A stretch of DNA of 64,000 bases from Gymnopilus junonius (lineage: Eukaryota; Basidiomycota; Agaricomycetes; Agaricales; Galerinaceae), in assembly GCA_015501075.1 (NCBI GenBank), contig JADNYJ010000144.1, positions 1 through 64,000 on the forward strand, given 5' to 3'. Shown in pieces: positions 1 through 64,000 of this stretch. Within the stretch, counting starts at the first letter, position 1; each line of letters starts with the position of its first letter. The translations under genes and the position numbers were made by a program. A model generated the notes under the pieces. It saw only the letters and a list, made by a program, of their open reading frames with translations, was not told the DNA's origin and did no database searches.

Positions 1-249
1 AGTCTTCTTAGTGATGTTTATCCACGGCATCGTTGACGAGCGGAGCTATAGATTGGACGTCTTGCGGTGCGTCTCGAATCAGGGTGGAATGTTATTTGAG
101 CTAAGAACATTCTACCTTTAGAAGCCAAAATTTCAATGCTATGCGATATTTGGAAGAAAAGCTCGATGTTATAAAGGAAGTCCCTCGTGTCATGGTCTGC
201 AGTCATTTCAAGCATTTCCCTTCGTATCAATCGAACAAAGGACATAACG

Positions 250-993
250 ATGCAAATTCTCGCTTCATTGGTTACTGTCGTCATTTTTATCAATATACTC
301 GGCGTCGTCGGTGCAGTAGAAGGCGATTCTGCTTCCAAGGTAATGTTCATCCTCTAATAAACGTGTCTCTCAACATATCCTCATCTCAAAATAGAAATCT
401 GGGTGCGGAAAGAAAGGAGGAAGTGGTAGCGGAGGCCAGGGCGGTAACTGTGCCAATATCACTGCCGCCGTCACGTATATCCAGGCGTTCAGTCCTCAAA
501 TTAAAGCCCACACCTTGGATACTCGCGCTGCATTTGTAAATGCCGATACCACTCAAGGCGATTGGCAATTCCAAGGCAAGGTCTTCCGTGCTTGGGAAAC
601 TCAAGAAACTTCCACTGTCCCTTTGAATCGCTTCCTTACACAAGTCAACCAAGATTATATTTTCACAACTGCATCTAGCGTTTCGGGCTTTGGCGCCAAT
701 GGCGTTGTTGCATATGTGTATCCAAGCCAAATATGCGGGAGCATTCCACTTCTCGGAGCCTCAAACAGTGCAGCTGGGGATCATTACTACACAACTGATG
801 CGCACGAACACGCTAGCTTGACGAGCGGTGGGTGGTCCGATGCCGGAATCTCAGGCTACGTACTCCCATTGGACGGTAAGTTACTGTAAAATATCCTGTA
901 CTCGATTCTAATCTTATGCCCAATAAGATTGCAGATGCAGTGACTGAACATGGTATGGAATGGAGGTCGTACCTTGTATTGTTCCCTGTCTGA
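250..993 (+). CDS. small secreted DUF5648-like protein
   Basis: Three exons (250-339, 395-875, 935-993) give 209 aa; all junctions are GT-AG and the phases agree. The first 25 residues or so form a hydrophobic signal peptide (MQILASLVTVVIFINILG), so the product is probably secreted. A Gly/Ser-rich linker with two cysteines follows, then about 150 residues containing HYYTTDAHE and GWSDAGISGYVLPLD. That HxYTT ... W..GI.GYV pattern is typical of DUF5648 repeats, which occur in secreted fungal and bacterial proteins and resemble beta-propeller or lectin-like repeats. The biochemical role is unknown. The ATG at 250 is chosen because it starts the signal peptide in frame with exon 2; longer ATG-less extensions lack it. 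The last exon (19 codons) is the least certain part. The family assignment is from memory of the motif. Confidence 0.65.
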
Positions 994-1833
994 TTGTAAC
1001 TATGAAGTAGCGTTCGTCAAATATAAAACGGGTTCAGGTCAACCGGGTTCAGTTCGCAGGACGCTCTTACAAGGAGCCATAATAATAGGACCTGTTACTA
1101 CTTCCATACTGGATGGGAAGCGGCGTAACATGCGGCATCCCATGGTGAATTTATTCCGTATTTGTGTATACGTTCTTCTTTTCACGCATATTTTCTTCTG
1201 TGTTTCTAACCCCGATGTCAAATAGAGACAAGTATAGAAAAGAAAATGATGGGATATGGAACTTAAGAAAAGTCCATTTCAGTTGGGTGACTACCTGATG
1301 GTCATGTGACCACGTTCACGACGTTCCTCGTTCGTTTGTCGAATAATAAGAGGCATCTAAATGGGATAACCATTCGTCTTTCTCCATTTTGTTCACTGGA
1401 TAGGCGCCCTGACAGTCATCATAAGTCGCCTTGGGATGTAACAGGAGGTTATGAACTTGAATAGTCCCACTATCATCAATCGGAAATCGGAGGGCTCTAA
1501 TAATATCCCTTGAATATGCGTAACGACCTTTACTTCCTGATTGTCAGTTCAGAGAACCCTTTGCTTCAAAGCTTCATCATTGATTAGAGAAGTGTTGAAG
1601 ACGTGGAATACTGTTTATTTGAAGGCAGACGCGTTTCATTGGAGATTCTCCCTTCCAAGTTCCCACATCGAGATGGGTCTGTCTCCAGGCGTGATATTTT
1701 TACACGTTTCATTCCACGTATGATGTATCTCCAATGTTCCGGCTCTATCGATGATAAGGATAGCACAACCTACTGGGGGTTGTGATTTAAGCAACAGAAG
1801 AACTCAGGTATCCTTTCTCATCGTTTCTCTACC
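994..1833. other. intergenic, no gene seen
   Basis: This holds the 3' end of the secreted-protein gene and the promoter of the DUF6534-type gene. The short open frames here have no splice context or recognisable protein, and I see no repeat. Confidence 0.5.
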
Positions 1834-3247
1834 ATGTCTAGCTTACCCGCCCTTCCCCCGGATATTGCGAGGACGTAAGTTTTTTGTCTAATTCGTTTAA
1901 GGTACAATAATGAAATCGTTTCCAGCGTGGGACCTTTGGTAATGATGATGAACTTGGTCTTCATGGAAAGTCCTGATTGACCATGAATAGGTGGTCGGCT
2001 ACCTCTTTCACTGGGGACTATTTGGCACGCTCACGACCCAAGTGTGTATGTATTCTTTCCATCCATACTCTATTCCATTTGATAATGGTGTTTATCGCAC
2101 CAGATCTATACTTTATTGCATTTTCAACCGATCCCCGGGGCTCGAAATTACTAGTCTACGGAGTCTACGCCGCTGAATTTGTGCAAACCGTCCTGATTAC
2201 ACAGTCGACGGTTCGCACCTTCGGCACCGGATTCGGAAACCTAAATGCGGTTGTGGATGAAGGAAACCTTTGGTTTTCGGTTCTGATCATGAGTTCATTT
2301 AGTGCGTATAGTGCTTTCCTTTGCGAGGGTTGAAGCTCACAATGCCGAACTTCCAGTTGCTTTTGTAGTTCAGGCCTTTTTTGCCTATCACATAAATGTC
2401 TTATCTCGTTCTTATATTCTACCTGGCTGCATTTTTATTGTGAGCTCCTTCAAAAGATGCCGTATCATATTGTCCTAAAAGCACTAGCTTTCCCTTGTTC
2501 AACTTGGGGCAGGAATATCGACAGGGGTAATTGCACACCAATCCCGTTTAATTACGGACTTCGTGGGTCGAGGATTTTACACAGCAACTGGGGTAAGGAG
2601 GGCCCATACACTATGATACTCCGATACCTGACGATTACGAATAGACGTGGAATGGAGCAAGTGTGGCCTGCGACGTCCTAATCGCAAGCGGGATGACATA
2701 TTATGTGAGTTTTAAATTCTTCTGGAAAGGTCACCGTATTCATGAAGTCTCTACTTCATCACCGTCAGTTGACCGGTAACAAAACTCACTGGAAGGACGC
2801 GCGGAGAATATCGAAGAACTTGGTACACTTGGTGATCGAAACGGGAACCCTTACAGGTGAGTTGCATCCGACATTCCATTATATTTTATCACTCACGATT
2901 GCTCCGATGCAGCAACAGTCTCCGTCGTCAATTTGAGCCTGTCTCTGTTACCAGGAAAGCCAACCTATTTCCAAGCATCTTGCGGCGTTTTGGGAGGGAT
3001 GTATTCTACGACCATGATGGTTGTATTCAACAGGCGATTGAAAATCGATGGAACAAAGGCAGAAAGTTCAGAGCATGCGGCAACGTTTACCGATATCAAT
3101 ATACGGAAAAGACAGTATTCGACCGGTATGGCCGCGAGTGGAGGAGTCCTTGTTACTCAAGACCAGTTTACAGTGACCGTTGATGACTGGGATGCTGTGG
3201 TAACTCCTGCTGATGCTTTTCCGAAGTCTATGCTAACATCCATCTGA
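1834..3247 (+). CDS. DUF6534-type seven-helix membrane protein
   Basis: Nine exons (1834-1874, 1926-1938, 1991-2045, 2104-2301, 2357-2439, 2488-2592, 2645-2704, 2769-2856, 2913-3247) join in frame to 325 aa. Exon 2 is only 13 bases. The product reads as a multi-spanning membrane protein. The N-terminus has TVGPLVVGYLFHWGLFGTL (helix 1), followed by helices containing LLVYGVYAAEFVQTVLI, FVVQAFFAYHI and LVQLGAGISTGVIA. Then come GMTYY, the cytosolic stretch LTGNKTHWKDARRI, VVNLSLSLLPG, and the signature YSTTMMVVFNRRLKI, with a soluble tail. This order is that of the large basidiomycete DUF6534 family, whose members number in the hundreds per mushroom genome and have no known function. Residues from the first helix to the NRRL motif match the family's usual 300-350 aa length. 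The gene looks intact. Confidence 0.85.
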
Positions 3248-5059
3248 TTGTGCTTAGAACAGGAAGGCATCGAATGACCAATTCAATACGGCTGGAGCAT
3301 AGGGAATGATTACATTGAACTTTTGACTATTCATCAGAAAGGGTAATAATCAGTAGAACATTCAGGAAGAAGTTTACAATGGATTAAAACATTCAGTCCT
3401 CTTCCGATTGCAATAAAAGACGTAAATTCGAAATCAAATCTAACCTGAAGAATATCTAAAAGGAAGATCTGCCAGAACAGAGACTATATTCATGTATATG
3501 GATTCAAACCAGGGAGGCAGCGTAGCTTTTAATGATGCGATTAATCTACCTCAAGTAAGAGCCCTGAGATATATTTGTAGTGAAAGGATGCATCGGACTA
3601 ACTTTGAGGCTTTTTTATCTTCATTATGCAATAATTCGAACATGTTGCTAGTCCACAAGAAATGCAATTGGGTCACTGGGGCAGCAGTGAGTAGGATTCG
3701 CTGGAAGCTCAGGGGCAGAAAATGATGGCAAAAGGGCTAAGTGACTGATAATGAAGGATGGGTTAGCGCATTACAGCGACTGAGTTTGAAGACAAGATCA
3801 TGCAGATAATTCGAAAAAAGGACAAATAAATTGACAGCGAAAAGTTGGCATACCAACAGAAGAAAAATCGTAAAACATACCTCATTTCAGTCAGGTGCAA
3901 AACTTAGGATTGAATAGCGCACTGGAGGAAAAGGAAATAGCTTACAAGCCAGCATTGGCCTTATAGAATGAAGATTTGTCAATCCAAGAACAGCATCAGA
4001 TGTACATATGTTTGGAAATCAATGTATGGTCATCGACTGAAGGGGTGTCAAGTTTATTCTTTAGTACTGAAAGATGCCATCAGTCCAAAATGCATAGTCA
4101 GATCTCGGAAATGAACTATCGTTCCTTGCTAGCTCATATGTGAAATCTACTTATCTGTCAAAATATGTGATGCACCTGCATGCCGAACCAACATGTCTTC
4201 AAAAGAGTAGAGATGATCAATGTCAGACAATAACCATGGGCATCTTGGTGGTATAGTAAACATATGAGTCAGGCATAAGGGGCTGAGGCCGAGGACAGCA
4301 CATCCCAAGAATAAAGGTACTGGCAGTCCTGGGGAGAAGCTTGAAGATCACGTCACAAGAATTGCAAGACAAAACCTGTTGAATTGAAGCTATAGATACA
4401 TGTCAGCTAAAAACTGGCACCTCCTCTATTTAATTCCTGTCCAGGGAGGACATACAGACTAAAAATAATCAAAATGAGCTTGCATTGTGCCTTTGTAGCC
4501 ACTGTGCCATTCATTGATTGAGTGCCAACCATTGATATTGAGCAGAGAAGCCATTATGGGGAGGATCCACCCAGTAATTGAGCATTAATCCAGTCCCCAT
4601 ATCACTTCACCTATTGCAGGAACACCACATTTTATTTACCCATCTGTGAGTTGCGACATGAGTTAGCCTCATTGCTGACCCCTAATTTAAATAGTCTGTG
4701 TGGTACCTCCACCTCGTCTATTGGAACCTCTACCTCTAACACCAACTCCATCCACCTCAGTTTTCAACTCACCCAAGGAGCATCTGTATTTGTCATGGAA
4801 ACTGACAGAGAGTTAATTAAATGGATCTCTGATTTGTTGGTGTCATATATCTATGCTTCAAGGGTGAGATATTTACTACAGCTTTTGTCACCTATTTCAG
4901 CCTAGGTCATAAGCAAGTTTCTTAGATGGGGTACACCTTTAAATCACCTTTGGGTATATTGTAAGCTAAATGTATTCTCAAATCTGATCTCAGCAATCTA
5001 AAGCTCTTCAAGCTTGATGTGAAAGGTAATGTAAATATAATATTGTTCAGCACATTTGA
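3248..5059. other. long AT-rich spacer
   Basis: Open frames at 3492-3725 and 4651-4905 lack introns, homology or a clear start context and are not called. The upstream portion of the STAND-like fragment that begins near 5060 may lie in the last few hundred bases, but I could not follow it. No repeat boundary was found. Confidence 0.45.
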
Positions 5060-6045
5060 AAACCTCCAACTTTGCTAGTCATTCATGCAAGTAACCTTCC
5101 TCAACTCAAGGCAACAATGCATCACATAGACCAGAAGTTTTACACATCCATAGAGGTTGGATCATTCAAAAAGAAGACCATGGAGGTCCACAAGGAAGAC
5201 AATTTGGTGGAATGGAAGGAAAATATTGATACATTGTGAGTGTCCTTTCTTTTAAAGACATAGGAGAAATTTATTCAACTGAGCCCTGAATGACCTTTGT
5301 AGCCTTGTAACCCATTCATATTTCATAAGATTATCTGTTTTTGCCAAACATCATATCGCCATGGATGAACTTATTGCAATGTGTCGACTGCCCTTTGAAT
5401 CTCAGAATGGTTCATCATGAATGTGATATATGTGTGTGCTAACTTACCTGGCCTTATGTGGCCCCTCTGCACTTATGCATCAACAGCTCAATTATTCTGA
5501 TTACAGTCCAAGTTGAGACCACTCTGTGTGCTGTCCAAGATTTGCAAGAATCCTCTCTGGGAAAAATCTATCATGTCACATGCATGGCACTGGACAAAGT
5601 CGAAGTATCTGAGTTTTGCAAAAGCCTTGTCAGAAAGATTAATTGGGTGATTGACTTCATTGGCCTAATTGCAGAAGTGTTGATCTTCTCTTTTGATATG
5701 GTATTGGCTAAATTTCACTCTAAGCTTAACCCATTTGCTCAGTTGGCAGTGGGTCTAATTTCAATGGTCCCAAAGGTATGTGTATACTATACCATCCAGT
5801 TAACTGAAGTGCTAATGATTCAGAATTTTTATAGTCCATCAAAAAGTAGTATCAACAAGATAATAACATTCAGAACCTCCTCAATGTAATAAGTGATACA
5901 TTTGATCTTGCACAACAGGCCCAGTTCCTGAGACATGTTAGACCCCAGGTCGAGCAGGCAGATACTCTCAGATGCATGCTTGGAGAGGTTTTTGACTGTC
6001 GCATTTTCATTCTGTCCTATGGTTCAGATATGGAGGTCTTTATTG
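5060..6045 (+). pseudogene. C2-like plus helical STAND N-terminal fragment
   Basis: Coding-like blocks are at about 5060-5235, 5330-5420, 5507-5775 and 5880-6045. The first two spell a C2-like beta sandwich (TLLVIHASNLPQLKAT, YTSIEVGSFKKKT, LSVFAKHHIAMDELI). The third is alpha-helical (LGKIYHVTCMALDKVEVSEF, IGLIAEVLIFSFDMVLAKF, LAVGLISMVPKV). The fourth contains NIQNLLNVISDTFDLA and CMLGEVFDCRIFI. This order resembles the N-terminal half of basidiomycete STAND proteins that carry a C2 domain and helical bundle ahead of NACHT. A stop lies just upstream of the first block and another at the start of the fourth. No NACHT domain follows, because the coding sequence runs straight into the left inverted repeat of the element at 6046. 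I infer a gene remnant truncated by that insertion. Exon borders are approximate. Confidence 0.4.
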
Positions 6046-7650
6046 TCCCCCTGTAATTCCTGTAGGATTGGGGCCCATTCCTGTAGGATTCCTGTAGGAC
6101 TGGGCATATAGTGCACCATATTAAGATGGCTGAGGCCCAGAGTCCTATAGGATTGGACCAGGATTGGGCCAAATTGGTCCAATCCTGAGGACTGGTCCTG
6201 GTAGCCCTATAGGACTGGGATTATTTAGGTTATTTTTGATGTGTTTTAACTATGTTTATGGCTATTTAGGGTATAACTAAGCTAAATATAGGTAATACCG
6301 GATTTTCTGTATATTATGTAAGCTAAAAACACATGGAAAACAAGTGCAAATGCAAAAAACCCCTGCTAGTCCTATAGGACTAGAACAACTTTGAGTCCAT
6401 TTAGATGTTTTTTAATCAATTTTAAGGGTATTTAGGGTATAACTAAGTTAACTATAGCTAGTACCAGTTTATTCTGATATTATGTAAGCCTTTACGCAAT
6501 CAACACTACCATCTTCTTGCATCATGGTGTTTGGTGCATAACTGCACTAATTGAAGTGTTGAGGGAACTTCTGCCTGCCAAGATCATCAGACAGATTGGA
6601 ACACTTTCAGGAAGTACTCCTGTCACAATGTCTGGTCAGGTATCCACTGACTTCTCCAGAGACCAGCTGAAAGCTATGCTTGGTAGCCAAGATCCCGAGG
6701 CCCCAATCTCAATAACATGATGATCCTGCTAGTGATCCTCCTTTGCCACCAAATTACTTCAGCCCTGGCTGCTATTACTGTGTTGAAACAATTTGTGCAC
6801 CCTGTGGTGTTATTATTGCTTGGACCAAATTTGCTCATTCAGAATCAACAACCAACATTCTCAACTTCCTTGCATCAGTTTATCCTACCCAAGACTCATG
6901 GCCTGACTATATATGCATCAATAAAGCATGTCAGGTACTTGCAACTGCAGTCATCAATGGAAGCTGGGAGGTATAGAAGCATACATCTCAGTTTATTGTG
7001 GATGCCTACCATTATATCAATCATCACCTTCAGGATTATCTCTGCTGGACTTATTGCAATCCTGCTCCAGCAAACAATGTGGCCCCAAACTTGGTGATTG
7101 TAGAATATGATTCAAATGGACAACCTTACAGTCACTGGGCCTTCAATACTCAAGTCTGCAAACAACTCAATGCATGGCTTGGAGGCTATCAGTCTATTGC
7201 CAATGGATGACTCCTGAAAACTTCAACTGGTTTATTCATGTTATGCTGTTCTATCATACTAAATACACCATCAAGAAGCAGCAGAAGAAGCAGTCAAACC
7301 AGGAGACAGAAGATGGTGATATTGGATATGATGAAGAGACAGAAACAGAGGAAGAAGAAGGATCTGATGAAGAGTAGTCATAGGAACAGGTGAATAGTAA
7401 TAAAAGAAGTGTATATTAGTGTAAAAATATGTCATAACAAGTATAGTTCTCTTCATATATGATAATCTAGGGTCATTCCTACAGGATTCCTATAGGACTG
7501 CCCTTGGGAGTCTGTTTCTGATATGGTTTGGGCCTAATCCTACAGGATTCCTATAGGATTCCTGTAGGACTGCTCTCAGAATTCTGTTTTGGCCCCAATC
7601 CTACAGGAATCCTATAGGCTCAGGCCAGTCCTATAGGAATGGTAGGGGGA
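6046..7650 (+). mobile_element. 1.6-kb terminal-inverted-repeat element
   Basis: The left end reads TCCCCCTGTAATTCCTGTAG and the right end, reverse-complemented, reads TCCCCCTACCATTCCTATAG. They are near-identical inverted termini. Both subterminal regions (about 6050-6240 and 7465-7650) are packed with variants of CCTRTAGGAYT in both orientations. Two diverged direct repeats of about 110 bases, each ending in TATTATGTAAGC, occupy roughly 6240-6330 and 6410-6490. The interior carries the KDZ-associated gene remnant. Flanking bases (CTTTATTG and CTGAAAAG) do not form a clear target duplication, so the exact ends or the superfamily remain unsettled. Confidence 0.55.
6719..7376 (+). pseudogene. 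KDZ-transposase-associated CxC5/CxC6-like remnant
   Basis: The frame from 6719 encodes PPNYFSPGCYYCVETICAP, then FLASVYPTQDSWPDYICINKA, and after 6977 FIVDAYHYINHHLQDYLC, NPAPANNVAPNLVIVEY and FNTQVCKQLNAWLGGYQSI. A +1 frame from about 7205 continues MTPENFNWFIHVMLFYHTKY into a basic then Glu-rich tail (EEEEGSDEE). This matches the C-terminal half of basidiomycete proteins known as CxC5/CxC6-like cysteine clusters, found beside Kyakuja-Dileera-Zisupton transposases. The cysteines probably bind zinc. It is defective: an in-frame TAG at 6974-6976 falls where family members have Trp, and a one-base shift separates GGYQSI from MTPENF. The N-terminal half is missing. It is passenger sequence of the surrounding inverted-repeat element. 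The family assignment is from memory of the motif. Confidence 0.5.
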
Positions 7651-8415
7651 CTGAAAAGTACTGCAGATATGACTCTCAGTAAGTCAATGATGCTTTTTCA
7701 TGCCATTTGACACTCTGAATGTGGTTGGTATTAGCATGAATCTTCACTAGCAAAGTAGGAGAATGAGTAGAGAAGCATACTCAAACCTTGCATCACCTGA
7801 AGGAAAATTTCATGTGAAGTACAATTCTGATGATGCAACACCATATAGAGCAAATTGATGGGAAGGTCCATGGGTTTCGTCCTTGCTTTAGGCTTGCTGT
7901 CAACTAAGCGATCTTTCAGCTTGATATCGTACTCAAAGAAACAATGAATACCAGTAAGCAAGCATACAACTTCTGAGCTAGTGGCACCTTCTAAGCCATA
8001 ATATGACATCTATTTGCACACAAGGAGTACCTATTAATCTCCTTTTAGTTTTTAGATTTGTAGGTGAATGACGGATGCATTATCTTCGACTTCAAGTATT
8101 AGTGACAATTGCTACTGGGCTAGCAATATAAGTATATCATATTCTAGTTAGGACTGACATCCTAGATGGAAACAGTAGGCTTCAATTGCGGGCAATAGCG
8201 ATAAATTTATAAACCGGGTGCATCTTTCTTCGCACGCGCCCAACGTTTACTTAGAAAGGCAAATAAAATTTCTATGAATGATGGTCTTCATTTCCGTGAG
8301 CCCGAAAGACAATGACCTCGATGCACAAAACTTCCTTTCGCCATATGTACATAATACCCAGCTTGGGAATAATGGCTGATTTACGTCAGGAAGTGGGCCC
8401 ACGATTTTACTTTAA
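7651..8415. other. intergenic, nothing recognised
   Basis: This region separates the inverted-repeat element from the mini-gene. The minus-strand frame at 7731-8009 is not supported by splice sites or by recognisable sequence. Confidence 0.4.
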
Positions 8416-8832
8416 ATGCAGAAGAGAATTCCAAACCAGACATTCTACCCCACCACAACTGCTATGAACAACTTTCCAGTGAGCACTCTACTTATATGCC
8501 GCTCAGCTGCAGACATGTACTGGCTGTGCTATACTGACATTACTTCAGCCAGGTACTCGTGTATTCTTCTGGACCTCGGAAGGCGAGGTTCAATATGCCA
8601 CTGTCCGATCCTCTGACCGTCTGCCAGATGTGCATCCCTTTGACGACTGCGATTTCAAACCACTGACCTAGTTTACATTTACTCTTATTCTAGGGCACGC
8701 AAATTCTCAACTTACAACTGGAGGACTGGCCGAGTAAAAAACAATCACTTTACCGTAAGTCTCTTCATTTTTAATAATAAATGACATGGGCTCATAGAAC
8801 CAATTTTTACGGTCCAAGGGCGTTTGGTGTGA
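8416..8832 (+). CDS. 79-aa four-exon hypothetical protein, SH3-barrel-like
   Basis: Four short exons (8416-8478, 8549-8629, 8694-8754, 8798-8832) splice with GT-AG junctions and consistent phases to 79 aa. After a 21-residue N-terminus the protein is a run of alternating strands: GTRVFFWTSEGEVQYATVRS, SSDRLPDGTQILNLQLED, then QPIFTVQGRLV. The pattern (turn-rich strands with GTRV.F and DGTQIL) resembles a small SH3- or Tudor-like barrel of the kind found in many uncharacterised basidiomycete proteins. No function can be named. It is too fragmented to appear as one open frame; the evidence is that three introns in a row remove all the stops. A chance arrangement is possible, and transcript data would settle it. 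Confidence 0.45.
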
Positions 8833-9206
8833 CTATCGTGTCACCGTAGATTTGGTAGTTTGAATTTTATGTATTATCTCGAGGAACGCAGATGCTCAGC
8901 GCTCAGCGAAAACACGAAAACATTAATCTAGAAATGTAGGGCCACATGCCGCAGTGATACAACTTACAAATGCAATCTGATGTGGGCCAAAGATTATTTA
9001 ATTGTTCGTACGGCGCATCAACTTTCACTCTCGGTAAGCGACAAGCACAACTATTGTCATATAAAAGATACCCTGATAATGGGCCAGTGGCACAACGCGT
9101 CTTATATATAACGTGAACGCGTCCAGCTTGAAATACCATCCCTCTCACCTACCCTCCTTTGCTTTACGTGCATCTAAACCTTCCAAGAGCTCCAAAAACA
9201 CAAACA
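8833..9206. other. short spacer with promoter of next gene
   Basis: This is the shared interval upstream of the ATG at 9207. It has a pyrimidine-rich stretch near 9140-9180 ending in AAACAATG, a favourable fungal start context. Nothing else is seen. Confidence 0.4.
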
Positions 9207-10390
9207 ATGTCCTTTCGTCCTCCCGTTCCGCGTCAGATAAAGACCAAGTCATCTTTCGTAGTCCCTAAGGACGACCGGATACGATTCGGGATATCCATGC
9301 CTGACAGCGAGCTGAGGAACTTGAAGGGCGATTTCTTGATGGTTATCGAGGAGGTGCCACCCCCAACGTCTGTACCTGTATCGCCCAGGTCACCTATATC
9401 ACCCAGATCCTCATTCTCCTCATTCTCCTCTTCGTCATCTTCTTCCTTATCCTCCGCCTTCTCATCCTCAAAGAAAACTCGCCCACCCCACACACCCCAC
9501 GCACCCCTCAAATACATCATCCACGGCTCCCAATCAGCCTCTCACCCAGAAGACACGATCTACAAAATCCGCTTCTACGAAGTACCAGTGGATCCAGCGA
9601 CTGGAACGGCAAAGACCGGAGAAGAATCCGAATCCGGATTCGCAGCGGTAGAATGGGTGGGTGAGGTCCCTAAAGACCTTGATGGGGTGTATTATTACGA
9701 TGGGAGGATAACGTTCCCTGAGCTTGGGTTGGAGGATCAGGGGATTACGGAGTTCGTGGTGAGGGGTGCTGAGCAGTCGATTAGGTGAGCGGGTCTTTTT
9801 TCTTTTTTTTTTGATAGGTAGGGAATGGATGAAGATGTGAGTACTCATTACGTTTTGTTTCATTGGAAATAAGGAAAGCACAAGTGCGGGTGGCGGATGA
9901 TGGGAGATATCAGGTATTTGAAGAGATCATCCGCCGTCAAGGCGTCGCGGAGCATCATTTTTCTGCGATAGTAAGTTCGTATTTCGTTTGAAGTGGGTTT
10001 TAGCTTGGCTTGATGGAAGTTTTTTCGATTTCCAAATTCCAGGGGCCTGAGAAAACGATAGGCAAAGGCGACCAAGAGGACAATACCAAGCAGCCCGTGC
10101 GACCTATCCCAATACCGCCCATGACCGTCATCGATCTCTGGAAAGCATCACGAGAGACGGATGAATACTCCGGTGCGATCGAGATCCACTACCCGACAAG
10201 TTGCATCGGGACCGGTAGCGCCCACATCTTGAAGGGTGCCGACTCGGAGCAAAAGAGCCTGTGGGTGAAACTGCTGGTGGTGTGGTTGGTGTTGAGCGTG
10301 TTACAGAGAGATGTGGATGAGTTTTTGGTGTTTGAGATGGACGGAGAGGTGGTTGATATTATTCCGCGACCTAGAGTTAAGAAATTGTGA
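9207..10390 (+). CDS. conserved-looking 340-aa hypothetical protein
   Basis: Three exons (9207-9784, 9874-9970, 10043-10390) give 340 aa. I do not recognise the family. The N-terminus (MSFRPPVPRQIKTKSSFVV) leads to a Pro/Ser low-complexity linker at about residues 55-95 (SPRSPISPRSSFSSFSSSSS). A folded, strand-rich middle follows (YIIHGSQSASHPEDTIYKIR, YYYDGRITFPELGL, VRVADDGRYQVFEEII), then a loop of polar residues. Near the C-terminus is SLWVKLLVVWLVLSVLQRDV, a hydrophobic helix of about 17 residues that could be one membrane segment or a buried helix, before EFLVFEMDGEVVDIIPRP. The start has a good context (ACAATG). Codon use is GC3-rich in exon 1, like the tetraspanin gene and unlike the AT-rich elements to the left, so this is probably a resident gene. 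Confidence 0.7.
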
Positions 10391-13015
10391 AGTAAGAATG
10401 AGAAGAGGGTGGTGGTGGTTTCGTAATTGAATAGAAATGAAAAAAAAAAGAACACTGCTTACTTCGACCGACTTTATCAAAGTGGAGTTTGAGGATTGTT
10501 TGTCCAGAATTTAGAGGATTGAAGGAAGTATAGTTGGCGGTGTTTAAGTGGTACTCATGAGCGTACAGAGTATATAGGTGAAGAAACCCGCACCGGCAGC
10601 CAAAGTGCAAGGGACAGATAGAAGATCCGCCAAGAACCCAGGACTCAACAACACGGTCGATTTAAACTACTGTACTGCGCTGTGCACACTGAAATTCGAA
10701 CAAGCGTCCATGATCCTAGGTCCACGACCAAAAAGATCCTCCAGGAATGTCGCCGGGAATCAAGGTGTATAGTTGGAGAGAGGACTATGCAAAGAAGTCG
10801 TTTGATATCACCAGAGAAAGGAGATTAAACCCCAAGCTTCAAGCCTCATGCAAGTTAGAACCCATTACGGTACCGGCGGCGGGATCCACTTGAACTCGAC
10901 GGGTTCGGAAAGACTGTAGAAGAGCATGGAAGTGTTGAGCGCATTGCAGAGAGAGACCTAGACCCCTGTTATTCTCAAGTGGCTGTTGAGAATAGAATAG
11001 AATAGAATAGGGGTGTTTTTTTTTTAGAATCCGGAGGAAGGCAAGGGAAGAAGAACTAAAATAGAAGATGATTTAATTGTTGTGAACCATCTTTTTCCTG
11101 TGCGTGCAGCGTTATAGTATGCGATAGGGTGAACAAGGTAAACCATTGATCACAAGTTGAATACGCTCCATAAAGGTTTCGCAGATGCATACATAGTGGA
11201 CAGTCATATAGACCTAGAGAGTATCAGCCACCGAAGTTGATCTTCCGTTATGTTTGGGCCAGGAAAAGCATGAGAAGTTTACGGATTTACTGGCTGTGGC
11301 TCTCTATACTCTATGTCGACGAGACCATCCTACCTAGAGTAGAGTAGAGCAGAACGACTTTGACCAAAAATAAGACAGCGGCTGAATGATAATTGCTCTC
11401 GAGTCGCGACGACTAACCAGACTGGAGTCACTGGAGAAAGACCTTGCACACTCGCGGCGACGAGTGTTCGGGGTGAAAAGACCCGTAGATGTAGGGCCAA
11501 CGAGAAGACCAACAGGTCAAAGTCGAGACGAGACAGATAAGGGGGCCCCAAGCTCCGAGCTACAAAAATACAAGCGTTTTCAAGCACTAGCGCGTATGAC
11601 TCTGAAGTGGACATATGCAGTCCTTAAGAGGCACATCTAGCTAGAAGCGTGTTGGCGAAGATTTTCCGAGAGGATCTACAGTCAGGGGGGCTTGAGATCT
11701 TTGAGAGTTCAGAGTTCAGACAGGGCCGCAGTTCGGAAAGAGAGAAAGCCAAAAGCCAATGAGAACAATGGATTGAATCCAATGGGAATTCCAGCAAGAG
11801 CGATGATTCGCAAGAGTCGTCGCGCGTGGGGTCATGATGGAGCTGCGCAGAGGGGTCCTTGACGACGACGACGACGACATTGATCTTAAGGGTTAAAAAT
11901 AAAAATATCTCGATTCGGGAGAGGTTGAGCGGAGTTGTAATCTTAGTGTCACGTGTAAGCACATTTATTTGTAGTGCGTCTTTTGATGTGTAGAATGGGA
12001 CGTCGAGTAACTGTATGTATGACGCAGGACAGTGTTCATCATATGCATGACAGTTGGTCGCATTCGAAGGGCGATTTGTTATTTTTCTGACACCGTCAAT
12101 TCATTGTCAAAGGCGATAAGAGGATCACGCAACCTGCACTAAATAACGCCACGCATCTCACATACATTCCAACTCCGCCCGACATAGCATGAGAAGCCAA
12201 AAAAACAAAAACGGAAATATCAATTGAATTTTCCCCGGCCTTCCCGCGAACAAAACATTTCACCGCCAGAAGGGGGACTCTTGGGCCTTATTCCAGTCTC
12301 GCGTATCTTTTAGTCCCTTCCCCCTGACTTGAACTTGTACCATTCCCTTGTCTGTATTGTATCGTGTAAACCTCCTACTCGTCCCTTCCCTTCTTTTCCT
12401 TTCGCTTTGGTTTAACTCTATCACATTCGTTTTCTTTGATACCCCCCAGCTATGCAACGGGTCTGGTCCACCTACCTCGAGGCTAATGCCAATGGGCCAC
12501 GTCGACCGGAAACGCCCGTAAGTAATTTGGGGGTTCTGCCCTTGCATCGCATGAGAAAGTTTCGGATTTCTGACGTAAAAAAAATTGTTTTTGCTTTTTG
12601 CTTGTTCCTTTCTCCCGTCTCCATTCAACCCCGTCATTGATCATCGCTGTCTGTCGTCCCTCCCTCCCTCCCACACCGTACGACTTGCACTCACCGCCCA
12701 TCCAACTTCCAACATCCAACTTCCAAAACATAAACAATCCAACAATCCAACTTTGAACGGCACTGCCGTGCTTCACACTTTCGTTTTTTTCCTTTCTTTA
12801 AATTCCCGACGTATTATTATCCTTGCCGTTGCGTTGCGTTGCGGGCGTCGTTTTTTTAGATGGATACGGGCAATTCTCCGTAAGTCCTCTCTGCTCTTTT
12901 ACGTCTACGTACCCCAGTTCTGATCAACTCTGTTCCTCTTTTACTGCTGCCGCTGTGCCTCTCCTCTTCCCTCTTCCTCCTTCCCTCTCATCATCATCAT
13001 CATCATCGCTGGACG
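10391..13015. other. 2.6-kb spacer, long tetraspanin leader
   Basis: No gene is supported. There is an (ACG)n run at about 11863-11879. From about 12290 the sequence becomes strongly pyrimidine-rich up to 13015, which looks like promoter and 5' leader of the tetraspanin gene. A small upstream frame starting at 12859 (MDTGNSP, followed by a GTAAGT donor) could be an upstream ORF or a leader exon, but no acceptor joins it in frame to the main ORF. Confidence 0.45.
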
Positions 13016-14519
13016 ATGCCATCGTCATCACCGCCTTCTCACCACCCCAGTCGAACCTCCATCGCCTCCGCCGCCAACTCCTCCTACTCCATCGCCAACT
13101 CCACACGCCACATCCTCTCCGACATGAACCACAACAACACTTCCTCCAGCGACTACGACGGCCTCCTCAACCCCCCCAAAGCCCCCTTCGCCTCTTCCTC
13201 CCCGGGTGGTGGCTTCCCCCGCAGCATATCCCACGATAACCTCTCCATCGCCTCCGGGACGACGGGGGATTTATCCCTGAGTGTGAATTACCTCCCGAGT
13301 AAATTCGGCTCGTTGAATCAGAGGAGGAGGAAGGGGTGGAAGAACGATGGTCCGAGGGTACCGAAGAATGGGGGTGGCCTCGATGCGTTCAAGGTGAATG
13401 AGGCGAGGATGCCGCAGGGTAAGCAGAGGTTGAGGTGGAATCGGTTCAAGTGGATATTATTCTTCTCCAATGCTTTGGTACGTATCCTCCACCCCCAGAT
13501 CGCCTGTTTCCTCTTATCCCCCCTTTTTGGTTTTTGCTTACGGGCCGCTGTTATCCCATTTCATTAGCTCTCCATATACGCCGTAGCAGCGCTGATAGTG
13601 TGCCTCCTTACCTGGTTCGACGTCTGGGACCACGCAGACGTCATCCGCGTCGGGAACCGCCCCGAACTGATCATATCCACCATCGCATCCTGCATCGGGA
13701 TAATCACCTCCATCATCGGCTGGGCCGGCATCCTGCTGAACAACCGCTCCTTCCTCGCCTGGTACACCTTCCTCAACTGGATCACCTTTGCCTTCCTCGT
13801 CACGCCGGGGTACATCACCTACCGGAAACGCACGTTCAACTTGGAAGGCAAGATCAACGCGCAGTGGTCCAGGGCCCTCGGGGCCGAGGGGAGGTTGAGG
13901 GTGCAGAATCAGTTGGAGTGCTGCGGGTATTTTTCGCCGTTTGTGGAAGCGACGGTGTCGCAGACGTGTTATGCGCGCACGGTGTTGGAAGGGTGTAAAG
14001 GGGTTTATTTGGATTATGAACGGTTTATTTTGAAGAGGTGGTTCGCGGCGTCGTTTATTCTGGTGCCGGTGCAGATTGCGGTGATTGTGGCGGGGTTGTT
14101 GTGTTCGGATCATATTACGTATAGGTTTGGAAAGGGGATGATGCCCGAGAGGTATAGGTTGAATTTAACGACGATGGCGGCTATTATGGAGAATTATGCA
14201 AAGTGGGCTTTCTTTTTTTTTTCTTGCTCTGTTCTGACTCTTATTTTTTATTATTTTTTTTTCATCTAGTCAACTAGCAGACCAATACGGCGCTGATATC
14301 GCCGACGACATCCTCCGTAAAACGAGAGACCGTAACAGCGGGAACGTCCCCTCCAATGACTCCGTCGCCTCCTTCACCATGGGCAGCATGGGCACCCCAG
14401 GCGGTATGGGTATGGGCATAGGCACAGGTGTGGAGACCCACTCCCCCATGGCGCCGTTCCATGCGAGGTATACCTCGGTGGGCAAGGGCGGTCCGGGGTC
14501 GGATAGTGGGATGCTGTGA
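13016..14519 (+). CDS. basidiomycete tetraspanin
   Basis: Three exons (13016-13477, 13568-14202, 14270-14519) encode 448 aa. A long Ser/Asn-rich cytosolic N-terminus (about 145 aa, with GLDAFKVNEARMPQGKQRLR) precedes four membrane helices: LLSIYAVAALIVCLLTW, IISTIASCIGIITSIIGW, YTFLNWITFAFLVTPGYI and LVPVQIAVIVAGLLC. The large loop between helices 3 and 4 carries the tetraspanin hallmark ECCGYFSPF plus two further cysteines (SQTCYART, LEGCKG), enough for two disulfides. The strongly conserved fungal stretch HITYRFGKGMMPERYRL and ANQLADQYGADIADDIL follow, then a Gly/Met-rich tail. Tetraspanins organise membrane microdomains; in plant-pathogenic fungi the PLS1 group is needed for appressorium function, and this longer basidiomycete type is usually labelled Tsp2 or Tsp3. 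The longest open N-terminus was used; an upstream start cannot be excluded. Confidence 0.9.
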
Positions 14520-17505
14520 TTTTTTTGTTTTTGCTGATTGGGTTCGGGGTGGGTTTGGTGTGTTTGGTGCGGTTGAGTTTGGGTCGGGTGGGGTGGGTTG
14601 AGTCGGGTCGCGCGCGGTGCTGTGCTGTGCTGTGCTGTGATGCGGTGTAGTGTGGATGAATTGGCTTGGATCTAGATTTGAGGAGGGGAGTGGGGTGTTG
14701 GGGATTCGGGCTGGTTCGTCCGTCCGTCCGGTGGGAGGGGATGTGGGAGCGTGCGTGTCGGCGATCGTCTGATGTGGTTCAAACGTTCAAATGATCGTCG
14801 CTTGGGCTGCCAAGTGTCATTGTCACTGTCCTTGTCATTTGCAGTGGTTGGCGGTCGACAAACAGCCAAATACCTTGGCTGGCGCAAGACACGTGACTAG
14901 TGATGCGTTATCAGATCCAGAGGACCCCCCAAGGTTACTCGTCTTTTCCGCCCCCATGCGTCATCAATCCACGGCTTTTCCCCGTCCACGCCGCTTCCCG
15001 CGCCCGCTCTTCCCTCCCTCCTTGTCCCGCCCACCTGCCCACCCCGCCGGTTCATCTTTATCATCCTCATTTTTTTACTTTTCGGAATTTCGGAATGTTT
15101 ATAGGCTATTATTGACCCCCTATTCGATCATTTTCACAACAACGTCTGCATTTTCTTACGTCATATACCACTGCCAGCCCATCCCTATCCCCATCCCAAG
15201 GCCTCCCACATCGCATACCACTAGCTCCTCTAACTTTTTTGCAACCACGGTCATTCGACATCGCCCGCTTATGCATTCGTTCGTTCGTCAGATTAGATTC
15301 GTCTTCTCCTCAATGCTATAGTCGCTCATCCAATCCTATCTATTGCGCGCTTTATGTCCCAAGCAACCCCTCCATCCACCCCTCCACCCCATCCATCCAT
15401 CCATCCATACATAGCATAGTAGCATCATACAGATATCGTCCCTCCACCTATTAATCCGCCTTGATGTCTTCCCTGTCTTGTCCAATCCTGCTGCATCCCG
15501 CATCCCATTCCATCCCATTTCCTTTCCCGTTTCGATTTCATTTCGATTTCCTTTCCTTTCCCGTTCTACTCCATTTCGATTTCATTAAATCAACACGCCC
15601 ACGATACCCCTATTGATACCACCCCCCTGATCTCAAAAGACGGTGGGAGAAGAAGGATGAAGAAGAAGAAAAAAAATTTTTTTTTGGATTCTCTTTTTAG
15701 CTGTTTATTCCTCTATACTTATACTTTTTATCGCTCACCATCGTCCCCCCCATTTCCCATCCTCTGTCCATCCATCCGTCCTCCATCCATCCATCCATCC
15801 ATCCGTTTTGACCACGCCGTCACCATCCTTATTCCGTTCTACCTGCAGGCCAGCTTTGGTCTGATATGGGCTGGTTAGGCGTCTGAGATTCGCTCTCTTT
15901 TTAGTCGAGATTATCCTTTGGAATTCTTCTTCTTTCTCTTCTTCCTTCCTCTCTTCCTCTTTCGCTCTTTCTTCTTCGACTTCGGGTTTGGGTTTGGCTT
16001 CGACTTTAGCTTCGACTTCGACCTTGGCTTCGACTTTGACTTCAACTTTGGCTTTGGCTTTGGCTTCGAACTATTCAATGGGGTGTATGAGTATGAATAC
16101 GAGTACGAATGACGAGTAGTATAGTAGTAGTAGTAGTATTATTCCCTTTTTTTTTCTTCTATTTCCTTTCAGTGCTTTACGTATCTCAATCTATTTCTCT
16201 TCTCTCTCTCTCTGTGTGTGTGTGTATGTCACCCTCTATTTCTCTTTCTAAGTTTCTTGGCATGGTTAGGGCAGTACAATTTTAATTCTAAATGGCCAAG
16301 GTAGGCAGTATAGTGAGCGACTTTAGATGGGTTTCTCGTGGGGCCTGAATCTCATCTCCATATTGTGTGCAGTGATTCACATTTTGATTATGACTTGTCT
16401 TCGATTCATTTTTAATTATCAAGTTAGTAGGAGAATAAGAGAATAAGAGCCCGTTGTACTTGATCCTTTCAAGTTCTAGACTTTGGAGTAAGTTTGTAAG
16501 CTGGTGTCGACTGTCTAAAGCCGCTCCGGAGATCTGTTCCTTGTTGATTGTCTACTTGTGCTTTTACTTTTGCTTTTTTACTTGTGCCTGTGCTTCATTG
16601 TCCGTTTTCTACTTCATCGTTTCCTTCGCTCTTCATCGTCTGCTTCTACTTCCTCTCCTGCTTCCACCTCTCCCTTACTTTCTGCTCCATCGGTGATCAT
16701 CATCATCATCGTCATCATCATAAAGCAGCCTCTCTTCTCTCCCCCCGAGGCAAATTTGATCTTCCTTTGATCTTAATCTTACCAATTTTACCACATGTGC
16801 ATACATACTGGAAGCTAGCCATCCAAGGCTAGGATGATAAGTCAAGAAATACAAATCGATGCAAAGCAGAAGGCGCCTGTCTTGTCAAGTCGCATTTCGG
16901 GCCTCGGCTTTCTGCGTAGCCTGATGTAGCACAGCGAGTTCAAGTCGGTACTCCCCTTCCTCAGAGTCGCGGGTCACTGCATCCTCGTCCTCATCCTCAT
17001 CCTCACCTCCCAGCTTTCCCCAATGTTGAAGTCTGAAAATATGCAGTGTGGTACTTACCCACCCTTGGTATGCATGGTATAGAACATCCTCACGGAGTAT
17101 TCTAAAAACAGATCGATCGCTCTTCAACGACTTTAATTACCATTACCTAATTCTGGAAGTTGTATTTAAACGCCAGGAAAAACCTTTAACACCCTGTTGG
17201 TAGGTTCAGTACTTAGTGCGGGTCTGGCACAGAGAGCCTAGAGAACTTTAGATATCCCGAGCAAAGCATATACAACCAATGTCAAATACTTATTATCCAC
17301 CCCACGTATGCTTCCTTATGTCTGTGAATAATAAAATAAATGTATATAGATATAATTGTAGTTCTATCATCTACGGAGGAGAAGCACATTAGGAAGTGCG
17401 TATGTATGCTACGCATAAATAAATAGTAAAATAATGAAAAGATATGCTGAAAGAGCGTCTTCGACTAGTTTTTCTTCTGAAGCCCAAATTAAACCACCCC
17501 ACAGA
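14520..17505. other. 3-kb simple-sequence-rich spacer
   Basis: There is no gene I can support. It contains a (GCTGT)n run at about 14618-14640, TCCG repeats near 14720, and (ATCC)n tracts at about 15390-15412 and 15765-15804. It also has an imperfect GGCTTTG/GGCTTCGAC tandem at 15982-16072, CT and GT runs at 16196-16227, and CAT repeats near 16700. Open frames through these tracts (Phe/Gly-rich, His-rich) are translation of repeats. Confidence 0.55.
15982..16072. repeat. imperfect GGCTTYG/GAC tandem repeat
   Basis: About 15 degenerate 6-mer units (GGTTTG, GGCTTC, GACTTT) are arranged head to tail. Translation gives a Phe/Gly/Asp string, so the open frame over it is not a gene. Confidence 0.6.
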
Positions 17506-20164
17506 TTAAATGTAGCACTTGTATTGCGGAGCGCTTTGGCCTTGCCATCCAACTGTATATCGAGGGATTTTAATGAGACAATTACTAACAATCAGACGTA
17601 ATAGCGGCACTTACCACACTGCCAGCAATCGAACACATGTTCAGGATCGCTATTATAGGCGTTATTGTTAGTATTTGAGACAATTTAATAATATGTCAAG
17701 CTCGACAACTCACTACTTGTTCTTTATTTGAAGTAGCCTTTCGTACTTTGAGTTCCAGAATGAAACTACGAAGAAAAAAGGTTAGTTAGGTTGGGAGTGA
17801 AATACTGGAAGACATTGACATACATTGGTAATTTGGCTCATGAACGGCAGCCTCATTCTGATAATACCATATATCAGTAGTCAAGCCATCGATTCATCAG
17901 ATGGGTTCGGCAACACTTACAACGTATGCTCCAGAGCTTGGCGTAATCGCCCGCAAAAAGTCTGCCGCTTTTGTACTCGCCGCGTATGCCGCTTGCTTAT
18001 CCGCTAGTGTGGCATTGAATTCCCATGTGTTGGTTAGGATGACCTGCAATATCGAACGTCTTTCAGAGCACATTCATACCAGGTCATATCAAATGGACGT
18101 ACGTGATAAAGCGATGTTCTCCAGACTGGGTTGACACTAGTCACTGCATCCGGCTGGTTGGCGGCAAATGGAGTCGTCATGCATACTTGGGAGAAGCTGG
18201 AGCTATTGAAAGCGTTCAGCATGGCTTCCAAGAGCTGAGCTCGACTTTGTGCAGTCGCGTGGTTGGCTGCTGGAATAAGACGGGAGCCCATCGCAATCGG
18301 CAGTCCGATGTTCTAATAAAAACATATTCGTTATTATCATTTCAAGGAGAAATGGTATTGACTTACATCTTGAACGCCAGCCGTTCCACCAACCCACTCG
18401 TGGAACCAATCCAGGAAGGTGGGGACTTGGGTGACACTCGATACTCCCCCTAGTTTCTCCGTTAAGCTGATGAGGGATTGCATCGATTCCTGACCTTGTT
18501 GGGTGGTGAGGTTGGGGTTGAGCAAGACCATGTTGCCTTCTGTGGGCTGGAAGTTATGTGAGATTATGGGGGACAATTGACCGAGTATTAAAACACTTAC
18601 TGTGAAGTAACCTCCCCATCCCTGCTTCGCCAATGCGGTAACATTGTCGATATATACCGACAAGACCTGTCTCAAATTCGCATCCGAAACTGGCCAGTTG
18701 ATATTGGCACTAGTGTATGTTAGGTAAAGCACTCAACCACGCTCAAAGTATACCCAAACTCACACTTGGAAAGTCGAAGCAGGAGACGATTTCACGGTGA
18801 CTTCAAGCACGACTCCAAAGGTTCCTCCACCTCCACCGCGGAGTGCCCAGAAAAGGTCCGAGTTCTGACAAGCGTTGGCCGTGCGTAAAACACCATCTGG
18901 GGTGACAATCTGATACTGAAGCTAATATAGAGGGTCAATAAGTTAAATTGGAAAGTTAGCATGTAGCGCTTACAGCGCGATCGGCACCCATTCCAAGAGT
19001 AGGAGAAAGCGCAGAGTGGCCACCTCCCTATACAAATGAACATTAGCAACGGCCAATGACGAGTCGCAGATAAACTGACCTGATACCAACCGCCTGTAGC
19101 TCCGACAGATTGATCAGAGCCACCGATAAGGATCATGTTGTTGTCGTGGGCGAATTGATATATTTCTTGGAATTGCGAACCGGCCTATTTGAAATAAATT
19201 AGCTTGTGCTCAAGCCCGCCATGTTGTATCGTTACCGCATAGGTCACGGCAGATTGAGGTGCTGTCTTCAATGAGCATCCGTCGGGAATGAATTTAGAAT
19301 TGAGAGATAACTAATGCAAAACGATGAGCATGATAGAAATAATTCTACGCTTGGATTAACTCACAGATTTCATGTTATGCATCTACATTCCCAAGCATTG
19401 TCAGTGAACTATCCAACGATGAGGATAAATTTAATATACCCATAGCCCGAGTGCTCCTGGACCAGCGCTACGTCCCTTGAAATCATGCTAGAATACTTAT
19501 GAGCAGGGAATAAATGCTATTTGTAGAAGGACTGACCCCCGTGTTCTTGACTACGAGTCTAACCCCGGTTGATTTTGAAAACTTCAGCGCCGCCACAACG
19601 TCACTTGCGTTTTTCACATCAATCTAGGAACTTCGATCAAAAGTAGAACTCGGTCAGAAATAGAAAATCACTGACATAGAAGTTAGGAACGCTGCCTTGC
19701 TTGCAGTCAGCCGGTGGTTCGAAGGCAAGAGGGTTCGTCGGATTTGACCAATCCAAGTCACATTGGTCTCCCGTGGACATACATGACCCGTAATTGGTCT
19801 GACGAGCGAGGGAACATAACGTAAGTCAAGTTAGATCACCAGCAGTCGACTGTTCGGCATACCGCATCGTAGGATCCAAAGAATTGACTGCGGTTTACTA
19901 GAAAAAAACTTTTAGCAACAAATCAACTTGGGATCCGCATGAATACATACAGTGGCTATTGAAAGAATTTTGTTCAACAAAGGTGCATTCAGGTGCATCG
20001 GGAGTAACGTGTTTCCCATTGAACGACGAAAAGCATGGTTGTGCGAAGGGAATTCCAGGGAAAAGTCGACCGCCAACAGTGGCATTCAACTTTGCCCAGT
20101 CCTGTGAAGTCTGGGCGAGGGCAGGTAGTGCTGCTATACCTAAGGAAAGAGCGAGAGAAAGCAT
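17506..20164 (-). CDS. secreted berberine-bridge-type FAD-linked oxidase
   Basis: Eighteen exons join in frame to 568 aa: 20164-19951, 19897-19863, 19798-19676, 19623-19537, 19487-19440, 19382-19365, 19310-19236, 19184-19080, 19027-18974, 18921-18764, 18709-18601, 18546-18367, 18312-18103, 18043-17921, 17857-17824, 17765-17714, 17649-17615 and 17552-17506. Residues 1-18 ([18 protein letters not shown]) are a signal peptide. The FAD_binding_4 domain shows NTGHDFKGRS, whose His is the expected site of covalent flavin attachment, then [20 protein letters not shown] and [17 protein letters not shown]. The second covalent Cys of plant-type enzymes is absent (GWYQGGGHS), so a single flavin link is likely. 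The C-terminal BBE motif is clear: [20 protein letters not shown], then DCWQCVGW. Such enzymes oxidise sugars, alcohols or alkaloid-like substrates with O2; the substrate here is unknown. The gene appears intact. Confidence 0.9.
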
Positions 20165-20198
20165 GGTGCTGATGAGTTCAATCGCATTCACCAAGCTG

Positions 20199-20207
20199 TA
20201 TTATATA
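20199..20207 (-). promoter_or_regulatory. TATA-like box of the FAD oxidase gene
   Basis: On the minus strand this reads TATATAATA, about 35-43 bases before the ATG. It implies a very short 5' leader. It is supported by position and sequence only. Confidence 0.35.
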
Positions 20208-23200
20208 CGTACAAAAAAGCGGATGGGATAGCAGGGCGCAGCTTGCCTCGGAGCAGCCCCTGCTCTGCCATCCTGAAACTGCAAGACCTGGAGCAGATTA
20301 CTTCGGCTACGAATAGACGCTAAGAGTCATGGTACGCAGATACTGCATACTATCAATGAGCAGTGCAGCACGAAACTGTCAATGGACGGTGTTAGTGTTT
20401 CAATCACGATGGTACCTCGCATGCTATACACTTACCCGCAGCACCGGGCCCATTCTGAGAGATTTCACCGGAATTTGTCTTTTTTGCATTGTATCTCCCG
20501 TCGATGGGAGTGACGACCAGTGTCGGTTTACCACTTCTTCGGAATGATGAATTCAGATCTTGCTGCGAACATTTCTCATCAAGTAATCGGCATATTCAGG
20601 TGAAACTAGTACCCGATGGGATGGGGAGCCTCGATGCTTGTAAGAGGAGTCACTCACGGCCGCAACAGGTTGACAACGAAAATTGACGAGATCAATGATC
20701 GCTTTCTGGTAACGTAATATAAGCGGAGATCATATTTGATGATTGGCCGAGCGGAACACAGGTATTCTCCGCCCAACGTTCTAGGCTGTGCCGAGGATCC
20801 CATCCTAACTTTGGGATCAATCGGAATCCAATTAGATTCGAAGTCACTTTTAGCACACGATTGGCGGTATAACACAAGAAGATGAACTTCGCGAGTAACT
20901 CAAATATCCTTAATATCACCAGGCATGGAATTTTCGGACACTCACGAATCAATTGTCATTCTACCATTTGTTATTTATATCCATGGCGATGACGAGATGA
21001 AGTCAGCAGAGTCCGGTCGTGGATATTTTTTTACCTTTTATGGCTCTCGCACTGTATTACTTAACACAGGCTTGAGATGCGCCAAGATTTGGGTCGAGCG
21101 CCGGCAACGTCGTATCGACTAAATATATCCTACCCGTCCCCAGTCGGTCACTCCTGATCAAGTGCCGCCGACAACGCATCAGTTAATCCTATGCCCAATT
21201 CCTACACGCTTTGAATGTTCAGAACAAGTGGGTTTTACGTTTCAATTGGCCCGCTAATTCAATCTTAACTTGGGATGGCTTCCCGTTTGAAGAATTAGCC
21301 GGATTTTTAATCCTGACAGGCAATGATGATGGGTAAATCATCGAAGATATATTTTAGCCTTAATCCAGACACGACGAACTGAAGATAGGTCCTGTGCAGA
21401 TAATAATATTTATAGTTCGAAGCTATTGGCCTTTAGTAGTAAGAACTTCTCATCATCCCGACATTGCCTAGGCACAGTTCCGAATTAAATTTAATCTACA
21501 TTCTAGGCCTTGTACAGAGATACGCGGCGCGTTAACAAGGCACACTCGCGTAGTTCCAGCTTCAAAATCTACCTGTCTCCTCGAAAAAGAGGTCTTCAGT
21601 GATATTGATAATCCCGGTGACATAGTACATAGGCACGATCTGCTTGATAATAATAAGCGCATTTTCGGGCGTTCAAGCTAGAAGGGGATCATTTATCCCC
21701 GTTTTCATTCACCCCTACAACCCAAGGATTCGTGATTGGGCCGCCAGAAAATGATGCATTAAACAATTTACCTTGATGGATGGTAGCTACACAGGCGTTT
21801 TCAGTAACGCGGCCTACTTCTGTACAGACTGAATCGTATCTGATTACAAGGGGGTGGAATAACGATCACACACAGGACGGAGGTAACAAAGGCCATCTTG
21901 CTCACCGAACGTTTGAAAAGAGAAAGCGGAGCGCGCATTATGCAACGGGCTATGCGAGGAATAGACATGCACACACGATAGTGACAAGATGGGGAAAAAA
22001 GACCTAAAAAGGACTATGAACGGTCATAGCTATAAAACAAGACTTTTTATCTTTCTCATCTATTGTGTAATGAAAAGGGGTTGGGAGGAGAAGACGTACC
22101 AATTCGTCCGCAGGAGTTCCATTCAGGTCGTTGTCAAGTCGTTATCGATGCGATACATTGTCAAGAAGCTACCATCTTGCTCTAGCCTTGGAGCTGATAA
22201 GGTATGGATCACGTACTCTCACGCATACCTGGGGTAAATCTCCATAACTTTCGAAAAGGTCGTCCTCGCCTAGTTCCAAGATCTCTTCATACCTTGGCTT
22301 TTCCTATTTACGATGGCGCAGCATGTGATTGAGAACGGGCGGAAGGGAGTAATTCAAGTGAGCGCGAGCAAGGAAGCGAATCAAGGAGGTAAAACACTCA
22401 CACGTATTGTTTTCTTTCCCTCCAGTTCGTCTCCAATGGGTGCTCAATGTCACAAATTTCAAGCTTTTCTTACGTACTTTTCAAACCGATAAGTAGGCGT
22501 TGTCACCGCTGGAGGAATAAGACATGAGCATGGTGATAGTGAAGAATGGAAGAATGAAGCTGACATTAGCTTTTTCTGTCATTGATTTTGGGTTTGGGTT
22601 GAATGCTCGAGTGTATATAATACCGTGGTCATAGGATGCGCACCGGGGGCGGAAGGACGCAAGAAAGTAAGGAAACGATTAATGAAGGGTTACGCCCGAA
22701 TATGAGCGGCATGAGTATCGCTTAGTAGTATTGCAGCCTAAAAGAGGGGAGATGTGATAGGCAGAGTGTGCAACAAAGCCCTGAGCAGAGTCCGTGTTCA
22801 CCTTGGGAATAATTCATTTCCCTCCGTTTCTCTTGTAACTGTCCCTCATCCTCTTTGTCCATTTAAACTTCCAAAACGCCAGAACAAACCACTTTCCGTG
22901 TCTAATAATAAGTATCTGCCCTTTGTTCAGGAATTTCTACGCCTAACGAGGCGAAAAGAAAGCCTCACCAGACAAAGATCATGTTTGAGGATGTAGCCAC
23001 TATCACGCTATATTTGTTCCGCTGCTTCTTTCGGTTCTCTTCACGATGTCGGAAGGCGCAGTCTGTCACTGCGGACACCTGCCATTGATGTCGTTGGCTT
23101 TGAATGGCGAGTGTGAAAAGGGAAGACTGTAAGAAACGTGACATGTAACGCGTTACAAGACGCGCCTCGGCCCTCGGACCTGCCTTACCCGGTGACTTTC

Positions 23201-23361
23201 CACCATTAACCTCGAAGTTGTCTACTGCAATACGCCTCCCTTATCTCATTACCATTCGGCCTCCTACTTAACGCCAGTTTCTAGCTTGACATAAACTCCA
23301 TTTTATCATTAAATCGTTTGTACAAATAGTCATTCCGAAATCCCCGATCATTTATCAATAC
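20208..23361. other. 3.1-kb spacer without supported genes
   Basis: Scattered short frames on both strands have no splice context or familiar sequence. I saw no inverted termini or tandem repeats. The promoter of the oxidase lies at the left end. Confidence 0.4.
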
Positions 23362-23375
23362 TCCGATGGCTTTAT

Positions 23376-24030
23376 GATGATGATGATGAAATCTTTTCAT
23401 TTGTGTAACGAGGACAGGCAGTTCGCGCGATGGCATGTTACCCCCGGATTACATCACTGGCGTGTTCTAAGTACTACTTTAGAGGTCCTGTGATCATATC
23501 TAACTATCGTAACATCCCGTAACTTTATGCTATACTTAGTACAGGGTGGACTACCACAGATCCACATGTATCTAAATCTGTATTAATACCCGAGAAGGCC
23601 GGCTCTACGCCCTGACCAGCTGCTCCCATCGTGGTCCCAAATACCTCGGACCCCAACAACCATAACCGGCGGAGGCCACTCCACCACAGTAGCATTTATC
23701 TTCCCACCTCATCTACTTATAGGTCAAACGGCTGACAGCCTTCCTACTTTCGCCTCTTGGCAGCGGCATCTTTTCCATGCCGAAGGAGTATCAACTAACC
23801 AAGTAATCATCACATGACCCCGGCCTGGGTTAAACGTGCAGACACCAAGTTAATGGCAGCCGTCCACTCCCCATATTGGTCCCAAGGCCTTACGGTGTCT
23901 CCCGAGGGCATTGAAATGTCACATGGTGTCTAAAGTGTTTTATCCATGGACCGGCATGGATCGAACTAATGACCTCTTAGCCTAGGGCTTATTGAATCCG
24001 CAATGGTGCCACTTGAGCCATTGGGGCCCC
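23376..24030 (-). mobile_element. tRNA-derived SINE, copy 1
   Basis: It is flanked by perfect 14-base target duplications TCCGATGGCTTTAT at 23362-23375 and 24031-24044. Read on the minus strand it starts with a tRNA-like head: an A-box-like AATGGCTCAAGTGGCACC and a B-box-like TTAGTTCGATCCATGCC about 45 bases later. A shared body follows (AAAACACTTTAGACACCATG), and it ends in an (ATC)n tail. The head, body and an internal ACGGGATGT block match the element at 32203. At 655 bases it is long for a SINE, with a body of unknown origin. Confidence 0.75.
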
Positions 24031-24044
24031 TCCGATGGCTTTAT

Positions 24045-24473
24045 CCTCTTCGTCAAATAAGTACCAGTGCAAGAATATTCTGTTACTTTGCCAGCTCCGG
24101 GCATTTCAACCGTTCGTCCACAAACCATGGAAACCGAATGTAAACTTGCTGGAGCTTAGCGTTAGCCTGATAATTCTGGAAATTTGTACGAAGGTGGATT
24201 CTTGGCAATGACGGTATGCAAGTGAGGTAGAACACAACCCGACCTGGCTTGTTTATATTTTTCCAGAAGCTCTGCGCCTAACTATCTCTTGCATTGGAGA
24301 AAGAATTTGAAAAAGAGGGATATCCAAGGTGTTGCCAGGTCGAATGTTCCCCATGTTAGGTATAAATACTTAACGTTCGATAAATCGTATTGCAAAAAAG
24401 GCGCAATTAATTTGGGGCTATAGCGAATGAGTGAGAACTCCTGAGAGCACGTCAGATCGATGCGAAATCCAAA
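24045..24473. other. spacer, nothing recognised
   Basis: This lies between the SINE and the F-box fragment. No feature is supported. Confidence 0.4.
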
Positions 24474-25259
24474 TTAACTCGGGGACTCCTGTTGTGCAAT
24501 GAATGATTGAGAGTCGTCCACCTGAAGTACTGCGATAGAGAATACATCGGTGGTAATTTTGACTCCCGACGATAACATATCCCAGAAGGCGAAGTACGGC
24601 TTTGCATAGTGCGTTTTCGTCTGCTGAATTCCCGTCTAACCTTGAATATAATTGGAATGTACAGTTCGATGCCGCTGTATTCCAAGAGCGAAAGCAAGTG
24701 CTAAGCGGAAATGGACATCAAGTTCGAAGTAGGAGAGAAATGGAAGGGAAATGGATTCGGAATCCATGGTCCGAGGGTCTAAATTGCCAGAAAGGTGTCC
24801 TAACTTGAGGCGCTGAAGATATGGCATTTGCGTGATGGCATTAAAAACATCCGCAGCTTCTATGTTCTCAGTATCGAGCTGGAGGGTGAACAGATGGGGA
24901 TTCCAGAATATATGAGGGTAGGCGGGGGAATCCCTGATCCGGATAGTCAACTCTCTAAGCAGCAGCGCCTCCCCTGAGAAAAGGAGCATTCGAGTGGGGC
25001 TAAAGTCGATGCTGGAATTATAAATATCTAGATAAAAAGACTTCAAGAATGGTGCAGGGAGAAGGAATACGTTGAGGAGCACTTCCGTGAATGGCCTACT
25101 TATGTGAATATTGATTTTCTCGACTCTGGACCAATTTTTGCAGAGGAATTGCTCACAGAATTGGCGACTAAAGTCATCCCACTCAGAAAATATACCATAT
25201 GATATGGAGCAGTGCTGCGCTGGTTCACCAGAAAATCTCGAAGCACAACTGAGAATATC
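24474..25259 (-). pseudogene. F-box/LRR-like gene fragment, middle and C-terminal part
   Basis: Reading from 25259, one frame gives FSEWDDFSRQFCEQFLCKNW, then SRVEKINIHISRPFTE, VFLLPAPFLKSFYLDIYN, an LRR-like middle and FRLALAFALGIQRHRT. A TAG follows, after which the same frame continues to a TAA at 24474. It aligns by eye with the second half of the F-box pseudogene at 60786-62288 (FSREFFIPLIRSNWSRIQN, SFLLPAPSLESFNVHFEE, IPAALALGIKPAAY). The F-box itself and the true C-terminus are missing. It is a broken member of the same family. It sits 156 bases from a hAT MITE that begins at 25424. Confidence 0.5.
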
Positions 25260-25423
25260 TTGAAAATTTATCGGTTACGTGAGTAAGTAATTTGAACGGA
25301 ATTTGACTTATCACTTAACAGGATTTTCCGAAAGCTTGCATAACAACATGTACATTGAGCTTGATCGTCGAAATCGCAAACAGCAAATGATGAACGGTGG
25401 GAGAGTGTACTTGGTCACTTGTA

Positions 25424-25996
25424 GTTAAGGCTGCGCGCCGTCACCGTATTTACGGTTTACGGCTGCCGACATACGGTCACGGTCACCGTACCGTGAGCCT
25501 CATTGAGGCTCTGTTGTCGGCACGGCGACGGTACGGTAGTTGACCATGACGGCCGTAAAATGCGGTGGTCTACGGCCGTGTTCTGCGGTATGGTGGTCAG
25601 TCAGCTGCTTCCTTGATTAAGTAACTTGTAATTTACTAGATTTTGTGGGATAGCTTGATGTGTACAAAGGAGCAGAAATCATCGATTTCGGGGGTAATAA
25701 TCAATCAGGTGGTAGCGTGAGAGCCTCGAGGAGCCTCTCAGAATTTTGACGGCTTTGGGTGGTGAGCCGCATGGGATCTGCTAAAATAGTGATTTTGAAC
25801 AATGAAACCAATATTATATTCTTTGCTACATTAGAATGCGCGTTTCAAAAGCCGGAGGCAATACATCAGTCGTACCCCCGTATACGTTTTTCACCGTTTT
25901 TATAGCCGATCGTACCGTCAGAGACTTTTCTTTCACAGCTACGGTACGGCAATGTAAGAAACCTGTAACCTTACGGCCGTATGCCGGGCGCACCCC
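25424..25996. mobile_element. hAT-type MITE, 573 bases
   Basis: It is bounded by the 8-base duplication CACTTGTA (25416-25423 and 25997-26004), the size typical of hAT elements. The ends are degenerate inverted repeats: the left has GGCTGCGCGCCGTC and the right, reverse-complemented, GGGTGCGCCCGGCA. Both subterminal zones are rich in ACGGCCGTA and ACGGTACGG. It has no coding capacity. The same ACGGCCGT motif recurs inside the hAT element at 39577, so the two probably belong to related families. Confidence 0.65.
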
Positions 25997-26004
25997 CACT
26001 TGTA

Positions 26005-26954
26005 CTACGTAGTTCACTGATGCACGATTTCTGTCGGAAGCCCAGGCCCTAGGGTCCAGACTTTGAGCCTACGCACGTGCAGAGAACTATCAGTGGCTCG
26101 GGAGCCAAAATCAACGCGACGCGATTTTGAATTTCCAATTTTGTTTTGCCACGTCTTTTCCTACTCCCAATACCTACATCCAAAAGTTAAACGCGCGTGT
26201 CTATCGTAATATACCCCCACATTAAGCTGCTCATTTCTAATGGCTAAATGGTACAGTAAAAAGCGGTATAATAATGGGCAATTGAAGACGTGTGGCGATG
26301 TGTCACTCAATAGGAGGGTCAGTTGTCTCTTTGAGACTTTGTAGCAGTGCGTGTCATTTCCTCTTCTATCTCCTGATCCGTATTTTTTATAGCTATAATG
26401 CAATTTCACCCTTAGTCGTATTGACGAGAGCTACGCGGCACGAATTCGACAAGCTGGACGACAATCTTTCCGTACGTCTCCCTCCTACTAAAACTTTTTC
26501 ACCGTATCTCACCTTAATTGACACTTCTCTAGTCACTTCACATACATTCAAAAATTTCCTCGACCAGCCCAATTGGTTAGTCTGCTTCCGTTATCTCTAT
26601 TCTCAGCTAAATGGGAGGGACAACCTTTGAGAATTGATAGTCAAGGTGCGATGCGTTATCTTACTTTCTGTTTTTTTATTCTCGTTAATAACCTTCTATT
26701 TCAGGTCTACGCGCCACATTTCGGCTACCCCGTTATAAATTTAAATCGTTGGATAGGCATGCTGCATTACAAGATTCCCATAGATGGTATGGCCAATGTA
26801 CGTTCTCTTCTCGCTATTTCTCTTCCCTGCCCAGACTCACGCTTTTTTTGCGAATAGAATTTGGGATGGAATGATTATTCGGATGGTCGCGACCGAAAGT
26901 AAATGAACTAGACGAGGATCTATCTATGCTCAGCGGCCGAGTCCGATGGCTCTG
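26005..26954. other. spacer with possible small exons
   Basis: A string of intron-like GTNNGT...AG pairs between about 26290 and 26880 could splice a plus-strand peptide (HEFDKLDDNLS, then KWEGQPLRIDSQ and FRLPRYKFKSLDRH). I cannot establish a convincing start or family, so no gene is called. Confidence 0.25.
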
Positions 26955-28718
26955 TTAAATTTGAATATCCCACATCGTGTACTGCTCAGACGTGAGTCCG
27001 GCCGTCGGAGTGAAAGATTCAGATGGCTCTGATGCATTTTCATACCCATATCTATGCTCTTCAAAGAGCATGCCATCGTCAATATATCCTTGAAATTCTG
27101 GCCTCATTAACTTGTATTCCTGCCGTTCAGTGGAGGGATCAAATTCCATGACAGCATGAATGTGAACTCTCTTCAACTTTGCGACCCTGCCGTTCAAAGT
27201 GCTCTGTTTCTCTTTGACAAAGTCGACGAATCCTTCAAAGGTAAAGTCAGTCGTGAAATCGCACTTGAACTCCTCTAGAAGGGGGCATAAAATGGTATCA
27301 TCTTGGCTTATCAATAGATTAAGCAGTTTATCGTCGATATGAAATTCTGGAAGAGGCCGATCACGAATGTGCTTCAATGAGAGGACTGTTAGGTTGGGGC
27401 ACTGTAGAAGGCATTCTATAAAGTGAGCATCACTGACGTGCTCCGTCTGCATGGCAAACTTGCGAAGGTTCCCGTTCGTCCGGGCGAGTAATGCAACGAT
27501 AGTCTCCCCCGCTCCTTCCAAAGAGCTGCGGAAATCGAGTTCCTTTGCATTCGGGATTTCGAGTTTTTCGACGAAAGGAAGCGAATCACTGGTTTCGTGA
27601 AAGGTGAGATGTTTTATAGATGGCAAATACATTGAGGATATTGCGTCTGCTGGATCATATTCTTCCAAGTACGGTAGATATAGCTGGCAGCATATCAAAG
27701 ATGTACAATACTTCAAAACCCTGGATAGTGAGGCCAAGAGAGAGCCGTAAGACCAATGATCATGGTGGTCATCGAACGCAGATCCAAGTCTTAGGTGCGT
27801 TAAACCTTTCCACTGGACTTGGAGTTGCGTCATGTCCAATATCAAATCCCTCATGCATAATTGGCGAAGGGAGGGTGAACGAAAGAGACCACTGTTGGTC
27901 CAAAGCGTGAGCAGAACATCCGGTAGAATATGCTCTTCCCTGCGGAGGTTAAGAAACAACGACTCCAAAGACGGTACATCGTCATTTGAAATTGAAGCAA
28001 TAGAGCTAAAAGAGCTATATATTCCTGTCAATGAAAGACTCTTCCATCGTTTTGTGAACGGCAGGATGGCCTCGGCGTAGGTATCGAACAATACAACAGG
28101 AATGGCTCCGCGCCTCCCATACCAGTTATAATTATCTTTGCCGAAAACTGAAATATAGAGCGGACAGACTCCTGAACGCTGAAGCCATATCAAGACCATG
28201 TCGGCATGTCCTACCACCTGTTGATATGCTTGTTCCTCCGACATAGGAGATTTCTTGGTAAATAATCCGTTGTCGATTTCTTCACGGATGACAGGAATAT
28301 GGATCGTGGACCACATTTCCGGAGTGGTGAAAGCCACATCTCGCCAGTGTCTACAAATTCTAGTAAATACAAGGGGTGGCGAATCTTTATCCAGCACAGC
28401 GTTTCCGTAAGCCGAGATTGAGCTCTGAACGAATATTTCGCGGAGGACGTCGTCTGGAAGGCGTCGAGGAAGGGAAACGAGCGAATAGCAGGCCGTGTAT
28501 TGGGAATGAAAGTCAAGATAGTCCTTCTCTGCAGCTTCAAGCTCTGCTTCAAGACGAGTGATTTTATCCTCTAATGCGTTTAGCTTTACTGAAGGCTCTT
28601 CAAGGAATGCCTTGATCTGTACCACTTCTTCTTCTGACGGAATATAATTTGTCTGAAGTCGGGACGGGTACGGAAAAGAGTCGACTAGGGAGCTTTCAGA
28701 GATACCTCGGGCTTCCAT
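26955..28718 (-). CDS. F-box-like protein with LRR-type C-terminus
   Basis: A single exon of 587 aa starts at ATG 28718 (MEARGISESSLVDS). The open frame continues upstream to 29312, but that part overlaps the antisense F-box fragment and lacks family character. Layout: residues about 27-75 form a coiled coil (IKAFLEEPSVKLNALEDKIT, ELEAAEKDYLDFH). The F-box-like motif follows, SLPRRLPDDVLREIFVQSS ... VFTRICRHWRDVAFTTPEMW. Some 450 residues of leucine-rich, repeat-like sequence come next (LESLFLNLR, LTHLRLGSAF, LTVLSLKHI). This is the standard plan of the very large Agaricomycete F-box family. The predicted role is substrate recognition in SCF ubiquitin ligases; the target is unknown. No defect is visible. 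An F-box fragment of the opposite strand lies head to head at 28975. Confidence 0.85.
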   Translation of the reverse strand: MEARGISESSLVDSFPYPSRLQTNYIPSEEEVVQIKAFLEEPSVKLNALEDKITRLEAELEAAEKDYLDFHSQYTACYSLVSLPRRLPDDVLREIFVQSSISAYGNAVLDKDSPPLVFTRICRHWRDVAFTTPEMWSTIHIPVIREEIDNGLFTKKSPMSEEQAYQQVVGHADMVLIWLQRSGVCPLYISVFGKDNYNWYGRRGAIPVVLFDTYAEAILPFTKRWKSLSLTGIYSSFSSIASISNDDVPSLESLFLNLRREEHILPDVLLTLWTNSGLFRSPSLRQLCMRDLILDMTQLQVQWKGLTHLRLGSAFDDHHDHWSYGSLLASLSRVLKYCTSLICCQLYLPYLEEYDPADAISSMYLPSIKHLTFHETSDSLPFVEKLEIPNAKELDFRSSLEGAGETIVALLARTNGNLRKFAMQTEHVSDAHFIECLLQCPNLTVLSLKHIRDRPLPEFHIDDKLLNLLISQDDTILCPLLEEFKCDFTTDFTFEGFVDFVKEKQSTLNGRVAKLKRVHIHAVMEFDPSTERQEYKLMRPEFQGYIDDGMLFEEHRYGYENASEPSESFTPTAGLTSEQYTMWDIQI

Positions 28719-28974
28719 ATTCAACAAAAGATGGCGTATGGCGTAGACGAGAAATGGAACAAAGGAAAGAGTTGAACCGGTCGAAATCTCAACCCCGGGT
28801 TGGTCATCGATAAGCGGAGAGTCAAAATTGACCCATTGTTCGACTGATTCGTTCTGGTCACACTGCATCGACGGAAGTACCGTAAATGTTACAATACAAT
28901 AAGACTGTACGGAGTGGCAATTTAAATGGCAGTGAAAGGATATAACATATAACGAGTGCCCATGCTGCCCATTT

Positions 28975-29400
28975 GTGTTCAATTCATCGATGTATTCCCA
29001 TGTTGAAGCCACTTCATCCTTTCCCTCACCAATAGCCAGACTGAACGGAGACATCCTATGGCTTATCTTTGACCTCAACGCAGACATGTTTAGGCCCCTT
29101 GAATACGACTTGGAGCAGCAAAAATCGTTGCCTGGACAATATGCCTTGGACACCATTCTCGCAATGTCGCGTGTGTGTGGGTCTTGGAGGAACATTCTTT
29201 TGGGCGCATCATTGATATGGGGGCATATCTTGCAGCTTGAGAGCCTACGCATGTTGGGTAGAGAGGGGCAGGAAGAGGTTATGAAGCGAACTGGTACAGC
29301 ACCTTTATACATCCTGGGATCGGTCTACGTGGCGAAGAACTTCGGCCGTGAAATTTTCAGCCCCCTCCTCCAACTTCAAAATGAGCATTATGTGATATAA
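28975..29400 (+). pseudogene. F-box N-terminal fragment
   Basis: The plus-strand frame encodes LNGDILWLIFDLNADMF, ALDTILAMSRVCGSWRNIL, GASLIWGHILQLESLRML and GTAPLYILGSVYVAKNFG, then stops after LLQLQNEHYVI. It matches the F-box exon of the pseudogene at 60786-62288 almost codon for codon through FGREIF, then diverges where that copy continues with NWSRIQN. It carries an F-box but no LRR region. It lies head to head with the intact F-box gene. It is either a truncated relic or a very short F-box-only protein; the former is more likely. Confidence 0.5.
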
Positions 29401-30119
29401 AAGTGCTCATTTTGGGCCATTTGGACAGTTGAGTGCCCGTCGTGTGGGAGCGATGATGACGGCGAGGCGGTGATAAGATATTAAGAGAAAATTAAATCGA
29501 TGGCAATTTTTGTCAAAGCGATCACGATTTCTTTAAGTATTACCTTCCTCGCTCTCATATCCCATCCCTCAACGAGAACACATCATTAGAAGCTTGCATC
29601 AAGAATCCGATAGTGTATTATCGACCCATCAATTCATCCACAGTAAACCAAATCATACTGCCGTCCGAGTCCGACGAGTGAATATATCTGAAGTCCAGTT
29701 TTCCTTTTTTTTTTCTTCTTTCCAGTCTGCCTTTCACTCAACGTACTCCATCTGAGTCTAACAACGGACTGCCCTGCTGTCAATTGAGAATCGTTGAAAG
29801 TAGGCAACATTAACTTTCCGAACCTTTTCTTTCTGTTCTTCTCTTTTTTCCGGTCCTGCTCTCTTTTCCTAACCTATTTCATTTCTGTGCGATCTTGGAT
29901 GGCCATTGTTAATAATAATTTCGCTAACCTCCTTTACTGTATAGGCTGTAAAGCTTAAACTAGATGGTCGAGCAGCACGCTGCCTCATAACGGGCTAAAC
30001 GGCATCCTTGTAGATGAAATGGTGGAGACTGACTGGACTAATCGATGCCGAACCGTTGTACATTTGAAAAGCAAATATTGTATTCATATTTTTTACAACA
30101 TGTCTACAGCGCGAAGAAT
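29401..30119. other. spacer, nothing recognised
   Basis: This is a pyrimidine-rich interval between the F-box fragment and the reductase 3' end. No feature is supported. Confidence 0.4.
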
Positions 30120-31703
30120 TCACCAAAAGACCTTCATCACAACTTTAAAATCAGTCATCTGCAACGTGAACGACAGCCTTCCCGTTGTTCCACCCTTCTG
30201 AACAGCCAAAATCACATCACCGACTTTCTCAACCCCACGCGTAACATCCTCTTTGTGTCTTATTTTTCCGGTGGCCACAAGCGGAGGCATAACTTTATAG
30301 AATTCGTCGTTATACTTGGGTTCGAGGCGGTTGACAATGAAGCCATGCATAGTGAGGGACCTGGAGAAGATTTGGAATAAATTCTAGAAGAAAGAATCGA
30401 ATAACCGTAATCAGTATACGTTGCGAGGAGTGTTCACAACGAAAGAGGTAAATTTCACCAGAATAGGCTTATTGTAACCAGTATTATATCCAGATATCAT
30501 GCCACATTCCTGAACCCAAATGAATTTCATTTTCCGCTTCTAAATGAGCAGAGATAAATGCACGATGAATCGGCCGTAAAGCTTCGAAGCCTCCAGCGCC
30601 TTGTCTAGGAGGTCACCACCAACATTATCCCAATAGCTGCAAAAGGCTGATGAGAAATGCTTGAACAAGAAGTGGACGGACTTACATATCAATACCGCCT
30701 TGATCGCGGAGGATTTTGCTAATATCCCCATCCTTGTAATTGAAGGAAATGTCTGTGCCGATTTCCTCTAGGAATTTTAGCTTTTCTTTGGATCCAGCGG
30801 TGCCAATCGTTCTCAGACCATCCATCTTGGTGAGCTGAATGACGAGACTAAACCATAATTTCAGTGCGTCCATTCTCGTGTGTAGAAATAGGCTTACGAT
30901 CCAACGGGCCAGCTCCAGCCGATACGAAAACTGTTTCTCCCTATGGTAAAGAGCGTTACGAAGATTCAGAGGAAGCAGAATTCCTGCTTACTTTTTTTGC
31001 TTGAGAATACTCCTTCCACGCCATGTACGCCGTTTTACCTGGAAATTAAAGTTAACAGTTAAAAACCCTTTGCGTAAGATGCGATGTAATACAGACCTGG
31101 CATGCCTAGTACTCCTAGGTACGTAAACCATGCAAGGTTTTCCTTGTTCTCGATGACTCGCAGGTCTCCGAAATCTTTGAGAAGCGTGTAATGTTGATAT
31201 GCTTCATCAACCAATTGTGATCAAAAAACATTGCCCAATGAAAAATAAGATAAGGACTCACGTAGACCACCAAAGAGATGGTCGCCTGCCTTGACTTCGG
31301 GATTCTCTGAACGTATAACTTTGGCGATCACGTATCCATCTATGCTGGAAGATAAGAGATAAGAAGAGGTATTGGCATAAACTGGCAGAACAGAGGAAAC
31401 TCACGGCTTGCCAATTTGGAAAGCTGGAACGTATGATGTGATTCCTGGATCCCGCATGCGGCCTCTCATGTATGGATCAATCGAAACATCCACAGTCTTG
31501 AGCAGGAAGCCACCATTGAGGGGAACAGTGTCAGGATCGATCTTTTCGCTCGCATCATACACTACAGTCTTTCCAGGTTCAGGGTACTCTGCAACCGAAA
31601 TATGAAACACGTCAGTCTAAGTATTCGAGAAAGCTGAAAGAAATTCTGCTTCACCTTTCGGGATCTCATTGAAGAGGATTCGTCCATTAATGATGGGTGC
31701 CAT
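30120..31703 (-). pseudogene. medium-chain NADP-dependent reductase with one frameshift
   Basis: Ten exons: 31703-31655, 31588-31405, 31344-31262, 31201-31097, 31038-30992, 30940-30898, 30847-30686, 30636-30564, 30509-30459 and 30383-30120. The product is a zinc-independent MDR of the leukotriene-B4 12-hydroxydehydrogenase / 2-alkenal reductase type, which reduces activated C=C bonds with NADPH in the cytosol. Visible motifs: SIDPYMRGRM near the N-terminus, TAYMAWKEYSQAKKGETVFV, GTAGSKEKLKFLEEIGTD, ECGMISGYN and SLTMHGFIVNRLEPKY. The exon at 30940-30898 ends GAGPLD-C where family members read AGAGPVGS. One base appears missing in GGCCCGTTGGATC, so the next exon is out of phase. All other junctions fit. 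It is either a young pseudogene or an assembly error at one C run. Confidence 0.7.
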
Positions 31704-32030
31704 TTGGGAGTAAGCTTAGAAAGAGGAAATTTTAAAATCGACCCCGCCAGGACCCGTATTTATATTGGCTTGCGCGACATCTTAATAATGTGTCTTGGTC
31801 GTTGATCAGGTGCGTCAAGCTTATCCCCGCTCAGATATCACAAGGCAAAGTATCTCCCCTATATGTTTTACGATTTGTCATCTGCAGTAGAAGATGGAGG
31901 AAATCAAAAGAAGGAAGCGGAAATGAAAGAGAAAGAATGAGGGAAATGCGATGCACTGGCACCTATGATACTTTTATGGCAAGAGCCGAACTTAGTACGC
32001 TGAAAATAGACCGATTATCAGACGCTCCGT

Positions 32031-34087
32031 CATTGTAGCCAAGGTTGACGTACAAGGGTAACCTCTATTCCTCTTTGAACGGCAGCTAGGGTCGCATCTA
32101 CAGCAGTTGAAGCATTGAAAGTTGGGGTTTGGCTGAATAACATGGACGTCATTGAAGTCAGAGAATATACCAATCCATTTACGAAAGGTATACTCACATG
32201 AAAGGGCCGCGGTGGCTCAGGTGGCACCATCGCGGAATAACCCTAGGTTAGTCAGTAGGACACAAGTTCGAACCCTGCCGGTTACATGGTTAAAACACTT
32301 TAGACACCATGTGACATTTCACACACCCCCGGGTGACACCGTGGTAAAATAGCTTGTGTTTGGGAAGGCTTTAAGAATGCTGTCGGGATACTTAGGTGCG
32401 GTCGGACCAAATAGAGCCACAGCGGCCGATAATGATGTACCCACACTTGCTGACCTTGTTGATGAAATTATGGTGATGTTACTCTCCTTGCCAGTGAAAA
32501 GCTGGTATTGCCGAGAAGCACGTGGGGAGCTGGAAGGATAGGGACGGGGTCAAATGACCTGGTAATTGCCGAGGCTGGTAAACCAGTCCCCTGTCTGCAA
32601 GACCAACTGGACCACAAGGTGGAAGTTTGACATTCCGACATCAAAGACGGCTAAAGCCGACCCGAAAGGACAAGTCTGCGAGGACTAAACTTGCTCAGGA
32701 TTCAACGGCAACCGGCTGCCGAGGATCACGCTGCCGACAACGATTACCTGCATGACGGGGTGTTGCGTAGAATGATGTAGGATGCTATATATAGCTTAAC
32801 TCCGGGAGTAGCAAGGGTGACCATTCCTAACCCTAGCGATAGCGATATCGGATCGCAAGCCATGATTAGATAAAAACCACGGGATGTAACGACAAAAGTA
32901 GATAAAAAACACGGACACTTAGAGTATTAACTGAGTCATACCATGTCACACTACATAGGCGATAAACAATGTCATGTAAAACAAGCCTATGATATAAATA
33001 AAACACAATTCCAATTCCAATTCCAATACTCACATGAAGACTTTCTTTTTAGCATAATGATATCCAGCTAACCAAGCCATATCCTGCGGATTGTTCACTC
33101 AGTATACTCAACTGATCCACGTGGCCGGGGGTTGACCATTGCGATTGGGAATGGGTCATGTGGACCATGAAGAATATGAGGAGAGAAATTGTCCATATCC
33201 ACACCTTCAGGCAAAGTCGCCTTCGTATCTGGCTGGAGAGTGGTATCTGGGAAGAAAAGGCGGCATCGACAGTGAGAGAATTCGAGGAAAATGGATAGCT
33301 TGCTCACTGAGATGCTGCGTGATTGCTGCCAGTTTATTATGTAGCCCCTTCTCATTATTATTCTTCTCAGCGGCATCGTTAACATCGAAAGCAGCTTGCG
33401 CAATGCCCTCGGGTATTCTTTAATCTGTAAAGATACAGCCGCGTTGAATTTAGCGGTCTCCAAGTCCTTGGCTGCGATGTGGGCGTGCTCGTTTCCGAAT
33501 TTGTAATGTTCAGATGGGGTCGGCGGCGACGAGAGAAGAGGAAGAGGTGGGTTAAACACGCTGGACCACGATAATAGTGCCATGTCATAGAAGGATTCGA
33601 CAATGGGACCCTGTACGGGATGTAAGAAGAACAATGGTCTCATTAGAGTAACTATACCTTACTTCAATGTGGCACATCATCTCCATGTTGACCCTATTCA
33701 GATTGTAAGTGTCCCCTTCAAGACAATGTAGCGAAGAGATATACCTATCATTGCTGTTGATAATAACAAATTTTCTGTCAATCTAGAGGCGAGGTTAAAA
33801 TAACTCGACATAGCGTAAGTCAAATATTACATACGATGGCGAATTTTGCATGGAACGTTCCTGAATAGGTCGAACGCCGGTCAGATATATCGTCTTGAAC
33901 GAAGACTTACCTAATATCGTTTGGTGATAGTTACGGACTTCCAGGTCGATATTTGGAATCTCGTCAGGATGAGGGATCTGCACGGCGTCAGCTAAGTAGA
34001 ATTTCAGTCGTCAGATTAAGTATTAGATAATAAGAAACGGCATCGCACCAAGTTGAATGGTGACTAACTCTGGCGTATTTACATGGT
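32031..34087 (-). pseudogene. phospholipase-D-like gene remnant
   Basis: Minus-strand exons read PHPDEIPNIDLEVRNYHQTI, HAKFAI-IDRKFVIINSND, VNMEMMCHIE, GPIVESFYDMALLSWSSVF, AQAAFDVNDAAEKNN, HILHGPHDPFPIAMVN, QDMAWLAGYHYAKKKVF and QTPTFNASTAVDATLAAVQR. HAKFAIID is an HxKxxxxD catalytic motif of the PLD superfamily. This is the order of a basidiomycete PLD-like family. Several introns are still recognisable (for example the one before TTLQPDTKATLPEG). Damage: no start codon or N-terminal domain upstream of 34087; one-base shifts near 33425, near 33090 and near 32055; the C-terminal domain ends after about 20 shifted residues. A SINE (32203-33025) sits in one intron. It is non-functional as read. 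Confidence 0.6.
32203..33025 (+). mobile_element. tRNA-derived SINE, copy 2
   Basis: It is flanked by perfect 13-base duplications ATACTCACATGAA at 32190-32202 and 33026-33038. The head has GGTGGCTCAGGTGGCACC (A-box-like) and ACAAGTTCGAACCCTGCC (B-box-like), then AAAACACTTTAGACACCATG as in the copy at 23376-24030. The tail is an AATTCC microsatellite. At 823 bases it is longer than copy 1, and the central part differs. It inserted in the PLD-like pseudogene, opposite to that gene's strand. Confidence 0.75.
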
Positions 34088-34300
34088 CAGGAGCTTAACT
34101 CTGCCCTTTTTTCAATTTCTTATCTCACTGTCCTCCCAGGAAATAAATGTTGCTTGAATCATCTCGAAAAGTATGTAAAAAAATAGCTAAAAATGGAGGA
34201 GGCGGGAAGAAAGAAAAACAAATAACCTCCACCACCCGCATGTCGCCACAAATTCCCAACACAACCACCCGCATCTCGCCTCAAATCTTAAATTCGCCCT

Positions 34301-35553
34301 CTATTTTCTTGAAAATTCCATCAATCTATGTTTTATGTGAGCCACCTCATCTTTCAAGTGAGCCACCTCCGCTTTCAAAAAAAGGATTTCCTGCATCTCA
34401 GTGTTCTCCTCATTCAGCTTTTCCCCGGATGCCGCCCTGCCTTCCCCATTTTGTGGATCCTCCAGATCCCCCAGAAGTTTCCGAGATGTCGACGAGCGTG
34501 TCGATCGAGGGTCAGGGGCCTGAATTTGTTTCGATGTCAGGCTCAGCGAAGTCAACGTGGGTGGTCCAGTAGGTTGGGGCTTCGCAGCTCTTGGGGGTTG
34601 CGACTTCGCCACTATTTCGGGTGGTGAGTTGGACTTTGTCAGGGCTGGAGGATTGGATCTGGATCCCTCCATCTTCAGCTTCTTCTGCTTAGATGAAATC
34701 CGCCAGGCAACATTAGAAAGATTGCATTTTCTCTTGCCTTCTCTGCAAAATGCGCAAGAGTAGCCTCGTTTAGTCGGTACACACTCCCTTCCGATATCGA
34801 TGCACACCGAGCATGGACTGTTGTGGTCGATCTCCTCAGGAGCGTCGTCGTCGCATGCCTTTCTTTTTTTGGCATTCCCTACTTGAAAATTTTAAAGGCA
34901 TTAATGGTGATTTCAGAACAAAACTTACGCTGATCCACCTCCGACTGACTCACTGACTCACATCCCATCTCGTTATTCTCCGACTTCACCTTCTTCTTGT
35001 TTTCCCCCTTCCCCTTCCTCTTATTTTTCCCTTTTCCTGCCTCCACCCCGGTCTCATCCTCCAAGGCCTTATCCTCCCAAACCTCGTCCTCCCCAGCCTC
35101 GTCCTCCCCAGCCTTGTCCTTCTCCTTTCCTGACACCTCTCCCACACCAATTTGCCTAACCCACACCTCACCACTATCCATGTCGTCCACCACTCCATTA
35201 TACGTGTCCTGAACCTCCGGCTCCTTCTCGCTTTCACCTTTCCCGAAAACCAATGCAGTCGGCAGTGCCATGCTGTCAGGCATTTGCCTATTGCTGGCTG
35301 GCACCGACTCACCCTCCGCGCTCTTTCTCGCCTCCTTCTCCCCATCTTTCTCCATCTCATTGCTTATCTCCACAACGGTCTCTCTCTCTGCCACCACCCT
35401 TGGCTCCTCCAATGGGGAATCTTGCTCGGAACCTAACGTCTGATCCATGATCTTTGTCCCCAACATCGTCAACCGCTGCACAAGTTCATCCCCCCGCCGT
35501 CGTTGTGCCTCGCTATGGGTTCGTTCATAATCCACTTCATCCTTATGACCCAT
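34301..35553 (-). CDS. charged Cys-cluster protein with coiled-coil C-terminus
   Basis: Two exons (35553-34929 and 34878-34301) give 400 aa. The N-terminal half is acidic and Lys-rich with a short internal repeat (AGEDEAGEDEVWEDKALEDE), then a basic block (KGKNKRKGKGENKKKVKSEN). Exon 2 opens with a nuclear-localisation-like RNAKKRKA, then a cysteine cluster C-x2-C-x6-C-x8-C-x2-C-x6-C (PCSVCIDIGRECVPTKRG, CAFCREGKRKCNLS). That cluster resembles a fungal zinc cluster without being a canonical Zn2Cys6. A Pro/Ser linker and a Leu-heptad helix at the end follow (MQEILFLKAEVAHLKDEVAH). The features suggest a nuclear, possibly DNA-binding, dimerising protein; this is inference. I do not recognise the family. 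The start at 35553 is the first in-frame ATG with a sensible polar N-terminus; the frame is open further upstream. Confidence 0.55.
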
Positions 35554-36313
35554 TTCAGCGGGAGTAGGTTGATGTCGGCATGTAATATAGATGTAGGTTG
35601 GTAGGTGGGGGTAACACATTCGTGGCAAAAAGCACTGTCTCCGTCGCGTACCGTCACAAAAGTCACGCGTTCCTTGTCACTTTTTCTCATGCATTCCGCC
35701 AGCTCGGACCTTCAACCTAGGTCCACCGTTCCAGCGTGGCCTCTCCCATTCCCTATCCTAACTGCTGTCCCATTTCCATGCTTTTCTTCTTCCTCGCAAT
35801 AACATATCAGTGATATTGTTGGTGGTGGGCCCATTTTATCTATGTGATTGAGTAGTCTTAATGGTCCGTCTTCTCTCCTCTTCTTCCTCTTCCTCTTTCA
35901 AACTTACCTGACGTGTTTCAACAGTCCTCACTAGACCAGTAAGCTACGTCTTCCTTTAAAAATTTCTTTCTTTCCTGCTTCGGCCCCTTCTTTCAGCATG
36001 GAAACTTGCTACATCTTCCGCTAGGCAATCTGTATCAGCTGACCTACTTGATCACAGGGCACTTCGATATTCGAATATGTGGGCGTGGCTATGTCTTTCC
36101 GACTTCAATCGTTATGCTGACTCTGGCTTATCGTTATTTAGATCTTGCTTACGGCCTGACATCCGACATCTTGAGTAAGCAGCTTTTGAATTGATATCTG
36201 TCTGACAGATTGTAATCGTAAAGGCAGCCGATTGATCGCGACTATTTAAGAGCTACCTAAAAGCGAGTCGAGATCATTCATTTACTTCCCGATTCACCTT
36301 TTGTTCCTCTTTC
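35554..36313. other. spacer between divergent genes
   Basis: This probably carries promoters for both the Cys-cluster gene (minus) and the NACHT gene (plus). No specific element was identified. Confidence 0.4.
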
Positions 36314-37822
36314 ATGGATACAGGCTCCGAACTCCACTCTTCTAACCGTCCAATTTCCTCGATGTCCTTCTCAAATGCTCTCATTACAGGCGGGACCTTC
36401 ACCCAACATCACGAGAACATCTCTTGTTCAGATTCACGGAGGCAAGGGTTGCGTTATTTTATTGTAAATTTCCCACGTCGATTCCTTATCTTGAAAAGAT
36501 GGATTTGAGCGCCTTCAGAACGCTGTGGCATCGGGTGCATTTCACGATTCTGGAGAGAGGTTTGATCCTCCTAGATGTCATCCCAACACGCGTACGGCCG
36601 TCATTCAGAGGATTATGGACTGGGTCCACTGTGATGATCTAGCAACCCAGCAGGTGTTCATCCTGTGGCTCCATGGTGCCGCTGGCGCTGGGAAGTCTGC
36701 TATAGCGCAAACCATAGCAGAGCTCTGTTATGCGCAAGGCATTTTGCTGTCGAGTTTCTTTTTTAGCAGGGAAGATCTGAAAAGAAACCATCCACGAGCA
36801 CTCTTTCCAACGATTTCTTATCAGATGGCTTTGGAAATTCCTCAGCTTCGCGAGAGACTGGCTTGTATCCTTGAGCGTGACCCTCTCCTTCTCACTCGGT
36901 CATTATCGGCGCAATTCTTCTCCTTGGTTGTTCAACCAATCAAGGACCTTTATGCGTCCGGATTCTTTGATACCCATAACTCTCCTCATCTCGTTATTAT
37001 CGATGGTCTTGATGAATGTTCAGATAGCCAGGTCCAATGTGAGGTATTAGACGTTATTCTCAGCAGCATCTATGATCACCATCTTCCATTCATTTTTCTT
37101 ATCACCAGTCGTCCAGAACACGAGCTCACATCTCGATTCAATCGTCAAGACATGGATGGTGTGATGAGCTGACTATTACTGGACCATTCTTTTTTCCCGA
37201 TATATCACTATTCCTGCGAGATCACTTCAAGAAGATCCTTGAATCTCATCCTTTCAAGCATTTTATTCCTCACTCCTGGCCACCCGAAAATCTTATCCAT
37301 TCTCTAGCGCGCAAGTCTTCCGGTCAATTCATCTATGCGTCTATAGTGGTGAAATATGTTGAGTATAGTAGGAGTTTACCCCACAAGCGGCTCGACCTGA
37401 TCTTGAACATTCGCCCTAACCCCGGTCCTTCCCCTTTTGCCGAGCTCGATGCCTTGTACTTTCACATATTCTCCAACGTGGATAACCTCAAAAGCGTCCT
37501 TCTCATTATCGCATTTCATATCCTCTCCCCAGATAATGACACCGCTCTAGCTGATCTCGAAGAGCTTCTTGAATGGGAGCCTGGAACAATTGATGTGCTG
37601 CTGTCTGACCTTCCCTCCATAATGACCATTGAGCGAAATTGGGCTGGAAACACATTGCGCACGGTTCATGCGTCCTTGGTGGAGTTTCTCCTTGATCGCT
37701 CGAGGTCGGGGAAGTACTACCTCGATCTATCAAGGAATCGAACTCAGATAGTTCAACATTGTATTAAATTCATAAGCAGTACGCCTGATTTTCATCGAAT
37801 ATCGAAGCAAAACATCTCCTGA
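36314..37822 (+). pseudogene. NACHT-domain STAND protein, frameshifted
   Basis: The N-terminus has the basidiomycete NACHT leader (LERLQNAVASGAFHDSGERF ... RTAVIQRIMDWVH), with an intron probably between about 36430 and 36483. The P-loop GAAGAGKSAIAQT and the Walker B-like LVIIDGLDECSD are intact, as is FIFLITSRPEHEL. The frame stops at 37168 (MDGVMS) and the family sequence resumes one frame over: DISLFLRDHFKKILESHP, SSGQFIYASIVVKYVEYS, then LRTVHASLVEFLLDRSRSGK to 37822. NACHT STAND proteins are NTPases thought to act in fungal non-self recognition and programmed cell death. WD, ankyrin or TPR sensor repeats that would normally follow are absent. It is most likely a recent pseudogene, since only one shift separates two long conserved stretches. 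Confidence 0.7.
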
Positions 37823-39568
37823 TATATATATACAGCAGGTCGACCGTTTTCAGATCCAAAGGTCGACAAGGTGCATCATTTGGCAATGCAGTTCTTTCTT
37901 CGTCACTGTTCTGAATGCGAGCACACACCCCAACTTAGAAGTGACGTTCTTTCTTTCGATAGTGATGGAATTCATTCACAGAAGAGCGATGAACATTACA
38001 ACTAAAGCCATGGGCCAATTTTCCTTGGTTACATGGTTCAACGTGGTATTTCTTCCGACTTTCTTTGATTTTTTAAAGAATTCGACAGAGCGGTAAGTTA
38101 CAGGCCAATAGAAAGGGAGCCCAGGAAAAAGTAAAAGAGATAGAATTCAAATTTGCCGGTTCAAAGGAGAATCGAGATGACAGTGAAAAGAGACACTTGA
38201 CTTGTCGGAGTCGCGTATAATCACATGTTAATACTCTTCGTTCCTCTTTGCTATTCCCACCTCCCGACCATCTATTTCCTCCCTACTCACATTCCGTTCA
38301 GCGCTATAAACCCCACTCACGATCGTAACATCGTCGTGGATTGAATGATCGATGATTGATAACCGACGATTGCAGCATGAGACTCGAGCTACATGATCAG
38401 AACGAAGGTTGCACAGGGTTAAATTGGGGTTAAAAGCTATTATAAAGATGAGCTAGGATGAGACTGGAGATCGAGTTGGAACTGCCTGGTCATATTCAAC
38501 AATTGTATGAGAGTCGTCGGTGGCAATGGCTTAAATGGGGCATATACGTCGAGCGAGGAGGCCTCCACTAACCATCAAAGGCAATCTGGTCAAGTCCTTG
38601 GCCATGTTATTGTCACGCGAGAAGAGGATACTTACCCTCTAGATGATTGGAATTGTAGAGTGACTAGCAATTTGTTTCTTGACCTGGAATAAACCTTTGA
38701 TGATCAAATGCTTCTTTCATAGAGCAAGAAGGCTGAAGAAGCTTGCGTACCTGGTGATGTGCAGAACTTGATCTTTAAATGCTGATTTGAGTATTTATTA
38801 CAAATACTTTCAGCGGTCCGGCATATTAGAGCATGGATGCGAAGGTAAACCAAGAATAATCTCAACGAAATCATTCAGTGCCTAGAATGTCCAGCTGGAT
38901 CCCATCGCCAGAGACACACGTATACTCAGATCGTACCCCGCTTTCTTGCCACCTGACATTTAATCCATAAGCACCCTACATGACCTTTGAGATGGAGGTG
39001 AGGTAGCTGAAAGGCACGAACGTCGATGAGTAAGTAGCCGAGAATCGAGATTTCAACTGTGGCGGCGGGTGACGTAGGATGGTAGCTCCCAAGTATACAT
39101 AGTGCGATGTAGCAAGCTTCTAATAAACGCCTGGAAGGTTGAAAGAGGCGGTCATAAGAAGGACTTGAGCTTGACTAGTCCAGCGGTGGCAAAAAAAAAA
39201 AGTGACAGAGTCACAGTGCGATGGTCTATGGCTTTGCAGAATTGCACGTGCAGTAGAGTCCAGACCGGTTCCGTTTTCTCGCGTTGCACCAAATTTGTTT
39301 TGTTTTTGTTCAACATGCATCTCATCTTCCAGTAGACCATGTAGCGCGTTTTAAGGTAAGCACCTCTCCTGTGGTAGATCTGACAACTTCTAATACCTTC
39401 GAACCTTCGACTCGGAGTCGAAAAAGTTTCGCTGAACGGACGTCAGTGACTCGGATCTAATCCATCAGTGGGGATGTTTGTCCTCTGAGTCGATGGTGCA
39501 TTATGCTTGAAAGGTAAGGTTGTCCATGTGAATGCTTTCCTTGAATCGCGCCATCAGAAGAACGTTGG
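37823..39568. other. 1.7-kb spacer, no gene supported
   Basis: The first 150 bases may be decayed C-terminal STAND sequence (KVDKVHHLAMQFFLRH can be read at about 37860). The rest has short unsupported frames only. Confidence 0.4.
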
Positions 39569-39576
39569 TGACTTAC

Positions 39577-41092
39577 TAGGGCTGCCAACCGGCACCGTCC
39601 AGACGGCAGACGGGTAGCCGTCCCACGGTGACGGGTGCCGTCCCGGCAGCCTGGAATAATGAGGAATAAACGGCCGTCATATGACGGACCGTGTACCGTC
39701 CTTGGTCAGTTCAGAAGGCTGTTAACGGCCGTACACGGGTGCCTCTGGTCAATGTATATGTAGTCTAAGCAAAGTCAATGATCGTCACAAGTGAGCACGA
39801 AAAAATTGCAACTGATGTAAGCTAGGTTCTAAATTAAGATTTTGCGGACATCAGTGATGATCGTGCTTATCTCTGACCGCCGCTCTGCCATTTTCCGTCT
39901 TCGACACCGACTTTCCAGCGCCATCATTTGGAGAAATCGTCATCAAGATATTCATACATCGACACTTTCTTCAATATGAGCGGCTTTGGGGTGTCCTCGA
40001 GGGAGGATATGTGGTCGGAGACTGGTCATAGTTGAAGTTCTGTTTGTCATATGGTACGTGCTGAATTATGGCTCATTCTTTGCAGTTCTCTTAGTTCTTG
40101 GTGAAGAACAGGTATAAATTGAAGAAACAAGTGAGATATTCCCAGAAACTTACCATTCACTCATAATGGCAAGTGACCAATGTGCAGTTGGCTCTAATGG
40201 CGAGCTCCTTGATGCCAGCCAGATTCAATTCTACCATGATCCGATGACAATGTTCCTTTACCGCCTGTTCCTGCCCTACCAATCAAGCACCATGAAAAGC
40301 CTCGAGGGTATGGCAATCCTTTTCATTTTGAATGCCGTTGCACTGATGCCTTCATCCCGTAGGTCGTGGCCATCGCTACAAGTGCACTGCTCATTTGGAA
40401 GCCTCTCTTCAAGCCGAGAAAGAGGATGACAATGGCATTCTCATCTCGAAGAAGGCTCCCAGGATTGGTCCTGCTCGACAGCCCCTCAAACCTGTACCGA
40501 CCTTCGACTTCACTGCTCGCTATCGCACCAAATCGCAGCCGCGTGTCCTCAACGAGTTGGACGAATACCTTCGATTGCCGCCACAGGAATTCCAGTCCTG
40601 TAATCCGATCCGGTGGTGGCATGCACAATGCTTTCACTTCCCTACGCTTCATCAACTTGCCTTCGATATTCTTGCTATACCTGGTGAGTAAATCTCAGTT
40701 CCATAAACCAACCAGCGCTCCTTTCTCATCACCATCACATTGCAGGATCAGCTGTGGCTGTGGAGAGAGTTTTTTCAGGTGGCAGAGACACAATTTCTAT
40801 CCGTCGTGTGAGACTTAGACCAGACACAATCAGAATTCTGATGATTTTGAAGCACCATATCCGATCTCGAGCAATTAGAGCTTAGGATACTGAATGTAGG
40901 CCTACATAGACATAATTACATAGATTTTGCATGGGACCGCCTGTGGACGGCCGTCAACAGCCATCTCAGACCTGTGCCATGCTGTCCATGTTTTGAAAGT
41001 TGAGAAGACGGGACGGGTGGCCACCGTAAACTACCCATCTGCTAGCCGTCAAATGACGGCCGTACCCGTACCCAGGACGGTTGGCAGCCCTA
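39577..41092 (+). mobile_element. complete non-autonomous hAT element, 1516 bases
   Basis: The perfect 8-base duplication TGACTTAC lies at 39569-39576 and 41093-41100. The inverted termini are TAGGGCTGCCAACCG on the left and, reverse-complemented, TAGGGCTGCCAACCG on the right. Subterminal zones contain repeated ACGGCCGT and GACGGGT motifs. It carries only the C-terminal part of a hAT transposase and no DDE catalytic region, so it must be mobilised in trans. Confidence 0.9.
40166..40885 (+). pseudogene. truncated hAT transposase with dimerisation domain
   Basis: ATG 40166 starts MASDQCAVGSNGELLDASQI. A one-base shift at the HDP codons leads to a Pro-rich stretch (DDNVPLPPVPALPIKHHEKP). An intron ends before 40365, then RGHRYKCTAHLEASLQAEKE and, after 40500, LNELDEYLRLPPQEFQSCNP and WWHAQCFHFPTLHQLAFDIL. 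A second intron (40684-40745) leads to GSAVAVERVFSGGRDTISIR and LRPDTIRILMILKHH, ending at 40885. W...FPTL...A.DIL.IPGSAVAVERVFSGG is the hAT C-terminal dimerisation domain. The BED zinc finger and the catalytic acidic residues are absent. It is non-autonomous passenger coding sequence; if translated from a later start it could make a dimerisation-only peptide. Confidence 0.7.
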
Positions 41093-41100
41093 TGACTTAC

Positions 41101-41870
41101 TAATTTGGACATGCTGTAGCACTATCGTTTTCAACCCATTGCGACCTCTCTTGCTTTTATATTTTGTTGACACTCATTGACTTGCAATGCAGGTGAGATT
41201 CATCATATAGCCTTGAAATTTTTCAAATGCACTTTGTTCATCGGTCATCCAGATTTATTGAAATTCACGTCTTCGGTGCGTCATGCTTCTTTCTCTCCCA
41301 CAATATCTTTTTAACTTGTCTTCTTCTTTGAAACTTCTTAGTTCTAGTTCATGAAGTGTCGCGGTACTGGAATGGTGCTGGACCTCGACATGCACTAGCG
41401 AGATTGAAAGGGGTATGTGTACATATTCGTGATCATGATCTGTAGCTATTGTTCAAATAAAGAAGTCTGTGCATAGACGCTTATGTCCCCTGGGATAATA
41501 AACTCGACACAAACTCGACCTTGCTGGTCAGCTGGTGCTGGCAAGTCGGACATTACATACTTAGAAGGAGATTCAGCTGCTAGTAAATTATCAGTCGGTG
41601 GTTGGTGTTTGACTGATTCAAAGGCTGTCTGACTGCCCGAACATCCTTGGTACGTGCACCTTCTTTTCGGATCTTGTTCCTCATGAATTGATTACTTGAA
41701 TTTACGCCTATAAGTAGACCTCAATTTTGCCCTCATTTTCGTTGTCTCGCCCTTACCGGTTAGTCACTCAGTGAGCCTTTAATGTTCCTTTCTTAAGAGC
41801 CTTTGCTGACTGCACAATTTATAGATGCCTCAAACCACAACTTTCTCATCAAATCTCACCAAGCTCAGAT
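41101..41870. other. spacer and promoter of duplicated gene A
   Basis: From about 41600 the sequence matches 43495-43738, the region upstream of copy B. Both have a TATA-like CTATAAGT (about 41708 and 43594) roughly 145-165 bases before the ATG. Confidence 0.5.
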
Positions 41871-42531
41871 ATGGCCTCGCTCCCTGTATGTTGACCTTCC
41901 CTATATTCCCACTTACACTCTAACTTTTCTCCATTATCCCCATATGCAGATTCTTACCCCAGTCACCAACCCACCTTCCAACCTCCGATCCCCACCTCAA
42001 TCAGCCAACCCTCCCAATCCGCTCATCTTCAGGAACAACTCTGGGGACAATGTAACCATCTACAGGATCGACAGCAATGGCGCCCGCATCAATCCTGCCT
42101 CTGTCGCCAACAGAGCTACCAACACCATGTTCACTGACTCCAGGCACCACTGGGTCATTGTCTACCCTTCTGGTTTTGAGTGCGTGTATACGGCCCCGGT
42201 GGGTGCTGCGATGGTAGTCATTGAGCCGTATGTTCCTCTGGTTTCTGGTCAGGTTTATTATTTCTTCTCCTTTGGGAACGAGCTTCCGCTCTGCTCATGG
42301 GGTGATGCATCTGGTGGCAGCGGTATTGTGGGTATGGTTTGATTAGGTTCCTCTTCCTCACGCAGCTGGTTGCGCTAATGTTGTATCTTCTCTATAGCCA
42401 CCTGTTCCAATTATTCGGCCACTCCAACAGTTGCTCAGGTAAGTCACTTATTTCTTGCGTTTTTGATCAACCATAATGCTAACTACTTGTGGGTTATATA
42501 GTGGAAGGCCACGCATACCGGAAATGGGTGA
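41871..42531 (+). CDS. unknown agaric protein, duplicated copy A, possibly truncated
   Basis: Exons 41871-41885, 41950-42331, 42398-42438 and 42502-42531 give about 155 aa ending at TGA 42529. I do not recognise the family. Visible sequence is MASLPILTPVTNPPSNLRSP, then NPLIFRNNSGDNVTIYRIDS, HHWVIVYPSGFECVYTAPVG and QVYYFFSFGNELPLCSWGDA, strand-rich and without a signal peptide. Beyond the TGA the same frame continues YWYLSNTGGGVSITTTPFEW. After a further intron-like gap it reads RVPGSTQAVSSVGSIGADRS and NDPVKDSQCWRIAS, to about 42860. The original protein was therefore probably longer, and the TGA plus a phase clash near 42658 may mark decay. It may be a lectin-like beta protein; this is speculation. 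A 5' copy of the gene follows at 43739. Confidence 0.45.
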
Positions 42532-43738
42532 TGGACATTGTTGAACATGTGGTACCCAGCCTCGCATGGCTACTGGTACCTCTCCAATACCGGTGGAGGC
42601 GTCTCCATCACCACCACTCCATTCGAATGGGAGATCATTTCCGACCCAGTCAGAGGTCATAGGTGCATTCCCTTTCCCCCACACATTCTTCTTTCTACAG
42701 ACTCTTGAACTTCTGTGCTCAGAATCCGCGTTCCAGGATCAACTCAGGCTGTTAGCTCGGTAGGCAGCATTGGAGCTGATAGGAGCGGAAATGCCTACGT
42801 TCTTGTTAGTCTGCAAGGTAATGATCCTGTTAAGGATTCTCAGTGCTGGAGAATTGCATCTGGTAAGTTGCCACCTATTCGGTCTTCACACTTCATTCAT
42901 ACTCATGGATGACCCTTTATGAGCAGCCTAATCCAGGCCACGATCTGTATATCATTCTCAAGTTATGCTATGCTATAAAATCATTTGTGTTTTTAATTTT
43001 TTCATTTTTGATTGTCTTTCTCACCCATCCTGATGTTTTTAGTTCTCAAATTCCAACTAAAACTCAAGTGTGCTTTCTTGGACTTTCTTTGCTCATTCAA
43101 AACTTGTCTCTCTGCAATCAATATCATTGCTTCTTTTGAAATCGTACCATATGGACATACATAAAATGTATTCCAGAATTCATATATACATTGCAGGAAA
43201 TATCTTGAAGCCTGGGCATCGTCAATGTCAGTCCCTACCATCGCTTCCTCCAACCACACCTCAAGATAAAAGTAGGATTTAGCTGATACCCACAGCTTAG
43301 AGAATCAGATTTCTTGAAGGTCCCCTCGGTCCTCAGAGCGTTGTGCTTCTTTCTTAATCCTGCATCAAGAAGTATTGGGTACTGGAAGGGCACTAGACCT
43401 TGGAATAGGATGTTCGTAGACCTACTGTTCAAAAGGGATGAAATATGATGCCTGTGCATGGGTGAATGTGTACCCTGATGTACTAGATTTGAGAAGTTCC
43501 TGCTGATGTTTGACTGGTTCAGAGGTTATTTAACTGTCGGAAATTAACTTTCTGGATCTTGCTTCCTTGAGAATTGATGGATTAAATTTGCGCCTATAAG
43601 TAGACCCAAATTTCGACCTCTTTTTTGTTACATCATTCTTACTCCCCATTGCTCAGTATGCCATGTTCCTCTCTTGGGTCTTCACTCACAGCGCAGTTCA
43701 TAGATGCCTCAAAACCATACGCTCCCCGACTCTCCTAT
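42532..43738. other. decayed 3' part of copy A, then copy B promoter
   Basis: 42532-42860 still reads as coding sequence of copy A past its stop. 42870-43490 shows nothing recognisable. 43495-43738 duplicates the upstream region of copy A. Confidence 0.45.
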
Positions 43739-43966
43739 ATGGCTTCACTCCCTGTATGTAAATCTTGCCTATATTCCCAATCTCACATTAAATCCCATTT
43801 ATTGCTCATGTAGATTCTGACTCCAGTCATCAACCCATCCTCCAACCTCCGATCCCCACTGCAACTAGCAAAGCCACCTAATCCTCTCATCTTCAGGAAC
43901 AAATCTGGGAACTATGTGGCCCTCTACAGAATCAACAGTACCGGCGCCCGCCTCAACAGTGCCTCA
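43739..43966 (+). pseudogene. truncated duplicate, copy B
   Basis: Exon 43739-43753 (MASLP) and the block 43814-43966 parallel copy A: ILTPVINPSSNLRSP, NPLIFRNKSGNYVALYRINS, then TGARLNSASA. Homology stops abruptly at about 43966, in the middle of what is one long exon in copy A. It is a partial tandem duplicate that includes the promoter. Confidence 0.6.
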
Positions 43967-44608
43967 GCGAAAAAGGATATATTTTGTGGCATAGAATTCA
44001 GTCGAGAATCTAGATAGAAGGGAAGGAAGGAAAGTAAGTCAAGACAGAGTGGAAGAGGAAATGAGGGGACACGCACATGTAAGTGTCTCCCAATCTCAGG
44101 CTCCACCCGACATCGCCCTTTCATTGTGAAGAAATAAAATGAGATCATAGTTGTGATACACATGAGAAGGGCTCAAGTACTCAAGTACTCACCCGTAGCC
44201 CTTTGCCGGAGTCTTTACTAAGTGTCCATGATAATGGTGTGGACAGGATCACAGGCACTAGGAGGAAGAAAGTATGAGAATGAGAAAAGAAGAATAAGAA
44301 TGGAAGGCATTGATCTGGATGAACCTGAAGACCAATGAGAGCTGTAAAGGGTAGGAGTACCGAAAGCATCCATGACCTGAGAATTGGGAACATGAGTCAA
44401 GCTCGTGATGGAAGCGGACAGCGCAAACGTACCTCATCAACATCCTCCTTGTCTCCTGCATGCTCGCCAAATTATTCTATTCCTGCATCTCTCCAAATTT
44501 GTCACTTGGCTCTACCATGAGCACCTGTGAGGTTATCAACAATTGAACGTTGCAGCCCGACAGCAGCTGAGAGATGATGTAAGCATGATGGGCATGCTCT
44601 CAGTGAGA
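43967..44608. other. spacer to the Gypsy insertion
   Basis: There is no supported gene. The minus-strand frames here are hydrophobic shadows without starts in context. It ends at the GGAAC target duplication (44609-44613). Confidence 0.4.
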
Positions 44609-44613
44609 GGAAC

Positions 44614-44913
44614 TGTAATGATCCGGTCCAGTTCCCCATCCTGGCCTCACCGTCTCTTTCTTATAGTTAATCCTCTTAGTTATTCCTTTAACTCATCATG
44701 ACTCATATCCTGACTCACTCTCCTCGCTCTTTAGATATTCCTAGAAAACTTCCTAATCACATGACTATCTACCTCTGGTATATAAACTGTCCGTCGTAGC
44801 TAGTCCTCTTTCTTTTTACAATTTATTCCTTTTATCCAGTTCTTTCCCTGTGCAAAACTTCTCATGTGTCAAAACTTCCCCTTAGTCATCCAACTGAGGC
44901 CACTTTCATCACA
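44614..44913 (+). repeat. left (5') LTR
   Basis: It has TG...CA termini and is the direct repeat of 58782-59080. A TATA box (TATATAAA at about 44779) lies centrally, giving the expected U3-R layout. Most differences from the right LTR are CG to TG or CA in this copy. Confidence 0.9.
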
Positions 44914-45098
44914 TCTTTTGAACTTGCTTAACTTCTAAACTCTCGCCTTTGATGCCTCGGTACTATGGTCTGATCAACCCGAACATCTGACACTCAAGGT
45001 ACTCTACATTCGAACATCTCTTGCTTTGACATCGCATTGTCATCACCAAAAAAAGCTGAGTAATCCTTTTATTCAATCAATCTATCTCTCCGAAAAAA

Positions 45099-45669
45099 AT
45101 GGCTACTATGAGGACACCCCCTCCTAAGCGCCAGGGCATTGCTTCAGTTGTTGCGCATCCACGCTCAGCCAGCATGTCCCCGACCAGAGCAGAATTTTCT
45201 GCTGCTGAGAACCGGGCTCCTGGGAGCCTGAGATCCGACAGTGACACCCGCTTGTACAGCGATGTTCTTGCTTCGAGACCCACCACCCCCTTGCAGGACA
45301 AGGAGGTAGTAGATAAAGCGGACTGATTAGCTACCGGTTTCAAGAATAATAATAAGAAGGACGTACCTCCACATTTAGAACATAAGAAGAGTCTCTTTAC
45401 CGACTCTGACAATGAACAGGACCTGAATGACTGACCTGAGAGTGCACAGAAGTGGGTAACTGTGCAGTGAAAATGGCGATCCCTGCCCGAAAATGAACGT
45501 TTGGGATTAGCCAAAAATTTGTTCCTGCAGCCTCGAGAACTTACCGAGGAGCAAGATAACAAAGCTGAAATCATGAATCCTCTGACAACGAGGAAAAGAA
45601 ACCTGCTCACCGCAAGAAAGCTAAGAAAGCTAAGAAAGCTAAGAAGAGATGCAACAGTTCCATCTCTAG
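45099..45669 (+). pseudogene. gag N-terminal segment of the Gypsy element
   Basis: It starts MATMRTPPPKRQGIASVVAH about 185 bases after the LTR. Coding-like sequence runs through three in-frame TGA codons (after VVDKAD, after DNEQDLND and after WVTVQ) and one frame change to a Lys/Ala-rich stretch (KKPAHRKKAKKAKKAKKRCN), ending SSIS at the hAT insertion. The frame resumes on the other side of the element at 55749 (minus strand) with SKAEGPSKPKGKGIDPREFG, which is what an uninterrupted gag would read across the target site. The basic tract may bind nucleic acid. Confidence 0.65.
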
Positions 45670-48477
45670 TAGGGTTGCCGAAGTTCAGTTCTGAACTGAC
45701 AGTTCAAACCTGAACCGGCCGAACTGGACCGACAGTTCAGGTTCAGTTCTGTTGATAAGTTTAGGTAGTTTGTAGGTATGAAAAACGAAATAGATCGCTT
45801 TTATTGAACCCAACAAATATCCCTTGACTTGTGTAAGTTCTGGGGAGTGTAAGTATCAATGTCTTTTAATTAAGTTCGCTTTATGGGGTTTTACAATGGG
45901 TTGTAGGGGTTCTTTGGATAATGGATCGCTTTAATTGACTTCTGGCTTGGAAACTTTCTCTAAACTTGACTGATCTCTTCTTGAGATAAACTAGGCTCTG
46001 GCTATGCTTTTGAACTAAAAGACTTCGTACTTTTGTAGCTGAGTGACGCTCTGTCTACTCCCAACTACTCAACTAGGTCCTGACTTGAATAATAAGCCTT
46101 TGCTTAATCTATCTCTTATTTGAGCTCAATTCTAAGTTTGTCTGAAGCTTATCTCGCTTTTATATCAATCAATTGTCTTTCTATTATCTAGTTTAGAAGC
46201 CAGACGCTCGATTGTATTGCTACGACTCGAGGGTGCTGTCTGCTTGCTTTCTACACTAATTCTACTGGGTTTTTATACTATTTTACTGGGCATCTTGCTA
46301 AGCTAATTTGATAAGCGCTGTGTAATTAATTATCTCGTCATTAGTCCGATTCGGAGTGAGGGGAATTATGCCATTGGTTGGGCATATTCATCAAGTGCTG
46401 AATATTTATCTCATTGCCATATAAGGCATTTTATCGGATTAATATTCCTGCTGTTGCAATCGTGCAACTGCCGGTTCATTATAGCATCTTTAATATTTGT
46501 CTACCTCGCAGAGGATTTTGTCTACGTCCTCAGGGGCTTGCTAATGTGTCTAGGATAGGTGTATATTTATTAGTTCTATGAGGGAACGCGAGGGGACGAG
46601 CGTCCTTGCGTCGCGTCTTCATATTACCAAAAATAGCACCCGCTCCGACGTCGATCATTGTGGATTATTCCTTTTCCGGTTACATTCCTCCGGATGATAA
46701 AAATAGATTACACCGGCTTCGGGGTAATTGACTTGTTTGGGCTGTCGCTCCGCATGTCTATATCGGGTCAAAGGTCGTTCCCATTGTCTGTGCGTGTTTC
46801 CGCGCTCCCTTGGTAGTTATTTTAAATAAACTCGAGGCCCCTACTAGTGTGTAAGGACTGTAGTAATTCGCTTGTGTATCTTATAATAAATGATTAATGA
46901 TTACTAGGTGATCATAATCATTATATCTTTTGATATTAAGCTTTTAATGTTTAAATGTGGTTTTCTCGAGTATATTCGGGATGTTTAAGCTCGGGAAGGC
47001 TATCAACAACCTATATTAATTTATAGAGATGGTCGAAAATAATGGGGATGGCCTGTTTTCACACATAACCATGTAACAGTCTCATCACCATTCAGTCTGG
47101 CCGTGGGCTGAGTAGGTTCGGTTCTCAGTTCTCAAAATTTGAGATTTCTGAGAACCGGGTTCGAACCGGTTCGAACCGAACTTTTAGCCATGGATATTGC
47201 CAATTTTTGTAGCACCAAATGAAGCACGGAAAGTCGAAATATTGAGTGTTTTGCGAGTTGATGCCGCATTGATGTGATCCTAATTTGAGTCAGAGCTTAA
47301 AACGACCATCCATAGAACCTCTCACTCCATCACTACATCCACCTTCCATCCGTCACCCATCCACCTTTGTCTCCCTCTTTTCCTGTCACTCCACATTGTC
47401 CCTCCCTCAGATGAGGATGTGAGCTGGTACAGGCACATAAAGTACATCCAGAATGTGCTCGCATATCCATCGCAAGCACATTTTATCTTCCTATCCCTTT
47501 TCTGCCGAATTTACTGACCTTGCTTTTCTTTTCAGGTTGTTTTTGGCCAACCATTGAAGGATCGGGGGTGGAGATACAACAAGCAGGGACCCTTGAAGAG
47601 GGAGGCTGTCCACGTATGTCCACGTTCTTCTTTTTTTCACTTGAGAATGCACTAACAATGTCTTTTCTGTTTCATTTGACAGAAATGGCCATCTAGCTGG
47701 CCCGTCCTACCTCCCTCATTAACAAGAGCGAGTTGGAGGTAGAATCTGCTTGCACTGCCGCCGCTCTCGTCCCCACATCCACCACCACCTCCCTCGCATT
47801 GAAGAGTGAGCCAGAGGTGATGTGTCGGCCTCCCTCCTATGCTGCCGCCACCCTACCTCTCTGCTTTTTCACCTCACATGGCATTGAGCTCGGAGGATGG
47901 CCGCCCCCCTCCACCTTTTCGACTGCTGTTGGTCTGGCCCCACCACCCTCACCTTTGCTCAACCAGGTGAGCTCACATTCAACCATGGCACCCACCCAGG
48001 CCATTGCAACTGCACAGCATCATCGTGGACATGACCAGAAACCCACCGCGTTGGTGTAGGGGTCATTGCAACCCCACAATGTCTTTGGTCATTGTGGACA
48101 CTGCCACCACCCGCATCATTGTATCAAGTGCCCTTATGTCAATGCGGAACCCATTATGTCAGTGTAGGGGACATTGGGACCTCCACAACGTCATTGCAGT
48201 GGTGACCACTACCCAGTGACATTGTCTCGATTGCCCCCATCCTGTATATTTACTTCTTAGGCTGTTGTATTGACTTTTTAGACTAGAATATATACATTTT
48301 TCTTAAATCTTGCGGTTCACCAGTCCGAACTGCGAACTGGACAGAACCGAACTGGAAGAACTGGTTCTTGAAAGTTCAGTCCAGTTCCAGTTCAGTTCTG
48401 GCAAATTTTTAAAAGTTCAGTTCTCGGTTCTCGAAAATCTGTCGAGAACCGGACTGAACCGAACTTCGGCAACCCTA
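45670..48477 (+). mobile_element. hAT-like element copy 1, 2808 bases
   Basis: The termini are TAGGGTTGCCGAAGTTC on the left and, reverse-complemented, TAGGGTTGCCGAAGTTC on the right. They are related in pattern to the hAT ends at 39577. From about 47091 to the right end it is nearly identical, in reverse, to 55750-57136. Flanks are ATCTCTAG on the left and ATTCGGGA on the right, which do not match each other but match the reverse complements of the copy 2 flanks. It encodes no transposase; a Pro/Ser/Ala-rich frame at 47733-48059 is shared with copy 2 and unrecognised. Confidence 0.85.
45751..47090. mobile_element. about 1.34-kb insertion inside hAT copy 1
   Basis: Alignment with copy 2 breaks after TTCAGTTCTGTT (about 45753) and resumes at TTCAGTCTGG (47091). 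The inserted DNA is AT-rich and shows no long reading frame. It begins TGTTGATAAG if counted from 45750 and ends ATCACCA, so a solo LTR is possible. No matching direct repeat was found in the window and the target duplication is unclear. Confidence 0.5.
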
Positions 48478-50793
48478 ATTCGGGAGGTCACTCACTTTGT
48501 CAACACCAATAAGCTCTAAGTACAACGTAAGAGCATGTAAGTCAGAGATCTGGTCGTAAGGGAGCCAAGTTATGTCTCCTGCCCTCCAGCATATCTCAAA
48601 TATAGCCTCTCGGCCTGATCTGCTATGAGACAGTATTGCGTCAACTGCCCATTCACCATCGGCAGTTATTTCTGTCAGTAATTGAGATGCTAGACACCCG
48701 GGAAATAACCAGTCATCATTTGGTACATGTACGTGAAGCAATGATGCATGAAATACATCATGAATACCGCATCTCTTTAAGTCAGAGGGCAATTCTATCT
48801 GAAAAGAATGATTGCCAAAGTCTTTAATGATCTTGTAAGGGCCAATAAATTTGGGGATTAATTTACGAGCAAGTCCCTTCAGGAAGGTGATATTTTTAGT
48901 CGAGACATAAATGAGATCACCTTCTGTAAAAGGTTCGATCTGCCATTTTTGATTTGCATCACGAGTTTGCTTGACTCGAGCGGCGAGAATACTATCATGG
49001 GCTGCCATAATCGCAAGCTTTTTCTTAAGTGCAAAGTTTCTAATAGAAGGATATTCTTCTTTAGGTGCAGAGTCCCAAATCATAGCTCTAGGGAGTCTTC
49101 TGTTATTTAAGAAGAAAGGTGAGTATCCTGTACTCTCAGATCATGCAAAGTTAATTGCAAACTCAATACTAGGTAATTTAAACACCCAGTCATTCTGTTT
49201 ATTATTAACACACTGATGGAGCATCTGTGTGACCATTCGGTTAGCGCGCTCAGTGGACCCATCAGTTTGAGGATGATAAGCGCTTGACATTCGGAGGCGT
49301 GTTCCAAGTAATTTATGTAAGTGATTCCAGAATACACTCGTAAATAGAACGTCTCTATCACTTATGATATTACGAGGTAAGCCGTGAAGTCTAAATACTT
49401 CTGCAAACATTAACTCGGCAATCTGCCTTGCGTTATAATTAATTTGGCTTGGAATTAAATGAACCATTGTGGTAAGTAAGCAGATTATCACTGTAATGCA
49501 ATCATAAGTCCCATTACAATCACTTGACTCAGGAAGCGGTCCTATGAAGTCAATTGCAATTGATTCCCAAGGCTGTGTGGGAACTGGTAAGGGGTTTAAT
49601 AATCCATATGGCTTTTGATTATTTGGCTTGCTCATTCTGCAAGTAACACAGGTTTCACAGAACGCTTTAGTATCAGAGACCATGTCTTTCCACCAAACAT
49701 GGTCTCGAAGGTAAGCAAGTGTTTTACTCGGTCCTAGGTGTACAAGTAGGGAATGCACCTCAGAGATAACTATTTCTTGAGCACTTCGTCTATTAATTAG
49801 GACCTTAGGAACACATAGAAGGTTTTTTCTTCCTTCGTTAAGGTAAATAATTCCTTCAGTTACTTGAAAGTTTTTATAGTCTTTTGGTTTCTCCAGGATT
49901 TGTTTGAAGAACTTATCCTCAGAATATTTACTCTTAAATTCTTTAAGTAAGTCAATGCCTTCATTACTCGAAGATACGATATTGAGTAGACTATCATTGG
50001 TTGTACTCAGAAAGCTCACTTCTGGGACATAAGGTTCGTCTTCAGGTGAGTTTTCAACTGATTTTTCAATTATCAGATTAGTTGACTCTTCAACTATTGG
50101 ATTAGCTGTGTCCATAGTAGGCACTTCTTCAGGCATCTCTTTGTCAGCGGACACTTTTTTCGATTGACGTTTAGTGTCTTTCGTTTTTGGTGTGGTCTCC
50201 CCCCCTTCTATTCGTTTGCCATGGCGAATGGATGACTTAGCCATGGGTGCAGGTGCAGGCGGAGCTTTTTCCTTGGCTGCTGCAAGACGAGAGGATCGCT
50301 GAATAGATATGGCCATTGCCTCTGGACCTGTAATTACAGGGAGGTCTGAGATGGTGATGATCTTGTCATCATCAGTGACATCGTGGTAAGTGAATTTGCT
50401 TTGTGAGCGAACAGTTCCAGGTGAGTCATTGGAATAAATGCGGGACAACGCATCAGTGATGACATTTTCAGAACCTGGCATATACCTGACTTCAAAGTCA
50501 AAAACACCAATTTTTTCAATCCATCTGGCTTGATGGCCAGACAAGTTTTTCTGGTTCAGAAGGTAAATTAAACCTTTATGATCTGTAATCCAGAAAAAAT
50601 GAGCTCCCAACAGGAGTTCACGAAATCTCAGCATAGTTTCAACACCGGCAAGCATTTCTATTTCATGAACCGGGTAATTCTGCTGAGCAGAGTTCAATTT
50701 AGTGGAGTAAAATGCAGCAATTTTTGCAGTTTTCCACTCAGGTCCTTGGCTAATTAAGCCAGCAATACCTGTCTCACAACCATCCGTGACCAT
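48478..50793 (-). pseudogene. Gypsy RNase H and integrase region
   Basis: This is the pol C-terminal part inside the inverted block. RNase H: FYSTKLNSAQQNYPVHEIEM, ITDHKGLIYLLNQKNLSGHQ, RYMPGSENVITDALSR. Then the integrase zinc finger (H...H...CETCVTCRMS) and the catalytic core: AIDFIGPLPE, NIISDRDVLF and SAYHPQTDGSTERANR supply the D, D and E. The C-terminal IN domain reads FLKGLARKLIPKFIGPYKII and CGIHDVFHASLL, with an SH3-like fold and no clear chromodomain. One TGA at 49141-49143 interrupts INFA-SESTGYSPF, where CGA (Arg) is expected. The frame runs up to the hAT copy 1 junction (DKVSDLPN) and would continue in frame at 57201. Confidence 0.85.
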
Positions 50794-51760
50794 CCAAATA
50801 GGGTCTGCCCCAGGTAAGTAATTCAGAGCAACTCAACTATGATTGCGAGCATCATTTACTAACTGTTTTACCTCCTCGAAGGCTCTTTGCTCAGTATAAC
50901 CCCATTGAAAGGGAACGGTATCACCCGTCAGAGCACTAAGTACACCCATAGGTATATGGACATTAGGTACATCATCAGCTAAATATCCTATGGACCCCAG
51001 AAATCCACGTAGTAAATCCCTATTTGTAGGAGTTTTCCAGTTGACGACAGAGTCAACTTTGTTGGGATCCATCCAAATACCCTTATCATCAATAATGCGA
51101 CCTAAAAGGTGAATTTCCGGCTGCAAGATTTGAAGCTTTTTCATGCTAAGGTAAAGTCTTTCACATGCAAGAATATCCGTTACAATTTTGCAGTGCTCAA
51201 CATGTTCCTCCAGTGTATCTGAATAGATAACAATATCATCTAGGTACACATCCATCCACCTGCCAATATAAGCAGAGAATAGATGGTTCATTAGGGCCTG
51301 GTAAGTAGCAGGACCATTACAATCACCAAACTGACAATATTTCCATCAGGAGTTGTTACAGCAGAGCGGTCGACATGTTCGTCAATTATGCGTATCTGCT
51401 CAAACACCCCCTTCTGGTCCCAAACGGACCAAAAAGGTTTACTAGATGCCCTCCTGCACATGCCATCAATGTCTGGCAGAGGCGATGCTAATTTAACAGT
51501 ATTTTTATTCCATTCTCGCATATCAACAATAGTATTAATGCCAGGTGGACTTCCATCCTTACTTGGTTTAGCAATGAAAATCATTGGAACCGTGTTAACC
51601 ACCGAAGTTAGGTGCCAATGGCCCATTCGTAGGTATGCGTCACACTTTTCTTGCCACTGAGGCCTCAGCGCTTCAGGGCAATGAGACGCCCTGCAAGGAT
51701 AAGCCTTGGTCTCATCAATCAAGGGTATTTGATGATTAATTGCTCATAGCAGAGGTAATT
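50794..51760 (-). pseudogene. Gypsy reverse transcriptase region
   Basis: From the N-terminus: PLIDETKAYPCRASHCPEAL, GHWHLTSVVNTVPMIFIAKP, VDMREWNKNTVKLASPLPDI, FWSVWDQKGVFEQIRI. Then a one-base shift near 51340, and ALMNHLFSAYIGRWMDVYLD with the YxDD catalytic box (VYLDDIVIYSD), followed by the thumb/connection LLGRIIDDKGIWMDPNKVDS. Stops include a TGA before VALNYLPGADPIWMV and another before AINHQIPLIDE, both at expected CGA codons. This is Ty3/Gypsy-type RT, encoded on the minus strand because of the inversion. Confidence 0.85.
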
Positions 51761-51941
51761 CCATTTCCCAAATGTCTTTGCACAACAGCTCAGTATATTT
51801 TTGAAGCTCCTTCCGAGCAGCTTCTATGCTGTCTTCTATATCCACAGAGTGGGCAACTCGACGAGTGTCAACCCCAGTTTTAATAGGTAAGGAAACATCA
51901 CTTCCTACTATGACTCAGGCAGGGTTTAACCCAATACAGAC

Positions 51942-52334
51942 TCAGTGCTGCCAAATCCACGGTGTACCCAGGATCAAGTCATAGTTTGACAGATTAATGA
52001 TGTCAAAGGTACGTCTTTTGTCTATACCTTGATACTGAAAGTTACAGGTCGTCTGAGCATTTATCCGTGAACGAGAGCCCTGTACTGCCAATTGCAAGGT
52101 AAGTGGCTCTTTTAAATTATTCTGAGGAACCTTAAGCTGATCTGCCAAAGTGGTAGACATAAAATCACCCAAGGATCCTGAATCTATCAAGGCACGAGCA
52201 GGATTGCCATTAATATTCACCTTGACAATCAAGGGTTTCGGCAAGATATGACTTTTATCTTTTACAGATGCTGCATTCTGCTGAATAGTGGCATAATTAT
52301 TTCTGTTAATCTGAGTGGCAAACAGCTCGATCAC
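51942..52334 (-). pseudogene. Gypsy aspartic protease region
   Basis: The frame contains LIVKVNINGNPARALIDSGS, the D-S-G active-site motif of a retropepsin, preceded by the usual two hydrophobic strands, and YDLILGTPWIWQH, the second conserved strand and flap region (ILGxPW). It lies in the same frame as the RT region, as expected for a gag-pol polyprotein. Confidence 0.8.
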
Positions 52335-52427
52335 AGGATGGCATTTATGCGGAAGCAGAAATTCATTTGCGAAAGGTAAGTGGATGAATGTCGAAATTAT
52401 TTCTTCGCTAACATATTCACTTTTTTT

Positions 52428-53588
52428 TCATTCAGGATTAAACCATTTGTCTAGGCAGTCCTCATACCAGTCTCGAAGCTCAAAGTCTGGGTCTTCAAGG
52501 GCGCTTAAGTCAATTTCCACACTCCATGAGTGCAATGCATCATGAATTAGTACCTTCTGGGTACCTGGCTTAATTTTCTCAACAGAAAATCGGTTTATAT
52601 CTTCACCATCATCATAGGCTGGTAAGATAAATTTTAAACATTTTTCATCATAGGTATATGGAGCACCAGCTTCCAGATGGAGCTCAGTAGCTGCATGCAT
52701 AGCATCGTCAAAAGTGGTAATCTTGAAAGTTCTTCCTTCTAGCCAATCTTCAGCCACTAATTCTGGGGATTCTTCACCAGCAAATTGGGCCATTTGGTAT
52801 GCGTACCAAAGCCCAATAGAGAAATCAGGATTTCTAACTCAGTCAATATGAAGCCAAGTCTCCAATTCTCAGACACTATCATAGATACAAAGTATGTCAT
52901 TATCTTTACTTCGTCCCACCTCAAAGCGGTGGTGAAAATGATCTAACCAAGGTATTCGTGCCCCAGTGTCATCTGCAGGGTATGGTTGACAGCGTGTAAG
53001 TACCCTCACTGCATGCTCCGCGTAAATATCACCCATTTGCCAGGAGCAGTCATCAGGCTTGGGCGACACATCATCTACCAAGGTGAACACTTTATTCTTG
53101 TGATTTTTTATTTCACACTGAGTAAACATGTGTGGACTATTCGAACAGTGGCAGCAGGCAGCGCATTCATGCGGGGATGCATCTGTGACATCTGTGTCTG
53201 TGACACTACTATTGTCAGAGTCAGACCAGTCCGACTCATCCTCAGTGCTAAGCTCAGGGTTTTCATCATATTCCGACTCAGTATCACTCACAGCCTGTAA
53301 GTCAGGCATTTTCTCAGACTCAGAGCAAAGTTCATACTCAGATTCTGGGTCAAGATCCTCATCTAGATCCCACTCGCTGGCAGTGACACTACACATGTCA
53401 CTTTTGGAGTCACTAATGGATTCCAAATTGGGTGGTACATCTTCTGAACAAGAAGATGTCAACTCACTTAGTGGGTGACCATAGATCTGTGAGGCTCGAT
53501 ACTGAGCTTGTAGGCTACAAGTTTCATCGTAGATAGGCTGTATTACCCTTCTGTACCAACTTACTAAGTCGAAGTCAGGACTTTTCAA
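52428..53588 (-). pseudogene. acidic linker between gag and protease
   Basis: Two open stretches (52428-52793 and 52869-53588), separated by stops, encode a Ser/Asp/Glu-rich region (ESEYDENPELSTEDESDWSD) and a folded-looking part (FAGEESPELVAEDWLEGRTF, YEDCLDKWFNPE). A Cys/His group (HECAACCHCSNSPH) lies inside. Function is unknown; similar linkers of low conservation separate gag and protease in other basidiomycete Gypsy elements. Confidence 0.5.
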
Positions 53589-53855
53589 TAGTAAATTATT
53601 GATCTCAACTCGGATTTCAAGGTTGGCGTCTTCTATGACCTAAGTCGAAGACCCGTGGTCCTTGAGATGAACATAGAAGTGACCATCAGAGTCAAATGCT
53701 TCTGTTAAATTAGGATAATGGGTATTAATTCCATCTGTGAGCAGATTAGTTGCCACAATAGATAGAGGATCACCGATCCCACAACCTATATTTTTGGTAA
53801 AAGGTAATTTCCTCACCTTGCAGAGCTGCTTAGTATACCAATTTACAATGTCAAA

Positions 53856-55749
53856 TCAATGATTTTCAATGCTTGCCATTGGTAGAGGAAATTCCAATTT
53901 TGCACCAAGGTCCTTGACTATATAGTAAGGTCTGGCAGAATTAACATATTCTAGAACAAATCGCAGCCTGGGCACGAAAGTGTCCATTGGCTCATCTCCA
54001 GGGTAGGGTACCTGTTGCTCTAACAGATCTTCGATTACCATAAGGTAGCAATCACCTATGCTAGATCGGGGTAGCATGTAAGGCAGTTTTTTCCAGGAGG
54101 GTGTGATGTACCCAGATTCTGGTTCTTCATTTTCAAAGAAGATAGCACCCAAAGGTAAGCTATCTAAGACTTCTATGGGCTGGTCATCACTAGTTTCACT
54201 GGATTCATACTCAATGTTATTATTGGATAATCCCGGAGGTTTGGAGTTACCACCCTTAACCATATTTTTGGTAGGACAATTCCTCGAGAGGTGACCTGGT
54301 TCTCTGCAGCCGAAGCACAGTCCCTGTGCTAGCCTCTCATTTTTCTCTTTATCTGAGAGTCTTGGAGTGCTCCGCTGCTCGGTTTTCACATAGTCACGTC
54401 CCTGGTGAGCCCTATCATTATTCAGGTGGCTACCATTCTGTTGGTGATACTTTCTATTTTTATTAAAAGAATTATGTGGTAGTCCAGATCTGCTGGGTCC
54501 GCTACTAGAGAATCGAGATCTATTCTCGTTCTCACAACTCTTTGAATTATTTGAGTTCACTTTTGAGTTTCTATCTCGGTGGGGTGCATTGGAGTTATGC
54601 CCTCCATTCTGAGACAGATCTCCATGATTTAATAAAACTGTACCTTCACGGCGTTCATTATTTTTGCCATCACTGCATGAGACTTCAATTATGAGAGCCT
54701 TGGATAAAACTTCATCCCAGGTAGAGACCTCGGGATTTAATTCATAGCACCAAAGTGCCTCATGAAGACTTTGGTGAAGGCCATACCAAAATTTAATGAC
54801 CTTCTCATGCTTGTCTTTAATGCCAATTATTTCAAACAGTTGTTCCATTTCGTGAGCATATTGCTCAACTGTCTTACTATTTTGGTTAGCAGTGATTGAG
54901 TTTCTGATGCATCTGCATGCGATAATTCACTGGGAAACAATAATTGAATATTCCAGCGAGGAAGTCTTTTAAAGACCATTTCTTTTCCTTGCTAGCAACC
55001 TTGAGGTTGTAAAATTTGTATGCTTTTCCATCTAAGAAATGAGATAATACAATTATATGATCCCTTTTGGGAAGTCTCTTCGTGTAGTAGGTGGCTTCTT
55101 GAAGAAATCATTGGTAATCAGCTAATACAGGCTGACCATTATACTTAAATGGCTTAAAGTTACTTTTAGAGTCAAGTTTGTCATTATCACGATGGCTCTT
55201 TGACTTCTTTTTCTTTTTCGACTTTTTACTCGAAGAACTACTAGACGTTGAGTCACTACTTGACTCATCACTACTAGAGTTTGAGCTCGAAGATGATGAC
55301 GAAGATTCAGAGTTAGAGGACTCTGAATCTGATTCACTCTCAGAGCTCGAGGAAGACTCAGAGGGGTCCGTGCACTTGACGGAGACCTGTTGCTTAGGTG
55401 AGTCCACCCTTTCGGCTTCCTTAAGAGCCACTCCAAGAACACTCTTTGGGTAAATTTGAGCCGTAAGTCTCACTGTATCAGGTAAGACTTTACTTTTCAA
55501 GGTTGAATTCTTGGGATTGGCTGATCGATGATTGGCGCTTGATCCTTTAGCGGGTTGCTGTACTGCAGTGATATTTTTAGATTTATCACCGGAGCATTTC
55601 TTATTATGCTTGCTGTTTTGGAATGACACCAATGCCGCCTTCTGCAATTCAATATCAGCATCTATGCCCTTCAAGTCTAGGGTGCCAAATTCTCTGGGGT
55701 CTATCCCCTTTCCTTTGGGCTTGGATGGGCCCTCTGCTTTGCTAGAGAT
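53856..55749 (-). pseudogene. Gypsy gag with CCHC zinc knuckle
   Basis: This continues the gag begun at 45099. From 55749: SKAEGPSKPKGKGIDPREFG, then a Ser/Glu-rich tract and Lys cluster (about 55370-55170), and the capsid-like helical domain FLQEATYYTKRLPKRDHIIV ... WSLKDFLAGIFNYCFPVNYR ... VEQYAHEMEQLFEIIGIKDK. The zinc knuckle CFGCREPGHLSRNC (about 54275-54320) has the C-x2-C-x4-H-x4-C spacing of nucleocapsid domains. Damage: a TGA at 55108-55110 replaces the expected Trp after ADYQ, and there is a one-base shift near 54930. Confidence 0.75.
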
Positions 55750-57200
55750 TAGGGTTGCTGAAGTTCGGTTCAGTCCGGTTCTCGACAGATTTTCGAGAAC
55801 CGAGAACCGAACTTTTAAAAATTTGCCAGAACTGAACTGGAACTGGACTGAACTTTCAAGAACCAGTTCTTCCAGTTCGGTTCTGTCCAGTTCACAGTTC
55901 GGACTGGTGAACCGCAAGATTTAAGAAAAAATGTATATATTCTAGTCTAAAAAGTCAATACAACAGCCTAAGAAGTAAATATACAGGATGGGGGCAATCG
56001 AGACAATGTCACTGGGTAGTGGTCACCACTGCAATGACGTTGTGGAGGTCCCAATGTCCCCTACACTGACATAATGGGTTCCGCATTGACATAAGGGCAC
56101 TTGATACAATGATGCGGGGTGGTGGCAGTGTCCACAATGACCAAAGACATTGTGGGGTTGCAATGACCCCTACACCAACGCGGTGGGTTTCTGGTCATGT
56201 CCACGATGATGCTGTGCAGTTGCAATGGCCTGGGTGGGTGCCATGGTTGAATGTGAGCTCACCTGGTTGAGCAAAGGTGAGGGTGGTGGGGCCAGACCAA
56301 CAGCAGTCGAAAAGGTGGAGGGGGCGGCCATCCTCCGAGCTCAATGCCATGTGAGGTGAAAAAGCAGAGAGGTAGGGTGGCGGCAGCATAGGAGGGAGGC
56401 CGACACATCACCTCTGGCTCACTCTTCAATGCGAGGGAGGTGGTGGTGGATGTGGGGACGAGAGCGGCGGCAGTGCAAGCAGATTCTACCTCCAACTCGC
56501 TCTTGTTAATGAGGGAGGTAGGACGGGCCAGCTAGATGGCCATTTCTGTCAAATGAAACAGAAAAGACATTGTTAGTGCATTCTCAAGTGAAAAAAAGAA
56601 GAACGTGGACATACGTGGACAGCCTCCCTCTTCAAGGGTCCCTGCTTGTTGTATCTCCACCCCCCGATCCTTCAATGGTTGGCCAAAAACAACCTGAAAA
56701 GAAAAGCAAGGTCAGTAAATTCGGCAGAAAAGGGATAGGAAGATAAAATGTGCTTGCGATGGATATGCGAGCACATTCTGGATGTACTTTATGTGCCTGT
56801 ACCAGCTCACATCCTCATCTGAGGGAGGGACAATGTGGAGTGACAGGAAAAGAGGGAGACAAAGGTGGATGGGTGACGGATGGAAGGTGGATGTAGTGAT
56901 GGAGTGAGAGGTTCTATGGATGGTCGTTTTAAGCTCTGACTCAAATTAGGATCACATCAATGCGGCATCAACTCGCAAAACACTCAATATTTCGACTTTC
57001 CGTGCTTCATTTGGTGCTACAAAAATTGCAATATCCATGGCTAAAAGTTCGGTTCGAACCGGTTCGAACCCGGTTCTCAGAAATCTCAAATTTTGAGAAC
57101 TGAGAACCGAACCTACTCAGCCCACGGCCAGACTGAACGGAACTGAACCTGAACTGTCGGTCCAGTTCGGCCGGTTCAGAACTGAACTTCGGCAACCCTA
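55750..57200 (-). mobile_element. hAT-like element copy 2, 1451 bases
   Basis: The ends are TAGGGTTGCTGAAGTTC and, reverse-complemented on the right, TAGGGTTGCCGAAGTTC. It is an inverted, nearly identical copy of hAT copy 1 without the 1.34-kb insertion. Flanks are CTAGAGAT on the left and TCCCGAAT on the right. The shared Pro/Ser-rich frame lies at about 56195-56495 on the minus strand and is shorter here because of small indels. No transposase is present. Confidence 0.85.
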
Positions 57201-57292
57201 TCCCGAATGGGAAGGGAAAACCACCTACTGATGATCCTCAGGTATTTTTGGGATCTCTACTCTTCTTAGAAGACGACTTTAATTTTCATTAA
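57201..57292 (+). pseudogene. last codons of Gypsy pol
   Basis: The plus-strand frame NGKGKPPTDDPQVFLGSLLF, then LEDDFNFH and TAA at 57290-57292. It joins in frame to the minus-strand pol end (VDKVSDLPN at 48478) if the intervening segment is turned round and one copy of TCCCGAAT is counted. Confidence 0.65.
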
Positions 57293-57941
57293 GCCTTAAA
57301 CCTTAAGTACTGGTCTTATTTAAGATTTGTATCTAAGGCCTTATTAAGGCTTACATAAGGGTTGGTATGCATTCATGTGCACGGTTCATATTATTGTTGA
57401 CAATGCCAAATTCTGCTCTCTACCTTACCACCCAGTCCTGCTGAAGCATGCTTCCTGGCTGTGCATAATGATAATGCTGATGGTACAGCAGGACAGGGCA
57501 AACTAGTACCTATAGACCCTAGTATTCATCACCCGACCCCTCCAGCTCACCATCATCGGGAATTCTTTCCTCATCAGCCTCCTTGTTGGCAAGTAGCTCC
57601 ATCAACCTGGCCTCTTCTGTGTAAGCAGTTCATCTATGATCCCAGATGGGATGCCTTTTCCTCCTAGTAGTGAGAGTTGAATAAAATTTTGATTTATCAC
57701 ACCCAAGATCAGCTTTGATCACCGGCGCACTGCTCCATCACATAATATATTATTAGTCATACTTTCTAAGGCTTAACTAAGGGTTAGAATGACCTCAATG
57801 TGATACTAAGCCTTAGTCTTAACATCGATTTAAGTCTTAAACCTTATTAAGGGCTAACCCTTAGTTACAACACTGGACTTTATTCCTTCTATTCCCTCCC
57901 CACACTCGTCATCACTCCTTTTCCTACCTCATTCTATCACC
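57293..57941. repeat. TTAAGGCTTA-rich stretch
   Basis: Copies of AAGCCTTA and its complement cluster at 57285-57375 and 57765-57875, flanking about 390 bases of unique sequence. The layout suggests subterminal repeats of a small nested element, but the termini do not pair well enough to fix its ends. The frame at 57461-57667 is unrecognised. Confidence 0.35.
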
Positions 57942-58786
57942 ATGCCCAAGTCCACCTCCAAAAGTCAATCCTCTCATCATGACCCCATTTCCAGACCTTC
58001 CTCGGCATCCGCTTCCCCTGCTCCTCTTGTGGCAATTCCAGTCCCAGGCCTTACTCAGGCATCTCGCAACACCTATTACCTTTTGCTTCCCGATGAGCTG
58101 TACTTCTCACACCTGTCAAACATTATCACTCTTACGGCGCATCAGATCAGTGCTATTATTGCCTATGACAAATCTCTCCACCGTGCCTCCACCACTCAAC
58201 AGCAGAAGTTCGTCGAGTCCCACGGCAAAATCCTTCCCATGCCTGCCGGCTACCAAGAACTCGCCACTGTCTTTGACAAGGCAAATGCTGGCTTTGGACT
58301 TAGTGGAATTCGCCCCTCGCGCGCTGGCCTCTTCATTGCCCCAAAACCGCCTATCCTCGAGGACTTTGGCTTCACCAGGACCTCGGCATTGCTACCCCCG
58401 AGCCTATCACGGCTATATTGAGAGAAGACCACAAGAATAAAATTCTAGCCAATACCCTTGTGCGTATTACTCAAGCCAAGGAACGTCATATTATGGAACG
58501 GAAGGCGAAGCAGCTAATTAAAAGTGTCGATCAACTTTACGACATGAGCAGGCACTTCGAGGGACCATCTACCATCACTCCTGCTCCCTCTGCGCCTATC
58601 ACTCCCGCTGCTAGCCTCCGCCTCTTTCCACTCCTATTGCCGATGACCTGCTTCGACCTCCCGAAGACCTTAACTTCGACTCGATGGACTTTGACACCGA
58701 CGCTCCTCTCGAACCTTCTTCCAGCAAAGGCAAGACTTCCAAAAGCCGCAAATGATCTTCTTCGAAGACCAGGAGGGCGCATGTAA
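57942..58786 (+). pseudogene. accessory ORF between pol and the right LTR
   Basis: ATG 57942 gives a Ser/Pro-rich N-terminus (MPKSTSKSQSSHHDPISRPS), then a folded region (YYLLLPDELYFSHLSNIITL, SHGKILPMPAGYQELATVFD, GLSGIRPSRAGLFIAPKPPI). A one-base shift near 58378 separates EDFGFTR from DLGIATPEPITAILRED, NKILANTLVRITQAKERHIM and KQLIKSVDQLYDMSRHFEG, a helical and probably coiled-coil part, then a Pro-rich tail. It lies in the sense direction of the element, between pol and the polypurine tract. It has no signal peptide or membrane segment, so it is not env-like. I do not recognise it. Confidence 0.5.
58770..58781 (+). other. polypurine tract of the Gypsy element
   Basis: CAGGAGGGCGCA immediately precedes the TG of the right LTR. 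It is purine-rich and in the position of the plus-strand primer. The matching primer-binding site after the left LTR was not identified. Confidence 0.45.
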
Positions 58787-59080
58787 CGATCCGGTCCGGT
58801 TCCCCATCCCGGCCTCCGCCGTCTCTTCTTATAGTTAATCCTCTTAGTTATTCCTTTCTCATCATGACTCGTATCCTGACTCGCTCTCCTCGCTCTTTAG
58901 AATATTCCTAGAAAACTTCCTAATCACATGACTATCTACCTCTGGTATATAAACTGTCCGTCGTAGCTAGTCCTCTTTCTTTTTACAATTTATTCCTTTT
59001 ATCCAGTTCTTTCCCTGTGCGAAACTTCTCGTGTGTCGAAACTTCCCCTTAGTCATCCAACTGAGGCCGCTTTCGTCACA
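58782..59080 (+). repeat. right (3') LTR
   Basis: This is the direct repeat of 44614-44913, with TATATAAA at about 58947. It keeps CpG at sites where the left LTR has TpG or CpA. It is followed by the GGAAC target duplication. Confidence 0.9.
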
Positions 59081-59085
59081 GGAAC

Positions 59086-60785
59086 AGTGGTGCCAATGAC
59101 AATGACAATGGCAGCAGCAGCGACGGTGGTCGTGGCGCTATAGCTCGATGATGACGAAGTCTCTGGGGTATCGTCAACATCCCCATGTCCATCCCAAATC
59201 CCTGTCCCATCTCGACTCCGAATTGACGTCCTTCCCCATCTTTCCCCATCGACATCCATCGGCCTATCGAGATTGAAGAGGCCCTTCTTCATCCGTTCTT
59301 AACTTCTTCATCCGTTCCTCACTGCTCTCAGTCATCTCCAAGTATACAGGTATCCACACCCAACTCAGAGGCGCGCACTTGGCCCAAATAAATGAACATG
59401 TTTGCTGACTCCTCTAGACTCTAGATGCCCGTGATTTTTGCAAGCAAAGGCTGGTGGTGGCGGTGGTGAATGACGTGCTGACAGCTGGACAGTGGATGAT
59501 GGCTGAGCGGTGGTGCGAGGACGGTGGTGCGAGAGGAATGTGAGGACATATAGGCAGAACTTCGGGCATTTGTTAACGTGGCGCATACTGACAAGCAAGA
59601 GGCAGTATGTCTGAGAAAGTACTGGTCCTGATATTATCATTGATGTAGATACGAACGCCAATATGAGCGCATATATGTATTATACGTCAATCCTAAAGAG
59701 GATACGGATATCAGCAAGAGTGGAAAAGACAAAAGAGTTAGTGATGCACACCTACAGCCAGTCGTTGAGCTAAGAACGCAGCTGGCGCGACATGATGTTA
59801 GAGGGGACGACATTGTTGAGGGTGTCTCCGTAAAGTGGCTCTACTGTGAGCGCCTGTGAGTCGATGGTGGTCAGCTTGTGGAATGTCGAGGAGGAAGGGG
59901 AGGACAGCCGTGCGCAGAGATGGTGGCTGGGAGCTGAGTGTGACGAGTGACAGTACGCAGTATGCTGACTCTAAAACTTTTCTGACCCCCATCGTGATAA
60001 TCACCGACTGCTATTGCTAACCCTCTCATAACACAGTCTTCACTTGTGCAACTGTCAGCCCATAGTCTTCTTTTTCTCTTCGTGCTGTTCCCATCAATCA
60101 CTTCTCTGATTCCGACTCGGCTCTAAGTACTAAGTAGCTGCTCAACGGCCTTCTGGACTTGGATCGAAAGCCATTTGATAGAGATTAGGACATATCCATA
60201 CCCAGGTTTACAGTTAAAATCCGCATGATATTTCTTTCTAACTTTGTCTATCTGCCACGACTCTATTCGCAATCAGGATCTTAACAGGGCTTCAATTTCC
60301 TAGCACCGCCTACTTCATATACTTTGCTCTATTACACCTCTACATACACTATAACCGGCCCGACTCCAAAGTTTCAAATACCTGAGGGCGTCGCACGCGG
60401 CACTCGCGAGAATATCCACAAGGTCCACGCATAAGTTACCAGTGTATCCATATTATACGGACCGCAGCGTTGCTCAGGCTGCTACCCATCTCAGTCGATC
60501 TAAAGAGCGATGTTCTATCTTCCTATATACACTGGGCATTTCTAAGGCCGTCAATTTTACCTACATCACACTAGTGACTGAACAAGGTTATACATTTCTG
60601 TCGACGACAGATTTACGACCTCGTTCCTAGTGTCCACCCAACGATTGCGTTACCAGCTTACGGAGGCCCATCGAGAAAGAAAATTCAAGTACAGTGGCAG
60701 ACGTTATGGCATTTCAAAAAAAATACTACATGCCCAGTCCATAGTACAGCTTCTCCTCCCCTCCAGAACCACAAATATACTCCGA
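59086..60785. other. 1.7-kb spacer, nothing recognised
   Basis: Short frames on both strands are unsupported. Simple CA/GT-rich tracts occur near 59090-59130 and 59450-59530. Confidence 0.4.
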
Positions 60786-62288
60786 TCAGGCCCCCCCATC
60801 TTCCCAAATAACCCTCAGCCCGCTAACTACCTCCAAATATCTGCAGTCCCTCCGTTGACTTTTTCCAAGATCCAGAATAGGTACAGAAAGTCCGCGATCC
60901 TTCCTATACTCGTAAAATTTCAAAAGGGTTTCTCGGCATTCTTCGCTATTTATCGCAGGCTGCCCAAGTTCTATCCTTTTCAGATGGGGTAAAAGGGGCT
61001 TGGGATATGCGTCTTCCTCTTCTGTGAGGAACCCTACACCGCAAATGCTTGTATATAACTCCTCTACCCCCGACAGCGATCGCAGGAAGGGGACGACATC
61101 CAAAAATGGCCCCTCGTCTCGATATATCACCACTTTTAAATCAAGGAACCTGACCGTGGATAAGTCGCATTTCAAAAAAGGAGTGAACAGTATCGAATTA
61201 TCTCCCGTAAGCGGGAACTCCGTCACGAGTAAAACGCGGAAGTAAGGTGAAAGAGACGTAGACAGCGAGGGGGGAATGAATGGCAATCGCCTATCAGCCT
61301 CCCCGACTGCACAGGAGAATATGTTCGAGTTGAGGACAACGTCGAGTGCAGACACGTTCCAGATGGAAAAGTGGGACTGTGCATACTCTGCCAGGGTTTC
61401 CAACAGAACTGTGGCATCGGATGGGTCGGCGGGCTGGTTTATAGACGCTATCAAATGCAAGGTACAGTATGCAGCTGGCTTTATCCCTAGAGCAAGCGCC
61501 GCGGGGATCGGGAATTGACCGTGAAGATGGAGGTAGATAAGATGAGGGAGTACAATGGAATCTGGGTCTGGGAACGTGAATTTAGGATGTCCCTCAATCC
61601 CAACCAAACTGAGGTGCTCAAGACAGTGCATCTGCTTGATGAGGTTCATGGTTTCCAATATGGTCCCTTTGGGAGACGTCATCTCGAAAATGCGGATATG
61701 GTTTATCCACGGCCCCTGAAGGTTGAAATAGATGGGGGGTGTATATATTCCAAATCCTTTGAGCAATGGAGCATGTCGCGAAAAGAATACGTCAGGTTGG
61801 GAAAAGGGCTTAAAGGCGACCTCTTCAAAGTGGACATTGAACGATTCCAAAGAAGGCGCGGGGAGGAGGAATGAATTCGTGAATGACCACGGGGATTGTG
61901 ATAACTTGACCCGGATGTATAAGTTCTGGATCCTTGACCAGTTACTGCGGATGAGTGGGATAAAAAATTCACGGCTGAACTCATCGTCCTTGGGCACTGG
62001 TCACAGTATGGAGAGAGCCGCATTTCCTGTTCGCTTCACAATCTCTTCCCGTCCAACACTTCCAAGATCATGTAACCTCTGGAGTTGTAGAATCTGTCCC
62101 CAAATCGATGGCGACTCTAGAAGAAGGGTCCTCCAAGACCTACATACACGCGATGTGATGAGAGTGGTATCCAAGGCGGATTGTTCAGTCCGGGTTTGAG
62201 ACATTTGATGTAGGGCCAAATTGTATTCCAAGGGATGGAACATGTCTGCATTCATGGAGAAGATTAGCTGTAAGACATCGCCATCCAT
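60786..62288 (-). pseudogene. F-box/LRR-like gene with a single in-frame TGA
   Basis: One frame runs from ATG 62288 to 60786 (about 500 codons), interrupted only by a TGA at 62001-62003. The start is MDGDVLQLIFSMNADMF, an F-box, with TTLITSRVCRSWRTLLLESP and IWGQILQLQRLHDLG. After the TGA come FSREFFIPLIRSNWSRIQNL, SFLLPAPSLESFNVHFEE, then LRR-like sequence (LEHLSLVGIEGHPKF, VRFLDLKVVIY). The stop sits in NAALSIL-*-PVPKDDEFS. The plus-strand relative at 28975 reads YILGSVYVAKNF there, so GGA has become TGA. It is either a very young pseudogene, a sequence error or, less likely, a split or read-through gene. Predicted role: SCF substrate adaptor. Confidence 0.7.
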
Positions 62289-63113
62289 TTTGCTTATTAG
62301 GGCAGGGAGGAAGGTGTTTCAAGGTCGTGATCCATCGATAATCGAGCGTTCTAAAGCAAGAGTGTGTGTGATTGGCTAGAGCGTTTGCTGATCACCTTTG
62401 GTAAAACTCAACGTAATCAGACCACTTTAATCGAATACCAAATATATATATATATATTGTATCTGTAGAATCAAAGTTTCGAAGCCATGCTCGTGATCCA
62501 CATCCCAGCCGGATAGTGGATCGTCTATGATAGTAATTCCTGTGATACCGATTGAACTGGTTAGCAAGCTTGTGAAGGCGTGACATGGGCGCATACATAC
62601 CTCGACTAAATACGGCACACGCCATTAACGCAAACGAGAAAATGAAGAATGAACAAAGAAAGCAAAGGTGGCATGCAACCACTTGAGAAAAAGCACAATG
62701 GTTCAATGTTCTGAACACTCAATGTCTGATCATTTGTTCAGCTGCGAAAAGTGGTGCGAGATATCGAGAAATTGTGCATTCGCAGGATAAATTTGCGCAC
62801 ATACTGATCTGGGGCTGGAGATTTCACGACTTGGGCAGGGTGAGATTGCAATGAGGTTACATCTGATGGGGAGGTTGAAAGAATTTAGGCAGGGTTTAAT
62901 GAATTCGGAGAGGAGAGGAGAGGAGAGGCAATGTACGATCCCAGTCCACTACAGATCATAGAGCTGCTGCTTGGTAATTTGCCTAAGATACATGTATTTA
63001 ATGATATCTGAAAGGATAATGCTAGATAAAGAAGATGTGGGCATAGTAACACATACCTAGGTAATTGGTGGCAGAGAATAAGGTGCGATAGAAGGTCGGT
63101 GTTGGCAAGCAAG
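62289..63113. other. spacer, nothing recognised
   Basis: It includes an (AT)n tract at about 62442-62457 and a GAGAG repeat near 62910-62928. The minus-strand frames at 62392-62718 are unsupported. Confidence 0.4.
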
Positions 63114-63711
63114 CTAAGGGAAGTACCGATGGCATGCTTGGAAGAGGTAAGGATGAGTAAGGAGCCCGGAGCTATAATGCAAGAGGATGCAGACCTTGAT
63201 ATCGTTTAAAAGCATGGCCGTCTCCGTCTGTCTATGGAGTCGAGAGTACCGCAGCCAGAGGGCCCATAACCTAGAGTAAAAGAGGGTGATAATGAGAAGG
63301 TAAGCGAAAAGACACACGGTGATGTAACCCCAAGAGACATGAATTAAAGATGACCAGTACGTTCTACAGACATCCGATGCACCCAGGCATCGTACCCCAA
63401 ATCATATCTCATATCCCATCCCACCTGACATACGATCCCTGTATGCTAACCGAACACGAAATACGAATCTGATACAAAACGAACCCACCAAACGATTTAC
63501 TTGCGTCAAATCATACCAGTTGCCAAGCAACCGGGTATGCAAAAGAACACGTCAAGACAGCAAGTACGATAAATAGTATTGAAGCTACAGTACTCCGACA
63601 CTCAACCAAGACTGGAGGGGCTCTAAACAGCAGTGGAGCTGCTGGGCTCACACGAGGAGCGAGCACTGGTGGTGCGCCTCGCGGAGTGCAAGAGTCATCC
63701 ATGGGCAACAT
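63114..63711 (-). CDS. possible multi-exon small membrane protein, partial
   Basis: ATG 63711 starts MLPMDDSCTPRGAPPVLAPR with a hydrophobic helix (VASILFIVLAVLTCSFAYPV) before a GTATGA donor near 63519. A second hydrophobic stretch, WGYITVCLFAYLLIITLFYS, then the basic RLWALWLRYSRLHRQTETAM, lies at about 63190-63350 with a plausible acceptor near 63370. The phases I tried do not join cleanly, so exon borders are uncertain and the 3' part is not resolved. Two membrane helices with a basic loop are the only supported feature. No family was recognised. Confidence 0.25.
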
Positions 63712-64000
63712 GAAGTGGAACGGCCAGGGGCCGGAGGTGTACTGTACAGAAACTTTGTAAAGTCAATTATAGGGCATCGCCCTCAGATACTATAACAACA
63801 GCATAAAAAAAAAAATAAAAAAAAGGTAAGCGAAATGAAGAATAAGGGAAGCTCGCAATGTGATAGTCATCCACTTCCATTCTCTAGCGGCTTCCCTCTA
63901 TCTCCCCGCTAGCTATAGTCAATAACATGTGTAGAATTTGGAGCAGTCCAAGTAATGAATATCAACAACAATCGGTAATGTCCTTTGGTCCATAGGTTCC

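Follow-up and report, generated by a model that had tools for sequence, protein, structure and literature searches.

How does most of the gag-pol region of a Gypsy retrotransposon come to run against the sense of its own long terminal repeats (LTRs), with a hAT copy standing at each end of the reversed portion? The locus that raises this question lies in the window, the 64,000-nucleotide stretch analysed here, taken from the beginning of contig C51 (102,879 bp) in a single assembly of Gymnopilus junonius (58.0 Mb in 898 contigs). An earlier note read the locus as one Gypsy insertion, two hAT insertions in opposite orientation and then recombination between the two. Support for this reading comes from uninverted relatives elsewhere in the genome and from contig C364, which carries the locus a second time and without Gypsy; the recombination step itself is a proposal. 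We regard it as quite probable that a 7272-bp gag-pol segment has been inverted between opposite hAT copies, with exchange of their target duplications, through a homologous recombination crossover between the copies.

Results

The Gypsy pieces are compared one by one with relatives from the same genome, which are paralogous elements and not other alleles of the Gypsy insertion on C51. As had been claimed, an LTR pair with GGAAC on both outer sides encloses the whole arrangement (Table 1); TG...CA ends and a 5-bp duplication are those of a Gypsy (Ty3) element. The order of the pol domains and the gag zinc knuckle, judged on the RNase H, integrase zinc-binding and zinc knuckle matches, agree with this class. 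RNase H is followed by the integrase zinc-binding domain in one open reading frame (ORF) of the inverted segment, a Tf2-1-like SH3 domain is in the next ORF, and the zinc knuckle is in the gag part of the segment (E 2e-4). Beyond 57281 the element on C51 carries an additional insertion (57281-57875) that is not present in the relatives spanning this stretch. The 5' and 3' LTRs differ by 11 substitutions, each of them a CpG lost from the 5' LTR (11/11), and for this reason LTR divergence is not used as a clock.

Table 1. Features of the Gypsy element and of the elements nested in it (window coordinates).
Feature	Position	Strand	Basis
GGAAC, left Gypsy target duplication	44609-44613		sequence letters
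Gypsy 5' LTR	44614-44913	+	LTR comparison
Leader and N-terminal part of gag, LTR sense	44914-45669	+	comparison with relatives
Gag-site 8-mer ATCTCTAG, left of hAT copy 1	45662-45669	+	letters, relatives
hAT copy 1, ends TAGGGTTGCCGAAG...CTTCGGCAACCCTA, 2808 bp including nested solo-LTR-like insert	45670-48477	+	end scan, alignment
Solo-LTR-like element TGATAAG...CTCATCA, 1335 bp, inside hAT copy 1	45753-47087	+	repeat matches
Pol-site 8-mer ATTCGGGA, right of hAT copy 1, inverted	48478-48485		letters, relatives
Inverted segment, 7272 bp: remaining gag and most of pol, against LTR sense	48478-55749	-	relatives, ORFs, domains
Gag-site 8-mer CTAGAGAT, left of hAT copy 2, inverted	55742-55749		letters, relatives
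hAT copy 2, 1451 bp, orientation opposite to copy 1	55750-57200	-	end scan, alignment
Pol-site 8-mer TCCCGAAT, right of hAT copy 2	57201-57208	+	letters, relatives
Pol end and 3' part of Gypsy, LTR sense	57201-58781	+	comparison with relatives
Gypsy 3' LTR	58782-59080	+	LTR comparison
GGAAC, right Gypsy target duplication	59081-59085		sequence letters

The inverted segment is bounded by two homologous hAT copies of opposite orientation, and neither is flanked by a target duplication of its own. The 8-mers are instead swapped between the copies: the left flank of copy 1 is the exact reverse complement of the left flank of copy 2, the two right flanks form a second exact pair, and this holds at all four junctions, just as the earlier note had it. 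With equal base frequencies, the chance of two exact 8-mers at fixed positions is about 2e-10. The short terminal inverted repeats are those of the hAT superfamily, with TAGGGTTGCCGAAG at both ends, save for a single-base deviation at one end of copy 2.

The genome was scanned for hAT ends at 17 loci, of which two are copies 1 and 2 of the window and four are one-ended, the remainder amounting to nine other two-ended copies. All nine have an 8-bp duplication of their own (seven perfect, two with one mismatch), and it is on these copies that the 8-bp target duplication of the superfamily is seen. Nine contigs (C867, C40, C59, C132, C801, C897, C307, C228 and C812) carry a Dimer_Tnp_hAT domain that is followed on its own strand, after 112-207 bp, by the family's 3' terminal piece. 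Because of this adjacency we place the family in the hAT superfamily, with a hAT transposase in an autonomous relative. The Dimer_Tnp_hAT domain has no match inside the window's two copies, and a search of 2 kb of C801 for the 5' end of such a transposase-bearing relative did not find it.

If two hAT copies had been inserted into an ordinary Gypsy element, its relatives would be expected to keep both sites unoccupied, and this is what we find. The start of gag (44914-45669) is 92-94% identical over its full length to five relatives (L045, L046, L049, L050 and L052); a sixth match, L044, covers positions 1-672 only and stops short of the site. All five spanning relatives join this start directly to the reversed end of the segment (up to 55749), the two pieces sharing a single 8-mer, which reads ATCTCTAG in one, GTCTCTAG in three and ATCTCCAG in one. 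At the pol site, likewise, 5/5 relatives (L002-L006; L007 is without that stretch) have one unoccupied 8-mer at which the segment's other end (from 48478) meets the pol end (from 57201); it reads TTCCGAGT in four of them and TTCTGAGT in the fifth. The form of C51, TCCCGAAT, occurs in none of these five, yet it is present at both hAT ends, as expected from the duplication of one local sequence.

The reading frames tell how far turning the segment round restores the genes, as had been proposed. Local frames do continue at both sites as they do in the relatives. Translated from the letters, the gag site reads S-S-V-S-S-K-A-E-G-P or S-S-I-S-S-K-A-E-G-P in all five relatives, and the pol site reads V-S-D-L-P-S-G-K-G-N-P-P in four of five, L004 having V-S-D-L-L-S-G-K-G-N-P-S. 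The claim does not extend to an intact gene: among ORFs of at least 180 aa, the inverted segment of C51 holds ORFs of 202, 550, 239 and 330 aa and no single long pol ORF.

The same genome holds uninverted copies of this Gypsy family, which the earlier note had suggested searching for. On all six other contigs with an LTR as well as a close pol piece (C894, C212, C347, C585, C252 and C315), pol runs in LTR sense; C51 alone is opposite. None of the six has gag-pol running counter to its own LTRs, an arrangement that the earlier note would have counted against its reading. C212 and C585 agree in their flanks and in the duplication, AATGC, and may represent one and the same insertion. Over its whole length the segment 48478-55749 matches C212 and C894 collinearly in the opposite direction, and there the outer pieces abut it at the 8-mers; C212 is without about 460 bp (52365-52822) that C894 has.

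Two further explanations of the arrangement are rejected. An ancestral opposite orientation of gag-pol is ruled out by the orientation count (0/6 other contigs), in a comparison of the close members of a family that also has more distant ones (70-76% identity). An inverted duplication that carried its flanks along is ruled out by the flanks of the hAT copies, which differ from each other and occur once each in the relatives. The loss of CpG sites, compared piece by piece, speaks neither for nor against the flip: relative to C894, C51 has lost more sites in gag and also in two portions of the segment; relative to C212 the losses at the pol end are equal (15 and 15); and in 57876-58781 C51 has lost fewer.

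The second copy of the locus, on C364, is collinear with 41908-44511 (90%) and 59758-61239 (96%), with 31 bp in between. The Gypsy element is missing from it, and so are some 770 bp of surrounding sequence, which may have been lost there or gained in C51. C364 may represent either the other haplotype or a duplication of the locus. A separate hAT of the window (39577-41092) has TGACTTAC on both sides as its own intact duplication. It is missing on C364, where one TGAGTTAC forms the empty counterpart.

Two observations on the hAT copies go beyond the earlier note: they are near-identical siblings, and copy 1 holds a nested further element. Aligned over the part 3' of the nested element, the two show 4 substitutions in 1388 sites, every one a CpG transition, and five 1-base length differences, four of them in single-base runs. 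A stretch of 19 bp close to the 5' end is missing from copy 2 and present in copy 1 as well as in the five other aligned copies (L011-L015). The remaining 20 pairs among the seven aligned copies differ at 48-70 sites. Judged by sequence similarity, copies 1 and 2 are by far the closest to each other among the copies found and are thus siblings, the second being probably a local hop of the first; Ac in maize frequently transposes to closely linked sites (PMC8225341). Such near-identity is a good substrate for recombination. Three of the four substitutions fall in the last 144 alignment columns, compared with 159/1190 for the other pairs (binomial P about 0.009, with a cut-off set post hoc). This clustering is suggestive of gene conversion of the hAT interior and is not relied on, since all four are CpG transitions and the cut-off was chosen afterwards.

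Near-identical inverted repeats are also the places where an assembler may go wrong. It is conceivable, and in our judgement unlikely, that in the organism's DNA the segment is not inverted and either hAT copy stands within its own perfect duplication, the segment having been joined the wrong way round in assembly. The two arms share long substitution-free stretches, and such a misjoin would produce identical letters at all four junctions. The window contains no N, however, and the five 1-base length differences between the arms suggest that the two copies were read separately. That all nine other two-ended hAT copies keep their own duplication argues in the same direction, although the close ones among them are easier to place, at 3-5% divergence from one another.

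An indirect control is offered by the nested solo-LTR-like element, to which copy 1 owes its length of 2808 bp. It has at least 39 near-full-length matches in the genome including the window's own (with 40 of 87 candidates scored), and 24 of the matches listed, the window's own excluded, are 98-99% identical; repeats of similar length and of mostly this identity thus sit inside contigs. Its own 4-bp flanks are CTGT and CCAT; CpG decay of CCGT, the sequence of copy 2 at this point, would yield either of them. Among 12 solo-LTR copies of about 1.34 kb, with the window's own among them, the 4-bp flanks are identical in 4/12 as against 7/132 cross-pairings, and equal up to transitions in 8/12 as against 25/132, which speaks against an assembly artefact. 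The flanks of the other four do not match, a point on the side of the artefact; they may reflect recombination or misjoins elsewhere in the assembly.

Transposition itself can also invert DNA. A hAT reaction that uses reversed ends or sister chromatids, as known for Ac/Ds in maize, is within the capability of hAT elements (PMC8225341), and the ends concerned here are hAT ends. According to the passages of PMC8225341 on reversed-ends transposition, such a reaction starts from elements in direct orientation, drops the fragment that lies between them and creates a matching duplication anew where the inversion is joined. Here no new matching duplication is seen at the junctions, both original duplications are swapped, the copies are inverted and nothing is missing at either site relative to the relatives; we hold this route to be very improbable. 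The chance that the transposase freed the segment at the two inner hAT ends, after which it was rejoined in reverse, seems slighter still. The breakpoints do coincide with the hAT ends, but all four junctions are exact, with zero bases added or lost. Excision by a hAT transposase is expected to leave footprints.

Near-identical inverted copies with swapped duplications, no footprint and no loss are, on the other hand, the expected product of a crossover between the copies. Recombination between inverted elements inverts the inner duplications and usually leaves non-identical flanks (PMC8225341), and the same argument from exchanged duplications has been used for a Galileo inversion (PMC2775673).

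The history that we propose would run as follows. Gypsy would have inserted first, making the GGAAC duplication. One hAT copy would then have entered gag (at ATCTCTAG) and another, in opposite orientation, pol (at TCCCGAAT); that there were two such insertions we infer from the duplications and from the unoccupied sites in the relatives. The second copy is probably a local hop of the first, the alternative source of their likeness being later gene conversion. A crossover within the roughly 1.4 kb of near-identity would have flipped all that lies between the copies, with no gain, loss or footprint. Each hAT copy would since be a chimera with one end from each original, although four differences in 1388 sites are too few as markers of chimerism. 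The solo-LTR-like element could have entered copy 1 either before or after the flip.

Discussion

The kind of event proposed here is already known from Galileo in Drosophila; the merit of the present case is its small scale and complete record. In inversion 2z3 of Drosophila buzzatii (PMC2775673), Galileo, of the P superfamily, has opposite copies at the breakpoints with exchanged target duplications, the uninverted chromosomes have a single unoccupied target site, and the breakpoint copies contain nested elements, all as in the present locus. That inversion is chromosomal, with 7-bp duplications and chimeric copies, while ours comprises 7.3 kb within one retrotransposon and involves hAT with 8-bp duplications; the unoccupied sites are here in paralogous elements, and chimerism has too few markers.

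The inversions by reversed ends of maize Ac/Ds (PMC8225341) share with our case the hAT superfamily, 8-bp duplications and elements at the breakpoints. There a transposase reaction creates new matching duplications, whereas here old ones are exchanged, as homologous recombination predicts. Atlantic cod inversions with hAT-derived MITEs at their breakpoints (PMC12368964) are a third comparison, in which hAT copies lacking transposase are likewise proposed as substrates of ectopic recombination. Those are large chromosomal inversions with tandem hAT-derived repeats, and the passages of PMC12368964 on them do not mention exchanged duplications. Among the literature matches listed, which consist of titles and the beginnings of abstracts and are no proof of absence, an inversion inside one retrotransposon by way of nested hAT copies was not found.

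What could the flip do? A hAT element that hops locally in opposite orientation might thereby build a reversible switch into its host retrotransposon, a near-identical inverted pair that keeps recombining, so that both orientations of gag-pol occur among the nuclei of one organism and the retrotransposon is off in one of them. We think this unlikely. The biological effect of the flip is probably small, because the Gypsy copy on C51 is damaged in several other ways. The locus also carries a warning, in that inverted hAT pairs can resemble, or be, assembly errors. If our reading is true, the locus would be an unusually complete small record of DNA transposon recombination, with exactly swapped duplications, unoccupied sites in relatives and, within the same assembly, a counterpart of the locus that has no Gypsy element, and it would open the question of how often paired hAT copies invert the DNA between them.

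A second copy of the locus and its neighbourhood

We begin with contig C364 of the same assembly, where the locus occurs a second time, at positions 12636-17542 (L067 and L069); this copy is collinear, shows roughly 89-97% identity and lacks the Gypsy element. The direct repeats to the left of the element are matched on C364 as well. The neighbouring hAT-type element is absent from this second copy. The contigs C212 and C585, which carry Gypsy relatives, have their insertion flanks in common. Taken together, the Gypsy-less copy and these shared flanks suggest that the assembly may contain two haplotypes.

Features in and beside the Gypsy element
Feature	Window positions	Remarks
Another hAT-type element	39577-41092	both ends TAGGGCTGCCAACCG; duplication TGACTTAC; Dimer_Tnp_hAT match 40554-40685
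Direct repeats	41677-42101 and 43563-43965	left of Gypsy; 75-81% identity, ~1.9 kb apart
Solo-LTR-like element	45753-47087	TGATAAG...CTCATCA; 1335 bp; nested within hAT copy 1
Further insertion	57281-57875	3' part of Gypsy; ~595 bp; TTAAG-rich ends
Stretch from pol end to 3' LTR	57876-58781	ATG near its start, LTR sense

CpG loss and the contents of the element

The solo-LTR-like element is bordered by CTGT and CCAT, and hAT copy 2 reads CCGT at the matching point, from which both flanks could be derived by CpG transitions. Among the matches listed, 39 are near full length, the element itself counted, and 24 of the others in this set show 98-99% identity. Between the two Gypsy LTRs (44614-44913 and 58782-59080), each of the 11 substitutions represents a CpG lost from the 5' LTR, which retains 5 CpGs against 16 in the 3' LTR; across four other LTR pairs, two of which are possibly one insertion, 19 of 21 CpG losses lie in the 3' LTR.

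We turn to the 3' part of the Gypsy element, where the further insertion is absent from all five relatives that span the pol site of hAT insertion (L002-L006). The stretch between the pol end and the 3' LTR is 93-95% identical to Gypsy relatives and is possibly an additional gene of this Gypsy family.
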